The position numbers and the translations under genes are program-made. This document shows, in pieces, positions 1-64,000 of a stretch of DNA of 64,000 bases; position 1 is the first letter of the stretch, and the number at the start of each line of letters is the position of its first letter. Source of the stretch: Mesorhizobium sp. YM1C-6-2 (GTDB lineage Bacteria > Pseudomonadota > Alphaproteobacteria > Rhizobiales > Rhizobiaceae). The DNA is taken from NCBI RefSeq assembly GCF_003666685.1, contig NZ_RCIZ01000008.1, positions 1-64,000 of the forward strand, read 5' to 3'. The notes beneath the pieces are model-generated. The model ran no database searches. It saw only the letters and a list, made by a program, of their open reading frames with translations, and was not told where the DNA came from.

Positions 1-175
1 CGCGCGGCCACTGCGCCAGCGCCGCCGCGAACGCCTCCGACAGCGCATCCTCGGCCCCCGCCACGTCGCGCGAGCGTGCCGCCAGATACGCGACCAGCTT
101 GCCGTAGCTCGCGCGCGCCGCGGACTCGGCGGCGGCCTCCGCCGCCGCGCGCGCCGCGTTGGCCCGGCCGTCCAT
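1..175 (-). CDS. ECF-type RNA polymerase sigma factor (N-terminal part only)
   Basis: Only about the first 58 residues are in the window; the gene runs off the left edge. The visible part, including YGKLVAYLAARSRDVAGAED and then LSEAFAAALAQWP, matches the region 2 start of ECF sigma factors of the group usually paired with YciI/DGPF proteins. The ATG at 175 lies 3 nt after the stop of the upstream yciI-like gene, so the two are probably one transcript. The pairing with a YciI gene is known for this sigma group and supports the call. The C-terminal half cannot be judged. Confidence 0.7.
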   Translation of the reverse strand, partial: MDGRANAARAAAEAAAESAARASYGKLVAYLAARSRDVAGAEDALSEAFAAALAQWPR

Positions 176-178
176 GCG

Positions 179-529
179 TCAGCGCATCGGCCAGATCGGC
201 CGCACCTCGACCGTGCCGTGGGCAGCGCCGGGGCAGCGCGCGGCCCATTTTATGGCGCCGTCCATGTCGTCGGCCTCGACGATGTAGAAGCCGGCCAGCT
301 GCTCCTTGGTGTCGGCGAAAGGCCCGTCCAGCACTTCGGTCCTGTCGTCGCGGACCTTGACCGTGGTCGAGGCCGACGCCGGCCGCAGCCGTTCGCCCGA
401 CACCATGGCGCCGGCCTTGATCAGCGCCTCGTTGTAGGCCGCGTAGGGAGCCGACATCTGCGCGCGCTGCTCGTCGGTGGCGGTCCTGAACGGCGTGTCG
501 TCGGTGTGGATGAGCAACATGTACTGCAT
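179..529 (-). CDS. YciI family (DGPF-domain) protein
   Basis: A 116-residue protein that begins MQYMLLIHTDD and contains the hallmark LDGPFADTKEQLAGFYIVEA followed by DMDGAIKWAARCPGA. This is the YCII-related fold, a small dimeric alpha/beta domain usually found beside ECF sigma factors; its molecular role is not settled. The ATG at 529 is preferred over the one at 541 because GGAGATTCCG directly precedes it. The gene ends 3 nt before the ECF sigma start, so the two are almost certainly co-transcribed and may act together in an envelope or stress response. Confidence 0.85.
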   Translation of the reverse strand: MQYMLLIHTDDTPFRTATDEQRAQMSAPYAAYNEALIKAGAMVSGERLRPASASTTVKVRDDRTEVLDGPFADTKEQLAGFYIVEADDMDGAIKWAARCPGAAHGTVEVRPIWPMR

Positions 530-751
530 CGGAATCTCCATGGGTTGACGGTCGCGTCCTTGCGATCCGCGCCTAAGTCGCGCCGCTTTGCCTCAAATCG
601 ACAGGCGGCTCGAAAAAACATGGAAAGCATTCTCCGCCCGCACCGGTGGTCCCCGCAAGGGCCGCTTAGCCGTTCGTCGTAGCGGATGGCGGGTTGGCAA
701 ATCGGCTCCGGCGTCTAAACTCGCCCTCCCAACGCATCCAGGGAGGAACAG

Positions 752-1705
752 ATGCCGCGATCCGCAACCCGCCTCGTTGCCGCCGCCGCCTTCGCGCTCG
801 GGCTGGCAGCCGTGCCGGCCAAGGCGCAGGAGTTCATCAACGTGCTGACCGGCGGCACGTCCGGCGTCTACTATCCGCTCGGCGTCGCGCTGGCCGACAT
901 CTACGGCAAGGGCATCGAGGGTGCGCGCACCCAGGTACAGGCGACCAAGGCGTCGGTCGAGAACCTCAACCTCCTGCAGCAGGGCAAGGGCGAGATCGCC
1001 TTTTCGCTCGGCGATTCCGTAAAGCTCGCCGCCGAGGGCAACGCGGAGGCCGGCTTCCCCGGCAAGCTCGACAAACTGCGCGGCATCGCCGCCATCTATC
1101 CCAATTACATCCAGATCGTCGCCAGCCAGGATTCAGGCATCAAGACGCTCGCCGACCTCAAGGGCAAGAGCCTGTCGGTCGGCGCCCCGGCCTCGGGCAC
1201 CGAGCTCAATGCGCGCGCCATCTTCGCAGCCGCCGGCATGTCCTACGAGGATCTCGGCAAGGTCGAATACCTGCCCTTCGCCGAATCCGTCGAGCTGATC
1301 AAAAACCGCCAGCTCGACGCTACGCTGCAGTCGGCCGGCTTGGGCGTCGCCTCGATCCGCGATCTCGCCACCTCGGTGCCGATCAATGTGGTGGCCGTGC
1401 CGAAGGCGGAAGTCGAGAAGATCGGCTCGCCCTACATTCCCGTCACCATCCCGGCCGGCACCTATGACGGCCAGGCCGCGGACGTCGAGACCGCCGCCGT
1501 CGGCAATTTTTTGATCACCCATGACGGCGTGCCGGAGGAGACTGCCTACCAGATGACCAAGCTCTTGTTCGAGAGCCTGCCGCAGCTCGTCGCCGCCCAC
1601 GCCGCCGCCAAGGCGATCGACCCGGCCAAGGCGCTCGACGGCATGCCGGTCGAACTGCATCCCGGCGCGGCGCGCTACTACAAGGAGGCAGGAATCCTGA
1701 AGTAG
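752..1705 (+). CDS. TAXI family TRAP transporter solute-binding protein
   Basis: A 317-residue periplasmic binding protein. Residues 1-25 form a signal peptide ending AKAQ, followed by INVLTGGTSGVYYPLGVALA, the typical N-terminus of TAXI (TRAP-associated extracytoplasmic immunogenic) proteins. Later segments LADLKGKSLSVGAPASGTE and NAEAGFPGKLDKLRGIAAIY also fit. It captures an unknown organic acid or amino acid for the fused permease encoded 93 nt downstream. GGGAGGAACAG precedes the ATG, a strong ribosome binding site. Substrate cannot be read from the sequence. Confidence 0.9.
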   Translation: MPRSATRLVAAAAFALGLAAVPAKAQEFINVLTGGTSGVYYPLGVALADIYGKGIEGARTQVQATKASVENLNLLQQGKGEIAFSLGDSVKLAAEGNAEAGFPGKLDKLRGIAAIYPNYIQIVASQDSGIKTLADLKGKSLSVGAPASGTELNARAIFAAAGMSYEDLGKVEYLPFAESVELIKNRQLDATLQSAGLGVASIRDLATSVPINVVAVPKAEVEKIGSPYIPVTIPAGTYDGQAADVETAAVGNFLITHDGVPEETAYQMTKLLFESLPQLVAAHAAAKAIDPAKALDGMPVELHPGAARYYKEAGILK

Positions 1706-1712
1706 TCCCGGC

Positions 1713-1762
1713 TTTCCCTCCTCCTTGAGGGGAGGGCGGCGGCAAAACCGCCGGGGGGGTTG
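1713..1762. repeat. GC-rich intergenic hairpin element
   Basis: Between the binding-protein and permease genes lie two nested inverted repeats: CCCTCC (1716-1721) with GGAGGG (1731-1736), then a GGCGG/CCGCC stem around an AAAA loop, followed by a G run. This resembles the short C/G-rich intergenic repeats common in rhizobial genomes. In this position it could tune the ratio of binding protein to permease by protecting the upstream mRNA. The assignment to a dispersed repeat family is from memory only. Confidence 0.45.
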
Positions 1763-1798
1763 TCCATGAAGAACTCTACGCAAGAAAGAGGCTGAGCA

Positions 1799-3904
1799 CT
1801 GTCCGCCACGACCCCGCTTCCATCATCCGCGTCGCAACAAGCCGCCGAAGCCGAGATCGTCGACGGCCTGCCGCCCGGCTGGGGGGAAGGCCTCGGCGGC
1901 AGGGTGACCTTCGCCATCGCCGTCGCCTTCTCGGCCTTCCAGCTCGTCACCGCCGCCTACGCGTTCCTGCCCAGCCAGGTCGTCAGGGCCATGCATGTCG
2001 GCTTCCTGCTGCTGCTCGGCTTCGGCCTTTTGGCGACCTTGCGAGCGAAGTCGACGGCCGGCCGGGCGCTGTTCTGGACCTTCGGTGTGCTCGGCTTCGC
2101 CACCGGCGTCTATCAGTGGGCCGAATACGCCCCGCTGCTCCATCGCAGCGGCTTCCTGACGCCGCTCGACGTCACCATCGGCGCCGTGCTGATCGTGCTG
2201 GTCTTCGAGGCCGCGCGCCGCCTGATGGGCTGGCCGCTCGCCATCATCGCCGGCATTTTCCTCGCCTACTGCTTCCTGGGCAACTACCTGCCGCCGCCCC
2301 TCATCCACCGCGGCTACGATTTTGCGCAGATCATCGACTATTTCGCCTTCGGCACCGAAGGCATCTACGGCACGCCCGTCTACGTCTCGGCCGCCTACAT
2401 CTTCATCTTTGTCGTCTTCGCCGCCTTTCTCGAACGCGCCGGCATGATCGCGCTGTTCAACGACGTGGCGCTTGGCCTGGTCGGCTCCTGGCGCGGCGGC
2501 CCTGCGCAGGTCTGCGTGCTTTCCTCCGCACTGATGGGCACCATCTCCGGCTCGGGCGTCGCCAACGTCGTCGCCAGCGGCCAGTTCACCATCCCGCTGA
2601 TGAAGCGCTTCGGCTTCCGGGCGGCGTTCGCCGGCGGCGTCGAGGCGACCTCGTCGATGGGCGGCCAGATCATGCCGCCGGTGATGGGGGCGGTCGCCTT
2701 CATCATGGCCGAGACGCTGAACATCCCCTATGCCGACGTGGTGAAAGCCGCGATCATCCCGGCCATCCTCTATTTCGGCGCCTGCTTCTGGCAGGTCCAT
2801 CTGGAAGCCGGCAAGGCGGGCCTGGGCGGCATGCGCAAGGAGGAACTGCCGAGCGCCTGGACGGCCATCAAGGAGCATTGGCCGCTGGTGCTGCCGCTGG
2901 CGGCGCTCGTCTATTTGCTCTTTGCCGGCTATACGCCGATCTTCGCCGGCACGATGGGCCTGGCGTTGACCGTCGTGCTCATCCTCGGCACACCGCTCGC
3001 AGCACTCATCGGCCCATTTGCCTTCCGCGTCGTCTTCTGGATCGCGCTCGGCCTCGCCGCCGCCGCCTTCATGCGCTTCGGCGTCAACGTGCTGGCCGCC
3101 GTCATGGCGGCGCTGGTGCTTGCCTGCCTCGCCTTCCGGGGCGGCCGCGAGACGCTGCGCATCTGCCTGGACTCGCTCGCCGAAGGCGCCAAGAACGCGC
3201 TGCCGGTCGGCATCGCCTGCGCCATCGTCGGCATCGTCATCGGCACGCTGACGCTGACCGGCATCGCCTCGACGCTGATCGGTGCGATCATCGCGATCGG
3301 CCAGAACAACCTCTTCCTGTCGCTGGTGCTCACCATGCTCACATGCCTGGTGCTCGGCATGGGCATACCGACCATCCCCAACTACATCATCACCTCCTCG
3401 CTCGCCGGGCCGGCGCTGCTCGAACTCGGCGTGCCGCTCTTGGTCGGCCACATGTTCGTCTTCTATTTCGGGATCATGGCCGACCTCACCCCGCCGGTCG
3501 CGCTCGCCGCCTTCGCGGCAGCGCCGATGGCCAAGGAATCCGGGCTGAAGATCGGTGTCCAGGCCTCCAAGCTCGCGGTCGCCGGCTTCGTGGTGCCGTT
3601 CATGGCGGTCTACACGCCAGCGCTCATGCTGCAGGATCCGGGGCCGATCGCCGAAAACTTCGGCTACCCTGTCGAGGTCGTCTACATCGTCGCCAAGGCC
3701 TGCCTCGGCATCGCGCTGTGGGGCGCGGCGGTGGTCGGCTTCCTTTTCACCCGCCTCGCCGTCTGGGAGCGGATCGTCGCCTTCGCCGCCGGCGTGCTCC
3801 TGGTGCTTGCCCTGCCGCTGACCGACGAGATCGGCTGGGCGCTCGCCGCCTCGTGGATCGGATGGCACTGGTGGCGGGCGCGGGGCATCCCCGCGCTGCA
3901 ATGA
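1799..3904 (+). CDS. TRAP transporter fused permease (DctQM type, TAXI system)
   Basis: About 701 residues if translation starts at a CTG at 1799; a GTG start at 1904 would give 666. The protein is almost entirely hydrophobic, with a small-subunit-like N-terminal part and a large DctM-like part. Signatures include LMGTISGSGVANVVASGQFT, EATSSMGGQIMPPVMGAVAF, MGIPTIPNYIITSSLAGPAL and MADLTPPVALAAFAAAPMAK, all typical of TRAP 4TM/12TM fusions. The in-frame segment upstream of 1904 (EAEIVDGLPPGWGEGLGG) looks like genuine family N-terminus, and no ATG, GTG or TTG lies between the in-frame stop at 1793 and 1904. AAAGAGG precedes the CTG. It moves substrate delivered by the upstream TAXI protein using a sodium or proton gradient. 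Confidence 0.88.
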   Translation: MSATTPLPSSASQQAAEAEIVDGLPPGWGEGLGGRVTFAIAVAFSAFQLVTAAYAFLPSQVVRAMHVGFLLLLGFGLLATLRAKSTAGRALFWTFGVLGFATGVYQWAEYAPLLHRSGFLTPLDVTIGAVLIVLVFEAARRLMGWPLAIIAGIFLAYCFLGNYLPPPLIHRGYDFAQIIDYFAFGTEGIYGTPVYVSAAYIFIFVVFAAFLERAGMIALFNDVALGLVGSWRGGPAQVCVLSSALMGTISGSGVANVVASGQFTIPLMKRFGFRAAFAGGVEATSSMGGQIMPPVMGAVAFIMAETLNIPYADVVKAAIIPAILYFGACFWQVHLEAGKAGLGGMRKEELPSAWTAIKEHWPLVLPLAALVYLLFAGYTPIFAGTMGLALTVVLILGTPLAALIGPFAFRVVFWIALGLAAAAFMRFGVNVLAAVMAALVLACLAFRGGRETLRICLDSLAEGAKNALPVGIACAIVGIVIGTLTLTGIASTLIGAIIAIGQNNLFLSLVLTMLTCLVLGMGIPTIPNYIITSSLAGPALLELGVPLLVGHMFVFYFGIMADLTPPVALAAFAAAPMAKESGLKIGVQASKLAVAGFVVPFMAVYTPALMLQDPGPIAENFGYPVEVVYIVAKACLGIALWGAAVVGFLFTRLAVWERIVAFAAGVLLVLALPLTDEIGWALAASWIGWHWWRARGIPALQ

Positions 3905-4278
3905 GCCTCTGCATCCTCGCCGCCGGCAAGATGACTGTGCTCGCCGTGTCAGCCTTCACCCTGTCGTGGAGCCATTCCATCGAGAAGACGCGCTGGGAGG
4001 AGGACTGGCGCGTGACCCCGGCCGGCCTCGAAATCGTCGAGGCGCGCGTCAAGGGATCGGGCGCCGGGATGGAGCCGCCGGAGAGCGCCGTCCTGAAGGA
4101 TGGATGGTGGAGCTACCCGCCGAAGCTGAGTCCGCGTCCTGTCGTCATGCTTGCCGCATCGGGAGCAACCGGCGCGGGGTGGCGGCTCTGCGCGGAGGGG
4201 ACTTGCCTGGAGCTGGGGGCCGATGCAGGCGCGGCGGTCGAGCTTTCCGTGTGCGAGGCGGCGGACAAGACCCGGTAG
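3901..4278 (+). CDS. DUF1850 protein associated with TRAP transporter
   Basis: A 125-residue protein whose ATG overlaps the permease stop codon (ATGA), so it is translationally coupled. It has a short hydrophobic N-terminus, then FTLSWSHSIEKTRWEEDWRV and GAGMEPPESAVLKDGWWSYP, the two conserved stretches of DUF1850. This family is nearly always encoded beside TAXI-TRAP permeases; its function is unknown but it probably supports assembly or substrate handling. Two cysteines near the C-terminus (LCAEGTCLELG) could form a disulfide. Confidence 0.85.
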   Translation: MSLCILAAGKMTVLAVSAFTLSWSHSIEKTRWEEDWRVTPAGLEIVEARVKGSGAGMEPPESAVLKDGWWSYPPKLSPRPVVMLAASGATGAGWRLCAEGTCLELGADAGAAVELSVCEAADKTR

Positions 4279-4317
4279 GCGAACGGCGGGCATTGCCGCC
4301 GCATCGCCGTGAACGGA

Positions 4318-4461
4318 TCAGTGGAAGGCTGCGGGCGTGCCGAGACGGCGTGCGCAGGCCGGGCCGGGGCCGCGCATGTAGTGGCGCTCGGGGCGGTAGG
4401 TCGGTGCAACGAATTCGCGCAGCGCGAACGCAAAATGCGTGATGTGATTCCAGACGTTCAT
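4318..4461 (-). CDS. Small basic protein, 47 aa, unknown
   Basis: A 47-codon reading frame from ATG at 4461, beginning MNVWNHITHFAFALREFVAP and followed by TYRPERHYMRGPGPAC. AGGGAC motifs lie shortly upstream of the ATG. The composition is not like a shadow of another gene, and there is no other gene on either strand here. The N-terminal half may form an amphipathic helix. No family is recognised. Confidence is moderate because the call rests on composition and a weak ribosome binding site. Confidence 0.45.
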   Translation of the reverse strand: MNVWNHITHFAFALREFVAPTYRPERHYMRGPGPACARRLGTPAAFH

Positions 4462-4855
4462 CGTACCAGTCCCTGTCCCTCGGATGTCCCTTCCGATTTA
4501 CGGACACTTTTAGCGTTCAGTCGTGAATCTTCGGTGAACGCGATATTAATCTTCGGCCCTGGATCGACCTCGACCGTGGCCGAATCACGGCTGAGTCCGG
4601 GTCTTTCCGCGACCGGCCGGAAACTTCTCCGGCATGTGCTTTTTCCGACACAGCTGTTTCGCGCCGATGCCGTCCGGGTGATTTCCGGTTTCCACATTGT
4701 CTCGGCGATGAATTTCCTTGCCTGCCGGAACGTGCTCGCGCGCGGCACGTTGGTCCCGAGCCGGACGGTGTCCGGCACGCCGGCATCGTTCGCATGAGGG
4801 ACGATCGGCTCCGGCGCTTTTCCAACAACACCAAGAAACAGGAAGGGCAAAAGCC
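4462..4855. other. Intergenic region before yciE-like gene
   Basis: About 390 bp without a convincing gene. It is clearly less GC-rich than its surroundings around 4490-4560 and probably holds the promoter of the leftward 47-aa gene and that of the rightward ferritin-like gene. The long frames crossing it on both strands have unlikely composition. No palindrome or terminator stood out. Confidence 0.4.
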
Positions 4856-5362
4856 ATGGGTTTCTTTTCCAAGGACATCAAGACGCTGGACGACCTCTTC
4901 GTGCACACGCTGCGCGACATCTATTACGCCGAGAAGCAGATCGAGAAGGCGCTGCCGAAGATGGTCGACAAGGCGACCAGCCCCGAGCTGAAGGCTGGCT
5001 TCGAGAAGCATCTTCAGGAGACCAAAGGCCATGTCGAACGCGTCGAGCAAGTCTTCGAGATGCACGGCGTCAAGGCCAAGGCGGTCAACTGCCCGGCCAT
5101 CGACGGCATTCTGGAGGAAGCCGACGAGATTGCCGGCGACATCGACGACAAGCAGGTGCTGGACGCGGCGCTGATCGCCTCGGCGCAAGCCGTCGAGCAT
5201 TATGAGATCACCCGCTACGGCACGCTGATGGCCTGGGCCAAGCAGCTCGGCCGCAGCGACTGCGCCGCCGTGCTCGCCAAGAACCTCAAGGAAGAAGAAG
5301 CGACCGACAAGAAGCTATCGCAGCTCGGCGAGAGCAAGGTCAACATGCAGGCCGCCGAATAG
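4856..5362 (+). CDS. YciE/DUF892 ferritin-like protein
   Basis: A 168-residue protein beginning MGFFSKDIKTLDDLFVHTL and continuing RDIYYAEKQIEKALPKM, the signature of the DUF892 (YciE/YciF) ferritin-like family. Paired helices with acidic/His residues (TKGHVERVEQVF, EHYEITRYGTL) fit a four-helix bundle that could bind a di-iron centre. Members are linked to general stress and desiccation responses in proteobacteria. AGGAAGGG lies 8 nt before the ATG. It is followed by a strong hairpin and faces the convergent mbfA gene, so two ferritin-like proteins are neighbours here. Confidence 0.88.
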   Translation: MGFFSKDIKTLDDLFVHTLRDIYYAEKQIEKALPKMVDKATSPELKAGFEKHLQETKGHVERVEQVFEMHGVKAKAVNCPAIDGILEEADEIAGDIDDKQVLDAALIASAQAVEHYEITRYGTLMAWAKQLGRSDCAAVLAKNLKEEEATDKKLSQLGESKVNMQAAE

Positions 5363-5395
5363 CGGATCGCAACGGCACGATCCGATCGCGCCACC

Positions 5396-5427
5396 GAAAG
5401 GGCCGCGCCGAGAGGTGCGGCCCTTTC
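5396..5427. terminator. Hairpin terminator between convergent genes
   Basis: Perfect 11-bp inverted repeat GAAAGGGCCGC (5396-5406) and GCGGCCCTTTC (5417-5427) with a 10-nt loop, placed between the stop of the yciE-like gene and the stop of the convergent mbfA. It can serve both strands, although the T tract is short. Confidence 0.75.
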
Positions 5428-5445
5428 GCTCGGCGCTATGGACGA

Positions 5446-6429
5446 TTACGCATTGCCGATCAGCACGCCCGCCGCCAGCACGAGGCTGCCGCCCAGCACC
5501 ACCTGCAGCACGGCGCGGAAGAAGGGGGTTTCCATGTAGCGGTTCTGGATGAAGGCGATCGCCCAGAGCTCGACGAAGACGACGGCGATGGCGATCGCGG
5601 TGGCCGTCCAGAAATGCGGGATCAGATAGGGCAGCGCATGGCCCAGCCCGCCGATCGCCGTCATGATGCCGGAGGCGAGGCCGCGCTTCACCGGCGAACC
5701 GCGGCCCGACAGCTTGCCGTCGTCATGGGCGGCCTCGGTGAAGCCCATCGAGATGCCGGCGCCGACCGAAGCGGACAGGCCGACGAGGAAGGTCTGCCAG
5801 GTGTCGCCGGTGGCGAAGGCTGCGGCGAAGATCGGCGCCAGCGTCGACACCGAGCCGTCCATCAGGCCGGCCAGCCCCGGCTGCACATAGGTCAGGATGA
5901 ACTGCCGCCGCTCGGCGACGCCCTCCTCGGCCTTCACGTCCTCCGGCACATGTTCCAGGCCGAGCCGGCGCGCCAAAGATTCATGGCCCTTCTCCGCCGC
6001 CGCGAGATCGCCGAGCAGCTTTCGGGTCGAGGCGTCCTCCGTACGCTTCGCGGCCTCGAGGTAGAAGCGATGCGCCTGATCTTCCATCTCCTCGGCCTGC
6101 AGGCGCACCTTCTCGATGCCGAGCGGACGGACCAGCCAGTCCGGCCGGCGTTCGTAATAACCTTTGACATGCTCGCGGCGGATAAGGGGGATGCGCTCGC
6201 CGAAGCGCTGCCGGTGCATTTCGATCAGCGCGGCGCGATGCCTGTCCTCCTCGTCGGCCATGCCGTCGAAAACCGCGGCGGAAGCGGGAAAGTCGTCGCG
6301 CAGGCCGTCGGCATAGGCACGGTATATGCGGCCGTCATCCTCCTCGGAGGAAATGGCGAGCGCGAGAATCTCCTGCTCGTCGAGCGAATCGAAGGGGCGG
6401 CGTCCGAAACCGAAGACACGTGAAAGCAT
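5446..6429 (-). CDS. mbfA: MbfA, membrane-bound ferritin-like iron exporter
   Basis: A 327-residue protein with an N-terminal ferritin-like domain (roughly residues 15-165) and a C-terminal VIT1/CCC1-type membrane domain (from about residue 185). Ferritin-like metal ligands are visible in AISSEEDDGRIYRAYAD, MADEEDRHRAALIEMH and AEEMEDQAHRFYLEA. The membrane domain contains VQPGLAGLMDGSVSTLAPIF and VGAGISMGFTEAAHDDG, typical of VIT-family transporters. In rhizobia and Agrobacterium MbfA exports iron and protects against high iron and peroxide under control of Irr. The perfect Irr-type palindrome just upstream of its start supports both identity and regulation. Confidence 0.93.
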   Translation of the reverse strand: MLSRVFGFGRRPFDSLDEQEILALAISSEEDDGRIYRAYADGLRDDFPASAAVFDGMADEEDRHRAALIEMHRQRFGERIPLIRREHVKGYYERRPDWLVRPLGIEKVRLQAEEMEDQAHRFYLEAAKRTEDASTRKLLGDLAAAEKGHESLARRLGLEHVPEDVKAEEGVAERRQFILTYVQPGLAGLMDGSVSTLAPIFAAAFATGDTWQTFLVGLSASVGAGISMGFTEAAHDDGKLSGRGSPVKRGLASGIMTAIGGLGHALPYLIPHFWTATAIAIAVVFVELWAIAFIQNRYMETPFFRAVLQVVLGGSLVLAAGVLIGNA

Positions 6430-6439
6430 GAGATTCTGG

Positions 6440-6468
6440 CTCTAGTTTAGAATTGTTCTAAACTAGAG
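6440..6468 (-). promoter_or_regulatory. Irr (ICE) box in the mbfA promoter
   Basis: Perfect 13-bp inverted repeat CTCTAGTTTAGAA (6440-6452) and TTCTAAACTAGAG (6456-6468) separated by TTG. The core TTTAGAA-N3-TTCTAAA is the iron-control element bound by the rhizobial regulator Irr. It sits 11-39 bp upstream of the mbfA start, as expected for repression under low iron. The pairing extends beyond the usual core. Confidence 0.85.
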
Positions 6469-6489
6469 CGTTCGTCGTGCCGGTGCAAT

Positions 6490-6544
6490 GGGCGTCCTGC
6501 TATCCGAAGCGGCGATAACGCTTCCCGGAGGACGCCCTCTTTTT
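6490..6544 (+). terminator. Intrinsic terminator with no gene in front of it
   Basis: Stem GGGCGTCCT (6490-6498) pairs with AGGACGCCC (6529-6537), followed by TCTTTTT. An inner GAAGCG/CGCTTC stem lies inside the loop. It is oriented for plus-strand transcripts, yet no plus-strand gene lies between it and the mbfA start; either a short RNA ends here or it is a leader attenuator for the gene at 6598. Confidence 0.6.
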
Positions 6545-6597
6545 ATAGCCGGACTCCACACTATATAGGTTAACGTTCGCTTATAGGAGAGCCGCCC

Positions 6598-6948
6598 GTG
6601 AAGCAGCAGAAGCCCGTCGCCGGCCATCCGGCCGATCCGCATGCCGACTCCTTCGATCCGCAGCCGATCCTCGACCTCATCGCCGGCATCCAGGCCGATC
6701 TCGACCGTCTCAAAGGCCTGGTCGAGCAGGCCGCACCGAAATACGACCCGGCCAATCCCGCCAACAAGATGGCCGACGGCAAGCTGTCGAAGGACGGTGT
6801 CGAATGCTGCTACCGGATGTTCGACGAGGGTGCGAGCCGCTACTCGGTCGCCCGCGCGATGAAGATCTCCTTCGCCGCCGCGACGCATCGCTTCAACGCA
6901 TGGCGCAACGCCGGCGGCGAGAAGCGGGTGCGGTCGCTCATGGGCTGA
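6598..6948 (+). CDS. Unknown 116-aa protein with HTH-like C-terminus
   Basis: Starts at a GTG preceded by GGAGAG. The N-terminal half is rich in Pro, Asp and Ala, with a helix around DLIAGIQADLDRLKGLVEQA. The C-terminal half (DGVECCYRMFDEGASRYSVA, then RAMKISFAAATHRFNAWRNA) reads like a helix-turn-helix similar to those of resolvase-type DNA-binding domains. It may bind DNA, but no named family is recognised. A hairpin terminator follows at 6978. The leader contains a separate terminator-like hairpin about 55 nt upstream. Confidence 0.7.
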   Translation: MKQQKPVAGHPADPHADSFDPQPILDLIAGIQADLDRLKGLVEQAAPKYDPANPANKMADGKLSKDGVECCYRMFDEGASRYSVARAMKISFAAATHRFNAWRNAGGEKRVRSLMG

Positions 6949-6977
6949 ATGTGGCTCGCGGTGCGAGATCAAAAAAG

Positions 6978-7006
6978 CGCCCGGCGCAGGATGCACCGGG
7001 CGTTTT
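6978..7006. terminator. Bidirectional hairpin terminator
   Basis: CGCCCGG (6978-6984) pairs with CCGGGCG (6996-7002), flanked by AAAAAA on the left and TTTT on the right, so it can end transcripts from both the gene ending at 6948 and the convergent gene ending at 7009. Confidence 0.8.
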
Positions 7007-7008
7007 CG

Positions 7009-7365
7009 TCAGCTGAGCACGGGGCAACTCGGCTGACGGCCAAAGGTGATGTAGATGCGATCGCCATAGCGATCGCGCCCGAACACATCGATAGTGCGCC
7101 TGCCGACATCGGCGACGCGGGCGTGGCGAATGCCCATGCGCTCGGCTTTCCTCAGCGCGCGCCCCGCCGAACAGCGCGGACGGTCGTCGTAGTAGTCGCG
7201 CCTGCGGTCATCCCGGTAGCAGTCCTCGTAGCGCGGGTTGCAGTCGCGCTCTATCCGCAATCCGTCGCGGCCGATCCCGAACTCCAGGTCCTGCGCCGAT
7301 ACCTGCATGGGCATAGCCATGCCCGCTCCGGCGAGCAGGGCGCAGCCGATCAGAATATTTCGCAT
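7009..7365 (-). CDS. Secreted unknown protein, 118 aa
   Basis: Residues 1-24 form a signal peptide (MRNILIGCALLAGAGMAMPM, cleaved after VSAQ). The mature part is rich in Arg, Asp and Tyr, with RDCNPRYEDCYRDDRRRDYY and a C-terminal segment YGDRIYITFGRQPSCPVL. Four cysteines could form two disulfides. Proteins of this style are frequent in Mesorhizobium and relatives, but no function is known to me. Convergent with the preceding gene across a shared terminator. Confidence 0.75.
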   Translation of the reverse strand: MRNILIGCALLAGAGMAMPMQVSAQDLEFGIGRDGLRIERDCNPRYEDCYRDDRRRDYYDDRPRCSAGRALRKAERMGIRHARVADVGRRTIDVFGRDRYGDRIYITFGRQPSCPVLS

Positions 7366-7453
7366 GTCTCCAAAAGCTCCCGTTTGGCTTCATCGCAGCG
7401 AAACGGTGCACCCATATTAGGGTTGCATCAAATAAGCTTGCAGAAGGTAACGC

Positions 7454-8590
7454 TCAGTCGAGCGTACGCCGGAAGCGAAACAGCGCCAGTCCCGCGAACA
7501 GCACGACGAAGAAGCAGAGCGCCGCGACCTCCAGCGCGATCGCATCGAAATCGGCGCCCTTCAGCATGACCGCGCGGGTGACGCGCAGGAAATGCGTGAG
7601 CGGGAATATCTCGCCGAAGACCTGCGCCCAGCCGGGCATGCCGCGATAGGGGAACATGAAGCCCGACAGCAGGAGCGACGGCAGGAAGAAGAAGAAGGTA
7701 AGCTGCAGCGCCTGCATCTGCGTGCGGGCGATGGTCGAGATCGTGTAGCCGAGCAGCACCAGCGCCAGCACGAAGATGAGGATCGCCGACAGAAGCAGCG
7801 TCAGCGAGCCCTGGAAGGGGATCGAAAACAGGAGCTTCGCGGCAATCAGCACGACCGCGACCTGCACGGCGCCTACGACCAGATAGGGCAGCACCTTGCC
7901 GAGCATGATCTCGACCGGCGAGGCCGGCATGGCGAGCAGGTTCTCCATCGTGCCGCGCTCGGTCTCGCGGGTCAGCGCGATCGAGGTCATCATCACCATT
8001 GTCATCTGCAGGATGACGCCGAGCAGGCCAGGCACGATGTTGTATTGGGATATGCCTTCGGGATTGTAGCGTCTGTGGACGACCACTTCGAGCTGTGTGC
8101 TCGCGCGTTCCGCCGCTTCCGCCTGCCTGCCCTGCTCGCGCAGCAGGGCCGTCTGCGCCACGGTGCCGAGCGTGGAAATGGCGCCGCTCGCGACCGCCGG
8201 GTCGGTGGCGTCGGCCTCGATCAGGATCTGCGGATTGTCGCCGCTCTCGACGCGGCGGGCGAAGTCGGCCGGTATGGTCACAAGGAAGGAGACCGTACCG
8301 TTCGCCATCAGCGCCTCGGCCTCGGCCGCGGTCTGCACGATGTGGTCGAAACGATAGTAGCCGGTCATCTGCAATGCGGAGACCATGGCGCGCGTATAGT
8401 GGTCGTTGCTGGTTGCGACCAGCGCGGCCGGCAGGCTCTTAGGGTCGTTGTTGATCGCATAACCAAACAGCACGAGCTGCATCAGCGGCACGCCGAGCAT
8501 CATGGCGAAGGTGATGCGGTCGCGCCGCATCTGGATGAACTCCTTCATCAGCAGCGCGCCCAGCCGGGCGAAGGAGAAGATCGTGTTCAT
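7454..8590 (-). CDS. ABC-2 type transporter permease (YbhR/YhhJ-like)
   Basis: A 378-residue permease with one N-terminal membrane helix (MLGVPLMQLVLFGYAIN), a large periplasmic domain and five more helices towards the C-terminus. ALTRETERGTMENLLAMPAS and PVEIMLGKVLPYLVVGAVQV are typical of ABC-2 membrane proteins of the drug-export class. It overlaps the upstream ATPase gene by 4 nt (ATGA), so it pairs with that ATPase. Only one permease is present, whereas E. coli ybhGFSR has two, so it may homodimerise. Confidence 0.88.
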   Translation of the reverse strand: MNTIFSFARLGALLMKEFIQMRRDRITFAMMLGVPLMQLVLFGYAINNDPKSLPAALVATSNDHYTRAMVSALQMTGYYRFDHIVQTAAEAEALMANGTVSFLVTIPADFARRVESGDNPQILIEADATDPAVASGAISTLGTVAQTALLREQGRQAEAAERASTQLEVVVHRRYNPEGISQYNIVPGLLGVILQMTMVMMTSIALTRETERGTMENLLAMPASPVEIMLGKVLPYLVVGAVQVAVVLIAAKLLFSIPFQGSLTLLLSAILIFVLALVLLGYTISTIARTQMQALQLTFFFFLPSLLLSGFMFPYRGMPGWAQVFGEIFPLTHFLRVTRAVMLKGADFDAIALEVAALCFFVVLFAGLALFRFRRTLD

Positions 8591-9504
8591 GCCATGTTGT
8601 CCCTGGACTTCGCCATGAACTGGATGAAGACGTCCTCGAGGCTGGTCTCGCCGGGCCTGACCGCAATGCCTTCCCGGCCGCGAATGTCGTCGAGCGCGCT
8701 TTCGAGAAGCGCCTTGTCCGATCCGACGACGTGCAGCGTCGTGCCGAAGGGGGCGACCTGCTCGACGCCTGGACGGCCTTCGAGCGCCCTGGCGATCTGG
8801 TCGAGCCGCGGACCTTCGATGACGAAGGTCGTCAACCCGGCGTTCTTCACCACCTCGTCGACAGTGCCGGTGGCAAGCATCCTGCCGTAGGAGATGTAGC
8901 TGATGCGGTGGCAGCGCTCGGCCTCGTCCATGTAGTGGGTCGAGACGAGCACGGTCAGCCCGTCCTGCGCCAGCCGGTGGATCTCGTCCCAGAACTCGCG
9001 CCGTGCCTTCGGGTCGACGCCGGCGGTCGGCTCGTCGAGCAGCAGAAGCTTCGGCTTGTGCATGATGCAGGCGGCGAGCGCGAGGCGCTGCTTCCAGCCG
9101 CCCGAAAGCGTGCCGGCGAGCTGGTTCCGGCGGCTCGCGAGACCGAGGTCCTCCAGCGTGCGGTCGACATGTTCGGCGACCGGCTTCAGCTGATAGAGCC
9201 GGGCGACGAATTCGAGGTTCTCGGCGATGGTGAGATCCTCGTAGAACGAGAATTTCTGGGTCATGTAGCCGACCTCGCGCTTGATCTTCAGGCTCTCCGT
9301 CCTGAGGTCGTGGCCGAGCACCTCGCCCTCCCCCTCGTCAGGGGTCAGCAGCCCGCACATGATGCGGATGGTTGTGGTCTTGCCGGAGCCGTTGGGGCCG
9401 AGGAAGCCGACGATCTCGCCCTCGGCGACCGTCATGGTGACGTGGTCGACGACGGTCTTGTCGCCGAAGCGCTTCACCAGGTTCCTGACGTCGATGGCGT
9501 TCAT
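8587..9504 (-). CDS. ABC transporter ATP-binding protein (YbhF-like)
   Basis: A 305-residue ATPase with Walker A GPNGSGKTT (about residue 37), Q-loop YMTQKFSFYEDL, signature LSGGWKQRL, Walker B LLLLDEPTAGVD and the H-loop in STHYMDEAERC. The C-terminal part (from about 215) is the accessory domain of CcmA/drug-type ATPases. It powers export with the downstream permease and the HlyD-like adaptor. It is a single-domain ATPase, whereas E. coli YbhF is a tandem fusion. Confidence 0.92.
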   Translation of the reverse strand: MNAIDVRNLVKRFGDKTVVDHVTMTVAEGEIVGFLGPNGSGKTTTIRIMCGLLTPDEGEGEVLGHDLRTESLKIKREVGYMTQKFSFYEDLTIAENLEFVARLYQLKPVAEHVDRTLEDLGLASRRNQLAGTLSGGWKQRLALAACIMHKPKLLLLDEPTAGVDPKARREFWDEIHRLAQDGLTVLVSTHYMDEAERCHRISYISYGRMLATGTVDEVVKNAGLTTFVIEGPRLDQIARALEGRPGVEQVAPFGTTLHVVGSDKALLESALDDIRGREGIAVRPGETSLEDVFIQFMAKSRDNMA

Positions 9505-9526
9505 GACTGCCTCCGGCAGGGAGGGA

Positions 9527-9611
9527 GGTGAGTAAGGGAATAGGTTAGTAGGGGAAAGAAGCCCGTGCAGTCGGCCGCCCTGTTTCCTTACTCACCTACT
9601 CACTTATTCCC
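9527..9611. repeat. Low-complexity inverted repeat inside the efflux operon
   Basis: The gap between the adaptor gene and the ATPase gene holds a perfect 11-bp inverted repeat, GGTGAGTAAGG (9527-9537) and CCTTACTCACC (9586-9596), flanked by further GTGAGTA/CTTATTCCCCTACT-like units. This purine/pyrimidine-biased repeat looks like a dispersed intergenic element and may fold into a hairpin in the polycistronic mRNA. Confidence 0.55.
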
Positions 9612-10556
9612 CTACTCCCCTAACTCCACATCCACGATCTGCCCCGGCTGCAGCCGCGAGGTCGCGTCGACCGGCCTTGCCTCGATGAGGTAGACGAGCT
9701 TCTGCCTGGTCTCGAGCGAGTAGATGACCGGAGGCGTGAACTCCGGATCGGGCGAGATGTAGCTGATGCGCGCCTCGAGCCCGTCCGGGCAACCGTCGCA
9801 GCGCACCTTCAGCAGCTTGCCGACCTCGAGCTTCGAGAACGACGCTTCGGGCACGTAGAGGGAGAGCTTCACCGCGCCGTCCGGCAGCATGGAGACGACC
9901 GGCGCGGAGGGGCCGGCGACGTCGCCCGGATTGCGGATCACGTCGTCGACGCGTCCCGCCGCCGGGGCCGTCAGCGAGCGCTTGGTCAGCCGCCAGCGCG
10001 CCTGCTCGAGCGCGGTCTCGGCCTGCTTCACCTGGTTCTCGGCCGCCTTGATCTCCTCGGCGCGCGCCGCCAGTTTTCCTACCGCAAGATTGGCCTCGGC
10101 CTGGTTGATCTGCGCCTCGGCCACCTCGACCGCCGTCTTCGCCGCATCGAACGTCGCCTGGGCCGCGGTGCCCCGCTTGAGCAGGTCGGTGACGCGCGCC
10201 AGGGTGCGCCGCCTCTCCTCGGCTTCCGCCTTGGCCGAGCGCACCATGGCCTCCAGCACGTCGATTTCCTCCTGCCGCTTGCCGACGAGCAGATTGGCAA
10301 GCTGCGCCTGCGCCTGTGCCAGCGCCGCTTCGGCCTGCGCGACCGCGATCCTGGCGTCGTCCGTCTCCATTTCGGCAACCACTGCGCCTTCCTCGACGCG
10401 GTCGCCGCGCTTCACCGAGATCGACTGCACCTGCGCAACCTCGATCGGGGCGAGCAGCACGAAGTCGCCCTCGACATAACCCACGGCGAGCGGCGCCGGC
10501 CCGGCACATGCGGAGAACAAAGCGGCGGCGAAGGGGATCGAGCAAAGGATGCTCAT
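9612..10556 (-). CDS. HlyD/EmrA-like periplasmic adaptor (YbhG-like)
   Basis: A 314-residue membrane-fusion protein. The N-terminus has a lipoprotein-like signal (AALFSACAG, Cys about 17). A biotinyl-lipoyl half motif IEVAQVQSISVKRGDRVEEG precedes a long coiled coil (about 65-190, Ala/Glu-rich with KAEAEERRRTLARVTDLLKR) and the second lipoyl half (SLTAPAAGRVDDVIRNPGDV). It bridges the inner-membrane ABC exporter to an outer-membrane channel. The start overlaps the end of the tetR gene by 4 nt, so repressor and exporter form one operon. Confidence 0.9.
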   Translation of the reverse strand: MSILCSIPFAAALFSACAGPAPLAVGYVEGDFVLLAPIEVAQVQSISVKRGDRVEEGAVVAEMETDDARIAVAQAEAALAQAQAQLANLLVGKRQEEIDVLEAMVRSAKAEAEERRRTLARVTDLLKRGTAAQATFDAAKTAVEVAEAQINQAEANLAVGKLAARAEEIKAAENQVKQAETALEQARWRLTKRSLTAPAAGRVDDVIRNPGDVAGPSAPVVSMLPDGAVKLSLYVPEASFSKLEVGKLLKVRCDGCPDGLEARISYISPDPEFTPPVIYSLETRQKLVYLIEARPVDATSRLQPGQIVDVELGE

Positions 10557-11245
10557 GGCTTTGCCTCCTTCCGCGCGGAGAGGATCGCATCGATGTTGCT
10601 TCTGACCACCGCGATTATGTCCGTCGCCTCGGCCGGCCCGACCTTGTCCCAGTCCATGCGCCGCATGACGGCGGCTTGCGCGATGCGGAAATAGACGACC
10701 TGTCCGATCAGCGTGAAGATGGTGATCCTGGTGCGTTCGCTTTCGGCGTCCTCGCCGCTTGCCTCCGCCCAGATCCTGCAGAGACTCCGGTGGACCGGCT
10801 CGAACACGCCGTCATAGATGATGTCGAGCGCCTCGCTCGGCTGGGACAGTTCGCGCAGCACGAACTGCACGAACTCGCCGGCCTCGGGCCGGGCCACGAT
10901 GAAGCCGACCATGGCTTCCAGCACGGTGTTCAGCCGCGCCCGCGCCGCATCTTCGCCCTGGACGTCGCCGGCCGTCTCCGCCATGGCGGCGCCGGCAACG
11001 CCGCCGATCGTCTCGACGATATGGTTGGCGCAGGCCGCCCTGAGACCTTCCTTGCCGCCGAAATGATAGGCGATCGAGCCGATATTGGCTTTCGCGAGAG
11101 CCGCGATCTCCCGGGTCGACGTGCCCTCGAAACCCTGGCGGCCGAACAGTTTCAGCGCGACGCGGATGAGGGCGGCGCGGGTCTGGTCGGCGGGCGAGGG
11201 ATGAGCACGGCTCGTGGAGAGGACATTTTCAGGTTTTTTGGCCAT
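10553..11245 (-). CDS. TetR/AcrR regulator with CecR-like C-terminal domain
   Basis: A 230-residue repressor. Residues 20-65 form the TetR DNA-binding domain (LFGRQGFEGTSTREIAALAK, then ANIGSIAYHFGGKEGLRAAC). The C-terminal part resembles the DUF1956 ligand domain of E. coli CecR (YbiH), which controls the adjacent ybhGFSR efflux genes. The same order (regulator, adaptor, ATPase, permease) is seen here, so it probably represses its own operon until a toxic compound binds. Confidence 0.88.
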   Translation of the reverse strand: MAKKPENVLSTSRAHPSPADQTRAALIRVALKLFGRQGFEGTSTREIAALAKANIGSIAYHFGGKEGLRAACANHIVETIGGVAGAAMAETAGDVQGEDAARARLNTVLEAMVGFIVARPEAGEFVQFVLRELSQPSEALDIIYDGVFEPVHRSLCRIWAEASGEDAESERTRITIFTLIGQVVYFRIAQAAVMRRMDWDKVGPAEATDIIAVVRSNIDAILSARKEAKP

Positions 11246-11440
11246 CGCTTATTTAATCAATCGAATGATTAAAGTAAAGGTCAGATCGCAAATCTTGACG
11301 CGTATCAAAGACGCGAAACAGCGCGCAGGATATGAAATAATGGCGACTTGCGCTGAGTGATGCGGGTACGAAAGCGGACGAGGGGTGGCGCTCCAAGCTC
11401 CGTCGCTTTTTGCTATTGTCGCTTCTTTGGGACTTGGTCA

Positions 11441-11914
11441 ATGGCGAAGGAAATCGAACGGAAGTTTCTGGTTTCCAGTCCCGCCTGGCGGGATTTCGTG
11501 GAGGCGGAGATCCGCATCCGCCAGTTCTACCTGGTTGCGGCCGTCGAGCGCACGGTCCGCATCCGCATCAGTGACGGCAGGGCGGCGATGCTCACGCTCA
11601 AGTTTCCTGCACGGGACCGCGGACGCGAAGAGTTCGAGTACCCCGTCCCGCTGGCGGAGGCGGAGGAGATGCAGGCCTTCGCGATCGGTCGCATCATCAA
11701 GAAGACGCGCCATCACGTCCGCCATGAGGGCTATCTCTACGAGATCGATGTGTTCGAGGGCGGACTTGCAGGCCTGGTGATCGCCGAGCTCGAGACGCCT
11801 GATATCGTGCCGGTGGAGAAGCTGCCGTCATGGCTCGGCCGCGAGGTCACGCAGGACAACAGGTACTACAACGCATCGCTGGCCCTCGGAGAACTTCCGG
11901 AGTTCGCGGCATGA
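11441..11914 (+). CDS. CYTH domain protein (triphosphate tunnel family)
   Basis: A 157-residue CYTH protein starting MAKEIERKFLV, with the ExExK signature EIERK. Basic and acidic residues lining the tunnel are visible in RTVRIRISDGRAAMLTLK, REEFEYPVPLAEAEEM and YEIDVFEGGLAGLVIAELE. Family members hydrolyse inorganic triphosphate or related phosphates with divalent metal. It overlaps the following CHAD gene by 4 nt (ATGA); CYTH and CHAD are often fused or adjacent and linked to polyphosphate. The ATG at 11441 is chosen because the CYTH signature starts there. Confidence 0.93.
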   Translation: MAKEIERKFLVSSPAWRDFVEAEIRIRQFYLVAAVERTVRIRISDGRAAMLTLKFPARDRGREEFEYPVPLAEAEEMQAFAIGRIIKKTRHHVRHEGYLYEIDVFEGGLAGLVIAELETPDIVPVEKLPSWLGREVTQDNRYYNASLALGELPEFAA

Positions 11915-12831
11915 GCTTCCTGATCGATCCGCACCTGCCGCTGACGACCGAGGTTCGGCGCATCGCCGCAGCGGAAATCGACGGCGCGCTCCAGCAGCTC
12001 GCGGCGGCGCGCGAAAATCCCGACGAGGCCCTGCACGAATGCCGCAAGCGGCTGAAGAGCCTGCGAGCGCTGTTCCGGCTTGTCCGCTCCGGCGACGAAG
12101 CCTTCTTCCGGGCCGAGAATGCGCGCTACCGCGACGTAGCGGCGGGGCTCGCCGGCCCGCGCGAAGCCGCCGCCCTCGTCGAGACGGTGGATCGGCTGGG
12201 CAAGGCTTTTCCTGACGAAGCCGCCGGCGGCGACCTCGATCCCGTGCGCGACAGGCTCGTCGCGCATCGCGACGACATCGTCGGCAAGGACGCCGGCCCC
12301 GCCATCGATGCAGCCGTCGCCTCCTGCAAGACCGGCCTGCGGCAAATCCGCAAGCTCCGGCTGCCCGACGAACCCCAGGGCGCGGCGGACATCCTTGCCG
12401 AGGGCATGGGCAAGACCATGCACCGAGCCAGCAAAAGCCTTGCCAGCGCCAAGGCGCGCGGCGCGCCAGAAGACTTCCATGAACTGCGCAAGGCGCTCAA
12501 GGCGCATTCCAAGCACCTGTCCCTGTTGAAGAAGCTGTGGCCGTCGCCGGTCAAGGCCAGGCGAAAGGCCGTCGACGCGCTCGCTGAAAGGCTCGGCGAG
12601 CTGCACGACATATTCGTCATGCGCGCGCTGCTGAAGGACAAGGAGCACCCGCTCGGCGCCCTCACCGAAACGCAGCTGCTCGCCCGGCTCTGCAAACGCT
12701 CCGAGCGCCAGCTCAGGAAAGCCAGCCTGGCCGAGGCATCGAAGCTTTTCCGCGACAGCCCGAAACGGGCGGCGAAGAAGGCCGCGCGCAAGATCCGGCG
12801 CGAGTTCGCCGAGCCGCATCCGGCGGCATAG
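11911..12831 (+). CDS. CHAD domain protein
   Basis: A 306-residue, His/Lys/Arg-rich helical protein with the two CHAD repeats. Conserved basic segments are ALHECRKRLKSLRALFRLVR in the first half and DFHELRKALKAHSKHLSLLK in the second. CHAD domains bind polyphosphate through these residues. The gene is coupled to the CYTH gene by a 4-nt overlap, so the two products probably act on the same phosphate polymer. Confidence 0.93.
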   Translation: MSFLIDPHLPLTTEVRRIAAAEIDGALQQLAAARENPDEALHECRKRLKSLRALFRLVRSGDEAFFRAENARYRDVAAGLAGPREAAALVETVDRLGKAFPDEAAGGDLDPVRDRLVAHRDDIVGKDAGPAIDAAVASCKTGLRQIRKLRLPDEPQGAADILAEGMGKTMHRASKSLASAKARGAPEDFHELRKALKAHSKHLSLLKKLWPSPVKARRKAVDALAERLGELHDIFVMRALLKDKEHPLGALTETQLLARLCKRSERQLRKASLAEASKLFRDSPKRAAKKAARKIRREFAEPHPAA

Positions 12832-12878
12832 CGCCGGCCATGTGGCAATCCGCAACCGGGGCGTGTTACGGCTAGCGG

Positions 12879-13664
12879 ATGAGCGAAGCGGGCGACACGA
12901 TCCTCGACAGGATAGGCCGGTTCCTGGCGGGCCGGCTGCAGCAGGAGACCTCCGGCTACGAGCCCTACACGCCGTCTGACCCGGAGACCCTGCGACGCAT
13001 TCTGCAGCCGGGCGACATCCTGCTGATCGAGGGCAATCTCAGGATTTCCGCGACCATCAAATACCTGACCCAGTCGACGTGGTCGCATTCGGCGCTCTAT
13101 GTCGGCGACGCCCTGCCGGAACCGGAGGATGGGTCGGAGCGGCCGCGCCTGATCGAGGTCAATCTCGGCCAGGGCTGCGTAGCGGTGCCGCTGTCGAAAT
13201 ACCGCACCTACAACACGCGCATCTGCCGGGCGAGCGGACTGTCGCCGGAGGACCGCCAGCATGTCGTCGATTTCATGCTGGAGCGGCTCGGCCTGAAATA
13301 CGACCTGAAGAACATCTTCGACATGCTGCGCTATTTCTTTCCGGTGCCGATGCCGGTGCGCTGGCGGAGGCGCGCCATCGCCTTCGGTTCCGGCGACCCT
13401 ACCCGCGCCATCTGCTCGTCGCTGATCGCCCAGGCCTATGAAGGTATCCGCTATCCGATCCTGCCCGAGATCACCCGCGCGCCGGGACGGGCGTCGGCCC
13501 AGTCCTCCTACTCTCGCAGCGAGATCCTGCACATCCGCCACCACTCGCTCTACACGCCGCGCGACTTCGACCTGTCGCCCTATTTCAGGATCGTGAAGCC
13601 GACGCTCGAATACGGCTTCGACTACAGGAGCGTGACCTGGGCGCAAGAAGAGCAGGCATCCTGA
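12879..13664 (+). CDS. YiiX/YebB-like NlpC/P60 cysteine hydrolase
   Basis: A 261-residue protein with the permuted papain-like layout of YiiX proteins: the catalytic His in STWSHSALYVGDAL comes before the catalytic Cys in RAICSSLIAQAYEGI. LQPGDILLIEGNLRISATIK is the usual N-terminal strand set. No clear signal peptide is seen, so it may be cytoplasmic or membrane-associated. Family members cleave amide or thioester bonds, possibly on lipids or peptidoglycan; substrate unknown. It lies 47 nt after the CHAD gene. Confidence 0.85.
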   Translation: MSEAGDTILDRIGRFLAGRLQQETSGYEPYTPSDPETLRRILQPGDILLIEGNLRISATIKYLTQSTWSHSALYVGDALPEPEDGSERPRLIEVNLGQGCVAVPLSKYRTYNTRICRASGLSPEDRQHVVDFMLERLGLKYDLKNIFDMLRYFFPVPMPVRWRRRAIAFGSGDPTRAICSSLIAQAYEGIRYPILPEITRAPGRASAQSSYSRSEILHIRHHSLYTPRDFDLSPYFRIVKPTLEYGFDYRSVTWAQEEQAS

Positions 13665-13763
13665 TTACATAAGTTAAAGCTCGACTTTCAGGATTTTCGC
13701 TCTTTCTATTTCCTTGGACACGAGTCTACTTTCCTCCCATTGGTTAAATTGGGGGAGGGTGAA

Positions 13764-15185
13764 TTGTCGTCCAGGTTTACTGCCCTGCCGCTGAGTAGCG
13801 GTGAAGCCTTCGTGTTGGAAACAGAACACAACCACAGGGGTTACGTGGTTCTTTTTGACGGTGGGCAAAGCAAGACGCGCGGTCCGGAAAACGGACTGTT
13901 CAAGTCTCTCAAAGATCATTGCCCCACCGTCGGCAATCGGATCGATATCGCAATCTGCAGTCATAGCGATCATGACCATTCCGCAGGCTTTCCGCGATTC
14001 GTCGAGACCTGGGTTTCCGAGGGAAACGAGATCGGAGAATTCTGGTTGCCCGCGCTTTGGTCGCCGGCGGTGCCCGAAGTCCTGACCGACCCGGACAGGT
14101 TGATCACGCGTTTGCGAGAGGGCGCAGCCCTGGCAGCAAGGTCAATTGTCGCAGAAGAACGGCTCCGTGGGACGGAAGCAATCTTGGCGACCGAGGACCG
14201 GATCCCGGCTTTTCGATCCATCGACCAGCGGATTCGCAGCGAAGGGCTGAAATACCTGAGGGAGAGGCCAAGGACCGACCGTATGGAGACAGCTATCCTT
14301 GCTGACAGAACGGAAGAGTCGGGGGAGGCGATGGTCGCGCGGTCATTGGGTCTCGGCTTGCAGGAACTTGCGGTCGTGCGGAGGAACCTCGAGGAGAGCC
14401 ATCTTCTCACGGTGCCGCTGGGCGAGCGTCTCGGCGCGAATCGACCGCAAATCCATTGGTATTTCGTCGACACGGAGAGAGCGTCACCGGAGGCGTTCCA
14501 ATTGGCGGAGACTTTAACGAGGAGCGTCATTGAAACGGCTGAGGCGATCCAGGCGATTGCGACCTTAGCCGTCTCGCATTCGATTCCCATTCGGTGGTTC
14601 GATTTCACTGCGTTCGAGAACGAAGGCGCCGCCCCTCAAGGCGGAATCTCGGGATTCCTGGAACCCCTGAACACGGTCGAGCAGCGAGACGTAAGAAGGG
14701 AAGCGAATAGTCTGGCGCTTTTTTATTCCCTCAAGCTGACCGAGCAAAACGTGTCTTCGCTGGTATTCCAGCGGGTCGAAACTGAAGGGGAGCCCGCTGT
14801 CATCTTCGTCGCGGATTCACGCCTTGCGTTCGGAATTGATGAACCTGAGGAAAATTTTCCAAATCATCTCAAGCCCACCGATCGCGCTTGCATCTTTACC
14901 GCTGCCCATCACGGATCGCGCAACAACGATCGGGCTTACGAGGTTTTGGAAGAGTGGTTAGGCGCGGAGCTTTTCAGGGACTCGTTCGCGGTCAGAAACG
15001 GAGGCGTTCACAATCAGACCTTGGACGGCTTCCTCAAGGTCGGCAACCGCCGTTGCGCTCAATGTTATCAGTGCCACGGCGGTGACTGGTCACAGCTTGT
15101 CACGATCGGAACCGTTGGCAACGAATGGTCATGGCCGCCCGATCAGGGCGGCAAATGCGGAACTCCGAAGGCCCGGCGCAGGTAG
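13764..15185 (+). CDS. Orphan metallo-beta-lactamase-fold hydrolase (ComEC-like)
   Basis: About 473 residues. The N-terminus has GYVVLFDGG and CSHSDHDHSAGFP, the MBL HxHxDH-type metal motif in the variant used by ComEC-related MBL proteins, and later VIFVADSRLAFG and FTAAHHGSRNND supply further metal ligands. There are no membrane segments. The C-terminus has a cysteine cluster (RRCAQCYQCHGGDW, and a Cys near GGKC) that could bind zinc. Base composition is visibly lower in GC than the neighbours, suggesting transfer. The likely start is TTG at 13764 after GGGGGAGGG; a TTG at 13740 is possible. Function unknown: nuclease, phosphodiesterase or defence-linked MBL are options. Confidence 0.75.
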   Translation: MSSRFTALPLSSGEAFVLETEHNHRGYVVLFDGGQSKTRGPENGLFKSLKDHCPTVGNRIDIAICSHSDHDHSAGFPRFVETWVSEGNEIGEFWLPALWSPAVPEVLTDPDRLITRLREGAALAARSIVAEERLRGTEAILATEDRIPAFRSIDQRIRSEGLKYLRERPRTDRMETAILADRTEESGEAMVARSLGLGLQELAVVRRNLEESHLLTVPLGERLGANRPQIHWYFVDTERASPEAFQLAETLTRSVIETAEAIQAIATLAVSHSIPIRWFDFTAFENEGAAPQGGISGFLEPLNTVEQRDVRREANSLALFYSLKLTEQNVSSLVFQRVETEGEPAVIFVADSRLAFGIDEPEENFPNHLKPTDRACIFTAAHHGSRNNDRAYEVLEEWLGAELFRDSFAVRNGGVHNQTLDGFLKVGNRRCAQCYQCHGGDWSQLVTIGTVGNEWSWPPDQGGKCGTPKARRR

Positions 15186-15215
15186 GAGTACTTTCGGGAT
15201 CGTGCTTTTGATGAA

Positions 15216-16943
15216 CTATTCCGCCGGGGCGGCTTCCTCCTGGGGCCGTTCGCGCCGTATCTGCTTCAGCGCGCTCGCGACCGTCGTCTTGTAGCGCACA
15301 TGCGGCGGGCGCGCGCCATGCGTGAACAGCATGCGGCGCACCGGTGGCGACGCTCCGGCGATGAAGAAACGCACGCCGGCGCGCTCGGCCTTTCGAGCCG
15401 CCCCTTCAATGACGTTGGCGGCCGTCGAATCGAGGAATGGCACGGCCGAGCAATCCAGCACGAAATTCGTGCGCCGGTCGGCGATGCGGTCGAGCACGGT
15501 CGCCACCGTCGAGGCCGAGCCGAAGAAGAAGGCGCCGCTGATGCGATAGATCACCGTGTCCGGGTCGGACGACTCGGCGGCCTCATAGGCAACACGCTCC
15601 TTGCCCCTGGTGTCGGGAACGTCGGCCGAGCCGATCTCGACGGCAACCATTTTGGACATGCGGTCGATGAACAGTACCGAGCCCAGCGCGAAGCCGACGA
15701 CGATGCCCTCGGTCAGGTCGCGGAAGACGACCAGGGCGAAGGTGACCAGCAGGACCAGCGCATCGCCCCAGGAGGAGCGCAGCAGCGCCGCGAAGGCGGT
15801 CTTCTCGACCATGTTCCAGGCGACGACCGCAAGCACGCCGGCAAGTGCGGCCAAAGGTATGTAGCTCGCCAGCGGCGCGGCCACGAGCATGAAGACAAGC
15901 AGGAAGCCCGAATGCAGCATGCCGGAGACGGGGCCGTGCGCGCCTGCGCGAATATTGGTCGCCGTCCGCGCGATGGTGCCGGTCACGCAGATGCCGCCGA
16001 ACAATGCCGAGCCGATGTTGGCGAAGCCCTGCGCCACCAGTTCGCAGTTGGAGCGATGCCTGCGTCCCGTCATGCCGTCGGCGACCACCGCCGACAGCAG
16101 CGATTCGATGGCTCCAAGCAGGGTGAAGGCGATGGCGTCGGGCAGCACGGCCTGCATGGCGGCAAGATCGAAGGCCGGCAGCGCCGGCAGCGGCAGCGAG
16201 CGCGGTATGCCGCCGAAGCGCGTGCCGATCGTCTCGACCGGCAGCGCCAGCGCCGCCGCCAAGATCGATGCCACGCCGACCCCGATCAGCATGCCCGGCC
16301 ATGACGGCCGCCAGCGCTTCAGCCCGGCGATGACGGCGATGGTCAGGAACGCGACGACGATCGCCGACGGGTTGAACGTGCCCCAGGCGGCGGTGAGCGC
16401 TCTCAGCTTCGGGATGAGTTCGCCCGGCTCCTTGCCGTCCAGCGACAGGCCGAACAGCTCGCTGAGCTGGCTGGCGAAGATGATGATCGCGATGCCGGCG
16501 GTGAAGCCGACCGTCACCGGGTAGGGGATGAACTTGATGTAGGTGCCGAGTCTCAGATAGCCGACCGCCAGCAGGAAGACGCCCGACATCATGGTGGCGA
16601 GGATCAGCCCGTCGACGCCATGGCGCGCCACCGTCGACGCCACCAGCACGATGAAGGCACCTGCCGGTCCGCCGATCTGGAAACGGCTGCCGCCGAGCGC
16701 CGACACCAGGAAGCCGCCGACGATCGCGGTGTAGAGGCCGCGGTCGGGCGACACGCCCGAGGCGATGGCGATCGCCATGGAGAGCGGCAGGGCGACGATC
16801 GCGACTGTCAGCCCGGCGATGACGTCGATGCGGAACTGCCTGAGCCCGTAGCCCTCCCGCAGCACGGTGACGAGCTTCGGCGTGTAGAGTTCCAGGAAAG
16901 TGGGGGTGGAATGCAATCGCTCCGACCCGGCAGCTGCGCTCAT
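15216..16943 (-). CDS. SulP family anion permease with STAS domain
   Basis: A 575-residue SulP protein. The transmembrane domain (about 40-440) includes LTVAIVALPLSMAIAIASGV and GGPAGAFIVLVASTVARHGV, and the sulfate transporter signature region around ALGGSRFQIGG. The STAS domain is at the C-terminus, with VLDCSAVPFLDSTAANVIEG. It likely imports sulfate, bicarbonate or a dicarboxylate. The ATG at 16943 has GGAAGG five nt upstream and gives a normal N-terminus; the frame extends a further 41 codons upstream without a good start. It is convergent with the orphan MBL gene. Confidence 0.9.
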   Translation of the reverse strand: MSAAAGSERLHSTPTFLELYTPKLVTVLREGYGLRQFRIDVIAGLTVAIVALPLSMAIAIASGVSPDRGLYTAIVGGFLVSALGGSRFQIGGPAGAFIVLVASTVARHGVDGLILATMMSGVFLLAVGYLRLGTYIKFIPYPVTVGFTAGIAIIIFASQLSELFGLSLDGKEPGELIPKLRALTAAWGTFNPSAIVVAFLTIAVIAGLKRWRPSWPGMLIGVGVASILAAALALPVETIGTRFGGIPRSLPLPALPAFDLAAMQAVLPDAIAFTLLGAIESLLSAVVADGMTGRRHRSNCELVAQGFANIGSALFGGICVTGTIARTATNIRAGAHGPVSGMLHSGFLLVFMLVAAPLASYIPLAALAGVLAVVAWNMVEKTAFAALLRSSWGDALVLLVTFALVVFRDLTEGIVVGFALGSVLFIDRMSKMVAVEIGSADVPDTRGKERVAYEAAESSDPDTVIYRISGAFFFGSASTVATVLDRIADRRTNFVLDCSAVPFLDSTAANVIEGAARKAERAGVRFFIAGASPPVRRMLFTHGARPPHVRYKTTVASALKQIRRERPQEEAAPAE

Positions 16944-17100
16944 GACGGCCTTCCGCACATTCGAGCATCGGACCGGAACCGGTTCTGGATCGTCCGAGGC
17001 TCGATCAAGGAGCGGCGGGATCGTCGGCAATCTGTCGGCGGTCGCCGTCGCGACTGACTTCAACAATCGAAGCGCGCGACGCGGCTCCGCAGTTGCAATC

Positions 17101-17373
17101 TCAGCCGGTGAGGCCTTCGTCGGTCGCCGGCGCCTTGAGGCGAACGCCCCTGCCGCTGCCGCTGCTCGCCTGGTTGACGCCGATCAACTCGACGCCCGAC
17201 TCGTCCAGCGCGCGGATCACCTTCATCAACGTATCGACCACACCCCGCACGACGCCGTCACTTGCTTCCATCCTCTGGATCGTCGGCAACGACACACCTG
17301 CCCGCTCGGCGAGGGTCTTCTGGTCGATGCCGGCGAGCGCTCGCGCGGCGCGCATCTGCTGGGCGGTGATCAC
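17101..17373 (-). CDS. XRE-family helix-turn-helix regulator
   Basis: A 90-residue protein consisting mainly of a Cro/CI-type helix-turn-helix: MRAARALAGIDQKTLAERAG followed by VSLPTIQRMEASDG. The rest (LMKVIRALDESGVELIGVNQ) is the usual tail in which the domain is followed by the 'GVELI' strand seen in many small rhizobial regulators. It may regulate an adjacent gene or itself; AT-rich sequence upstream (17400-17450) probably contains its promoter. Confidence 0.88.
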   Translation of the reverse strand: MITAQQMRAARALAGIDQKTLAERAGVSLPTIQRMEASDGVVRGVVDTLMKVIRALDESGVELIGVNQASSGSGRGVRLKAPATDEGLTG

Positions 17374-17465
17374 GAAACGCGTTCCTGCCTGAGACTGCAG
17401 TATGCATGTATAATATCATTATGATGATGTTTCAAGCATCAATCCTTACACATGAACCATGATCT

Positions 17466-18155
17466 CTAACTGCGCTCCGGCTCGCCGCGCCGCAGCAGAC
17501 GGCGCGCGACGAGCCAGCACAGCATCGCCCACGCGAAACCCGCGCACCATCCGGCCAGGACGTCGGACGGCCAATGCACGCCGAGATAGAGCCGCGAAAC
17601 GCCGACCATCAGGGTGACCAGAACGGCGACGCCGAGCACATAGATCTTCGTCGCCCTGCCCGGCACGATGCCGGCCAGCATGGTTCCGAGCGTCAGGTAG
17701 GTCACCGCCGCCATCATCGCGTGGCCGCTCGGGAAGGAGAGCGTCTGCACCTGAGCCAGATGGGACACGAGGTCGGGGCGCGGCCGGTCGATGCCGAGCT
17801 TGAGCACGCTCGACAGGATCTGGCCGCCGCCGACGGTGACAAGCACGAGCAGGGCAGAGCGCCAGCGGCGGACCAGCAGCAGGTAGAAGATTGTGACCGC
17901 CGTCACCATGACCAGGACGATCATCGAGCCCAGCGCGGTGACGTCGCGCACCGCCTCTTCCATCCAGAGCGGGCCGATCGGATCGTTGGGCCGTCCCGCC
18001 TCGCGGAAGAAAAGCAGTATCTCGGTGTCGAAGGCATGCGTGGCGGTGTCGCGCGCCACTTCGGTCAGCTCGACGAAACCCCACAGGCCGCCCGCGACGA
18101 TGATGCCGGCGAGCAGAACCGAGAATTCCATTCTTTCCCAGAAGCGCAGGGTCAC
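17466..18155 (-). CDS. PAP2 family membrane phosphatase
   Basis: A 229-residue, multi-helix membrane protein with the full PAP2 phosphatase signature: KLGIDRPRPDL, then LSFPSGHAMMAA, then SRLYLGVHWPSDVLAG. These supply the Lys/Arg phosphate ligands, the PSGH His and the nucleophilic His. It probably dephosphorylates undecaprenyl pyrophosphate or phosphatidate at the periplasmic face. GTG start with GGAGGAACG directly upstream. Confidence 0.92.
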   Translation of the reverse strand: MTLRFWERMEFSVLLAGIIVAGGLWGFVELTEVARDTATHAFDTEILLFFREAGRPNDPIGPLWMEEAVRDVTALGSMIVLVMVTAVTIFYLLLVRRWRSALLVLVTVGGGQILSSVLKLGIDRPRPDLVSHLAQVQTLSFPSGHAMMAAVTYLTLGTMLAGIVPGRATKIYVLGVAVLVTLMVGVSRLYLGVHWPSDVLAGWCAGFAWAMLCWLVARRLLRRGEPERS

Positions 18156-18181
18156 CGTTCCTCCTTCGTCTGGCGGCTTTA

Positions 18182-18228
18182 GAGCAATTCCAGGAAAAGT
18201 GGAAACCGGTTTTCCGGCCGGAATGCGA
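18182..18228. repeat. Dispersed rhizobial intergenic palindrome
   Basis: Begins GAGCAATTCCAGGAAAAG and returns as TTTTCC...GGAAT after a short centre, forming an imperfect inverted repeat. Very similar sequences are familiar from intergenic regions of Mesorhizobium and relatives. It lies just upstream of the PAP2 gene; it marks the lineage more than a function. Confidence 0.6.
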
Positions 18229-18357
18229 CAGACAGGGACCGGACCGATCTTCGCTTCGGAGAAGCGGGAGCTGGTCCAGCGCCAAAGGTGGCCGGCGCTG
18301 GCGGCTGCCGGGGTTTACGGAATTGCCGCCGAAGCGAGCGGCCGTCGCCGGCTCGGT

Positions 18358-19707
18358 TCAGACCGCCCTGGCGCGCTGCGCGCCGCGGAAGGAATCCCTG
18401 AGATAGCCGAGCGTCGCATCCGCATTGGCGGGACGGCCGAACAGATAACCCTGACCGCCGCCGCAGCCGAACTGCACGAGGCGCTCGGCCTGCTCCTCTT
18501 CCTCGATGCCTTCGGCGACGACGTCCATGCCGAGCCCCTCGCACATGGCCAGGATGGCGCGGATGATGTGCTCGGAAGGACGGTCGTCGAGCAGCGAGGC
18601 GATGAAGGCGCGGTCGATCTTCAGCTTGTCGAAATGGAACTCGCGCAACCGCCCGAGCGAGGACTGGCCGGTGCCGAAATCGTCGAGCGAGACGCGGATG
18701 CCGCAGCGGCGCAGGTCCTCGACGATCTTCTCGGCCGATGTCGGGTCCGACATGAGGCCAGTTTCGGTAATCTCGATCTCCAGGCGGCGCGGGTCGAAGC
18801 CGGTGCGGTCGAGAATGGCGAGTATGTGCAGGCCGGTGTTCTGGTCGACGAGCTGCGAGGGCGACAGGTTGAAGGACAGGAACAGGTCCTGCGGCCAGTC
18901 GCGCGCCGCCTCGGTCGCCTTCCTCAGCACGAGCTGCGACATCGGGCCGATGATGCCGCGCTCCTCGGCGATCGGGATGAAGACGACCGGCGAGATCGGA
19001 CCAAGGTCGCGGTCGGTCCAGCGCGCCAGCGTCTCGAAGCCCACCGTCCGGCGCGTCTTGAGATCGACGATCGGCTGGAAATGCGGCTCCACCTCGCCGG
19101 CGGAGACGGCGCGCCTCAGCGCCTGCTCGATGCGGGTGACGCGCTTGGCGGCTTCCTCCATCTCGCGTGTATAAACGACGACCCGGCCGCGGCCGGAGCG
19201 CTTGGCCTGGTAGAGCGCCGTTTCGGCCTTGTGGATCAGGATATTGGTGGTCTCGTCGCCGAAATGATAGAGCGAGCAGCCGACCGAGGCCGACAGGCGC
19301 GCCGTACGCTCGCCGACGTCGTAGGGCGCCGACAATATCTCGATCAGCATCCGGGCCTTGTCGGTGGCGGCGTCCTCGCTGAAGACCAGCGGGTAGAGGA
19401 AGGCGAACTCGTCCGCGCCGATGCGCGTCACCGTCGAATGCGCATCCATCGACGCGCGCAGCCGCATGGCGACCTGGACGAGGATGTCGTCGCCGGCCCT
19501 GCTGCCGAACAGATCGTTGATCGGCTTGAAGCCGTCCAGGTCGAGAATGCCGATCGCGAAGGGTGCCGGATCGTCGGCGCGATCAGAGATCAGGCGCTCC
19601 ACCTTGTCGTAGAAGCGGCGATGGTTGCCGAGGCCGGTCAGGGGGTCGGTGAACGCGAGTTCCGTGCTTTCCCTGCCAGTATAGCCGTTCGCAAAAACGG
19701 GCTGCAT
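18358..19707 (-). CDS. GGDEF-EAL protein, probable c-di-GMP phosphodiesterase
   Basis: A 449-residue cytoplasmic protein. The GGDEF domain (about 20-180) begins FTDPLTGLGNHRRFYDKVE but its active-site motif reads GADEF instead of GGDEF. The EAL domain (about 195-440) has ETLARW in place of EALLRW, yet keeps the other catalytic residues: NLSPSQL, EITETGL, LDDFGTGQSSL, KIDRAF and VVAEGIE. It most likely degrades c-di-GMP, with the first domain acting as a regulatory or weak cyclase module. The start at 19707 is supported by an upstream AGGA; the frame is open further upstream without a better site. Confidence 0.9.
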   Translation of the reverse strand: MQPVFANGYTGRESTELAFTDPLTGLGNHRRFYDKVERLISDRADDPAPFAIGILDLDGFKPINDLFGSRAGDDILVQVAMRLRASMDAHSTVTRIGADEFAFLYPLVFSEDAATDKARMLIEILSAPYDVGERTARLSASVGCSLYHFGDETTNILIHKAETALYQAKRSGRGRVVVYTREMEEAAKRVTRIEQALRRAVSAGEVEPHFQPIVDLKTRRTVGFETLARWTDRDLGPISPVVFIPIAEERGIIGPMSQLVLRKATEAARDWPQDLFLSFNLSPSQLVDQNTGLHILAILDRTGFDPRRLEIEITETGLMSDPTSAEKIVEDLRRCGIRVSLDDFGTGQSSLGRLREFHFDKLKIDRAFIASLLDDRPSEHIIRAILAMCEGLGMDVVAEGIEEEEQAERLVQFGCGGGQGYLFGRPANADATLGYLRDSFRGAQRARAV

Positions 19708-19857
19708 TTCGGTCCTGCTTGTTGTTGTTCTTGAATTGGCGCGCAACTTGCCAGCAAAGCGTTTAGGAAAAGTATCAAGACCGCCTCGGCAGTCGTCCAA
19801 GGACGGGACGGGATGCTTACGCCGCGTTAGCGGCGCGAAGTCAGCCGGCGGCCAAGG

Positions 19858-21672
19858 TCACCAAGGCGGCAGGACGCGGTAGAGTTCGATCGGCTTGCCG
19901 CTGCTTTCCGGCACGATCTCCAGCCAGTCCGGTGCGCGGCCTGCCAGAAGATTTGCCAGCAGCCCGTCCGGCGCGCGTCGGGCGAGGAAATCCGTCTCGG
20001 TATTGCCGCGGCAGAAGGCCACCAGGCCGATCCCGTTCGCCTGTGCGACCTCGCGCGCCTTTTCGGGCGTTCCGATAAAGGCCTCGAGTGCCGCCAGATT
20101 GCCGGCCATGTTGCGATGGTAGGGCCCGGCGAGCACATGATGCGGCGTATACCGCAGCATCGGCGCGCCGAGGTTCGAGATGACCAGCACGTTGCCGGCC
20201 GGCATCGCGGCCAGTTCCGCGTAGTCCGACCGCTCGTAGCAGCTTTCCTCGGGCGATTGTTTGCCGGCTTCCGACGGCGAAACGAGATACAGGATTCCGC
20301 TGGCCGCCAGGGTCCAGGTGATGTGGAAGGAGACGAGCCAAGCGCCGACGAGCTTGAGCGAGGAGGCGGTGCCCGGCGCGGACTCGGCATGCCGGCGAAA
20401 GCCGGCGACCCAGACCGCCAGCGGCACGCAGGCGAGCGGCAGCGAGAAGCGCGAGCCCCTGACCTGCCAGACGCTGACCAGCAAGGCGACGACCAGAACC
20501 ATCGCGATCAACACCTCCTCGCGGCGAAGGCCGCGCACCAGCATCCGCCGGGCAAGCAGTCCGAGCGCTACGAGGACGGTCGCGTATTGGCCCACCGCCG
20601 CGTCCGGCTCCGCGGCCAGCACGCGCCAGAGCGACTGAGCCTCGCTGACGGCGTCGAGCCAGTAGCTCTGCAGCATCGGATCGAGCCCGGCATAGGGATC
20701 GCCCAGGCATTGCGGGAAATAGACGAGCACGAGGCCGGCGACGGCGCCGCCGAGCACGGCCAGCGATGCGGCGCGGCGGGCTGGAGTTGCGCCGAGCGCC
20801 GGCGTCGACGCGACGATGGCAAGCCCTGCGCCGGCCAGCGCGCCGATGGCGAATTGCGCGACCGAGTAGGCGTCGCAATGGGCGGCCGCCCATTCGGACG
20901 AGGGGACCGTCGCGACGAAGACGGCGGCGGACGTTGCGGCAAAGGCGGCGCCGAAGCCTGCCGCTGCTTTGGCCGCCTCGCCGCCCCCGACGAGGAACCA
21001 TCCCGCGACGAAGATGCCGCCGGCCGCGACATAGGGCACCGTCTCCATGCCGACCGCAAGCATCAGCACGGCGGAGACGCCGGCGAGCCAGGCCGAGCGG
21101 CTGTGCAATCCCGCCCGCAGCAGGAACAGCACCATGGCCAGCATCAGCACCAGCTGGACGTTGTGGTGGTCGAGGGCGCCGGGCGCGAAGATGCCGGTGT
21201 AGTAGAGCGTCGTCGCGCCGATGACCAGCAGCGGGAACATCGTCTCCTCACCGCCGACCAGGCGGCCTATGCGCAGCAGCAGATAGACGGAAAGCGCATA
21301 GAGCGCGAACGGCCAGGCGATCAGCGCGACGGTCTCGCCCACCGCCTGCGAGCCGGTGACAGACGTGACCACGAGCACGATGGCGGCGATCGGCGCGTCG
21401 ACCAGACGCGACCAGTGCATCAGCAGTCCGCCGCCGCCGGCGCCCATGCGATATTGGTGCAGGTCGAACCAGCCCTGGCCGGCGATGAGGTCGCGCACCT
21501 CGACCAGCCTGAGCAGGCTGTCATTGTCGGCGTTGCCGGCGAGATCCTTGAAACCGCCCACCGCGGCGACGGCCGCGACGACCAGTGTCGCGGCAATCGC
21601 CTTCACGACGTCGCCACGCCAGAACGATTCTCCGCCGAGGCGCGGACCGGCCATCGTCATCTCGCTCGCCAT
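19858..21672 (-). CDS. Polytopic membrane protein, GT-C-like, unknown
   Basis: About 604 residues with roughly ten or more membrane helices and a C-terminal soluble domain. Near the N-terminus, NADNDSLLRLVEVRDLIAGQ and HWSRLVDAPIAAIVLV have the layout of GT-C glycosyltransferases, with an acidic pair in the first periplasmic loop (ADND). ALDHHNVQLVLMLAM is another conserved-looking loop. It is divergent from the GT2-GtrA pair, suggesting a joint role in lipid-linked glycan or surface polysaccharide modification. Function is inferred from topology and context only. Confidence 0.7.
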   Translation of the reverse strand: MASEMTMAGPRLGGESFWRGDVVKAIAATLVVAAVAAVGGFKDLAGNADNDSLLRLVEVRDLIAGQGWFDLHQYRMGAGGGGLLMHWSRLVDAPIAAIVLVVTSVTGSQAVGETVALIAWPFALYALSVYLLLRIGRLVGGEETMFPLLVIGATTLYYTGIFAPGALDHHNVQLVLMLAMVLFLLRAGLHSRSAWLAGVSAVLMLAVGMETVPYVAAGGIFVAGWFLVGGGEAAKAAAGFGAAFAATSAAVFVATVPSSEWAAAHCDAYSVAQFAIGALAGAGLAIVASTPALGATPARRAASLAVLGGAVAGLVLVYFPQCLGDPYAGLDPMLQSYWLDAVSEAQSLWRVLAAEPDAAVGQYATVLVALGLLARRMLVRGLRREEVLIAMVLVVALLVSVWQVRGSRFSLPLACVPLAVWVAGFRRHAESAPGTASSLKLVGAWLVSFHITWTLAASGILYLVSPSEAGKQSPEESCYERSDYAELAAMPAGNVLVISNLGAPMLRYTPHHVLAGPYHRNMAGNLAALEAFIGTPEKAREVAQANGIGLVAFCRGNTETDFLARRAPDGLLANLLAGRAPDWLEIVPESSGKPIELYRVLPPW

Positions 21673-21800
21673 CGAACTTTCCGGAGAGAACAAATCCGCC
21701 AAGTTGGGACCAGTCCTAAACCTAGCCTTAACGGCTTCAATAAATAGTAAAGCGCCGCGTGACGGCACCGCCGCATCCAGCGGCGGGGCGGGAGGTTTCG

Positions 21801-22802
21801 ATGCATCACAGCAGCCTGGAAGACCTTGCCATCGCGGTCCTCATCCCCTGCTACAACGAGGAGCAGACGATCGGCGACGTGGTCTCGCGCTTCCGCGTGA
21901 CGCTGCCCGCGGCATCGGTCTATGTCTACGACAACAATTCGAGCGACCTGACGGCGCTGAAGGCCCGCGCGGCCGGCGCGATCGTCATCCGCGAGCCACG
22001 CCAGGGCAAGGGCAACGTGGTCAGGCGCATGTTCGCCGACATCGAGGCCGACATCTACATCATGGTCGACGGCGACGGCACCTACGCGCCGGAGGACGCT
22101 CCGCAGCTCGTCAACACGCTCCTGACGGCTCATTCCGACATGGCCGTGGGCACGCGCCGCGGCGTCACCGACGATGCCGGCCGCGCCGGGCACGCTTTCG
22201 GCAACCGTCTCTTCAACGGCCTCTACAAGCGCCTGTTCGGCCGCGACTTCACCGACATCTTCTCCGGCTACCGCGCCTTCACCCGCCGCTTCGTGAAAAG
22301 CTTCCCGGCAGTATCGGGCGGCTTCGAGATAGAAACCGAGATGTCGGTGCACGCCTCGCAGCTCAAGCTGCCGGTGAGCGAGATCGCGCTCGACTACGGC
22401 CGGCGGCCGGAGGGCTCGGCGTCGAAGCTGTCGACCTATCGGGACGGCGCGAAGATCCTCTGGATGTTCGCCATGCTCGCCAAGGAAACGCAGCCGATGC
22501 GCTTCTTCGGGGCCATCGCCGCGCTCATCGCCGCCGCCAGCCTCGTGCTGATGGCGCCGATCCTGATCGAATATGCCGAGACCGGCCTCGTGCCCAGGAT
22601 GCCAACCTGGGTGCTGTCGCTCGGCATGCTGATGTTCTCGGCCATGATGGTCGTCACCGGGCTGATCCTCGATTCGGTGTCGCGCGGCCGCGCCGAGCAG
22701 AAGCGCATCTTCTATCTCAGCATTCCCGGGCGCCGCCCCAGGCGCGACGCGCAGGAACTGCCGCGGCCGGCGGGCAGGCGCGGCTCCTCGCGCGCGGCAT
22801 GA
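21801..22802 (+). CDS. Family 2 glycosyltransferase (polyprenyl-phosphate sugar synthase-like)
   Basis: A 333-residue GT-A enzyme. AVLIPCYNEEQTIGDVV starts the nucleotide-binding fold, IMVDGDGTYAPEDAPQL holds the metal-binding DxD-like motif, and FTDIFSGYRAFTRRFVKSF matches the acceptor loop of DPM1/GtrB-like enzymes. Two membrane helices follow (about 235-300). It likely transfers a sugar from a nucleotide donor to undecaprenyl phosphate. GGGAGG precedes the ATG. Its stop overlaps the start of a GtrA gene, the usual flippase partner. Confidence 0.9.
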   Translation: MHHSSLEDLAIAVLIPCYNEEQTIGDVVSRFRVTLPAASVYVYDNNSSDLTALKARAAGAIVIREPRQGKGNVVRRMFADIEADIYIMVDGDGTYAPEDAPQLVNTLLTAHSDMAVGTRRGVTDDAGRAGHAFGNRLFNGLYKRLFGRDFTDIFSGYRAFTRRFVKSFPAVSGGFEIETEMSVHASQLKLPVSEIALDYGRRPEGSASKLSTYRDGAKILWMFAMLAKETQPMRFFGAIAALIAAASLVLMAPILIEYAETGLVPRMPTWVLSLGMLMFSAMMVVTGLILDSVSRGRAEQKRIFYLSIPGRRPRRDAQELPRPAGRRGSSRAA

Positions 22803-23173
22803 GCCGCATCCTACGTTTCGGCTTCGTAGGCGGCGTCGGCTTCCTGACCGACGCCGCCGTGCTTGCACTGCTGCTTGCGGCGACACCGCTCGGCCCCTTC
22901 CTCGCCCGCCTCGTCTCCATCGGCTGCGCGATGACCGTGACGTGGCTCTGCAACCGCTCGCTGACCTTCCAGCCGTCCAGCCGCGGCGCCCTGCACGAAG
23001 GCGCGCGCTATGGCGGCGTCGCCATCGCGGTCAGCATCTTCAACTATCTGGTCTACAGCGGCCTGCTGATCGCCCTGCCGTGGATGCCGCCGCTCGCGGC
23101 CCTGGTCGTCGCCTCGGCCGCCGCGATGGCGCTTTCCTATCTCGGCTATTCGCGGCTGGTCTTCGACCGCTGA
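22799..23173 (+). CDS. GtrA family membrane protein
   Basis: A 124-residue protein with four membrane helices and the GtrA pattern: RFGFVGGVGFLTDAAVLALL at the N-terminus, TWLCNRSLTFQ in the middle and SYLGYSRLVF at the end. GtrA proteins are thought to flip polyprenyl-phosphate-linked sugars to the periplasm. It overlaps the GT2 gene by 4 nt (ATGA), which supports a coupled sugar-lipid synthesis and flipping pair. Confidence 0.92.
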   Translation: MSRILRFGFVGGVGFLTDAAVLALLLAATPLGPFLARLVSIGCAMTVTWLCNRSLTFQPSSRGALHEGARYGGVAIAVSIFNYLVYSGLLIALPWMPPLAALVVASAAAMALSYLGYSRLVFDR

Positions 23174-23265
23174 GGGCCTTGCGCCAAACATTGGCTGCGT
23201 GGCCCGATTGGCAGAGGCCGCGCATGCCCCTATATCGCTGACGTCAGTCCGACCGGAGCAAACCC

Positions 23266-24216
23266 ATGCCGCTGAACGTTGCCGTGCAGATGGATCATAT
23301 CTCGACCGTGTCGATCGCCGGCGACACCAGCTTCGCGCTGTCGCTGGAGGCGCAGCGGCGCGGCCACAGGCTCTTCCACTACACGCCCGACCGGCTGTCG
23401 ATGATCGGCGGCAAGGTTTTCGCGCGCATCGAGGAGATGGCCGTGCGCGACGAGAAGGGCAACCATTTCTCGCTCGGCGAGCCGGTTCGCACCGACCTCT
23501 CGGAGATGGACGTGATCCTGCTCAGGCAGGACCCGCCCTTCGACATGAACTACATCACCACGACCCACATGCTCGAACGCATCCATCCGAAGACGCTGGT
23601 GGTCAACGATCCCGCCTGGGTGCGCAACAGCCCCGAGAAGATCTTCGTCACCGAGTTCCCGGACCTGATGCCGGAGACGCTGATCACCAAGGACCCGCGC
23701 GAGGTCGACGCGTTCCGCAAGGCGCATGGCGACATCATCGTCAAGCCGCTCTACGGCAATGGCGGCGCCGGCATCTTCCATCTGCACGAGGCAGACCGCA
23801 ACCTCGCCTCGCTGCTGGAGATGTTCCAGCAGATGTTCCGCGAGCCGTTCATCGTGCAGCGCTATCTCAAGGATGTCCGCAAGGGCGACAAGCGCATCAT
23901 CCTGATCGAGGGCGAGCCGGTCGGCGCCATCAACCGGGTGCCGGCCGAGCACGATTCCCGCTCCAACATGCATGTCGGCGGACGTGCCGAGAAAACCGAG
24001 CTGACCGAGCGCGAACGCGAGATCTGCGCGCGCATCGGGCCGTCGCTCAAGGAGCGCGGCTTCGTGCTCGTCGGCATCGACGTGATCGGCGACTGGATGA
24101 CCGAGATCAACGTCACCTCGCCGACCGGCATCCGCGAGGTGAAGCGGTTCGGCGGCGCCGATATCGCGTCCCTGTTCTGGGACGCCGTCGAGGCGCGCAA
24201 GGCACAGGGCGCATAA
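23266..24216 (+). CDS. gshB: Glutathione synthase
   Basis: A 316-residue ATP-grasp enzyme that joins gamma-glutamylcysteine and glycine. The N-terminus [20 protein letters not shown] is typical of alphaproteobacterial GshB. ATP-grasp elements include [38 protein letters not shown] and [20 protein letters not shown]. Length is normal. The gene lies upstream of comM in the same orientation. Confidence 0.96.
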
Positions 24217-24296
24217 CGCCGCATATCTTCCGCGCTCCCGGTTTGTTCCAGGGCTGCAACCCGATGCAACCTGACGGCAGCCGGAACTATATGTTT

Positions 24297-24311
24297 GTTC
24301 TCTTCTTGTTC
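24297..24311 (+). promoter_or_regulatory. LexA (SOS) box upstream of comM
   Basis: GTTC (24297-24300), seven bases, GTTC (24308-24311): an exact match to the alphaproteobacterial LexA site GTTC-N7-GTTC. It lies 93 bp before the comM ATG. comM belongs to the SOS regulon of several alphaproteobacteria, so this is expected for an intact gene and has been kept although the gene is split. Confidence 0.75.
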
Positions 24312-24403
24312 TTGCTTTATTCGAAAACCCGTGCTTAGTTGACGCATAGGGAAATCTGATCCGATCGTGGGGCGGCGGTCACCGCCGGTTTCGGAGGGGC
24401 GGC

Positions 24404-24652
24404 ATGGTTTCGCGTGTGCGCACGGTTGCGTTCCAGGGCATCGAGGCGGTGCCGGTGGACGTTCAGGTCATGATCGCGCCCGGCAAGCCCAACATCCATA
24501 TCGTCGGCCTGCCCGACAAGGCGGTGGCCGAAAGCCGCGAGCGCGTGCAGGCCGCGCTGCACGCTTCCGGCCTGTCGATGCCGGCCAAGAAGGTGACCGT
24601 CAATCTCGCGCCCGCCGACCTGCCCAAGGAAGGCAGCCACTATGACCGATAA
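24404..24652 (+). pseudogene. comM: comM 5' fragment (YifB/Mg-chelatase-like AAA protein), cut by island
   Basis: Encodes the first 79-80 genuine residues of ComM (MVSRVRTVAFQGIEAVPVDV; later HIVGLPDKAVAESRERVQAA and VNLAPADLPKEGSHYD) and stops two codons into island sequence. ComM is a hexameric helicase that promotes branch migration in natural transformation. The cut lies in the conserved LPKEGSxYDLPI motif. The 3' part is at 58,056-59,367; joining the two at the 18-bp repeat gives an unbroken 509-residue protein. As it stands only a short, non-functional peptide would be made. Confidence 0.93.
24622..24639 (+). other. attL: left attachment site
   Basis: GCCCAAGGAAGGCAGCCA here is identical to 58,056-58,073. 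The match continues as (C/T)TA(T/C)GACC, giving 24 of 26 identical positions. The left copy belongs to the comM 5' fragment and encodes PKEGSHYD. Confidence 0.9.
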
Positions 24653-24975
24653 TTATCTGTCTTCCAACCATTTTCCAGCGACAGCAGTATTGTACTCACC
24701 GTCTACTCACCATTTGATGTCGTTTCGGAGCTTGGCGCTAGGACAATTCACAGTCTGCTGAATTGCCCATGACGGCGCAGAGCGTCTCTTGGCCTGCCTG
24801 GTCACATTGATAAATCTGACATCCGGGCGACCGCCGCTTCGGAACTGCTCTTATCGCTCTCGGCATACATGATGAACGACTACTTTGCGCCCCAGGTCAG
24901 TCGTTGTTCCGGCCTCTGCGACGTTCCCAAAGCGGCCATGCAGGCCGCCCTTTTGTCCAGCGCTGCCATCGCTGG
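24653..24975. other. Left island end without a gene
   Basis: About 320 bp between attL and the hlyD-like stop. It contains the paired CTCACC arm-like motifs (24,693-24,711) and a weak hairpin GCGGCC (24,932-24,937)/GGCCGC (24,943-24,948) that could end the leftward secretion operon. No credible coding sequence is seen. Confidence 0.5.
24693..24711 (+). other. Putative integrase arm-type sites, left
   Basis: TACTCACC occurs at 24,693-24,700 and 24,704-24,711, 11 bp (one helical turn) apart, 54-72 bp inside attL. The same CTCACC core recurs near the right end, as expected for arm sites of a tyrosine integrase. Confidence 0.4.
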
Positions 24976-26316
24976 CTATTGTTCGCGAAGCGCACGCTCG
25001 AACTGGTCGAGGAGAGGCTTTGCCAGGTATGAGATGGCGGTACGGTCCTCGGTCGAGATGAAGACTTCCAAAGGCATGCCGGGGCGTAGCTTGTTGTCGC
25101 CGAGTTTCGCCATCTCGTCGGCGGATATTTTGACCTCCGCGAGATAGAGCGGCTGGCCGCTCGCCGGGTCGACAGACGTGGCGGCGGAGACATAGGCGAT
25201 TTCGCCGAATATCTCCGGGGTCGTGCGCTGATTGAAGGCGCTGAAGCGAAGCTTCGCGGCTTGACCGACCTGCACCTGGTCGATGTCGGTGGGCGCCAGC
25301 TTGGCCTCGATCTTCAGCTCCGCCCCCTCCGGCACGATGGTGACAAGCTTCTCAGCCGGCGTGATGACGCCGCCCAGCGTGTTGACGGAGAGTTCGTTGA
25401 CTATGCCTGCGATCGGCGCACGGATGTCGGTCCGTTGCAGGCGGTCCTCGATCGCTGCCGCTCTTTCCCTGAGCTCGGCGAGCTTCGGCTCGACGGCGGA
25501 AAGCTCGCGCTGGGCTTCGGTGCGGGCTGTCTCGTCGACGGCGAGGACCTGCAGCTTGACCTCGCTGATGCGGACCTTGGCGCGTGCGATGCCGGCCTCG
25601 ATTTCCGCCTTCTCGCCATTGAGCCGGGCGAGTTCGCGCTTCGTGGTGAAGACGCGCGAGCCCTCGATCAGCTTCTGGTCGGCAAGTCCCTTGATCTTGC
25701 CGTGCTCGCGCTCGACGAGTTCTATCTCGTCGAGCTTGGACGCGTGCTGCGCCTCCAGTCCCGCGATCTCCTCGCCGAGCTGTTCCATGCTGAGCGTCAG
25801 TTGCTCCGTCTCGGTCTTCCTGTTGCGCAGATTGCCTTCAAGCAACCGCGTCTCGCCGCGCACGACATCATCGATGTGCCGGCCGGCATCGTCCGAGAGC
25901 TCGGGAAGCTCCATCCGGCTGAGCCCGTCGCGCTCGGCCATCAGCCTTGCCTTCTTGACCGCCAGTTCGGCAAGCTGCGCGCGCACTATGGACAGTTCCG
26001 CCCGCGTCTGCACGTCGTCGAGACGCAGGAGGACCTGGCCCGCCTCGACGAAGTCGCCCTCGCGCACCGCGATCTCGCTGACGATGCCGCCGTCGCGATG
26101 CTGTATGGCTTTCAGGTTGCGATCGACCTTCACAGCCCCGGTTGCGATCACCGCCCCTGTCAATTCGGCCGTTGCGGCCCAGCCACCGGCACCTGCCAGC
26201 AAGAGCAGGCCGAAGGTGAGACCGGCCGCCACGCGACCGCCGATACGGAACCGCCTCTCGTCTTCCTCGTCATCGCGGTTGCGGTTGATCAGATGGCCTT
26301 GTCGATGCGCGTCCAT
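24976..26316 (-). CDS. HlyD-type type I secretion adaptor
   Basis: A 446-residue membrane-fusion protein. One inner-membrane helix (about 29-50, AGLTFGLLLLAGAGGWAATA) is followed by the first lipoyl half (IQHRDGGIVSEIAVREGDFV), long coiled coils (about 115-290), the second lipoyl half (TDIRAPIAGIVNELSVNTLG) and a beta-barrel with PTDIDQVQVGQAAKLRFSAF. This is the PrtE/HlyD class used in type I secretion. It is the last gene of the leftward operon that starts with the giant peroxidase gene, so it probably carries that protein across the periplasm. The outer-membrane TolC partner is not in the island. Confidence 0.92.
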   Translation of the reverse strand: MDAHRQGHLINRNRDDEEDERRFRIGGRVAAGLTFGLLLLAGAGGWAATAELTGAVIATGAVKVDRNLKAIQHRDGGIVSEIAVREGDFVEAGQVLLRLDDVQTRAELSIVRAQLAELAVKKARLMAERDGLSRMELPELSDDAGRHIDDVVRGETRLLEGNLRNRKTETEQLTLSMEQLGEEIAGLEAQHASKLDEIELVEREHGKIKGLADQKLIEGSRVFTTKRELARLNGEKAEIEAGIARAKVRISEVKLQVLAVDETARTEAQRELSAVEPKLAELRERAAAIEDRLQRTDIRAPIAGIVNELSVNTLGGVITPAEKLVTIVPEGAELKIEAKLAPTDIDQVQVGQAAKLRFSAFNQRTTPEIFGEIAYVSAATSVDPASGQPLYLAEVKISADEMAKLGDNKLRPGMPLEVFISTEDRTAISYLAKPLLDQFERALREQ

Positions 26317-26332
26317 GTTGATTACTCCGTCC

Positions 26333-28669
26333 TTATACGGTCTCCGACACCGCGATCTTGCTGTCGCCGCTGATTGTGATCACCAGTTCGTAGTACTCGT
26401 CATTGTCGAGGTCAGCCTCGACCAGCGTGCGCCGCACATTGCCGGTGTATTCGTGGCTTATCAGGATCGGCAGGTCGTCCTGGTCGATGCCCTCGCCATA
26501 GACCTCCTCGAAGCGATCCTCGAGGCTGTCCATGACCTCCTCGAAGATTTCGTAGCGGGACACCTTGATGCGATCGCCTGCCATGAAATCGAGGATCTCG
26601 TAGGCAACACGCTGGCCGGCCGCCGACAGCGCCTCGAATTCGAAAATGTCGTTGCCGCCGCCACCGCTGAAGGTGCCGCCGGCGTTGCCCTTGAAGTGGT
26701 CGTCCCCACTGCCGCCGAGGAAGACCTCGAAGTTGGAAATCGTGTCCTCGCCCACCTCGACGCCACTGATCGTGCCGGAAACGAGATCGAACGAAATGCT
26801 GGCGGTCGCCGCGGAATAGTCGATCGTGTCGATGCCACCGCCACCGTCATAAGTGTCATTCGCGCCGTCGAGATCGCCGGCCACGGTGTCGTCGCCGGCG
26901 CCGGCATAGACCTCGTCCTCGCCTTCGCCGCCAGACAGCGTGTCGCAGCCGTCGCCTCCGTCGACGACGTCGTCGCCATCCTCGCCCGCGATGTAGTCGT
27001 CGCCCTCGTTGCCTAGGAGCATCTCGGCAGCGCTGCTGCCCAGAAGCTCGTCGTCACCCGCACCGGTCTCCACCACCTCGAAGGAAGAGACCTGGTCGGT
27101 GCCGATTTCCTCGCCCTCCGCCACTCCGTCATCAAGATAGACCGCGACGGTCTCCATAGATGCTGCGTAACTGAGCGTGTCGACGCCCTCGCCACCGTCA
27201 TAACTGTCGTTTGCGCCATCCAGATCGCCGATCACGGTATCGTCGCCTGTACCGGCGTGGACGTGGTCTTTGCCTTCGCCACCCGACAGCGTGTCGTCGC
27301 CGGAATCGCCGCGCAGCAGATCGGCGCCTGCCTCGCCCATAATGACGTCGTCGCCGTCTCCCCCGGCGAGTTCGTCATCTCCATCGCCGCCCAGAAGCCT
27401 GTCGTCTTCGCCATCGCCGGACAGGTGGTCGTGGCCATCGCCGCCGAAGAGCAGGTCCTTCCCATCGCCACCGGAGAGGTAGTCCGCCCCTCCATCGCCG
27501 AACAACGTGTCCTCGCCTGCCTCGCCGAACAACCTGTCGTCGCCTTCGCCGCCGGAAATCCAGTCGTCGCCATCGCCGCCGAACACGATGTCGTCGCCGA
27601 GACCGGCGAAGACGATGTCCGAGCCGGCTCCCGCCACGATGTGGTCGTTGCCGGCGCCGCCGAGCACGGTATCGCTGCCGCCGCGCGCATCGATGTTGTC
27701 GTGTCCGTCGCCGCCGTCGATGTCGTCGCCGCATTCGGTGCCGACCAGGAGGTCATCGCCGGAAGTACCCGCTATGCTGTTGCGCACCACGTCGAAATGC
27801 GCCGTTTGCATAACCGAGAGTTCGCCGTCGGTGATCTCGTAGGTGACCGTCACCGGTCCGTAGCCGGCGGAATCGAAGAGCCAGCCCCCCAGGGTCGCCG
27901 TCAGCATGCCCGAAGACACGGTCAGGTTCGTCACCGACAGGGTGTCGTCGTCCGGGTCCACGGCGTTTGCCAGGAGATCGGTAAGGCCGATCAGGGCGAT
28001 CGCGCAGCCTCCGACGTCTGCCAGGTAAACCGGACCGTTGACCCGTGGAGCGCGGTTGATCTCTTCTTCGTCCTCGTCGCCCGGTTCGTTGTTGTCCGGC
28101 CCATCCGGGTCGTCGGGATCGCCCGGACTATCAGGCGGGTTGGGGTTCTCGCCTCCCGCCTCGCCACCGCCGGGATCGGCCGTGCCGGGAGCAGGATTGT
28201 CATTCGCGGCCATGAAAGGGCCGGCGAAATTGAACGGTCCGGCCGAGATCGGGCCGAAGGACGCGTAGTCCATGAGATCGAACTCAGGCGAGACGATCGC
28301 CTCGAACGACGCGGGGCCGTGCAGATCGAACAGCCTGGCGCCCGATCCGATCGGACCTTCGGCTGGCTCGGCCTTGTCTTTCGGCGCCTCCTCCGGGGTA
28401 TATTGCATCCCCGCGTCGCGAAGCGGGCTGGCGTCGGCCGGGATGTTCCCTTTGCCGGCCCCATCATCGGGGTTCGCCTCCGGACGGGCTTCGGCCCCCG
28501 CCGTGCTCCACCCGGGAAACATGGATTTTATGTAGAGAGCGACGCCCATCAGCATGGCCGCGAAGGCAAACGGCCAACGCGAATTCTTCGGCTCCTCGCT
28601 GAAGCGGTAGGGGTCGACGGCTGCCGGTTCGGCGGCCTCGGGCTTCGTCGCCTTGACGTTGATCATCAT
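26333..28669 (-). CDS. Membrane-anchored RTX calcium-binding protein, 778 aa
   Basis: The N-terminus is cytoplasmic, then a single membrane helix (about 32-50, WPFAFAAMLMGVALYIKSMF), an acidic Pro/Asp/Glu-rich linker (about 160-205), a cadherin-like module (about 205-300) and an RTX array (about 304-677) of GGxGxDxxx nonapeptides such as GGDGDDWISGGEGDD. A non-repeat tail of about 100 residues follows. Having an N-terminal anchor on an RTX protein, and a location between the secretion ATPase and the adaptor genes, is unusual for a free substrate. It may be a periplasm-facing scaffold, a retention factor or a calcium-folding helper. It overlaps the ATPase gene by 4 nt. Confidence 0.82.
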   Translation of the reverse strand: MMINVKATKPEAAEPAAVDPYRFSEEPKNSRWPFAFAAMLMGVALYIKSMFPGWSTAGAEARPEANPDDGAGKGNIPADASPLRDAGMQYTPEEAPKDKAEPAEGPIGSGARLFDLHGPASFEAIVSPEFDLMDYASFGPISAGPFNFAGPFMAANDNPAPGTADPGGGEAGGENPNPPDSPGDPDDPDGPDNNEPGDEDEEEINRAPRVNGPVYLADVGGCAIALIGLTDLLANAVDPDDDTLSVTNLTVSSGMLTATLGGWLFDSAGYGPVTVTYEITDGELSVMQTAHFDVVRNSIAGTSGDDLLVGTECGDDIDGGDGHDNIDARGGSDTVLGGAGNDHIVAGAGSDIVFAGLGDDIVFGGDGDDWISGGEGDDRLFGEAGEDTLFGDGGADYLSGGDGKDLLFGGDGHDHLSGDGEDDRLLGGDGDDELAGGDGDDVIMGEAGADLLRGDSGDDTLSGGEGKDHVHAGTGDDTVIGDLDGANDSYDGGEGVDTLSYAASMETVAVYLDDGVAEGEEIGTDQVSSFEVVETGAGDDELLGSSAAEMLLGNEGDDYIAGEDGDDVVDGGDGCDTLSGGEGEDEVYAGAGDDTVAGDLDGANDTYDGGGGIDTIDYSAATASISFDLVSGTISGVEVGEDTISNFEVFLGGSGDDHFKGNAGGTFSGGGGNDIFEFEALSAAGQRVAYEILDFMAGDRIKVSRYEIFEEVMDSLEDRFEEVYGEGIDQDDLPILISHEYTGNVRRTLVEADLDNDEYYELVITISGDSKIAVSETV
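26640..27760 (-). repeat. RTX nonapeptide-coding repeats (anchored protein)
   Basis: Tandem degenerate 27-bp units coding for GGxGxDxxx calcium-binding repeats in the 778-aa protein, interrupted by two longer non-RTX inserts (around 26,770-26,860 and 27,070-27,200). Confidence 0.8.
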
Positions 28670-30450
28670 GCCCGTACCCTCGCGTTTACGCGCGGGCGTG
28701 CCTTCTGGGTTGCGGTGTCGGCATTTGCCACCGCAGCCTGCGCCGGCGACTGCAAGATCGTGCTCTTCGGCCCGACCGCGGTGATCTTGCCGTTTTGCAC
28801 GACTGCAATGAGCTCGACCGCAGCCAGTGCGCTTGGCCGGTGCGCCACGACCACGGCGATGCCGCCGCGGGCGCGGATCGCCTTGATCGCTTCCGTCAGC
28901 GCCGCTTCCCCATCCGCATCCAGGTTGGAGTTGGGTTCGTCCATGACGACGAGGAACGGATTGCCGTAAAGAGCGCGCGCAAGCCCGATACGCTGGCGTT
29001 GGCCGGCCGAAAGCGCCATTCCCTGGGCGCCGAGTTGGGTATGATAGCCGTCAGGCATGCGTACGATCATCTCGTGAACGCCCGCGGCGCGTGCGGCTTC
29101 GACGATCGCGCGCGGGTCGGCCGCCGGATCGAAGCGGCAGATGTTATCTTCGATGGTGCCGTCAAGCAGCGCTACTTCCTGCGGCAGGTACCCGATATGC
29201 TGGCCGAGCACTTCGTCGCTCCACTGGGTCAGTTCGGCGTCGTCGAGCCGTACGCTGCCGCGCAGGGCGGGCCAGATTCCCGTCAGCGCCCGCACCAGGG
29301 TCGTCTTGCCGCCACCGGAAGGGCCGATGACGCCAAGCGCCTGTCCGGCCTCGAGCTGGAACTCCGCGTCGGTAAGAAGCACGCGACCCGAAGCGGGAGC
29401 CGCGATCGTGAGCTTCTCCACCTTGAGATTGCGCGACGGCGCCGGCAGTTCCATCGGCTCGGGCGTCTTGCCGAGGGCGACGGCTGTCTCCTTGAGGCGC
29501 CGCCATGCGTTGCGCGCCTGGACGACGCTCTTCCAGTTGCCGATCGCCAGATCGACCGGAGCCAATGCTCGCGTCGACGCAACCGATGCCGCGATGATCG
29601 CGCCGGCGGAAAGGTCGCCCTGGATGGTCAGAAACGCCCCGAGCCCGAGAATGGCGGATTGGAGCAGCATCCTCAGCACCCGGGAAATGGCTCCGAACGT
29701 GCCGCTTATGTCGCTGGTGCGCGTCTGCAGAGACAGGTGCTCGGCGTTGGCCGCGGTGAACCGCTCCACGGCCCGGCCGGCAAACCCCATGGCCTTCAGC
29801 ACCTCGGCGTTGCGTGCGTTGGAATCGGCGATCTGGTTGCGCAGGATCGCGGCCTTGTGGGTGTCGGAGGCATGGCGGCGCGTCATCAGTTCGGTGGCGA
29901 CGGTCAGCAATGCCAGCACGAGAGCCCCGCCGAACGTCAGCGCGCCGAGAAAGGGATGCAGCATGTAGACGAAGACCACATAGAGAGGCATCCAGGGCAG
30001 GTCGAAAAGAGCCACCGGTCCCTGGCTGCCGAGGAAGCCGCGCACCGTGTCGACGTCACGGCCACGCTCCAAAGCCTCGGCGGTGGAGAAGCCGAAGCGC
30101 GGCATGTCGATGGCGACCTGATGGGCGAGCGGCGCGATCTTGCGATCGAGCCGGCCGCCCACCCTGACGAGTATCTGCGAGCGGATGATGTCGAAGACGC
30201 CCTGGAAGAGATAAAGCCCGATCGCCAGCAGCGACAGGGCCAGCAATGTCGGCACGCTGCCGCTGGTCAGCGCCCGGTCGTAGATCTGCAGCATGTAGAT
30301 CGAGCCGGTCAGCGCGAGCACGTTGATGATGCCGGAGATCGAAAACAGGAAGACGATGATGCTTCGGAAACCGCGCGTCAGATCCCGTGCCGTCCGCCGC
30401 TGCGACCCGGCACTCCTGCCAGCACCCTTGCCACTGCTCATGGAACCCAC
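28666..30450 (-). CDS. Type I secretion ABC transporter (PrtD-like permease/ATPase)
   Basis: A 594-residue half-transporter: membrane domain (about 25-310; IIVFLFSISGIINVLALTGS, YMLQIYDRALTSGSVPTLLA) and nucleotide-binding domain (about 330-565) with Walker A GPSGGGKTTL, signature LSAGQRQRIGLARAL and Walker B FLVVMDEPNSNLD. YMLQIYDRVL-type sequence is characteristic of PrtD/HasD exporters. It lacks the N-terminal peptidase-like domain of HlyB, as usual for exporters of large RTX proteins with C-terminal signals. It lies 92 nt after the peroxidase gene. Confidence 0.93.
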   Translation of the reverse strand: MGSMSSGKGAGRSAGSQRRTARDLTRGFRSIIVFLFSISGIINVLALTGSIYMLQIYDRALTSGSVPTLLALSLLAIGLYLFQGVFDIIRSQILVRVGGRLDRKIAPLAHQVAIDMPRFGFSTAEALERGRDVDTVRGFLGSQGPVALFDLPWMPLYVVFVYMLHPFLGALTFGGALVLALLTVATELMTRRHASDTHKAAILRNQIADSNARNAEVLKAMGFAGRAVERFTAANAEHLSLQTRTSDISGTFGAISRVLRMLLQSAILGLGAFLTIQGDLSAGAIIAASVASTRALAPVDLAIGNWKSVVQARNAWRRLKETAVALGKTPEPMELPAPSRNLKVEKLTIAAPASGRVLLTDAEFQLEAGQALGVIGPSGGGKTTLVRALTGIWPALRGSVRLDDAELTQWSDEVLGQHIGYLPQEVALLDGTIEDNICRFDPAADPRAIVEAARAAGVHEMIVRMPDGYHTQLGAQGMALSAGQRQRIGLARALYGNPFLVVMDEPNSNLDADGEAALTEAIKAIRARGGIAVVVAHRPSALAAVELIAVVQNGKITAVGPKSTILQSPAQAAVANADTATQKARPRVNARVRA

Positions 30451-30542
30451 CCCATTGCCCTTAAGAGAGGCCGACGCCCGGGTACCCCTCCCCGGCGTCG
30501 GCTCAGGCGGGCCGGCTGTCGCGACCGGCCCGCCTGTTCAAA

Positions 30543-33500
30543 TCACAGGTCGAAATCGCTGGCCGTCAGAGTGTGGTGGCCCTTGATCTTGACCGTGAAC
30601 TCGGCGTCGTTGCCGCCATTCGTATTGCCCTCCACCAATGTGTAGTCCTGGCCCTGCCAGCTCTCGTGGGTGACCCTCAGGGCCCCAGCGGCATTGAAGC
30701 CGGAGCCGGTGACCAGCGTGAACTGGTGGTTGGCCGAGCCGATGTCGGCATCGATGCCCGAAAGGTCGATTCGATCGCCTGGCTGGAAGCCCATGATCGT
30801 ATCGCCGTCGGCATCCGCCGCCGACAGGAAGCGGAACGTATCGTTGCCGGTTCCGGCATCGATGACGTTGGCGGCGCTGCTGGCGGTGATCACGTCGTTG
30901 CCCGAGCCCGTCACGATGTTCTCGATGCCCCAGAGCGCATCCGACCCCGACTGGCTCGATGTCGCGCTGCCACGCCCGCCAGCACCGGTGCCGAGGTCGG
31001 CGGTGATGTTGGCGGTGATCGCCGACATGTCGAGCGTGTCCACGCCGTCGCCGCAGGATGCCGACATGCCGTCGCCCCAGTAGGTGTCGTCGCCATCGCC
31101 AGCCATGGCCAGGATGGTGTCGTTGCCGGCTCCGCCCTGTACGTGGTCGTTGCCCGTGCCGGCATCGATCAGGTCGTCGCCTTCGTCACCGAAGATACGG
31201 TCCGAGCCGCCGTCGCCGTAAAGCATGTCAGCGCCTGCCCCGCCGAGGATGTCGTCGTTGCCGCCGCCGCCAAAGGCCATGTCCCGGCCCTCGCCGCCCG
31301 ACAGGAAGTCGTCGCCGCCCTCGCCGCGCAGCACGTCATCGCCAGCCAGCGCTATGATGGCATCGCTCGATGTGGTGCCGAGCAGGGCATCGGCAACCGG
31401 CGTTCCAGTGATGGATCCGGGCGAGACGATACCAGTGTCGTCCTCGTCCTCCTCGTCGTCCTGGTCGTCGCCTTCGTCGGTTTCGTCGGTGTCATCGTCG
31501 TCTTCCGACGACTGGTCGTCGTCGACGGGAGGATTCCCGACATTGTTGTCGTCGTCTTCCTCCTCCTCGTCATCTTCGTCATGGTGGCCCGAGCTGAAAT
31601 TGGGCATGCCATGCGGAGCGACGAAGGTCAGCGAGTGACCGTCGCCCACCAGCTTCGTCAGGCCCGTCTCCTCGTCGATCGTGACGGCGTAGTCGGCGAT
31701 CGTCGCGCCGTCCGGCAACTCGATCACATCCTGCGGCCTCAGCGTGCCGATGATGGTGTCGTTGCCGCCGCGGGTCTTGAACACGATGCGGTGCTCCGAG
31801 AGAAGCGACGTGAGATTGACGGTGTCATCGCCCTCCGTGCCCAGGATGGTGATCGTGTTCGGCCTCAGGCTGGTCGTGGTATCGAAGTTGCCGTACATCT
31901 CCACGGTGTCGCCGCCGCCGAGACTGCCGCTGCCGCTCACCCCGTTGCCGTTGATCACGATCTCTTCGATCTCGATCAGTTCGGCGATCACCACCTCGGG
32001 GCCGTCGCCGACCTGGCGGGTGACGAAGATCTCGGGTTCTTCGCCCTGGATGGCGATCCCCCGGGCCACCGCCTCTTCCTCGGTGTAGATGCGGTAGGTT
32101 TCGGCCTCGTCGTTGCCGACGACCTGGAAGAGATCGCCCGCCGCTCCTTCACCGCCGCCGTTGATGATGTCGAAGCCATCGGTCTCGGTGCCTGCCGCAT
32201 TGGCGCGCCAGATGAACACGTCGTCATCGTTCTGCGGCGGCACCACGTCGTCGTCGGCGGTGCCCACATCATAGCCGCTGAGCGTGTCGTTGCCCAATCC
32301 GCCTATGATGACGTCGCCTTCATGGCCGCCGACGATGTCGTCGTCGCCATCGGTGCCGAAGACGATGGACGCCGTGTTTTCGTCGACCAGCCCGGCATTG
32401 GTGACGATGACGAGATCTTCACCACCCTGGCCGAAACGGAGCCGCTCGATGCCGCTCAGCGTATCGGTACCCTCGTTCCCGACGATATCCGTCACCGTGG
32501 CGAGCGCCCCGCCCGTGAGACCGAAGGTGTAGTTACCGGCCGGCCCGGAGAAGACTGCGACGTCCGCGTTGCCGGCGCCGCCGTTGAGCGTGTCATCGCC
32601 GGCGCCGCCTTCGAGCTCATCGTTGGCTCCACCGCCGTTGAGAGTATCGGCCCCCTCGTTGCCGATGAGGGTGTCCGAGCCAGCGCCGCCACCGAGCGTA
32701 TTGACCCCGGAATTGCCGATCAGCACGTTGTCGAGGCCATTGCCGGTGCCGTTGATATCGGCGGTTCCGACAAGCGTCAGATTCTCGACGTTGCCGGCGA
32801 CCTGCCCCGCGGCGCCGAGATTGCGGCTGACCGTGGAGACGATCGTGTCGATGCCGCCGCTGCCCGGCACCACGGTCGGATCCTCAGTAACGAAGTCACC
32901 GGCTTGCGTAACGACATAGGTGTCGTTTCCGGCGCCGCCGCCCATCGAATCGTTGCCAAGCCCGCCGACCAAGATATCGTCGCCGTTCCCGCCCCGCATC
33001 GTATCGTTGCTGTCGAAGCCGAGGACAAGATCGGCCGTAGCCGTTCCGTTCAGCGCCGCATTCACGGCATTGTCACCGCGTACGAGATTGTAGACGACAC
33101 TGCCGATGGAGGCGCGCTCAACGCTGATCAGCGTGTCGGTGCCGCCGGCGGTGCTTTGCACAGTCGTCGTGTTCGCGTCGACATAGGTGAACGTGTAGTC
33201 CTGTATTGACCCGGCCAGCACGATCGTGTCGTTGCCGAGGCCACCGTCCAGGATGTTGTTGCCAGCGTTTCCGGTGAGGCTGTTGTCGAGGCCGTTGCCG
33301 TTGCCGGCGGCAATCCCGTCACCCAGCACCAGGTTCTCGACATTGTCGGCCAGCGTCAGGTTCTCGACATTGGCGACGATCGTGTCGCTGCCTCCATTGA
33401 GCGCTTCCGTCACGACATCGCCGGCATCGTCAACCACGTAGGTGTCGTCGCCGCCAAGGCCCACCATCGTATCCGCACCGGCGCCGCCGTCGATGCGGTT

Positions 33501-36500
33501 GTCGTCGCCGTCGCCGGTCAGGTGGTCGCCCGAGGCGCTGCCGACGAGGTTCTCGATATCGATCAGCCGGTCGATGCCTGCACCGAGTGTGTCCTGTTCC
33601 TCGAACGGAGCGTTGCCGCCCTGGCCCGACAGCGAAACCGTCACCGGTCCCGCGGCGTTCGCATAGGACGCGGTATCGTTGCCCGCGCCGCCGTCGATGC
33701 GGTCGTTGCCAGCACCGCCCTCCAGCAGGTCGTCGCCTTGTTCGCCCCAGAGCTGGTCGTTGCCCTCGCCACCCCGCAGCGTGTCGTTGTCGAAGCCGCC
33801 GCGCAGGTCGTCATTGCCGGCGCCGCCATCCAGCACATTGGCCAGGCTGTTGCCGGTAAGCGCATCATTGCCGGAACCGGAGGTGACGTTCTCGACGCCA
33901 CGGGTAAACGAGAATCCCGTCGCCGCGCCCGAGAGCAGGTTGACCGAGACATTCTCATCCGTGTCGTAGATCAGCGTGTCGGTCCCGTGGTCGAGGCGGA
34001 GTTCGGCGGCCTCGACACTGGCGACTGTGGTGGAACTGTTGATTTCTGTGATTAGCCCCCCAGCCAGCGTGATCTGGACCTGGTCGTTCGCGCCGGGGCT
34101 GCTCCCGGTGATCCGCAGCGTATCCAGGCCGTCGCCGCCGTCGATGGCATCGGAGCCATGCCCGTTGCCATGGATGATGATGTCATTGCCGTCGCCGCCA
34201 TTGACCACGTCGTCGTCGAAGCCGCCGTCAAGCGTGTCGTCGCCCTCGCCGCCGTCGAGTTCGTCTTCGCCAGCGCCGCCATACAGCGCGTCATCGCCAT
34301 CGCCGCCCGATATGGCATTGTTGCCGGCGCCGGCCACGACCCAATCGTCGCCGACGGTGGTGCCGCCGTTGGTGATGCCGCCATTGGCGGCGTCGGTGCC
34401 GTCGCCGTCGCCGTTGTCGGCGTCGATAACCGGCAGATTGAGATCGATGTAGTTGCCGACGATCTGGGTCACCGCGGAGACCACTGTCTCCTGGGTGCCG
34501 CCGTCATCGGTGTAGTCGATGACCATGCGGAGATATCGGCCGACCAGTTCCGGTCCAGGCACGAAGCTGCGGGCGTTTCCGCCATCCTCGGCAGGAACGT
34601 CCACCCACGGACCGAGCGTCGAACCGGAAGACTGCCATCTATAGGTGAGCAGCCCTTCCTCGAAGGCGTCCGTGATGCCGTCCGGATCGTTGAAGGCGGC
34701 CGTCGCCGTCAGTTCGCGGCCCTCGGTCGGCGTCATGTCGCTGATGAGAACGGCCCCGGTGGGCGCATCATTCTCGCCAAGCACGACGTCGGTCGGCTGC
34801 GAAGTGACGATCTCGATCACGCCGCCGGCGTCCTGATAGGTGCCGAGCACGCGGATCCGCAGCCCGACATGATCGTCTCCGGGCGTAAAGGTGTTGCCCG
34901 ACACCCCCGGGATGTTGATGTAGTCGCCGGTCCCGTCGTTGCGCTCGATCTGCCAGCGGAAGGTTATCGTGGCGGGATCGACCGTTCCATCAGGGTTGTT
35001 GAGGTCGCGGATCGCAGCCGCATTGACGGTCAGCGATACGCCTTCCCGGGCAGGCAGCCCTTCGATCGTCAGCCGCCCCGACGGATCGTGGTTGCCGGTC
35101 TCGCGGATGGTGTAGATGCCGTCCGCGAACAGGATGCGCTCAATGCCCACCAGCGTGTCGGTGCCTTCGCTGACCTGCGGGTCGACTTCCTCCATCTCAC
35201 GCCGCGCGACAAAGGTCTTGTCGCCGACATGGGTGATCTCATACCAGTCGCGGTTGCCCGCGAAGATGGCCGTGTCGGTATCGTTGCTGGGATCCTCGTC
35301 GTATTTGATCTCGCGCTGGATGTGCATCTGGCTCGGCTTGATCACCCGGCCGAGCAGAAGCTCGCTGAGCGACTTGCCGACCCAGGCGGCCGGGATGGGA
35401 GTCCCGTCGCTGTCCACGTCGGTCGCCTGGAAGACGTGCTTCAGCGTGTCCACCGTGGCGATCTCGTTGGCAGCGTTGTTCTCCAGCGCATTGCCGGCGC
35501 CGTCGACGCCCACGATGCGGATGCGCACGTTCAGCCACGCATCGCCGTGGATGAAGTCGTCGCCGCCACGGCCCTCGATAAGATCGCTGCCGTCGCCGCC
35601 GATCAGCAAGTTGCCGGCTGTCCAGGCGACCTCCTTCTCGAGATCGACGTTCGGATCGGTATTCGTGTATTCGGCAAGGCCGAGCAGTTCACGCAGCCCG
35701 TCGATGCGGTTGACGCCGGCCTGGCTGAGATAGTGGTTCTCGTGCAGCTGCAGCTCGACCTCGATCTCCTCGTTCTGGCCACGGTCGTCGCCGCGAAGGA
35801 TGTCGTTGTGGTCCCAGCCCGACAGCGCTTCGGTCTGGTCGAAACGGTCGCGCAGGATATCGTCGGCGACGGTGGTGAAGATCGGGATGCGCATGTCGGC
35901 GTCGGCCGCCACCGCGCTCCCCTTGTAGATGGCCCAGTCGAAGCCGAACATGCCCTCGTTGCGCATGACGCTTTCGCCCTGGACCATGATGTCGTCGCCG
36001 GACTCGGCGTCGAAATCGTTCTCGTTCTCGCCGGCGATCAGCACGTCATGGCCGAGGATCGTCGAGTTGAAGAACAGTTCCGAATTGTCGCCGTTGAGGA
36101 CGTCGAAGCCGTCGCCGCCCTCCATCCAGTCGTCGCCCTCGTTGCCAAGCAGGAAGTCGTGGTCGAGGCCGCCGAGCATGAAGTCGTCGCCCTCGCCGCC
36201 GAAGACCTCGGTGGCGTCGACGCCGACCAGGAAGACATCCTTGCCGTCGCCGCCCATCAGCACGTCGAGGCCGTTGGAGTTGGCAATGACGTCATCGCCG
36301 CTCTCGCCCTTGATGAAGTCGCCGGTGTCGCCGCTGTCGGTGATGATGTCGTCGCCCGCGCCGCCGCTGACGAGGTCCACGCCGTGGCCGCTCTCGATGC
36401 GGTCGTCGCCGTCGCCACCCCAGATGCCGTCGTCGCCGTCGCCGCCGATGATCGTGTCGTCGCCATCCGTGCCGCCCATCACCATGTGCTCGCCGCCGGT

Positions 36501-39500
36501 GAAGCGCAGGTAGTTGGCGTCCGCCCCGGCCGTGCTCGGATCATCGCGCTGCACTTTCGCGCGAAGCGCCTCGAGGAACGGATCGTTGGCGCCCCAGGCA
36601 TTGTCGGCTGCGATTTGTGCATCGGGGTCGACCTCGAGAACGCCGTCATATTTGGCGAAGGAATCGAGGCCGATGTGATGGGTGACGATGTCGTCCTCGG
36701 TGCCGCGAATGCCGTCCGGACCAGGCTGCACCAGGTCGGTGTTGGCCATGATCATCTTCGCGAAGGCATTGTTCTCGAGTTCATTGAGCAGGTTGAGGCC
36801 CTGCGTCCGCGACAGATAGTAGAAGCGGTCGCCTTCCTGCAGGTTCTCCATCTGCAGTTCGAACACGGCGTTGAACGTGGAACCGAGCATGCCGCCGAAC
36901 GGCATGACCCGCTCAGCCAGGCCGCCGATCCAGAGGTCGACATTGTTGAGACCGGTCTCCTTGTTGGCCCATGCGCCGGTGCCGTTGAGGAAATCCAGCC
37001 TGTCGGCCGGCGCTGCGGTCGGCCGCAGCACATCCAGGCGAACGTCATCGACCAGTATCTGGTCGCCGCTGCCGCCGCCATGGACGATTTCGATGCGAAG
37101 GCCGAGGCCGTTCTGAGCGTTGGAGATCGTTCCAGTCTGGAGCGTGACGGTGGACCAGCCGCCGTCGGCGTCGGGCGCGCCCAGCGGCGCCGAAGCCAAT
37201 ACGTTGCCATTCTCGTCCACCAGCCGCGCCTCGCCGCCAGGCCAGCCTGCATCCATATCGTAGCGGTCTGCGATGTCGATCGTCAGGCGATAGCTGGCGC
37301 CCTCCTCAAGTGTGCCTGCCGCCTGCGAAAGGATCGCATTCGCGCTCAGCCAGGCGACGCTGGGTCCCGTGAGGCCGGCCGAATCCACCACACTCGGCGC
37401 CGGGGTAAAGAGGCCGCCTGTGCCGGTCAGCGTCCAGCCGTCCGGCGCCGACGTCGTATAATCCCCGAGCGGATCAACGATGACGGTTCCGGCGGGAGGC
37501 TCTTCGAACGTTCCGTTCGCAATCGCAACCGCCTCTTCCGTCTCCGACCCGCCGAAGCCGAGCAGCGTCATCGCCGCGTCGCGCTTCTCCTCCAGCGTGT
37601 CGGCAGCCAGTATCAGCGGGTGCTCGCCATAGGCGGCGATGAAGTTGATGATGGAGGCCGGCGTCTTGAGGTTGGCGGCGAAGTCGGCCCAGCTCTCATA
37701 GGGCTTGAGCCAGGTGGAGTTGCTTGCCGCGTAGAGCTGTTCCCTGGCCTCGTTGAGCGAGGGCACGCCGGCGTCCCGGCCGCGTGCGATGTTGATCGCC
37801 GCGAGATCGAGCGGCAGGCCGAGGAGGTTGTTGCGCAGCGACTCGACCACGAATTCGTCGATCGCGTTGCCATGCACGTAGGTCATGCCGCGGGCGATGG
37901 CTCCCGCCGCCTGTTCGGCGGAAATGCCGCCATTGTCGTCATACATGACGGGGTTGAGGAAGGCCTCGATCAGCCCGACATCGATACCCCAGTCAGCGAT
38001 GTCGATTTCGTTGCCGTCGGCGTCCACCGGATTGCCGGCCTCGTTGAGCGGCAGCAGCTTGAGGTGGTCGGTCAGCATGGAATGGCCGAACCGGTAGACC
38101 GTGTGCGCGAACTCGGCGAAGATCCCAGGGTTCACGTCGGTGATCGTGTTGAAGACGAAGAGGTCGATGTTTGGCTGGACCTTGCGGCCGAACTCCTCGA
38201 AGACCAGGTGCTGATACTGCATCTCGGTCGAGAAACGCCCGACCTGGAACAGCCGCTCGCCGTCCCACTGTAGCGTGGATGGATCAGCGGGCACCGTCTC
38301 GACATCGACCAGCAGCCATTCGTTCAGGAAGGCGATGTCGGCGTCGAGCCCGCTCGAGGCGATTTCGAGAATCTGCTTCTTGACCGAATCGACCTGCCGG
38401 TTGTGCTCGGCGTGGAACACGTGATGCACGGTGGTCAGGCCGATGTTCTCGTTGCCGCGCCCGTCGCCGGTGATGAAGTGCTTGTCGAGAAGCTCGTTGT
38501 CGTAGGCAGGCGCCAGATCCGGATTGTTCGGAATGGGATTGCCGAGCGGATCGGTCTCGGTGTTGATGTCGGGCTGCAGGATCGCGGGCTGGCCGTTGAC
38601 GGTACCCACCGGGTTCGCATTGTGGGCGATGTCGTCGAGGAATTGGTGCGCCGTGCGGACGGGCCCCAGTCCGCCATTGATGTCGGCGAGCACGATCGGA
38701 TTTCCCGGCGTGGCGCTGACCGTGAGGTCGTCGGCGGTGTTCGGGATCAGGTCCGGACCGATGTTGTAGACGACCTGCGGGAAGCCGTCCGGCCCGCGGA
38801 TGAATTCGCCATAGGCATCGGTGAGGATCAGCGGCACGCCGAGGACGTCGATGTCGCTCAGGACGATGCCCAGCTTCTCCTCGGCCTGGGTCTTGACGTC
38901 CGCCCAGGTGGCGAGGCCGCCATTGACGCCGTCGAGCAGGTGTCCGGTGGCCATCGGCTTGCCGTCCACCATCGTGTATTCGCGCAAGAACACCTGATGC
39001 GAAGGATGTGAGGTGTAGGTCTGGTTCTGGTCCACGAAAGGCGTGGTCTTGTTCTTGGCCTCCATCGTGTCGTCGGCGGTGCCGAGCACCCCGTCCGCAC
39101 CGGGACCAGCCTCCGGCTTCAGCCGGGTCAGCGCCATGAAGGCCAAGTGGGGCGGCACTTCGTCTCCGCTGCCGGCGATGCCGTCAGGACCGTGCGTGCG
39201 GAGCGGGTCGTCTTCTGCCAGCGGCACGAAGATGGTGCCGTTGTCGCCCTTGTGGATGAGGTCGAGACCGTGATCGAAGAACTGGCCGAAAAAGGTCATC
39301 CAGCCGTTGAACGGCGCCGACAAGCCCTCGTCCGGGGCGACGTTCGGCAGCACGATGCTGTTGCCGTCCATCTCGATGCCGTAGTCAGCGACGAGAGCCG
39401 CGTCGAGAACGGCCTTGAAGGGTTCGGCGACGCCGTCGATCGCAGCTTTCTTTTCCGCAGCGGTGGCCCCGGGTGCCAGAGCCGCAAGCGCGGTGGCCAC

Positions 39501-40100
39501 GGGTCCGGCGATGTTGGCCAGGTAAGTTTGGTAGAGTTCCTGAATGGCGTTGACCGCCGCCAGCACGTCACCGTCGTACTCGGCATATTTCAGCGCTGCC
39601 ATGATGGCGGCGGGGTTTTTCAGCGTTTGATCGACGATCAGGTTCGAGATGATGCGCGGGTCGGAATCGATCACGTTGCCGGTGTGGCCGCCGTTCGATC
39701 CCGGAAGCGCCGGGTTTGCCGGATTTCCGCCGATCCCGTAGTCGGTGTTATCGACTACACCCCCGGGCGCAACCGGACCATTGATGTCGACCGTGCCTTC
39801 GTCCTGCTCGCTCACCCAGTTAGGCTGCAGCATTCTCGGCATGATCTGGTCGGACGCGCCCCACAGTTCGCGGCCCGGGATCAGGTTGTTGTAGCTGCCA
39901 TCCACCGTCCGCAGGCCGTAGGGCAGATGCGGCTGCGAGATGGCAAGCGTGCCCTCCGCGCCGTAGTTGCCGTCGCCGTCGATCCTGACGTGGAGCAGCG
40001 GAACGGCGTCTTCGCCCGCATGCGCGGTCGAGTTCGCCTCGGCGATCTTGATCTGCTTGAGGATGAACTCGAGGTCGTGCTGATTAAGTTTGACAGCCAT
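30543..40100 (-). CDS. Giant secreted animal-type haem peroxidase/RTX protein (MopA-like)
   Basis: 3,185 residues from the ATG at 40100 (GGAGGG 7 nt upstream). A peroxidase-cyclooxygenase domain starts near residue 240: distal His about 277 in TFFGQFFDHGLDL, HHVFHAEHNRQ near 560, proximal His about 673 in HTVYRFGHSML and LAAINIARGRDAGVPSLNEA near 785. A jelly-roll, carbohydrate-binding-like module (about 853-1030) interrupts the domain, which resumes with NVDLWIGGLAERVMPFGG. RTX repeats follow (about 1207-1347), two Ig-like repeats (about 1673-1887), a long RTX array (about 1890-2620), an Asp/Glu linker (about 2840-2890), more RTX and a serralysin-type C-terminus ending LTASDFDL, the type I secretion signal. 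This layout matches Mn(II)-oxidising peroxidases (MopA) of Aurantimonas, Erythrobacter and Roseobacter; halide oxidation or antibacterial action are alternatives. Confidence 0.9.
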   Translation of the reverse strand: MAVKLNQHDLEFILKQIKIAEANSTAHAGEDAVPLLHVRIDGDGNYGAEGTLAISQPHLPYGLRTVDGSYNNLIPGRELWGASDQIMPRMLQPNWVSEQDEGTVDINGPVAPGGVVDNTDYGIGGNPANPALPGSNGGHTGNVIDSDPRIISNLIVDQTLKNPAAIMAALKYAEYDGDVLAAVNAIQELYQTYLANIAGPVATALAALAPGATAAEKKAAIDGVAEPFKAVLDAALVADYGIEMDGNSIVLPNVAPDEGLSAPFNGWMTFFGQFFDHGLDLIHKGDNGTIFVPLAEDDPLRTHGPDGIAGSGDEVPPHLAFMALTRLKPEAGPGADGVLGTADDTMEAKNKTTPFVDQNQTYTSHPSHQVFLREYTMVDGKPMATGHLLDGVNGGLATWADVKTQAEEKLGIVLSDIDVLGVPLILTDAYGEFIRGPDGFPQVVYNIGPDLIPNTADDLTVSATPGNPIVLADINGGLGPVRTAHQFLDDIAHNANPVGTVNGQPAILQPDINTETDPLGNPIPNNPDLAPAYDNELLDKHFITGDGRGNENIGLTTVHHVFHAEHNRQVDSVKKQILEIASSGLDADIAFLNEWLLVDVETVPADPSTLQWDGERLFQVGRFSTEMQYQHLVFEEFGRKVQPNIDLFVFNTITDVNPGIFAEFAHTVYRFGHSMLTDHLKLLPLNEAGNPVDADGNEIDIADWGIDVGLIEAFLNPVMYDDNGGISAEQAAGAIARGMTYVHGNAIDEFVVESLRNNLLGLPLDLAAINIARGRDAGVPSLNEAREQLYAASNSTWLKPYESWADFAANLKTPASIINFIAAYGEHPLILAADTLEEKRDAAMTLLGFGGSETEEAVAIANGTFEEPPAGTVIVDPLGDYTTSAPDGWTLTGTGGLFTPAPSVVDSAGLTGPSVAWLSANAILSQAAGTLEEGASYRLTIDIADRYDMDAGWPGGEARLVDENGNVLASAPLGAPDADGGWSTVTLQTGTISNAQNGLGLRIEIVHGGGSGDQILVDDVRLDVLRPTAAPADRLDFLNGTGAWANKETGLNNVDLWIGGLAERVMPFGGMLGSTFNAVFELQMENLQEGDRFYYLSRTQGLNLLNELENNAFAKMIMANTDLVQPGPDGIRGTEDDIVTHHIGLDSFAKYDGVLEVDPDAQIAADNAWGANDPFLEALRAKVQRDDPSTAGADANYLRFTGGEHMVMGGTDGDDTIIGGDGDDGIWGGDGDDRIESGHGVDLVSGGAGDDIITDSGDTGDFIKGESGDDVIANSNGLDVLMGGDGKDVFLVGVDATEVFGGEGDDFMLGGLDHDFLLGNEGDDWMEGGDGFDVLNGDNSELFFNSTILGHDVLIAGENENDFDAESGDDIMVQGESVMRNEGMFGFDWAIYKGSAVAADADMRIPIFTTVADDILRDRFDQTEALSGWDHNDILRGDDRGQNEEIEVELQLHENHYLSQAGVNRIDGLRELLGLAEYTNTDPNVDLEKEVAWTAGNLLIGGDGSDLIEGRGGDDFIHGDAWLNVRIRIVGVDGAGNALENNAANEIATVDTLKHVFQATDVDSDGTPIPAAWVGKSLSELLLGRVIKPSQMHIQREIKYDEDPSNDTDTAIFAGNRDWYEITHVGDKTFVARREMEEVDPQVSEGTDTLVGIERILFADGIYTIRETGNHDPSGRLTIEGLPAREGVSLTVNAAAIRDLNNPDGTVDPATITFRWQIERNDGTGDYINIPGVSGNTFTPGDDHVGLRIRVLGTYQDAGGVIEIVTSQPTDVVLGENDAPTGAVLISDMTPTEGRELTATAAFNDPDGITDAFEEGLLTYRWQSSGSTLGPWVDVPAEDGGNARSFVPGPELVGRYLRMVIDYTDDGGTQETVVSAVTQIVGNYIDLNLPVIDADNGDGDGTDAANGGITNGGTTVGDDWVVAGAGNNAISGGDGDDALYGGAGEDELDGGEGDDTLDGGFDDDVVNGGDGNDIIIHGNGHGSDAIDGGDGLDTLRITGSSPGANDQVQITLAGGLITEINSSTTVASVEAAELRLDHGTDTLIYDTDENVSVNLLSGAATGFSFTRGVENVTSGSGNDALTGNSLANVLDGGAGNDDLRGGFDNDTLRGGEGNDQLWGEQGDDLLEGGAGNDRIDGGAGNDTASYANAAGPVTVSLSGQGGNAPFEEQDTLGAGIDRLIDIENLVGSASGDHLTGDGDDNRIDGGAGADTMVGLGGDDTYVVDDAGDVVTEALNGGSDTIVANVENLTLADNVENLVLGDGIAAGNGNGLDNSLTGNAGNNILDGGLGNDTIVLAGSIQDYTFTYVDANTTTVQSTAGGTDTLISVERASIGSVVYNLVRGDNAVNAALNGTATADLVLGFDSNDTMRGGNGDDILVGGLGNDSMGGGAGNDTYVVTQAGDFVTEDPTVVPGSGGIDTIVSTVSRNLGAAGQVAGNVENLTLVGTADINGTGNGLDNVLIGNSGVNTLGGGAGSDTLIGNEGADTLNGGGANDELEGGAGDDTLNGGAGNADVAVFSGPAGNYTFGLTGGALATVTDIVGNEGTDTLSGIERLRFGQGGEDLVIVTNAGLVDENTASIVFGTDGDDDIVGGHEGDVIIGGLGNDTLSGYDVGTADDDVVPPQNDDDVFIWRANAAGTETDGFDIINGGGEGAAGDLFQVVGNDEAETYRIYTEEEAVARGIAIQGEEPEIFVTRQVGDGPEVVIAELIEIEEIVINGNGVSGSGSLGGGDTVEMYGNFDTTTSLRPNTITILGTEGDDTVNLTSLLSEHRIVFKTRGGNDTIIGTLRPQDVIELPDGATIADYAVTIDEETGLTKLVGDGHSLTFVAPHGMPNFSSGHHDEDDEEEEDDDNNVGNPPVDDDQSSEDDDDTDETDEGDDQDDEEDEDDTGIVSPGSITGTPVADALLGTTSSDAIIALAGDDVLRGEGGDDFLSGGEGRDMAFGGGGNDDILGGAGADMLYGDGGSDRIFGDEGDDLIDAGTGNDHVQGGAGNDTILAMAGDGDDTYWGDGMSASCGDGVDTLDMSAITANITADLGTGAGGRGSATSSQSGSDALWGIENIVTGSGNDVITASSAANVIDAGTGNDTFRFLSAADADGDTIMGFQPGDRIDLSGIDADIGSANHQFTLVTGSGFNAAGALRVTHESWQGQDYTLVEGNTNGGNDAEFTVKIKGHHTLTASDFDL
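32250..34420 (-). repeat. Main RTX nonapeptide-coding array of the giant peroxidase
   Basis: Long run of degenerate 27-bp units coding for GGxGxDxxx repeats (for example GGAGNDTYVV, GGDGDDALYGGAGEDE), broken by spacer segments that carry ENLTL/NVENLVL strands. It corresponds to about residues 1890-2620 and should bind many calcium ions once outside the cell. Confidence 0.85.
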
Positions 40101-40121
40101 TTGAACACCCTCCAAAAATCG

Positions 40122-40141
40122 GAACGATCGGATCGTCGTTC
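40122..40141 (-). promoter_or_regulatory. Palindrome upstream of the peroxidase gene
   Basis: Arms GAACGA (40,122-40,127) and TCGTTC (40,136-40,141), with a nested ACGATC/GATCGT pairing, 22-41 bp before the peroxidase ATG and between it and the divergent histidine kinase gene. It could be an operator for the adjacent response regulator. Confidence 0.4.
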
Positions 40142-40279
40142 ACAAAACTGCGGATGGTCAGATTATGTCGCTCGAAAGCTTGGTCTGTCAGCGTGAGGAA
40201 GTCGGACGATCTTTGCGACCTTGGTCAGTTTCTATTTCGGGACTTTTGGCACCCCATCGGAAAGACTGAAGGTCTTGCG

Positions 40280-41728
40280 ATGAACTGGCGCGACAAGCTC
40301 AGCCTCTCGACCCAGTTTCTGATCACGGCAGCGCTGGTGCTCTGCATCTCGATGGCCGTTCTGGGGACATGGGTCACGCACCGCATCACCCGAAGCGTGC
40401 TGGTCACCTCGGGCGAAGGTGGATCGCAATTCATGATCAGCTTCCTTGAGGCGGAGGTGCAGAACCTCCTCCCCGACGGCACCATGCCGATCGAGAATCA
40501 ACAGCGCCTCGACCAGCTTTTCGTTGGCACGCCCGTTACCAGGAGCATTGTTTCGGTGAAGATCTGGCGGCCGGACGGGGTCGTGATCTACACCAATATG
40601 GCGAAGGACATCATCGGGCAGCATTTCGTTTCCAGTGATGTGGCGAAGGCGGCGTCCGGCCGCATTGTCTCCGAATTCGAGGACATGGTCAGTTCCGAGA
40701 GCGCTTACGAGCAAAGCCTGAACAAGTCGCTGATCGAGGTCTACGCACCGCTCTACAAGGCCGGCACCAAGACGGTCGTCGCCGTCGGCGAGATCTACGA
40801 GGATGCGGAGGAACTGGCCGCCCAACTCAAATCCAGCCAGTTCATGACGTGGATCGTCGTCTGCCTGACCACGCTCCTGATGCTCGCATTCCTGTATGTC
40901 ATCGTCCGTCGCGGCAGCTACACGATCGCAATGCAACGCTCGGAGTTGAGGACACGCATCGCCGAGGCACAGAACATGGCGGCCCAGAACGAGCAACTCA
41001 GGCTCTCCGCAAACGAGGCGAACGAGGAACTGCTCGGACGAATTGGCTCCGACATCCATGACGGACCCATCCAGGTCCTGACGCTCGCCCGGTTTCGGCT
41101 CGACGAGATCGCCGGCATCTGGAGCCGACGGCAAAAGCGGAAGGACGACGTGTCTACCTACCTGGATGAGGCGCGCAACACGCTTGCCGGATCGATCGAC
41201 GAGTTGCGCCATCTGTCGACCGGCCTCCTCCTGCCCGAACTCGACGAGCTCACCCCACGCGCGGTGATCGAGCTGGCTTGCAGCCGGCATGAGAGCATGA
41301 CGGCCACCCGGGTCAGCACCGATCTGGGAGAACTCCCGGGCGTTCTGCCCGAGGCGATGAAGATCTGCATTTACCGCATCGTGCAGGAATCTCTGACCAA
41401 TGCTTTCCGGCACGCCGGCGGCATAGGGCAGCGCGTCGAGGCAGGCGTTCGGGAAAACTCCCTGAAATTGAAGATCAGCGACCAGGGCGCACAGTTCGCC
41501 ATGGAGATTAGTAGCCAAACGCAACATACAAAGCTCGGCCACAAAGGCATTCGCAACCGGGTCCAGGCTTTTGGGGGCACGCTGGAAATCGACAAGACGG
41601 AAACGGGGACGGATGTCCGCGTTTCGCTGCCGATAGAGCGGGCTGGCGCCACGTTTTCGCGCGAGAAAGCGTCGCCAGGAAGGCCAGCAGAAGATGCAGA
41701 GATGCCACACAACAGACCGGCACATTAA
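40280..41728 (+). CDS. Membrane sensor histidine kinase (NarX/DegS, HisKA_3 type)
   Basis: 482 residues from ATG 40280 (GAAGG 7 nt upstream). Two membrane helices (12-32 and about 189-209) flank a periplasmic sensor domain with a single-Cache-like layout. After a coiled coil, the dimerisation helix carries the phospho-accepting His260 in GSDIHDGPIQVLTLA. The HATPase domain includes ICIYRIVQESLTNAFRHAGG and LGHKGIRNRVQAFGG. It is divergent from the peroxidase operon and 82 nt upstream of a NarL-type regulator; together they likely control peroxidase export in response to an external cue. Confidence 0.9.
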   Translation: MNWRDKLSLSTQFLITAALVLCISMAVLGTWVTHRITRSVLVTSGEGGSQFMISFLEAEVQNLLPDGTMPIENQQRLDQLFVGTPVTRSIVSVKIWRPDGVVIYTNMAKDIIGQHFVSSDVAKAASGRIVSEFEDMVSSESAYEQSLNKSLIEVYAPLYKAGTKTVVAVGEIYEDAEELAAQLKSSQFMTWIVVCLTTLLMLAFLYVIVRRGSYTIAMQRSELRTRIAEAQNMAAQNEQLRLSANEANEELLGRIGSDIHDGPIQVLTLARFRLDEIAGIWSRRQKRKDDVSTYLDEARNTLAGSIDELRHLSTGLLLPELDELTPRAVIELACSRHESMTATRVSTDLGELPGVLPEAMKICIYRIVQESLTNAFRHAGGIGQRVEAGVRENSLKLKISDQGAQFAMEISSQTQHTKLGHKGIRNRVQAFGGTLEIDKTETGTDVRVSLPIERAGATFSREKASPGRPAEDAEMPHNRPAH

Positions 41729-41810
41729 CCAGCACTTAACAATGTTTATTGCATTCGGCGGTCAATCGGCCTAAAATTGTAGTGCGTTTCGGGCTGGGGA
41801 GTTCGTCGAA

Positions 41811-42479
41811 ATGCAGGCCGTATCAGTTGCGTTTGTAGATGATCATCCAACATTGTTGGAGGGCTTGAGGGCCATATTTGCCCGCCGCAACGGCTATAAG
41901 GTCGTGGCCACTGGCGGTTGCTGCGAAATTGCATTGGATATTGCAGTAACTCATAAGCCCGACATCGTAATTCTTGACCTGAACATGCCAGGCAACGCCT
42001 TCGAGTGTATAAGGCGGATGCGAAATCTGGCGCCGGAAATCAAGATCATCGTCTTCACGGCATCATCCGGCATCAACCACGCGATCGATGCATTGCAGGC
42101 CGGGGCCAGTGGATATGTGCTCAAGGGAAGCTCGCTTGAGAGCCTGACGGAAGCCATCGACGCCGTTATGGCCGGTGAGACGTATATCACCAAGGGCTTT
42201 GCTACAAAGGTGATTGCCGCCCTTACCAGTCCTCAGGGAGCCAAGATCAAGCTGAGTGCAAGAGAAGAGCAGATAGTTGCCCTGCTGCTTGAAAGCCGTA
42301 CTAATCGGGAGATGGCGGAGGAACTGCATCTCAGCGAAAAGACCATCAAGAACTACATGAGCCTGCTCATGCAGAAGCTGAAGGTCCGCAATCGTGTTGG
42401 ACTGGTGATGGCGGCGAGAGGAATGCCGCTCGCAAGCGCCCCGAGCCGTGACCTCGAGCGGATCGGACTGTTGAACTGA
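41811..42479 (+). CDS. NarL/FixJ-type response regulator
   Basis: A 222-residue regulator. The receiver domain has the acidic pair D10-D11 (VAFVDDHPT), the phosphorylation site D56 in DIVILDLNMPG and the conserved Lys in ASGYVLKGSS. The C-terminal LuxR-type helix-turn-helix (about 145-205) reads LSAREEQIVALLLESRTNRE, then MAEELHLSEKTIKNYMSLLM. GGGGAG precedes the start. It is the partner of the upstream histidine kinase. Its AT content is higher than that of its neighbours. Confidence 0.92.
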   Translation: MQAVSVAFVDDHPTLLEGLRAIFARRNGYKVVATGGCCEIALDIAVTHKPDIVILDLNMPGNAFECIRRMRNLAPEIKIIVFTASSGINHAIDALQAGASGYVLKGSSLESLTEAIDAVMAGETYITKGFATKVIAALTSPQGAKIKLSAREEQIVALLLESRTNREMAEELHLSEKTIKNYMSLLMQKLKVRNRVGLVMAARGMPLASAPSRDLERIGLLN

Positions 42480-42826
42480 CCGAAAGCCAATGAAAGTGGG
42501 CTTTTAGACACGCCGCCGTCTGAAGTTGCCGGTCTGCTTTACGGCTCCTTAGCCGCCGGTCAGGAAAGCGCCCCCATATCGGACCTGCGGATAAGCTTCC
42601 CGCCAACCGAAAGCAGACATCCCAAACAACCTCCGCGGTTAGGCTTCCAGCAGTTTCCCCAGGACGATGCATTTCCAAGAGGCTGAATGCAGCCACGCCC
42701 CGTTGCGTCAGGATGATGTCTGAACGCACTAGAAGCTAGCAAACTCCTTGAGTTATCGCTCTTTCGCACCGCCCGTGATATTTGCAGGGGATCCGGCCAT
42801 TCGGTTGACGCGGGAGGGAGAGGACG
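42480..42826. other. Intergenic region before the speD-like gene
   Basis: About 350 bp without a gene. A small hairpin AAAGCC (42,483-42,488)/GGCTTT (42,499-42,504) with a final TTTT directly follows the regulator and may be its terminator. The right end holds GGGAGGGAGAGG before the next ATG. Nothing else stands out. Confidence 0.45.
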
Positions 42827-43210
42827 ATGGAACAGCCATCCGGAACCTACGGCAAGGAGCTGATACTCGATCTGTCCGACTGTAATCCCAGAACCTTCAA
42901 TCGGCGGCTTCTTAAGCGCTTTTTCCGGGAGCTTTGCGATCTGATCGACATGCAGCGGTGCAAACTCGCCTGGTGGGATGACCATGGTGTTCCGCCAGGC
43001 GAACGTTGGACGGATCCCATGGTGACGGGAACGTCGGCGGTCCAGTTCATCTCGACCAGCAGCATTACGGTCCATGCTCTTGACATGCTGGGGCGCGTCT
43101 ACGTGAACATCTTCTCCTGCAAGGACTTCGACGAGGGTGTTGCCCAAGAATTTTGCAGGACTTTCTTCAGTGGAAGTGTTGTGAAATCGACGCTGCTTAT
43201 CCGAAACTAG
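42827..43210 (+). CDS. S-adenosylmethionine decarboxylase (SpeD) homologue with altered cleavage motif
   Basis: A 127-residue protein of the size of bacterial class 1b AdoMet decarboxylases. YGKELILDLSDCN starts the fold. The segment STSSITVH aligns with AESHxxIH of SpeD: Ser78 matches the serine that becomes the pyruvoyl group, His83 the processing His, and Cys98 (NIFSCKD) the catalytic Cys, all with the canonical spacing of 5 and 20 residues. The residue before the serine is Thr77, not Glu. It could decarboxylate AdoMet or, as shown for some SpeD relatives, an amino acid such as arginine or ornithine. GGGAGGGAGAGG precedes the start. Confidence 0.78.
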   Translation: MEQPSGTYGKELILDLSDCNPRTFNRRLLKRFFRELCDLIDMQRCKLAWWDDHGVPPGERWTDPMVTGTSAVQFISTSSITVHALDMLGRVYVNIFSCKDFDEGVAQEFCRTFFSGSVVKSTLLIRN

Positions 43211-43289
43211 CGCGCTTTGCTTTGTCTTATTTGACAGTCTGGTTTCGACTTGGCATGATACCAGAAGGCGCTGGGGCACTGGTGTTCCG

Positions 43290-44108
43290 ATGGGGGATTT
43301 GTCCTGTCTACGGTGCGGTGTCCGGCTCTTCTTTGCCGGAACCGTAGTAACATGCCTGTCGCTGGGCCCGGCAGCGGCCGATCCCGAGGAGGGCGCGGCC
43401 GGGGAAACCGCCTCCAAGGCTGCCTTCGACATCTTGATCGGCATCACTGCGACGAATGACTATGTTTCGCGCGGCGTCAGCAATTCCGACTCGGGGCCTG
43501 CCATCCAAGGCTACATCGAGCCGGGTTTCGGGTGGGCATATCTGAACGTCTGGTCATCGAACGTGGACTTCGGGGAAGGGTTCCGGGGCGCTGAGATCGA
43601 CGTTTCCGGCGGGCTCAAGCGATGGTACACCGACGATCCGCTCTGGTTCGATGCAGGGTACATCCACTATTTCTATTCCCCCGAAGAGATCACTCCGGAC
43701 TACGGCGAAATATTCGGAAAGCTGAAATACAGGTTCGCTGATTTTTCGATTGGTGCCGAAGCGTTTTACGCTCCCGACATTTATCAAAGCGGCACGACCG
43801 CGACCTATCTCGAAGGTGTCGGCGACATCCACCTGTCGGACGAGTTCGCGCTGTCGGCTGCGGTCGGCTATCAGTTCTTTCAGGACGAGAACATGTCCAA
43901 CTACCTGAGCTGGAAGGCCGGCTTGTCGTATACCTGGGAGGAGGCCGTTACGCTCGCGGCCTACTATTCCGACACGGATCTGACGGACGAGGGATGTTTG
44001 TCCGTCAGCGGCCTTGAGGACGCTTGCGGCGCCAGGTTCGTTATGGAACTTTCGTTCGACACTAGCTGGTCCGCATTGGCGGACAGGGGCAAAGAGGAAA
44101 ACCCCTGA
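43290..44108 (+). CDS. Outer-membrane beta-barrel of TIGR02001 type
   Basis: A 272-residue protein with a signal peptide (LFFAGTVVTCLSLGPAAA). The mature part starts with ITATNDYVSRGVSNSDSGPA, the hallmark of the TIGR02001 family, and then alternates aromatic beta strands (GWAYLNVWSSNVDFG, WFDAGYIHYFYSP, LSWKAGLSYTWEEAV) as expected for a porin-like barrel. The family is uncharacterised but is often linked to small-molecule uptake. It is not a TolC-type channel, so it does not complete the type I system. A pair of cysteines near the C-terminus (EGCLSVSGLEDACG) could form a loop disulfide. Confidence 0.8.
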   Translation: MGDLSCLRCGVRLFFAGTVVTCLSLGPAAADPEEGAAGETASKAAFDILIGITATNDYVSRGVSNSDSGPAIQGYIEPGFGWAYLNVWSSNVDFGEGFRGAEIDVSGGLKRWYTDDPLWFDAGYIHYFYSPEEITPDYGEIFGKLKYRFADFSIGAEAFYAPDIYQSGTTATYLEGVGDIHLSDEFALSAAVGYQFFQDENMSNYLSWKAGLSYTWEEAVTLAAYYSDTDLTDEGCLSVSGLEDACGARFVMELSFDTSWSALADRGKEENP

Positions 44109-44160
44109 AGACGCTGGCGTCGGCGGCCCGGTCTGGTTTGAAATCGGCAATTCTTATAGA

Positions 44161-46071
44161 ATGATGTCGTCAACTCTTCGGGCGCAACCGTCGATGGAGC
44201 GTCGGCTCGCAGCAATTCTCGCCGCAGATGTCGTGGGCTACACCCACCTCACCGAGCGGAACGACGAGACGGCCATGATGACCCTGCAGTCATATTGCGG
44301 GGTCGTGGAAGAGAAGATCGCGGCCCATAGTGGCCGTGTTTTCAACCGCGCAGGCGACTGCGTGATGGCCGAGTTTCCCAGCATCGTCGAAGCCATTCGG
44401 TGCGCGGTCGACATCCAGCATGAAATTGCCAACCTGAACCGGGAACTGAAGGACGAAGAGCGGATGGAATTCCGCATCGGCGTCAGTCTCGGCGACATCA
44501 TCGTCGAAGACGGCGGCATGTACGGCACGGGCGTGAACCTTGCCGCCCGCCTCCAGCAATTGGCCAAACCGGGCGGCGTGTGCGTATCCCAATCGGTGTA
44601 CGACCAGGTCCGCAAGATCGTCGAGATAGTGTTCGAGGACATCGGAGAGGTCAAACTGAAGAATATCGCCGACCCGGTGCGGGTATACCGGATTGTGGAA
44701 ACGCCTGTCCCGCCCGTCCCGCCCGCGAGGATTACTTTGAAGCGCGCCCTGATCTTGGGTGTCGCCGCCGCCGGCATCGTGTTCGGGGGTGCCGCATTGC
44801 TGGGCGTCTTGCGTCTCCCGGAGCCGGTGACCGCGTGGATCGGCGTGCCGGACAGGAGAGAAACCGCCAGACCCTCGATCGCGGTGATGCCCTTCGACGA
44901 CATGAGCGCCACCAACGAGCACCAGTACCTGGCCGACGGCGTCACGGAAGAGCTGATCACCGGTCTCGCCAAGTTTCCCGACCTAGATGTCGTTGCACGG
45001 AACTCGACTTTTGCCTACCAAGGCAAACCGACCGACATCAGGCAGGTAGGCAAGGAACTCGGCGTTTATTACGTCGTCGAGGGCTCGATCCAGCGCTCCG
45101 ATCAGGATGTCAGGGTCACCGCGCAGCTCATCGATGCAGTTTCGGGCCGCCACGTGTGGGCGGAACGCTATGACCGCCGTGTCGGCAGCATCTTCGACAT
45201 TCGCGACGACATAACGCGTGCCGTTGCCGCAACGGTCATGGGAACGTTCGGAAAGCTTGCCGGCGCCGAAACTGCCCGGCTGGCGACAAAGAACCCGAAA
45301 AACTTCTCCGCGTATGACAACCTGATGAAAGGCTGGTTCGAATGGCACAAATTCGCCCAGACCAACAACACTCTTGCAAGGGACTATTTCCAGAAGGCCA
45401 TCGCGGCGGACGGCAACTACGCGTACGCCTATACCGGACTGGCGTGGACGTATTCTTCCGACTACGACTTCGGCTGGACCGAGGATTATGAGGGAACCTT
45501 AAACCTTATGATGGAGGCGGCAGCGAAAGCAGTCAGCCTGGACAATACAGACTACAAGGGGCACTGGGCGCTCGGCTGGGCCTATCTGTACAGCAGGCAG
45601 CAGGAGAAGGCGCTTGCAAGCTACCAAAGGGCCAGGGGCCTTAACCCGTACGACGCGGAACTGCTGGCGGAGATGGCGAACGTCCTTATCTACACCAGCC
45701 AGGCCGCAAAGGCCGTAGAGCAGGTCGAGCAGGCGATCCGACTCAATCCCTTCCACGAAACCTGGTATCTCGAATACCTCGGCTGGGCGTACGAAGAGGC
45801 CGACATGCCCGAGAAAGCTATCGAAACGCTCAAGACCGCCTTGAAATCCGAAGGTTCGGAGGAACAGCTTTGGGTCATGCCGTCGCTGGCCGCGGCATAT
45901 GCCGACCCAAAAGTCGGCAATCTCGAGGAGGCCCACAAGGTCGTCCAGAAAATTCTCGCGCTCGACCCTTCCTTCTCGATCAAGGACGTTCTCGAGCGGT
46001 CGCCGTACCAAACCAAGGAAGCTGCTGACCGTTATGCCAGCGCTCTCCGGTCGGCAGGACTGCCGGAGTAG
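44161..46071 (+). CDS. Class III adenylate/guanylate cyclase with TolB-like and TPR domains
   Basis: 636 residues. The cyclase domain (about 12-185) has the metal Asp in ILAADVVGYTHL, a second acidic site in RAGDCVMAEFPS and YGTGVNLAARLQQLA with the transition-state Asn and Arg. One membrane helix follows (about 196-218), then a FlgO/TolB-like segment (IAVMPFDDMSATNEHQYLAD; VVEGSIQRSDQDVRVTAQL) and several TPR units (about 430-620). This architecture is common and expanded in rhizobia. The adjacent ATG pair at 44,161/44,164 has no strong ribosome binding site; ATG 44,194 is an alternative start. Confidence 0.9.
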   Translation: MMSSTLRAQPSMERRLAAILAADVVGYTHLTERNDETAMMTLQSYCGVVEEKIAAHSGRVFNRAGDCVMAEFPSIVEAIRCAVDIQHEIANLNRELKDEERMEFRIGVSLGDIIVEDGGMYGTGVNLAARLQQLAKPGGVCVSQSVYDQVRKIVEIVFEDIGEVKLKNIADPVRVYRIVETPVPPVPPARITLKRALILGVAAAGIVFGGAALLGVLRLPEPVTAWIGVPDRRETARPSIAVMPFDDMSATNEHQYLADGVTEELITGLAKFPDLDVVARNSTFAYQGKPTDIRQVGKELGVYYVVEGSIQRSDQDVRVTAQLIDAVSGRHVWAERYDRRVGSIFDIRDDITRAVAATVMGTFGKLAGAETARLATKNPKNFSAYDNLMKGWFEWHKFAQTNNTLARDYFQKAIAADGNYAYAYTGLAWTYSSDYDFGWTEDYEGTLNLMMEAAAKAVSLDNTDYKGHWALGWAYLYSRQQEKALASYQRARGLNPYDAELLAEMANVLIYTSQAAKAVEQVEQAIRLNPFHETWYLEYLGWAYEEADMPEKAIETLKTALKSEGSEEQLWVMPSLAAAYADPKVGNLEEAHKVVQKILALDPSFSIKDVLERSPYQTKEAADRYASALRSAGLPE

Positions 46072-46080
46072 CGCCCCCGT

Positions 46081-46611
46081 TCAGTCGGAAGCAACGGGGA
46101 CGATATCCCGGAAGTTTTCTTCGGACCATCGGTCATAATAGGCCGATTTCTCGAGGCTCTTGTAGGCTCTCTCGGCCACGTCGCCGCGGAGAAGTTGGAT
46201 GTTTGGGTACGGGTCCCTCCTCGTGTGGAGTCCGTCTATGTTGAACGGGTCGGCAGGATGGCCCGCCAGAGCCAGCAGATTCCGGGCGGACAGCAACCGG
46301 TTCAACTCTTGCGCAATTCCGTAGACCTCAGGACAAGAAAGTGTCCCCGTGTCCGGATGGACAAGGAGGAGCAGGTCCAGCGTGGGATCGTCTTCGAAGC
46401 ATTGGAGCCGGGATGCGATCGAGTCCGTACCCAGTTCCAGGACCTCGATCCTCATCCGTCCCTCAAGTCGCGCCCTTTTGGCGAAAGGGCAGATCGGCAA
46501 GTTGCCGAATTCAGGCCTTGGCCCTTCGACGAAGGCGACGATGTAGTCGTAGAATTCCCGAATGATTGCGGCGTGATCGGCGCGTTGCGACGGCACCTGC
46601 ATTGGCATCAT
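46081..46611 (-). CDS. DUF1415-like protein, 176 aa
   Basis: The segment NLPICPFAKRARLEGRMRIE and the C-terminal DPYPNIQLLRGDVAERAYKS resemble the two landmark stretches of DUF1415 (L-x-x-CPFA and SPYP-x-x-x-LR). DLLLLVHPDTGTLSC lies between them. The conserved Cys in ICPFA could bind metal or act in catalysis. Function is unknown. It is convergent with the cyclase gene and divergent from the amidinotransferase-like gene, 201 bp away. Confidence 0.6.
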   Translation of the reverse strand: MMPMQVPSQRADHAAIIREFYDYIVAFVEGPRPEFGNLPICPFAKRARLEGRMRIEVLELGTDSIASRLQCFEDDPTLDLLLLVHPDTGTLSCPEVYGIAQELNRLLSARNLLALAGHPADPFNIDGLHTRRDPYPNIQLLRGDVAERAYKSLEKSAYYDRWSEENFRDIVPVASD

Positions 46612-46812
46612 CCCAAGACGTGAGGAGGCCCGCTAAAAAGCATATCCCAATTGTGCGTATTCACCAATCCCGGTATTTGTTCTGTCATGCCTGTTGCCGA
46701 CGTCGCTTCTTTGGAAGGCACGGGCACATATACGCTAAGCTCCGCCGAGCATTCGTTCGCGAAGAAAAACAGCGGGGAGGGACGAAGTGGCCTACACGAA
46801 GCTGTGTGTGCG

Positions 46813-47829
46813 ATGATCGGGGTAATCGCATCGCCCCCTACGGCCGGCTTGGCTGCCAGCGGAGAAATGCCGTCCCCTTCAGCCCCAGGCTGCTTCTTTT
46901 CGGAAGAGCTGAGGCGCGCAAAAACTGCGGTCCCGGTCTATCTAATGAATCTTCCGCTTTCGCTCTCGGCACAGGTTGCCAACAATGCCTGGATGGACGA
47001 GATGAGCGCCGTCGATCGGGAAGTCAGGCCAGCTTCTGCCATAAGCCAGTTCCTTGAACTTTACAGGCACATTTCCGGCCAAGCGATAGTCTACCTCCTG
47101 CCAAGCCGCCCGGGGCTTCAAGACCAACCCTATGTTGCGAATTTGGCGGCGGTGCTGCCCCATTGCCACGAGGATACCGTGCTCATCTCGCGCTTCCGGG
47201 CCAGTGCCCGGGCGAGGGAGAGCGCGGTCGGAACGGAATTCTTCCGGCTTATGGAATTCTCCGTGCACGAGATGCCGGAGGCGGTCGGAGGAAGCGAGGC
47301 GTTTTTTGAGGGAGAGGCTGATCTCAAGCACGTTCACGGCAACGTATATGTGGGAGGATACGGTCTCCGCACCTCTCTGAATGCGCTGGAGTGGACGGCC
47401 GAACGGTTCGGGATGAGGATCATCCCTTACCGCATTACCGATCCTTACCTGTACCACCTCGACTGCTGCGTATTGCGTCTAACGAATGACGCTATGCTTG
47501 TTTGCACTTCGCTTGCCGAACCGGGATTCCTGCGCGAACTCGAGAAGCACTGCCAAATTATAGACGTCACTCTCGACGAGGCACGCGCGGGCATCACCAA
47601 CAGCCTTGTACTGGCAGACCAGATCCTTTGCGACACCGACATCGGACTGCTTGATGAAGGAAACAGGCAGTATGCAGTCGAAAGAGCCAAAATCCGGCGC
47701 TTGGAAGAGATCTGCGGCCGCCTCGGACGCAGTTTGCACACGTTCTGCTTGTCCGAATTCTACAAATCCGGAGCGTTGCTTTCCTGTCTCGTCCTACCCG
47801 TCAGGCATGCGTCAGCCGACAGCCTTTGA
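46813..47829 (+). CDS. Amidinotransferase/DDAH-like guanidino-modifying enzyme
   Basis: About 338 residues from ATG 46813; an ATG at 46687 in the same frame is possible and the start is uncertain. The pattern of the pentein (guanidino-group modifying) fold is visible: FFEGEADLKHVHGNVYVGGY with Glu168 and Asp170, YHLDCCVLRLTNDAMLVC with His215 and Asp217, and KSGALLSCLVLP with the nucleophilic Cys325 near the C-terminus. This Glu/His/Cys set matches dimethylarginine dimethylaminohydrolases and amidinotransferases, so a guanidino compound such as arginine or agmatine is the likely substrate. The SpeD-like gene nearby suggests a joint arginine or polyamine reaction. Confidence 0.72.
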   Translation: MIGVIASPPTAGLAASGEMPSPSAPGCFFSEELRRAKTAVPVYLMNLPLSLSAQVANNAWMDEMSAVDREVRPASAISQFLELYRHISGQAIVYLLPSRPGLQDQPYVANLAAVLPHCHEDTVLISRFRASARARESAVGTEFFRLMEFSVHEMPEAVGGSEAFFEGEADLKHVHGNVYVGGYGLRTSLNALEWTAERFGMRIIPYRITDPYLYHLDCCVLRLTNDAMLVCTSLAEPGFLRELEKHCQIIDVTLDEARAGITNSLVLADQILCDTDIGLLDEGNRQYAVERAKIRRLEEICGRLGRSLHTFCLSEFYKSGALLSCLVLPVRHASADSL

Positions 47830-47836
47830 GACTGGG

Positions 47837-48187
47837 CTAGAGCATAGCCGCAATCACCTTGCGGTCGTCCTCGAAATGCAGACTGAAGCCTTTCTCTATG
47901 GTGTTGGCTCCCGGATCGAGGCTTTCCACGAACCGTGACAGGACAACAAGTTCCTGCTTCGCCATCGCGTCGAAAGCGTCGGCCCGGTCGCTCATCGCGT
48001 GGTTGATCAATTGTTGGTTGATTTCCATGTGTCTCAACAAATCCGGTTCCCATGCACCCAACGCCAATTCGTCGAGCGGTGTCTTAGCGCGCTGGGCCGT
48101 GAAGACTCTCGCGACCGCGGCGAGCAGTTCGACCAGTTCGTTTTCTTTTCTAAGGGTGTCCAAAGCATCGGCGTTCATGTTCTCCAT
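47837..48187 (-). CDS. Unknown helical protein, about 116 aa
   Basis: A mostly helical, acidic protein (ENMNADALDTLRKENELVEL; RHMEINQQLINHAMSDRADA; FSLHFEDDRKVIAAML). Its stop is 7 nt from that of the amidinotransferase-like gene on the other strand. No family is recognised. ATG codons at 48,187 and 48,178 are possible starts. Confidence 0.6.
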   Translation of the reverse strand: MENMNADALDTLRKENELVELLAAVARVFTAQRAKTPLDELALGAWEPDLLRHMEINQQLINHAMSDRADAFDAMAKQELVVLSRFVESLDPGANTIEKGFSLHFEDDRKVIAAML

Positions 48188-48430
48188 CCCCGTTGACAAC
48201 GACTAGTGCCAGCCATTCGCACGGCTAATGATATGCGCGGTGGTGAATATAGCACACCGGACGCAAACGGATATGAGAAGAAGCACGGCGCGGCCCGCGA
48301 TTGCCAGAAAGCCATTCGCTTCTTGAGCCGCGTCGGAAAGGGACGCCCGTGTCGGCTTTCAACTGTTCTTGTCACAAAGCTGTCGGTCAGCTTCCGGCCC
48401 CTTTTCGGCCGTTCCCTGAACAATCGCGAT
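48188..48430. other. Spacer before the resolvase sites
   Basis: About 240 bp with no convincing gene; together with the resolvase recognition region it makes a 365-bp gap. An open frame at 48,206-48,460 has no ribosome binding site and low-quality composition. Confidence 0.4.
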
Positions 48431-48510
48431 GTACGCTACGGTATACCGCAGCGTACATAGCACGTGCGGTCGAACTATGCGTACGCACAGGTTGATTTTA
48501 ATCAACGTAC
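48431..48510. promoter_or_regulatory. Putative resolvase (res) recognition region
   Basis: Three palindromes lie in a row upstream of the serine recombinase: a 26-bp near-perfect one at 48,431-48,456 (arms GTACGCT and AGCGTAC around GGTATACC, one mismatched pair), TGCGTACGCA at 48,478-48,487, and GTTGATTTTAATCAAC at 48,491-48,506 followed by another GTAC. The first has the size and TA centre expected of a crossover site; the others would be accessory sites, as in Tn3-type res regions. Confidence 0.6.
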
Positions 48511-48520
48511 AGGCTAGCTA

Positions 48521-48554
48521 ATGGACAACACTCTTCCGTACAGGAGTTGTCCAT
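48521..48554 (+). promoter_or_regulatory. Inverted repeat covering the resolvase start codon
   Basis: ATGGACAAC (48,521-48,529) pairs with GTTGTCCAT (48,546-48,554), a 9-bp perfect stem with a 16-nt loop. The right arm overlaps the first two bases of the ATG at 48,553 and the loop holds the CAGGAG ribosome binding site. It can act as an operator or as an RNA hairpin that hides the start. Confidence 0.6.
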
Positions 48555-49188
48555 GCCTAAGACCGTCCTCTATGCCCGTGTCTCTACCGCCGACCAGACG
48601 CTCGATCATCAACGCGACCAGGCTGAAGCTGCGGGGTTTAAGATCGACAAGGTGGTCGCCGACAACGGTGTCTCGGGTGTATCGACCAGGCTGGCAGATA
48701 GACCGCAGGGAAAACGCCTATACGACCTGCTGGCACCGGGAGACACTTTGGTGGTCCGATGGGTCGATCGGTTAGGCCGCGACTACCGCGACGTCTCCGA
48801 CAGCATTCGACACTTCATGCGAGACGGCGTGGTGATCAAGACCGTCATAAATGGCATGACCTTCGATGGATCGACCAAAGACCCCATTCAGCAGGCAGTG
48901 CGTGACGCCCTGATCGCGTTTATGGCTGCGACCGCTGAAGCTCAGGCCATGGCGACGAAGGAGGCTCAGCGGGCCGGTATCGCAGCAGCCAAAGGCGATC
49001 CTCGAACATATCGTGGTCGCAAGCCGAGCTATACGCGCGCGCAGTTCAACAAGATCGTTACGATGCTCAATGCGGGCGAAGGTGCTTCTGCCATCTCAGC
49101 GGAAACCGGTCTGACGCGGCAATCGATCTTACGCATCAGGAACGACCGTGCCGGTTCGGAAAAGGCGCTCGCCTTGTGGGGCTTGTAG
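48553..49188 (+). CDS. Serine recombinase (resolvase/invertase family)
   Basis: A 211-residue enzyme. The catalytic domain begins MPKTVLYARVSTADQTLDHQ with the nucleophilic Ser in ARVST, and continues through VVRWVDRLGRDYRDVSDSIR with catalytic Arg residues. The C-terminal helix-turn-helix is RGRKPSYTRAQFNKIVTMLN, then SAISAETGLTRQSILRIRND. CAGGAG is 6 nt before the ATG at 48,553, which is better placed than the TTG at 48,547. The palindromic region directly upstream is its likely recombination and operator site. It may resolve island multimers or invert DNA. Confidence 0.92.
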   Translation: MPKTVLYARVSTADQTLDHQRDQAEAAGFKIDKVVADNGVSGVSTRLADRPQGKRLYDLLAPGDTLVVRWVDRLGRDYRDVSDSIRHFMRDGVVIKTVINGMTFDGSTKDPIQQAVRDALIAFMAATAEAQAMATKEAQRAGIAAAKGDPRTYRGRKPSYTRAQFNKIVTMLNAGEGASAISAETGLTRQSILRIRNDRAGSEKALALWGL

Positions 49189-49507
49189 CCATCGGTCGCC
49201 ATAAACGCCAAAGGGTCAATGACCGAAATGGGGCCGGAAGCAGTCTGTCCGCTCTGGGGGAGCTCGATACAAAAAGCGGTCATACCGCTGGAAGCCAAGA
49301 CCGGAAGGTAGCTGTCTTTTGTGCAGCGGCCGATATATGCAGTCAATCGACCATGGTCCGCCGACTCGATCGGACGATTTACCTTGAGACATTACGCTGC
49401 GATGCATTGGTGGAGCGTCGCATAGAATGGTCGGCCGAGTTGATCGAACGACGCAAGGATATCGGCGAGCGTGCAGATCGTGGGCGGGATGAACTTCGGG
49501 GGGCAGA
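49189..49507. other. Spacer between resolvase and hamA
   Basis: About 320 bp of lower-GC sequence. No frame on either strand looks genuine and no terminator is obvious. It should hold the hamA promoter. A short upstream stretch (about 49,350-49,500) in another frame has protein-like composition and could be a remnant. Confidence 0.4.
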
Positions 49508-50290
49508 GTGGGGCTGTATGAACGGTGGTGCGAAGCCACCAAGGAGAAGGACAAGCGCAAGCGCTATTGGACCTATGTCGAGAAGGACGGCGGGCGCGCC
49601 GAGATCAGCGGCGATCTCGCCGAAACCATCCGCTCTCATTACAACCCGCTCGAGCTCATCGCCCAAGATGTGGCGCGACTCGGATACAAGGTTGCGGCCG
49701 AGATTCTGAAGGAGTCGATGCCGCAGACGGACAATGGTCGCTCCGGCGACCTCGGCGAGATTCTTGCCACGGAGCTGGTGGAGGAAGAGATCGGCCTGCG
49801 CGTCCCCGTGCGCCGGCTCCGCTACAAGGACGGCCGGAACATGGCCATGCGGGGCGACGACTTCATCGGGGCTGGATATGGCGGCGACGACGAGAAGCTC
49901 TGGCTCCTGAAAGGGGAAGCCAAAAGCAACAAGAAGCTCGGCAAGGCCACGGTGACAAGCGCACGCAAGGTGCTCGATCGCGACAATGGCCGCTGCACGC
50001 CCGACTCCCTCCTGTTCGTCGCTAACCGCCTGCTGGAGAGCAACGACCCCGACGAAAAGGCATTAGGTCGCGCCCTGCGCGACGAAGTGGGACTGAAGAG
50101 GCTGCGCGCCGATCGCATCGACCACATGCTTTTCACCGTATCGGGCAACGGTCCTCACGCCTCGCTGAAGGAGGACCTCGACGCTGCCGCGACCAATCGC
50201 GACCACTACGTCGTGAACATTCACGTCGAAGACCATCAGGACTTCATCGCGGCCATGTACGAGGGAGCCCAAAATCTTGGAGACGCCTGA
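49508..50290 (+). CDS. hamA: Hachiman defence protein HamA (DUF1837 nuclease)
   Basis: 260 residues from a GTG preceded by a GGGGGG run and an in-frame stop 24 bp upstream. NGRSGDLGEILATELVEEEI starts the DUF1837 core, with a conserved Glu. VPVRRLRYKDGRNMAMRGDD then gives the metal-binding Asp117, and LWLLKGEAKSNKKLG carries the E137-x-K139 nuclease motif. HamA is the nuclease effector of Hachiman, held inactive by the HamB helicase until phage DNA damage is sensed. It overlaps hamB by 14 nt, as expected for a two-gene system. Confidence 0.9.
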   Translation: MGLYERWCEATKEKDKRKRYWTYVEKDGGRAEISGDLAETIRSHYNPLELIAQDVARLGYKVAAEILKESMPQTDNGRSGDLGEILATELVEEEIGLRVPVRRLRYKDGRNMAMRGDDFIGAGYGGDDEKLWLLKGEAKSNKKLGKATVTSARKVLDRDNGRCTPDSLLFVANRLLESNDPDEKALGRALRDEVGLKRLRADRIDHMLFTVSGNGPHASLKEDLDAAATNRDHYVVNIHVEDHQDFIAAMYEGAQNLGDA

Positions 50291-53200
50291 GGAGCTGACT
50301 GCCTTCCTGGCCACCGCGACTGCCGACGGCATTCTCGGCCGTCTGCTTTATCGAGGCGCTGCGTGGTCGCTTATGCGGGAATCGGGCGTTTTGCCAGCGA
50401 CGGCGCCGGCGCTGGGCGCGGCGATCGAAACCGACCTTGCCGAACATGGCTTCGCCCTGCTTCGAGGCGCGATGGCCTTGCGCGCCCAGACTGGCGCGTC
50501 CGAGTTGACGAACAAGGCCTTTGAGCGCGCCGCCAACGCCTTTGAGGCCCTGGTGACGAACGGCGATCCCGAGGCGCCCGATCGCGGTTTTCGCCGCACC
50601 ATAGCGGCTGCCGCCTATCATCTCGCCGGCTATTCCGCGGTCGCCTATTCTCTGTTCAATGAGACGGCGGAAGACCTCAACTCATCGCCCGGCGAAACGG
50701 CGATCCGCCATCTCATCCTGCGCAATCTCGACCAGTTGCGCCGCTTTGTTCGCGATTGGCTTGGCGACACCGCACATGGCGACGAGCAGGTGGCCGAAAC
50801 GCTCGGCGCCGAGGACCCCGACATTGACGACGTATTGTCGATCATCCTGAACACGACGATCTGCCGAGCCCTAGCCTTCTTCGATTTTGCCCTGGAGACG
50901 GGAGAGGATGAGCCGATCGAGGCAGCGCTCGATCTGCTCGCGACCGCCATTAGGCTGGCTGACAACGCCGGGAACGTCCCCTTGTGGTGGATCTCGAAAC
51001 TCTGCCGGCACCTCATTGACGACCTCTGGCAGCATTCGCTACATCGGAACTTGCCGACCGAGCCGCCGGCCGGAACGGAGGAGAAATATCCGGAGCTCCG
51101 GCGGCTGTTCATCAGCTCGTTGTACGCCCGCAAGACGTCCGAGGTCGAGCTTTGGCCCTCCCAGCGCGAGGCCGCCCGGCGATCGACCGATGTCACAGAC
51201 GATCTGGTCGTGGCGCTTCCTACCAGCGCGGGGAAGACGCGCGTGGCGGAAATCGCCGCGTTGATGACCTTGTCCTCGGCCCGGCGATTGTTGATCGTCA
51301 CGCCGCTGCGCGCGTTGTCCGCCCAGACCGAACGATCCTTCCGCAAGACCTTTGCGCCCCTCGGGTTCAGCGTGTCGTCGCTCTACGGCGCCAGCGGCCT
51401 TTCGGCGGGCGATGAGGACGCCCTGCGCACGCGCGAGATCGTCATCGCCACGCCCGAAAAGCTCGACTTCGCGCTTCGGAGCGATCCTTCCCTTATCGAC
51501 GATGTCGGCCTTATCGTTTTGGACGAGGGTCACATGATCGGACCCAGCGAGCGCGAAATCCGTTACGAAACGCTGGTGCAGCGGTTGTTGTGCCGCGCCG
51601 ATGCCGTCGACCGCCGGATCGTCTGCCTCTCGGCCATCCTGCCCAGCGGCGACGAACTGGACGATCTCACCGCCTGGATACGTTCGGACGAACCGGGCGA
51701 GCCGGTGCGCTCCGACTGGCGGCCCACGCGCCAAAGGTTCGGCGCACTGACCTGGCGCGGCAAGGACGCGCTTTTGCGGTTTGACCTCGATGACGGCGGG
51801 CCCTTCCTCGACAAATTCGTCGAGCAGAAGCCGGCCCGCGGCAGGGAGAAGAAGCCCTATCCGCGCAAGAACTCGCACCTCGCCCTGTTCGCGGCGTGGG
51901 AATTCGCCGGCCAGGGCAAGCGCACCCTCATTTTCTCGACCCAGGCCAACTGGGTCGAGAGTTACGGCAAGCAGGTCGTTGATCTGTGCAAGCGCGGCTA
52001 TCTTGAGTCACTTCTCGAGGATGAAGCCCCGATCGCCCGGGCACTGGAGGTCGGCAAGGAATGGCTGGGCGACGACCATCCGGCGATCGGGAGCCTCAAG
52101 GCTGGCGTCGCCATTCATCACGGCCGCCTGCCGAGCCCGTTCCTGCGCGAGCTTGAGGTCCTACTGTCTGAGGGCGTCCTGAAGGTCATCGTCGCATCGC
52201 CCACCCTCGCGCAAGGGCTCAACCTCAACGCTGCTGTCCTGCTCGTTCCGGCGCTGTACCGGGCCGGTGAAAAGATCAAGGGCGAGGAATTCGCGAACGT
52301 GGCCGGTCGAGCCGGACGCGCTTTCGTCGATGTCGAGGGCCTGATCGTCCACGTCATGTTCGACAACACCGACTGGCGAAAAGGAGAATGGAAGAAGCTG
52401 GTCGACTCCGCGAAGGCTCGAACCCTGAAGAGCGGCCTCATCCAGATCGTCGCCGAAATTCTTGAGCGCCTGTCGAGGGAGGGTGTTCTCGATCGTGTAG
52501 ACGCCTGGGAATATCTCGCCAACTCCCGGGAGGCCTGGAGATCGCCGGGTGAAGAGGCCGAGGTGGCCGAACGTCTGGCAGCCGCCGCGGAGTACGATGC
52601 TGACGACGGCGACGACGAAGGCGATGACGAGGACGAAGGCGAAGACGAAGAGGAAACGATAGACGAAGAACCTCTGTCGCAGCTTGTGGAGCGCCTCGAT
52701 GCAACCGTGTTCGGCTTGATCGAAGCGCTGGATGCCGATCGCGCCGATCTTCCGAGACTGCTGGATGAGGCGCTCAAGGGATCGCTCTGGGCCCGCCAGA
52801 TCGCTCGCGAGGAAGAGGATGTCGCGCCGCTGCACAAGAAGGTGTTCGAGGCGCGTGCGGACCTCATCTGGAATACCACCACCGAACAATCGCGGCGCGG
52901 GCATTTCGCGATGGGGGTAGGCCTCGAGGCGGGCCTTTCGATCGACGCGATGGCCGATGTCCTGGCCGAGCTGGTCGACCGGGCCGATGGCGCAGCGCTG
53001 AGCGGAGACGTCGACGAACTCGCCGATGCTCTCGCCGGCTTGGGCGAGCGCCTGCTGTTCATGCGTCCCTTCATTCCCGACAAGAAAAATGCGCTGCCCG
53101 CCAACTGGAAGGCGATCCTGCGCTCCTGGGTCGCTGGTGAAGAGGTCTCGACGATCGGACCCCAGAACATGCGAGTGGTCGAGGAGGCCTTCACCTATCG

Positions 53201-53792
53201 GTTGGTCTGGGCGCTGGAAGCCATTCGCACCCGCCGGGTGTCTCTCGGCTGGTCGCCAGAGACCGTGGCGGGCGGCGCGGCTGCCGCGGTCGAAACCGGT
53301 GTCCCGCAGTTCATGATGGCAATGCTGATCCGGGCGGGCCTTCCATCGCGGCGTGCGGCCATTGCCGCCATTACCGACGCCCAACCAGTCTTCGTCACAC
53401 CGGCAGAGATGCGGGCTTGGCTCGAGTCCGACGAGATCACCGCCCACACCGATGCCGGTGACTGGCCCACGCCGGAAACCGCCGCACTTTGGGCGCGGTT
53501 CCGCACCGAGGCCCTTAGCGGCGGCATCCAGAAGTGGTCCGTCGAACGCTACCAGCGCCTGCTGGATATGAAGGCCACGCCGCCCGCAGGCCTCTATCGG
53601 ATTATCACCGACGAGGGAGACGGACGGACATGGCTCACGACCCCTGATTACCAACAGGTCGCTCCGTTCAGGAAGCCGGCGGTGGATCCCAAGCCAAGTC
53701 TCTTTTCCGGACGGCTCCCGGGAGACACCAGGCTGGTCGATGCCCAGCGCGTCGGCCGCGGGAAGTTGCGGTGGCCGCGTGCCGATGCATAG
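50277..53792 (+). CDS. hamB: Hachiman defence helicase HamB
   Basis: 1,171 residues, TTG start with GAGGGAG upstream. An N-terminal helical domain (about 1-290) precedes a superfamily 2 Ski2-like helicase: Walker A VVALPTSAGKTRVAEIAALM (about 311-330), VTPLRALSAQTE, motif II LDEGHMIGPSE, then ASPTLAQGLNLN and FANVAGRAGRAF in the second RecA-like domain. An acidic linker (about 770-795, Asp/Glu-rich) and an extra C-terminal helical region follow. HamB scans DNA and controls HamA. The order and overlap with hamA fit the known system. The acidic linker is distinctive. Confidence 0.9.
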   Translation: METPEELTAFLATATADGILGRLLYRGAAWSLMRESGVLPATAPALGAAIETDLAEHGFALLRGAMALRAQTGASELTNKAFERAANAFEALVTNGDPEAPDRGFRRTIAAAAYHLAGYSAVAYSLFNETAEDLNSSPGETAIRHLILRNLDQLRRFVRDWLGDTAHGDEQVAETLGAEDPDIDDVLSIILNTTICRALAFFDFALETGEDEPIEAALDLLATAIRLADNAGNVPLWWISKLCRHLIDDLWQHSLHRNLPTEPPAGTEEKYPELRRLFISSLYARKTSEVELWPSQREAARRSTDVTDDLVVALPTSAGKTRVAEIAALMTLSSARRLLIVTPLRALSAQTERSFRKTFAPLGFSVSSLYGASGLSAGDEDALRTREIVIATPEKLDFALRSDPSLIDDVGLIVLDEGHMIGPSEREIRYETLVQRLLCRADAVDRRIVCLSAILPSGDELDDLTAWIRSDEPGEPVRSDWRPTRQRFGALTWRGKDALLRFDLDDGGPFLDKFVEQKPARGREKKPYPRKNSHLALFAAWEFAGQGKRTLIFSTQANWVESYGKQVVDLCKRGYLESLLEDEAPIARALEVGKEWLGDDHPAIGSLKAGVAIHHGRLPSPFLRELEVLLSEGVLKVIVASPTLAQGLNLNAAVLLVPALYRAGEKIKGEEFANVAGRAGRAFVDVEGLIVHVMFDNTDWRKGEWKKLVDSAKARTLKSGLIQIVAEILERLSREGVLDRVDAWEYLANSREAWRSPGEEAEVAERLAAAAEYDADDGDDEGDDEDEGEDEEETIDEEPLSQLVERLDATVFGLIEALDADRADLPRLLDEALKGSLWARQIAREEEDVAPLHKKVFEARADLIWNTTTEQSRRGHFAMGVGLEAGLSIDAMADVLAELVDRADGAALSGDVDELADALAGLGERLLFMRPFIPDKKNALPANWKAILRSWVAGEEVSTIGPQNMRVVEEAFTYRLVWALEAIRTRRVSLGWSPETVAGGAAAAVETGVPQFMMAMLIRAGLPSRRAAIAAITDAQPVFVTPAEMRAWLESDEITAHTDAGDWPTPETAALWARFRTEALSGGIQKWSVERYQRLLDMKATPPAGLYRIITDEGDGRTWLTTPDYQQVAPFRKPAVDPKPSLFSGRLPGDTRLVDAQRVGRGKLRWPRADA

Positions 53793-54035
53793 CGAGGAAA
53801 GAAAGGGATCCTCTATGCAGGATCCGGGACAAGAAGCGCGCGCCGCTCGCCAAGGCTGAGCGGACGGCCTCCCGACGCTGAGCCGGAAACTGAGTATTAA
53901 TCCGATCCACCAAATATGGCTGACCATCTTAGCGAACGGCAGCTTTCGAGCGCACGGCCGGTCAGGCTGAACGGCCGGTATGGGGGCGCGAAGCTGACAT
54001 CACTCCTGCCTTGCGCGCTAACGAGCGGAGGACGT

Positions 54036-54071
54036 GTATTGCGCAATACAGCGGATCGTATTGCGCAATAC
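54036..54071. repeat. Twin perfect 14-bp palindromes
   Basis: GTATTGCGCAATAC occurs at 54,036-54,049 and again at 54,058-54,071, 22 bp start to start (two helical turns). They lie between the end of hamB and the stop codon of the leftward small-terminase-like gene. There is no T tract, so a dimeric regulator or partition-type protein is a better explanation than a terminator. Confidence 0.65.
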
Positions 54072-54072
54072 A

Positions 54073-54579
54073 CTACTTCCTCGTTGGATCGTGCTCGATC
54101 ACGCGCGGGCCGGCCAAGCGCTCCAATTCTTGATGCACTCTCCCGAACTGCAAGACGTTCTTCTTCACCACCTCAGCCTGGCGCTCGGCTGTCGGCGGTC
54201 CCGCGGCCGTGTTGGCGCTGCGATCGCCTAGCATCTCGTGCGTCAGTGTCGGAAGATCCTTGAAGCCGAAGCATTCCAGGATGAACATCTGGCCCTGCAT
54301 TGCTGACCTGATGTCGCCGGCCTCACGGGCGTCTCTGACGAGCGAACGCAACATTTGCATCTCTTCGCGAGCGTTGATGGCGGCATGTTCGACGATACGG
54401 CTGACCTGCTTTTGCTGGATCTGCGCGACGCGGGCTTTGATGCTCTCATTTGCACTCAAACGCGCAGCATTGCCACGGTGAGGTTTGTAGCCCGCCGCGG
54501 CATATGCCTTTTCGGCACTGAGTCCCTTCGCGAGTGCTTGTGCCACACGTTCGTGCTTGGCGTTCTTCAGAACTGGCAT
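54073..54579 (-). CDS. Terminase small-subunit-like protein
   Basis: 168 residues from the ATG at 54,579. The start MPVLKNAKHERVAQALAKGL, then SAEKAYAAAGYKPHRGNAAR and LSANESIKARVAQIQQK, is the helix-turn-helix pattern seen in phage terminase small subunits and related DNA-binding proteins. The rest is helical. No large terminase or structural genes are present, so it may serve DNA binding in replication or packaging as a satellite. A TTG at 54,693 would extend it and overlap the previous gene. Confidence 0.65.
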   Translation of the reverse strand: MPVLKNAKHERVAQALAKGLSAEKAYAAAGYKPHRGNAARLSANESIKARVAQIQQKQVSRIVEHAAINAREEMQMLRSLVRDAREAGDIRSAMQGQMFILECFGFKDLPTLTHEMLGDRSANTAAGPPTAERQAEVVKKNVLQFGRVHQELERLAGPRVIEHDPTRK

Positions 54580-54658
54580 TGTGTTATGCGTCTTTATCCA
54601 TTGGAGCTGATCGCGAGTACATTGACTTGCGGGAACGTGTTGTGGCGATCCGTCGGAG

Positions 54659-54970
54659 TCATGCCGCTCCCCCGCCGTGCTCAGGGATGTCAATGGTCGG
54701 ACGCCACCGCGAGTCGATGACCTCGCATCGTTCGAAGATTAAGCGCTTGAACACCTCCGTTTGCCGGCTGGCGACTGACGCGGATAAGCCCGCCCGAATA
54801 AGATGATCGTGATACGAAACTAGGGCCCTCGTCAGGATCCAATCCGCTTCCTTGTTCGTGCGGGCCTTGGAAAGTTGATGCGCCACCTTGAAGGCATGCC
54901 CCTTCCGCTTGTCAGCCGGGAATGCGATGACTTTGCAGGGAGCCGACCAATGGGGCAAATCAAGCTGCAT
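54659..54970 (-). CDS. DUF6074-like small protein
   Basis: 103 residues with CKVIAFPADKRKGHAFKVAH near the N-terminus, then ILTRALVSYHDHLIRAGLSA. The I-x-FP...R start and helical remainder resemble DUF6074 proteins found in rhizobial accessory DNA. Function unknown. The start overlaps the end of the winged-helix gene by 11 nt, so it belongs to the same operon. Confidence 0.55.
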   Translation of the reverse strand: MQLDLPHWSAPCKVIAFPADKRKGHAFKVAHQLSKARTNKEADWILTRALVSYHDHLIRAGLSASVASRQTEVFKRLIFERCEVIDSRWRPTIDIPEHGGGAA

Positions 54971-55748
54971 CTTCGCGCGCCTCCCCTCCGCTCAGCGACA
55001 TAGACGACGCCGTGGCGCGAACGAGTTCATTGACAGCTGCCCTGGCTTCCGCCGTGGTGCGCGCGCTCTGCGCTTGCCCGCTCTTGGAGGCGGGCTGGCG
55101 CGCAGCCCCGCGCACCGCCGTAGGTGTATGGTAGGATAAGGATGTCACGCTTTCCGTGACGGCCTGGGGCTGAGAAATGCCCTTTTCGTCACGGTTTTCG
55201 TGACAGGGCGTCACGGTTTCCGTGACAGCGTGAGAACCGTTCGTCACGGTTTTCGTGACGTTGCCGTCTCGGTTTTCGTGACAGGTTTTTGTTCTGTGGC
55301 CATTCTTTCCGTTGGGGTTGTTTGCCGATGACATTGCTATCGGGAAGTCACGTCCAGGCTCCCAGCTTCGATATAGCTTACGGCCGTCACCGTCCGTTCG
55401 CGGCATCTTCAATTCGGTGATCTCGTAGGCAGGTGATCGTGCCGCGCCGTCAACACCAAGGCTGCCAGGCTCGGTCTGGACAATGAAGCCCTTGCGCTGG
55501 AGATCACGGAACGCCTCTGCCGCGGTATCGGGGCGCACACCCAGCTTCTCGCCTGCCTGCCGGACGCTTAGCCGAAGCTTTCCGTTGTTATTGGCTTCAG
55601 GCCCGCGCCATTCGAACTTGATCCAAGGATATAGCGCCTGGGCTGTAGAAGAGAGCGCCTTCCAAGCTGGCGTTTCCATCGTGACACGAAGCATTTTCGT
55701 CCAATGTTCACCTCTCGGTGAGCGGTTCCTGCCGCTTTTCGTCTTCAT
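54960..55748 (-). CDS. Winged-helix protein with internal iterons (replication initiator-like)
   Basis: 262 residues. The N-terminal half is a winged helix-turn-helix (WKALSSTAQALYPWIKFEWR, SVRQAGEKLGVRPDTAAEAF, RDLQRKGFIVQTEPGSLGVD). The middle (about 155-205) is low in structure, with the alternating peptides VTKTVT, VTETVT, VTESVT and CHENRD. These are read from five copies of one DNA palindrome in different frames. The C-terminus is Ala-rich. The layout, an N-terminal DNA-binding domain with iterons inside its own gene, recalls lambda O and similar phage initiators. Its ATG overlaps the stop of the 58-aa gene (TGATG). Confidence 0.65.
   Translation of the reverse strand: MKTKSGRNRSPRGEHWTKMLRVTMETPAWKALSSTAQALYPWIKFEWRGPEANNNGKLRLSVRQAGEKLGVRPDTAAEAFRDLQRKGFIVQTEPGSLGVDGAARSPAYEITELKMPRTDGDGRKLYRSWEPGRDFPIAMSSANNPNGKNGHRTKTCHENRDGNVTKTVTNGSHAVTETVTPCHENRDEKGISQPQAVTESVTSLSYHTPTAVRGAARQPASKSGQAQSARTTAEARAAVNELVRATASSMSLSGGEAREDAA
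55144..55282. repeat. Five palindromic iterons inside the winged-helix gene
   Basis: GTCACG-N5-CGTGAC occurs at 55,144-55,160, 55,188-55,204, 55,210-55,226 and 55,243-55,259, and with one change (GTCTCG) at 55,266-55,282. The 5-nt spacers are CTTTC, GTTTT, GTTTC, GTTTT and GTTTT. Start-to-start distances are 44, 22, 33 and 23 bp, close to multiples of a helical turn, and mostly not multiples of three, so the DNA site rather than the peptide is conserved. Confidence 0.8.
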
Positions 55749-55924
55749 CAGTGGGTGCGCGCCCGTATCAGGTGCGCCTCCCTGCTTGGGGCGGCGGCTT
55801 CGTGAAGGTTGACGCCGAAGCGTTCGCGCAACTGCGGGACGGCAGGGCGCCGATTGTCGTGGTCGCCGAGCACGAGCCAGCGAGCGGCTTCAAGGACCTT
55901 CGGGTCCATCTCCGACGCGATCAC
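55748..55924 (-). CDS. 58-aa coupled protein, unknown
   Basis: A short gene with GTG start overlapping the stop of the AlpA-like gene (GTGA) and a TGA overlapping the ATG of the winged-helix gene. The product (EMDPKVLEAARWLVLGDHDN, then QLRERFGVNLHEAAAPSREA) resembles small helical proteins that occur with such modules in rhizobial islands. The double overlap shows translational coupling and supports it as real, although it is short. Confidence 0.65.
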   Translation of the reverse strand: MIASEMDPKVLEAARWLVLGDHDNRRPAVPQLRERFGVNLHEAAAPSREAHLIRARTH

Positions 55925-56205
55925 GCCTGATCCCGCTCAGCCGTGGAGTTCACCGGCTTTGAGAGTCGCTCAAGCACATGGCGGTCGAGCGCATCCTCTT
56001 CGTAGTAGGGAATGCGCCCGAAATACCGTATCGGCGGCCCCCCACCTACGGATGCCGCTTTAGCTAGCGTGGCCTCCGCCATTTTGATGCCGTGCTTTTC
56101 TTCAAGATATTTTGGCACTTCCCTACGCCGCAAAAGGCGTTTCGGTTTCACGTCGTCAGGCACGATGGGGTTTGCGGACGGCGCGGCCAGTGGTATGCTC
56201 GACAT
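55921..56205 (-). CDS. AlpA-like helix-turn-helix regulator/excisionase candidate
   Basis: 94 residues from the ATG at 56,205, which has AGGGAG upstream (the longer start at 56,238 lacks it). RLLRRREVPKYLEEKHGIKM and the following ATLAKAASVGGGPPIRYFGR form the winged or MerR/AlpA-type DNA-binding domain; the end is YYEEDALDRHVLERL. Such proteins act as recombination directionality factors or transcription regulators of integrases in islands. First gene of the leftward operon. The AT-rich stretch at about 56,270-56,345 is its probable promoter. Confidence 0.75.
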   Translation of the reverse strand: MSSIPLAAPSANPIVPDDVKPKRLLRRREVPKYLEEKHGIKMAEATLAKAASVGGGPPIRYFGRIPYYEEDALDRHVLERLSKPVNSTAERDQA

Positions 56206-56403
56206 TATGGTCGGCTCCCTAAAAAGAGTGGGCTTCATCGGGGAATAAGCGGTCAGGTCGCCAAACGTGAGCCGCTTATTTCTCGTTTTTATGCATTCAG
56301 TTTAACTTGTTCGCGATCGACTATTTTTATAGCATATTTCCGGTAGTCACCGAAGGCCCCGATCACACGTTCCTCAAAAACCCAACGAATAGGGTGCCCG
56401 ACT

Positions 56404-56586
56404 TCAGTCCCGCACTTGGCGCTCGACCTCGCCAGCAATCTTGTCAGCCGCGGCGATCAGCACGGCATCGAGCCGGTGCGTATAGCATGACGTGATCCCT
56501 TGCCGTCCATGCCCGAGACAGGCGCCGATCGTGCAGTAGGTGAAGTCGAGACCGGCGCCCACGCTGGGGAACGAATGTCGCAGCAC
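56404..56586 (-). pseudogene. C-terminal relic of a tyrosine integrase
   Basis: 60 residues starting MLRHSFPSVGAGLDFTYCTI and going on to GACLGHGRQG and CYTHRLDAVLIAAADKIAGE. It parallels the C-terminus of the full integrase next door (MRHSYASVAGDLGFAESTIA; YIHRLDTVLVAAANRVSGEI), including the Arg-His, LGH and Tyr catalytic positions. Everything before the RHS motif is missing. It is 23 nt beyond the intact gene's stop and probably derives from an earlier, related element. Confidence 0.8.
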
Positions 56587-56609
56587 GACCCATCGGCCAA
56601 GAAAAAAGA

Positions 56610-57884
56610 CTAAGCCCGCCTCGACATATCCAATACCTTTGCCGAATAGCCGGTCATTTGGCGCCAGATTTCCCCGCTGACCCGATTTGCTGCCGCGACC
56701 AGCACCGTGTCGAGCCGGTGAATGTACCGGCTGGTCACCGTCCCAGCGGTATGGCCTAGCATGGCTGCGATAGTGCTTTCAGCAAAGCCAAGGTCGCCAG
56801 CAACAGACGCATAAGAATGGCGCATCGTGTGTGGCGTAACTCCCTCCAGTGCCGCCCGATTCATCAACCTCACCCATGCCCCGGCGAGGCCCTTGTAGTG
56901 GCCTGTCTTTCGTAGCGCGGGCAGAACGTAGGGGATTCCGGGAACGCGCAGGGCGGTCCGCAACACGTCGAATGCTTCCCGGCCCACCGGACGTACTGAT
57001 GGGCCGCTTTTGCTGTCGGCCAGCCGGAAGCATTGGCCTTCTTCGTCAACCTCTGACCAGCGCAGCGCTTCAATCTCTCCGAGGCGACATCCAGTGAGCG
57101 CCAGCAGCCAGGCGCCTGTCACGGCTTGGGGTGTGTCATATTCCGTCGCAGACCGGCTCAGAGCCTGTCCCAGTGCCCTGTATTCGTCTGCTATCAAGCG
57201 TCGTGACCTCACGCCATCGGCTGGCAACTTGACGCCCTGAGTCGGGTTGCTAGTAATGATACCCTCGTCGACAGCGTAGGTTAGGATGCCGCCCAAGAGC
57301 CCCGTGGTGCGTGCAGCTGTACCGATGCCGCCTTTCACCTCGACTCGAGCTCCGTTTTTGCCGGTGCGGTTCTTCACAGCTGTCTTTCCCGCGGAAATGT
57401 CGCGCATGAACTTGGTGATATCCGCGCGGGTGAGGTCGATCACGAGCTTGTTTCCGAGAAGCGGTTTGATGTGTCGGCAAATTCTGCCGCGGTCGATCTC
57501 GAGCGTGGACGCCTTCTTTGGACGGTTCTTGCGCCTACCAAGTATCAGCCCACTCTCTGCCGCCCTCATATATCGGTCGCAGAGCTGCGCCACCTTCAGC
57601 GATGCGCGCCGGGTCCTCCGCTCAAGCAGCGGATCGGCCTTCTGAAGCGCTACTGGGCCGAGCGTCTGGATAGCCAGGGCGCGCGCCGCCTCTGTGGTCA
57701 GGACACCGTGCCGCCCGATAGTCATGCGTCGCCGTGCATTGTCGACGCGGTAGTCGACAAAGTAAGTTTTCGACCCGGAAGGCTGGACGTAGAAGCCGAA
57801 GCCCTTCAGTTCGGAGCACCACACAGTGTATTGCTTGTCGCGAGGACGGGCAGCATCCACGACCTTCTTGGTGAGTTTTGGCAC
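56610..57884 (-). CDS. int: Tyrosine recombinase (island integrase)
   Basis: 424 residues, full length for the phage-integrase family. The N-terminal arm-binding domain (about 1-90; YFVDYRVDNARRRMTIGRHG) and SAM-like core-binding domain (about 95-205) precede the catalytic domain with Arg267 (LTGCRLGEIEALRW), His352-Thr-Met-Arg355 (PHTMRHS), His378 (MLGHTAG) and nucleophile Tyr387 (SRYIHRLD). It lies just inside attR and reads into the island, as usual for site-specific integrative elements. It should catalyse integration into comM at the 18-bp core. The AlpA-like gene is a plausible directionality partner. Confidence 0.95.
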   Translation of the reverse strand: MPKLTKKVVDAARPRDKQYTVWCSELKGFGFYVQPSGSKTYFVDYRVDNARRRMTIGRHGVLTTEAARALAIQTLGPVALQKADPLLERRTRRASLKVAQLCDRYMRAAESGLILGRRKNRPKKASTLEIDRGRICRHIKPLLGNKLVIDLTRADITKFMRDISAGKTAVKNRTGKNGARVEVKGGIGTAARTTGLLGGILTYAVDEGIITSNPTQGVKLPADGVRSRRLIADEYRALGQALSRSATEYDTPQAVTGAWLLALTGCRLGEIEALRWSEVDEEGQCFRLADSKSGPSVRPVGREAFDVLRTALRVPGIPYVLPALRKTGHYKGLAGAWVRLMNRAALEGVTPHTMRHSYASVAGDLGFAESTIAAMLGHTAGTVTSRYIHRLDTVLVAAANRVSGEIWRQMTGYSAKVLDMSRRA

Positions 57885-57929
57885 GGAGATCGGCCCTTGG
57901 TGAGTGTCAACTCACAATACGCTCACCAA
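57868..57929. other. Putative integrase arm sites/operator, right
   Basis: TTGGTGAG occurs at 57,868-57,875 (inside the int start) and at 57,897-57,904, with the inverted copy CTCACCAA at 57,922-57,929. The last two form an inverted repeat over the int upstream region. The same CTCACC core occurs twice near the left end, so these could be arm-type sites and also control int. Confidence 0.45.
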
Positions 57930-58055
57930 CAGGCGGGAAACAACCACCATCTCGGTAACGGACCGGGAAACTCCCGAAAGGGCAGTAAGCCTTGTGGACA
58001 AAGGTGTTGCGAAGTTGAGAAAGGTTAGGCACACCCCAGGATATGTGCCGTTGCC

Positions 58056-58073
58056 GCCCAAGGAAGGCAGCCA
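58056..58073 (+). other. attR: right attachment site
   Basis: Second copy of GCCCAAGGAAGGCAGCCA, followed by TTACGACC (the left copy has CTATGACC). It begins the genuine comM 3' sequence. Confidence 0.9.
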
Positions 58074-59367
58074 TTACGACCTGCCGATCGCGCTCGGCCT
58101 GATGGCGGCGCTGGGCGCCGTTCCGGGCGATGCGCTCTCGGCCTATGTCGTCCTCGGCGAACTGTCGCTCGACGGCACTATTGCAGCTGTCGCCGGCGCG
58201 CTGCCCGCCGCCATCGGCGCCAATGCGGAAGGCAAGGGGCTGATCTGCCCGCATGCAAGCGGGCCCGAGGCCGCCTGGGCGGGTGCGGACATCGACATAC
58301 TGGCGCCGCGCAGCCTTATCGCCATCGCCAACCATTTTCGGGGAACGCAAGTGCTGTCGCGGCCCGAGGCAAGCGTGCATGTGGCGGCAAGCAACCTGCC
58401 CGACCTCGCCGACATAAAGGGGCAGGAGAGCGCGCGGCGGGCGCTCGAAGTGGCCGCGGCCGGTGGCCACAATCTGCTGATGGTCGGCCCGCCGGGTTCC
58501 GGCAAGTCGATGCTGGCGCAGCGCCTGCCGTCCATCCTTCCGCGCCTGCAGCCAAAGGAGTTGCTCGAGGTTTCGATGATCGCCTCTATGGCCGGCGAGC
58601 TGGCAGGCGGCAGGCTGACGGACCGCCGCCCTTTCCGGGCACCGCACCATTCCGCGTCGATGGCCGCCCTTGTCGGTGGCGGCTTGCGGGCGAGGCCCGG
58701 CGAAGTGTCGCTCGCCCACAACGGCGTGCTCTTCCTCGATGAGCTGCCGGAGTTCTCGCCGCAGGCGCTCGACGCATTGCGGCAACCGCTCGAAACCGGC
58801 GAATGCGTGATCGCGAGGGCGAACCATCGCGTCGCCTATCCGGCGCGCATCCAGCTCATCGCCGCGATGAACCCCTGCCGGTGCGGCATGGCGGGCGAGC
58901 CGGGCTATCGCTGCGCGCGCGGACCGCGGTGCCAGACTGACTATCAGGCGCGCATATCCGGGCCGCTGTTAGACCGCATCGACCTGCGCATCGAAGTGCC
59001 CGCGGTGTCGGCCGGCGAGCTGATCCGGCCCGGACGCGCCGAAGCGAGTGCAGCAGTCGCCGCCCGCGTCCTTGCTGCACGCGAGATCCAGCAGGAGCGG
59101 CTCGACCGGCTGGGTGTCGCGGCCACGACCAACGCGCATTGTCCGACCGCGCTGATCGAGGAGATCGCCGCGCCCGATGCCGCCGGCCTGACGCTGCTGC
59201 GCGACGCCAGCGAGAAGCTCGGCTTCTCCGCCCGCGCCTACCACCGCGTGCTCAGGGTGGCGCGCACGCTGGCCGACCTCGACCGGTCAGGGACGGTCGG
59301 CCGCATCCATCTCGCGGAAGCCATCTCCTACCGCATCAGCGCGGAGCGCATGGCGCAGGCGGCGTAA
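58056..59367 (+). pseudogene. comM: comM 3' fragment (AAA ATPase part)
   Basis: Codes for about 430 residues of ComM from PKEGSHYDLPIALG onwards, including Walker A VGPPGSGKSMLAQRLPSILP, GVLFLDELPEFSPQALDALR (Walker B) and the CRCGMAG...YRCARGPRC zinc-like segment, ending IHLAEAISYRIS. The frame extends left to a GTG at 57,904 within island DNA, so a chimeric product with a foreign 47-residue N-terminus is possible but lacks the native first 78 residues. Joined to the 5' fragment (24,404-24,639 plus 58,074-59,367) it makes 1,530 nt, exactly 510 codons including stop. Confidence 0.93.
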
Positions 59368-59450
59368 GGCGCGCCTAGAGAAATCACGAACGTCCAGTCA
59401 GCCTAGGACTGAAAAGCCCGCTGTGGTGTCAGGAAAACGGAGAGCGTTGG

Positions 59451-60080
59451 CTATCTCACCGCGCCGACGAGCGGCGCCGCCGGCTGGCTGTCGCGGATCG
59501 TCACCCAGCGCCCGGTGTGGTTGCTGGCCTGGCGCTTCAGGAACCGGTAGCCGGTCTCGTGCCACTGGCGGACGGCATCGGTGAGGTTGTCGAGCACGAA
59601 ATCGCCCTTGTCGGTGCGGACTGTCAGCACGGCGTGGCCCTCGCCGTCCGGCTTGCGCACGACGGTGATCAGCAGGTTCGACAGCGACAGGCCCTGATTC
59701 ATCAGGTCGCGCCGCTTCTCCAGCACATAGTCCTCGCAGTCGCCGGCGCCGATCGGATATGCCCAGACCTCGTCCTTGCCGTAGAGGTCGATATCGTTCA
59801 CCGGCTTGATCGCCGCGTTGACGCCGACATTGACGGCGACGATCTGCTTCCACAGCGAACCGGACATGCGCTCGGGACCGGAGTCGCGCAAGCGGATGTT
59901 GCATTCGACAGGATTGGCGCGGCAGAACTCGTAATGGCCGATCGGCTGCGAGGTGAGCCCGCCCGTCAGCATCGGTTGCGCGGCGAATGCCTGGGTCATG
60001 GAGAGGCCGGCTACGAGAGCCGATCCAATCGCGACCAAAACGCTGTTCCGCGCCCGCCCCTTTGTTCGTGAGGAAGCCAT
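59451..60080 (-). CDS. BTLCP transglutaminase-like cysteine peptidase
   Basis: 209 residues with a signal peptide (VLVAIGSALVAGLSMTQAFA). The catalytic Cys lies in YPIGAGDCEDYVLEKRRDLM, His in GHAVLTVRTDKGDFVLDN with the following Asp. This is the bacterial transglutaminase-like cysteine proteinase family, common in rhizobia and related to LapG. It acts in the periplasm and may process surface or secreted proteins. Confidence 0.9.
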   Translation of the reverse strand: MASSRTKGRARNSVLVAIGSALVAGLSMTQAFAAQPMLTGGLTSQPIGHYEFCRANPVECNIRLRDSGPERMSGSLWKQIVAVNVGVNAAIKPVNDIDLYGKDEVWAYPIGAGDCEDYVLEKRRDLMNQGLSLSNLLITVVRKPDGEGHAVLTVRTDKGDFVLDNLTDAVRQWHETGYRFLKRQASNHTGRWVTIRDSQPAAPLVGAVR

Positions 60081-60303
60081 CTAACCCCGACCCACGTCTT
60101 TTTGTTTCTTAAGGAAACGTTAAGGGACATTCCTCGGGTCGTGTCAATTCGATTAGCCAGTCAGATTATTGTGATGGTTACCGCGTGGCGGCGACCGCGG
60201 CGAATCTGCAACAGCCGGTCGCTTCTGCCGAAGCAGTGCACGGACAGGCTTATCTTGCCGCAATCGGGACCGGTTCCCACTCCCGGCAATCGCATCGACC
60301 GGG

Positions 60304-61578
60304 TCAGCCCTTCGCCTTGCGCGTCTCGCGCACCTTCGGCGCGGGCGCGGCGTTGCCGTAGCTGGTGATGAAATCGACGATCCGGGGCACGATCTCGGAG
60401 CGGAAGCGCGAGCCGTTGAAGACGCCGTAATGGCCGACCGCCGGCTGCACATAGTGCACGCGCCGGTCTTCCGGGATGTTGACGCAGAGCCCGTGCGCGG
60501 CCTCGGTCTGGCCGAGGCCGGAAATGTCGTCGTTCTCGCCCTCGATGGTGAGCAGCGCCACGTTGCGTATCGCCTTCGGGTCGACCGGCGTGCCGCGATG
60601 CGTCATCTCGCCCTTCGGCAGCGCGTGGCGGATAAAGACCGTATCGACGGTCTGCAGGTAGAATTCCGCCGTCAAATCCATCACGGCGAGATATTCGTCG
60701 TAGAAGTCGCGGTGCTTCTCGGCCCCGTCGCCGTCATTCTTGACGAGGTGCATGAAGAAGTCCTTGTGCGCCGTGATGTGGCGGTCGAGGTTCATGCTCA
60801 TGAAGCCGGAGAGCTGCAGGAAGCCGGGATAGACATCGCGCGAGAAGCCCGGCACCGGCCACGGCACCTGCATGATGACGTTGTCGCGGAACCAGTCGAG
60901 GCCCTTTTCCTCGGCGAGCAGGTTGACCGCTGTCGGGTTGCGCCGCGTGTCGACCGGCCCGCCCATCAGCGTCATGGTGGCCGGGGCGAAGCGGTCGCCT
61001 TTCGCCTCCATCAGCGCCACCGCCGCAAGCACCGGCACCGATGGCTGGCAGACCGCCATCACATGGGTGTCCGGCCCCAGCTTGTGGAAGATATCGATGA
61101 CGTAATCGATGTAGTCGTCGAGATCGAACGTGCCCTCGGCGGCCGGCACCATGCGCGCGTCCGTCCAGTCGGTGATGTAAACGTCGGCATAGGGCAACAT
61201 CGCCTCGACCGTGCCGCGCAGCAGCGTCGCATAGTGGCCGGACATCGGCGCGACGATCAACAGCTTCGGATCGGCCCGGCGTCCGCCCGGCAGGTCGCGC
61301 TCGAAGCGAATCAGGTTGCAGAAGGGCCGCGACCAGACGACCCGCTCCGTCACGGCGACCGTCTTCCAGTCGACCACCGTCTGCGTCAGGCCGAAGGCAG
61401 GCTTGCCGTAGCGGCGCGTAGTGCGTTCGAACAGTTCGGCCGTGGCCGCGATCGAGCGCCCGAAAGGCGTGTGGGAAAACGGGTTGAGCGGATTGGAATA
61501 GAGCAGCTTCACCGCATCGGCATAGGCCCGGAAGGGCTGCACGGCGGCATGGTTCAGTTCGTAAAGCTGGTAGAACAC
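60304..61578 (-). CDS. phaZ: Intracellular polyhydroxybutyrate depolymerase
   Basis: 424 residues from a GTG at 61,578, giving the canonical N-terminus MFYQLYELNHAAVQPFRAYA. The catalytic Ser180 is in HVMAVCQPSVPVLAAVALMEA (CQPS instead of GxSxG, as in known PhaZ enzymes). PAVGHYGVFNGSRF near the C-terminus holds the catalytic His. It mobilises carbon reserves stored as PHB granules. The frame is open 14 codons further upstream but those residues are not family-like. Confidence 0.92.
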   Translation of the reverse strand: MFYQLYELNHAAVQPFRAYADAVKLLYSNPLNPFSHTPFGRSIAATAELFERTTRRYGKPAFGLTQTVVDWKTVAVTERVVWSRPFCNLIRFERDLPGGRRADPKLLIVAPMSGHYATLLRGTVEAMLPYADVYITDWTDARMVPAAEGTFDLDDYIDYVIDIFHKLGPDTHVMAVCQPSVPVLAAVALMEAKGDRFAPATMTLMGGPVDTRRNPTAVNLLAEEKGLDWFRDNVIMQVPWPVPGFSRDVYPGFLQLSGFMSMNLDRHITAHKDFFMHLVKNDGDGAEKHRDFYDEYLAVMDLTAEFYLQTVDTVFIRHALPKGEMTHRGTPVDPKAIRNVALLTIEGENDDISGLGQTEAAHGLCVNIPEDRRVHYVQPAVGHYGVFNGSRFRSEIVPRIVDFITSYGNAAPAPKVRETRKAKG

Positions 61579-61730
61579 ATCGAACCCCGTTCTACCGGGT
61601 CTTGCCCGGCGGCCTCCCATTGCTGGACAACGAAGTTAGCGATGTTTTGTTGCGATGCAATACGTCACGCCGCGTTAGCTATTGCGCCGGCTTGGTTCGT
61701 CGCTCCGAAAATCTTCCACTTTCAATGGCT

Positions 61731-62024
61731 TCAGTCGAACACGCCTTCGACGAGCACCATTTCCGCATCTGCGAACTTCCGGCGGATGGCCCGCGCCGCC
61801 GTGTATTCCGGCGAGTGATAGCAATCCTGCGCCGCCTTCAACGACGGAAACTCGATCACCACGTTGCGCGCCCACCTCTTGCCTTCGGTCGCCTCGAAGG
61901 CGCCGCCGCGCGCCAGGAACCTGGCGCCATATTTCTCGAAGGCGGGTTTCGCCGCGGCGACGTAGTCCTTGTAGGCTTCCGGGTTCTTCACCTCTACATG
62001 CGCGATCCAGTATCCCTTGGGCAT
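61731..62024 (-). CDS. DUF1330 protein
   Basis: 97 residues of the ferredoxin-like DUF1330 family: MPKGYWIAHVEVKNPEAYKD, then GAFEATEGKRWARNVVIEFP and CYHSPEYTAARAIR. The fold resembles YCII/dabb dimers; function unknown. AAGGAGGAG precedes the ATG at 62,024. It follows pyrF by 18 nt, so the two are co-transcribed. Confidence 0.9.
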   Translation of the reverse strand: MPKGYWIAHVEVKNPEAYKDYVAAAKPAFEKYGARFLARGGAFEATEGKRWARNVVIEFPSLKAAQDCYHSPEYTAARAIRRKFADAEMVLVEGVFD

Positions 62025-62042
62025 GGTCTCCTCCTTATCCAT

Positions 62043-62726
62043 TCAAGCCGCACCCATCTCCGCGAGGATCGCCTCGGCCGCCGCGCGGCGGTCGGGCGCC
62101 TTGACGATTGGCCGCGCCACAACCAGATGGCTTGCGCCGGCGCGGATCGCGTCTGCCGGCGTCATCACGCGCTTCTGGTCGCCGTGGTCCGCGCCGGCCG
62201 GCCTGATTCCGGGCGTCACCACCGCGAGATCCGGCCCCACCACCCTGCGCACCGCGGCCGCCTCATCCGCCGAGCAGACGATGCCGCCCATGCCGGCGGC
62301 AAGCGCCTGTTCAGCGCGGCGCAGCACCAGCGTATGCGGGTCGTATTCGTAACCGGCGTCGATCAGGTCGGCCTCGTCCATCGAGGTGAGCACCGTGACG
62401 CCGAGCAGGGTCAGGTCCGAACCCTTCGCCGCTTCGACCGCGGCGCGCATCGCCTTCGGATAGGCATGCAGCGTCAGCATCGACATGCCCATCCGGACGA
62501 TGTTCTCGACGCCCTTGGCAACCGTGTTGTCGATGTCGAGCAGCTTCATGTCGAGGAATATCTTTTTGCCGTCCGAAGCCAGTTCGCGGGCGAAATCGAG
62601 GCCTCCCGCAAAGGCGAGCTGATAGCCGATCTTGTAGAAGGAGACGGTACCGTCGAGACCCCGCACCACCTTCTCGGCCTCCGCGACATCAGGCACGTCG
62701 AGCCCTACGATCAGTCTTTCCCGCAT
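62043..62726 (-). CDS. pyrF: Orotidine 5'-phosphate decarboxylase
   Basis: 227 residues, TIM barrel. The active-site array D59-x-K61-x-x-D64-x-D66 is visible in [13 protein letters not shown], and [20 protein letters not shown] is the phosphate-binding end. It makes UMP in pyrimidine synthesis. AGGAGG precedes the ATG. Confidence 0.96.
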
Positions 62727-62749
62727 GCCGGTCCTCCTGTCGCCAGCCG

Positions 62750-63346
62750 TCACGGCTCCACCCTCGTCGACATCATCGCGGCGCGCTCGATCAGCGACCG
62801 GCAGACCTTTTCCATCTGGTGGCGCAGCCGCTCTTCCCTGAACTGGCCGTCTTCGTCGAATGCTTCTGACGCCTTGCCGACCGAGCATTGCGGCGTGACC
62901 ACTTCGACCTGGCAGGCCATCAGCACCGCGCGCAGATGATAGAGCCCGCGCGTACCGGCGAAATTGCCGTCCGACGAGGAACAGAGCGCCGCCACCTTGC
63001 CCTCGAACGGCTTGACCGGACGGCCGCCGTCGCGGCGCACCCGGCTTGCCCAGTCGAGCGCGTTCTTCAGCAATGGCGGTATCGAGGCATTGTATTCCGG
63101 GCTGGCAATGAGCATCCCGTCATGGGCGGCGATCTGGCGCGCCAGCTTCAGTGCATTGTCCGGGACGCCCTTTTCCTTCTCGAGGTCCTGGTCCATGAGC
63201 GGCAGCGGATAGTCGCCGAGCGAGATGCGGGTCACATCCGCCCCCTGCAACGCCAGTTCCTTCATCGCCGCATCGGCGGTCCTGATCGAAAAGGCCCCGG
63301 TGCGAAGCGATCCGGCGAAGACGAGGATTTTCGGAATCACAGGCAT
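62750..63346 (-). CDS. NADPH-dependent FMN reductase family protein
   Basis: 198 residues of the flavodoxin-like FMN reductase family: [20 protein letters not shown] with the phosphate loop, [20 protein letters not shown] with the SPEYN flavin motif, and [20 protein letters not shown]. It may act as a quinone or chromate reductase. The ATG at 63,346 is chosen because AGGGAC precedes it. It is 23 nt upstream of pyrF in the same orientation. Confidence 0.9.
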
Positions 63347-63447
63347 GGCCGTCCCTTTGCCCGCAGCTATAGGCAAAGCAGCCGTCAAATCAATACAGCG
63401 CAGCCCGGCTTGCGAGTTCGCTTCGCCGGCGATCCGCGTCGCCCGCG

Positions 63448-64000
63448 TCAGTTCCGCGTGGCGCGGCGGTAGAGCCAGAGCTGGGTCGGCGGGATGTTGC
63501 GCAGGATGAAGTGGAAGTGCTCAACGGTGTAGTCGCCGTGGCCCGGTGGGATCGGCGATTTCGGCCCGTAGGTGAGCTGCACCACCGGCCGTCCGTTCGG
63601 GATGCGCTTGAGCAGGCTGTCGAGATAGGCGACGCGGCGCTCGACGGGGAAGTTCAGCAGCGGCACGCCCGACACGACGCAGTCAAAGACCACGTCGCGC
63701 TTGTCGCCCAGTGTCTTGTCGAGATTGAAGCCGTCGCCCTCGATCACGTTGACGCCCGAATAGTTGCGCCTGAGATGCGAAACGAACTGCGAGGAATATT
63801 CGACGGCATAGAGATCGGCCGGCTTCACGCCGCGTCCGAGGATCGCCTTGGTGATGACGCCGGTGCCGGGACCCACTTCAAGCACCGGCAGCCCGGATCT
63901 GGTGTCGATGACGGAAGCCATGCGCCGCGCCGTCACGGAACTGGTCGGGATGATTGCGCCTACGGCTCGCGGCTTGTCGATCCAGCCTTTGAAGAACTTC
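63448..64000 (-). CDS. pmtA: Phospholipid N-methyltransferase (5' end outside window)
   Basis: The visible 183 residues start within KFFKGWIDKPRAVGAIIPTS and lack only the extreme N-terminus. LPVLEVGPGTGVITKAILGR is the AdoMet-binding motif; VVSGVPLLNFPVERR and PVVQLTYGPKSPIPPG follow as in PmtA of Agrobacterium and Sinorhizobium. It methylates phosphatidylethanolamine towards phosphatidylcholine at the membrane. Confidence 0.88.
   Translation of the reverse strand, partial: KFFKGWIDKPRAVGAIIPTSSVTARRMASVIDTRSGLPVLEVGPGTGVITKAILGRGVKPADLYAVEYSSQFVSHLRRNYSGVNVIEGDGFNLDKTLGDKRDVVFDCVVSGVPLLNFPVERRVAYLDSLLKRIPNGRPVVQLTYGPKSPIPPGHGDYTVEHFHFILRNIPPTQLWLYRRATRN

Follow-up and report, generated by a model that had tools for sequence, protein, structure and literature searches.

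A 64,000-nt stretch of Mesorhizobium sp. YM1C-6-2 (NZ_RCIZ01000008.1, GCF_003666685.1; hereafter the window) contains a winged-helix gene with five phased DNA dyads in its 3′ half. The best reading of this arrangement, and in our judgement a very probable one, is a replication initiator gene with an internal origin. That the gene holds the probable binding sites of its own protein, as a sequence-only reading of the window had proposed, is strongly supported by sequence comparison and modelling: the array geometry is conserved, the DNA is conserved past the stop codon, the dyad arms co-vary with the predicted recognition helix, family searches with the relatives return replication initiators, and the predicted fold is initiator-like, matching RepA_N initiators.

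Results and discussion

The dyad array and its flanks

The gene and the elements within its 3′ half are as follows (numbering on the forward strand).

54960 to 55748, minus strand: putative initiator gene, 262 aa, winged-helix N-terminal half, predicted origin in the 3′ half (ORF, PHROG O-like matches, relatives' families, AlphaFold2, Foldseek, VIA-align)
55283 to 55292, minus strand: flank directly 5′ of iteron 1, ACAAAAACCT (conserved across arrays; an A-rich run precedes it)
55266 to 55282, minus strand: iteron 1, GTCACGAAAACCGAGAC, one mismatch (pattern search)
55243 to 55259, minus strand: iteron 2, GTCACGAAAACCGTGAC (pattern search)
55210 to 55226, minus strand: iteron 3, GTCACGGAAACCGTGAC (pattern search)
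55188 to 55204, minus strand: iteron 4, GTCACGAAAACCGTGAC (pattern search)
55144 to 55160, minus strand: iteron 5, GTCACGGAAAGCGTGAC (pattern search)
55128 to 55143, minus strand: flank directly 3′ of iteron 5, ATCCTTATCCTACCAT (conserved across arrays)

Each dyad spans 17 bp and follows the general form GTC-N11-GAC, here GTCACG-AAAAC-CGTGAC. The five GTCACG-N5-CGTGAC repeats described earlier were recovered with their spacings of 44, 22, 33 and 23 bp (forward coordinates): four copies, at 55144, 55188, 55210 and 55243, are exact, and the fifth, at 55266, reads GTCTCG-N5-CGTGAC and thus has one mismatch. In the sense of the gene, dyad 1 is located at 55266–55282 and dyad 5 at 55144–55160. The four exact dyads proved to be the sole exact copies in the whole genome (5,511,628 bases searched), and a reversed control pattern gave 0 matches in the same genome. 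With up to one mismatch allowed, the gene contains 5 dyads, compared with a maximum of 1 in 2000 dinucleotide shuffles of its sequence.

A strongly AT-rich melting region was not found beside the array, the 30 bp downstream being 53% AT versus about 40% farther out. We also considered the TTATCCTACC flank as a DnaA box and did not adopt this assignment; the match to the E. coli box is 7/9, and the inner length is variable.

The same array recurs in relatives

Profile searches returned 39 genome loci, mostly from Rhodobacterales and Hyphomicrobiales, 26 in viral contigs, and additional loci in genomes from the order to which the window strain belongs. Forty-nine arrays, including that of the window, passed a filter that required three or more GTC-N11-GAC sites. 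Across these genomes and viral contigs, the position of the five dyads in the gene is constant and their spacings are 22–23, 32–33, 22 and 44–45 bp. The outer bases of the dyads are nearly fixed, 211 of the 245 sites keeping GTC-N11-GAC, and the inner three arm bases are variable (ACG in the window; ATG, ATC, ACC, CCC, TTC and others elsewhere). Close homologues that lack the repeats had been named as grounds for dismissing the proposal; in those we inspected the array is present and its arm sequences differ.

The flanks were counted in 48 arrays, the window included, after one locus of doubtful fit (L019) had been dropped; a few of the 48 are duplicate contigs. CCT or CCC stands directly 5′ of dyad 1 in all 48, ATCCTTA directly 3′ of dyad 5 in 43/48, and ACCA follows at the usual distance in 45/48. 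The combined element ATCCTTA-N-TACCA (window 55128–55143) is almost invariant across relatives that differ in their iteron arms. In seven loci (L008–L010, L064, L083, L101 and L102) the array seemed absent at first and became visible once the alignment was anchored on the downstream flank; in L071 it is decayed. An out-of-sample case came from a collection outside those used to define the geometry: the Mesorhizobium plasmid pMspAR02b carries GTC-N11-GAC sites spaced 23/32/23/44 in a gene annotated as a hypothetical protein.

More distant relatives of about 25% identity (L014, L025, L031 and L032) show a related layout of four dyads with spacings of 21–22, 52–53 and 43–44. The genome of the window itself encodes an initiator-like distant paralogue (L117 520–1440, C1:921 kb; about 26% identical), and its internal repeats differ in sequence, as expected for compatible replicons. 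One Mesorhizobium relative is split inside the gene between two contigs (L011, G209 contig C54, 12–278, and G209 contig C53, 124415–124731), so that its array is not readable as a whole. Queries with the window protein and one relative (L061) detected no relative among 50,697 GenBank phage records, and a literature search of partial coverage returned nothing specific on this initiator family.

Conservation acts on the DNA

The copies had been noted to fall in different reading frames, and they indeed occupy two, encoding CHENRD and VTxTVT. The ORF of nearly all relatives ends no later than the interval between dyads 2 and 3, and the array is kept nonetheless, so selection acts on the DNA. The array and both flanks persist whatever the frame. 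The array is thus conserved at the DNA level, as had been claimed. The window gene is unusual in that its frame, like that of relative L053, stays open through all five dyads. Such an open frame is what one would expect if the repeats were a repeated peptide (VTxTVT/CHENRD) kept for protein function. However, the dyad copies lie in two frames, nearly all relatives stop within or ahead of an array that they retain, and downstream flank lengths vary irrespective of frame. On these frame and stop data we rejected a peptide repeat, to which we assign practically no probability.

Recognition-helix residues co-vary with the dyad arms

The following parts of the protein were delimited in an AlphaFold2 model.

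55404 to 55691, minus strand: predicted winged-helix domain, about residues 20–115 (AlphaFold2, block pLDDT 76–97)
55494 to 55532, minus strand: predicted recognition helix, residues 73–85, with residues 72 and 74 at its start (AlphaFold2 and covariation)

The association between protein and arm sequence was assessed by a partial Mantel test on 43 non-redundant arrays and 104 protein columns, corrected for overall protein distance. Residues 74 and 72 ranked as the top two of the 104 columns for arm similarity, with partial r values of 0.455 and 0.344 (mean across columns 0.019, sd 0.095). C occupies arm position 4 in 12/12 cases with Lys74, compared with 3/32 with other residues (Fisher 2e-8); Asp/Glu74 goes with AT arms and Arg72 with ACG. 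Lys74 must have changed 8 times or more on the tree. When the count is confined to well-supported branches, the Lys74/C association is represented by 5 independent pairs, of which 4 agree and 0 disagree (sign test p 0.125), too few pairs for significance. Since the arms co-vary with recognition-helix residues 74 and 72, the gene's own product is most likely the protein that reads the dyads, as judged from these sequence correlations.

Fold and family of the protein

The N-terminal winged helix that had been read from the sequence is supported by the AlphaFold2 model, which predicts helices at residues 34–46, 62–69 and 73–85 together with a strand pair (block pLDDT 76–97 over residues 21–140). 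For the C-terminal part, the model predicts one helix (residues 225–251). The four best structural matches in VIA-align are all RepA_N initiators (Z 8.5–9.8 over 100–107 residues), and the top Foldseek matches are RepA_N initiators as well (E 8e-4 to 2e-3). At the profile level, the window protein gave no match to Pfam RepA_N (PF06970), and 3/66 relatives match it weakly (best E 0.006). Pfam HTH_36 (PF13730) was matched by 39/66 relatives. Among PHROG families, 28 of the 66 relatives matched 'DnaD-like helicase loader', 21 'replication initiation protein' and 10 'O-like', the latter weakly (best 2e-7).

Weak Pfam matches to generic HTH, MarR and Crp-like families would also suit a regulator, with the array serving as an operator or transcription roadblock in its own gene; sites inside the gene could block the gene's own transcription, and no origin would then be required. 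We consider such autoregulation very unlikely, given that the site is absent from any promoter elsewhere in the genome, that an operator would not need as many as five phased dyads, held in a fixed long-range geometry between two fixed flanks, and that the family matches and best folds point to replication initiators.

Comparison with known initiators

The arrangement had been called lambda O-like. This holds for the plan: lambda carries 4 iterons of 18 bp inside O (spaced 20/24/23, versus five 17-bp dyads in the window), just after the DNA-binding part as in the window gene, and its dyads likewise have the form arm-AAAA-arm. It does not extend to a demonstrated homology. A profile comparison with lambda O was insignificant (hhalign probability 0.1%, E 0.41), and lambda differs from the window family in having an A-rich stretch beside the iterons, a P-binding domain at the C-terminus of O, and gene P. 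Most relatives end within the array and have no C-terminal helicase- or primase-recruiting domain. No P-type loader gene adjoins the initiator gene in the window, where the next genes encode a DUF6074 protein and a TerS-like protein, and BLAST clustering found no conserved downstream loader gene across the relatives' loci; at the BLAST threshold used, DUF6074 clusters in only 3 loci.

According to the model, RepA_N/DnaD-type initiators are a closer structural match than lambda O. The staphylococcal RepA_N plasmid initiators pSK41 RepA and pTZ2162 RepA, the best fold matches, share the winged-helix N-terminal domain. Their semi-palindromic iterons around an A-tract and their origin inside rep are features of the window array, too; in RepA_N systems the inverted repeats that form the iterons converge on a poly-A tract (PMC7145576), and pSK41 has four Rep boxes inside rep (PMC5703833). 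The gene plan thus resembles those of lambda O and pSK41 RepA, yet homology to lambda O is not demonstrable. The window family differs from RepA_N initiators in its five dyads with fixed 22/33/22/44 geometry and in its residence in integrated mobile elements of Alphaproteobacteria rather than on plasmids. Moreover, pSK41 RepA has a host-specific DnaG-binding domain at its C-terminus, whereas most members of the window family end in the array without such a domain. The N-terminal domain of pPR9 Rep contains HTH_36 (PF13730), found also in the relatives, and has a phage replication protein as a relation (PMC5703833), but Rep is a plasmid-borne chimera with the C-terminal domain of pSK41. The PLE satellite of Vibrio cholerae offers a RepA_N-type initiator, RepA, encoded by a phage satellite in the chromosome of a Gram-negative host (PMC7145576); it differs in its iterons, which lie in a non-coding region, in its large serine recombinase and in its need for phage ICP1 to replicate. 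Finally, the pri-rep-ori modules of PICIs resemble the window island in combining integrase, initiator, ori and sometimes TerS on an integrated island (PMC6092414).

The island and its neighbouring genes

The initiator gene belongs to an element of about 33.4 kb that splits yifB and is bounded by two copies of an 18-bp repeat, starting at 24622 and 58056.

24622 to 24639, no strand assigned: left attachment core GCCCAAGGAAGGCAGCCA, inside yifB (repeat comparison)
49508 to 53792, plus strand: Hachiman defence genes HamA and HamB (PADLOC)
54073 to 54693, minus strand: terminase small subunit-like (TerS-like) gene (PHROG_51, E 5.5e-11)
54659 to 54970, minus strand: DUF6074 gene, overlapping the 3′ end of the initiator gene (Pfam PF19551)
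55921 to 56238, minus strand: small ORF between integrase and initiator genes, AlpA/excisionase-like by eye (sequence and position; no Pfam or PHROG match)
56610 to 57884, minus strand: tyrosine integrase of the island (Pfam Phage_integrase, PHROG_1)
58056 to 58073, no strand assigned: right attachment core, the same 18 bp as the left (repeat comparison)

An integrase with flanking att sites is present as in phage satellites (PICI-like). There is a TerS-like gene, but the island holds mostly non-phage cargo. ORF reading of window positions 24976–40115 indicated a 3190-aa RTX-repeat protein and type I secretion genes (ABC transporter, HlyD-like ORFs), and the Hachiman system lies directly beside the replication module and the TerS-like gene. 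A DUF6074 gene also follows the initiator gene in Mesorhizobium AR02, according to annotation; by eye, the N-terminus of DUF6074 (LPLF/QLDLP-like in relatives) resembles a clamp-binding motif. Among the relatives' loci, 39 have an integrase nearby and many have terminase, portal and capsid genes that differ from locus to locus. We rejected the array as a set of integrase arm sites because of its position: it lies about 2.8 kb from the att site, beyond int, and travels with the initiator gene.

Lambda TerS is a winged-helix protein, and in the window a TerS-like gene lies just downstream of the initiator gene. The array might accordingly be a packaging (pac/cos) site for the downstream-encoded TerS, with the winged-helix protein incidental or terminase-like, and the terminase, portal and capsid genes that neighbour the array in many relatives fit this idea. 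However, those genes differ between loci, which disfavours a packaging site: the same array stands beside unrelated types (phrog_9 and phrog_2/979 terminases, a phrog_21712 head protein). In addition, the arms co-vary with recognition residues of the very gene that contains them, and a TerS family was matched by 1/66 relatives, against 28 and 21 for the initiator families. We thus regard a packaging site as highly improbable and retain the reading as initiator and internal origin.

A further alternative concerns activity rather than the origin assignment: the island may have degenerated and lost the ability to excise or replicate, leaving initiator and origin as relics. In favour of this, capsid genes, which many relatives have, are absent from the island, and its cargo is unrelated. 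Against it stand an intact integrase, an intact initiator ORF, two intact 18-bp att cores, and a full set of five dyads with both flanks. A relic is unlikely in our view, though less so than the other alternatives.

Proposed mechanism and implications

We propose that the product of the gene is a replication initiator whose winged helix is of RepA_N/DnaD type and whose dimers would bind the five phased dyads in their own gene and form a fixed nucleoprotein complex, the origin being defined at the DNA level. The ATCCTTA-N-TACCA flank would mark one edge of this complex and may be a site of melting or of host-factor action. Once the integrase had excised the island, the initiator complex would let the circle replicate with replisome proteins of the host or a helper phage. 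Dyad binding, melting, replisome recruitment and autonomous replication, including that of the excised island, are steps that we infer; the missing AT-rich stretch and the missing recruitment domain are the weak points of the origin reading.

More tentatively, with chances that we put a little short of even, the relatives may belong to an extensive and so far uncharacterised family of minimal alphaproteobacterial initiators, consisting of a winged helix only and having the stop codon inside the origin. Its members would share a fixed five-dyad architecture. Their recognition code would have diversified into a multitude of specificities that are compatible with one another and are determined mainly by two residues of the helix and three bases of the arm, and replisome recruitment would proceed without any known C-terminal domain for it.

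The origin reading provides a concrete replication module for integrated, often satellite-sized elements of Alphaproteobacteria. Its fixed geometry and diversified arms amount to a natural experiment on the co-evolution of initiator and origin under compatibility, and the protein–DNA recognition code becomes testable at two residues. If these initiators truly have no recruitment domain, the route by which the helicase is loaded becomes an answerable question.
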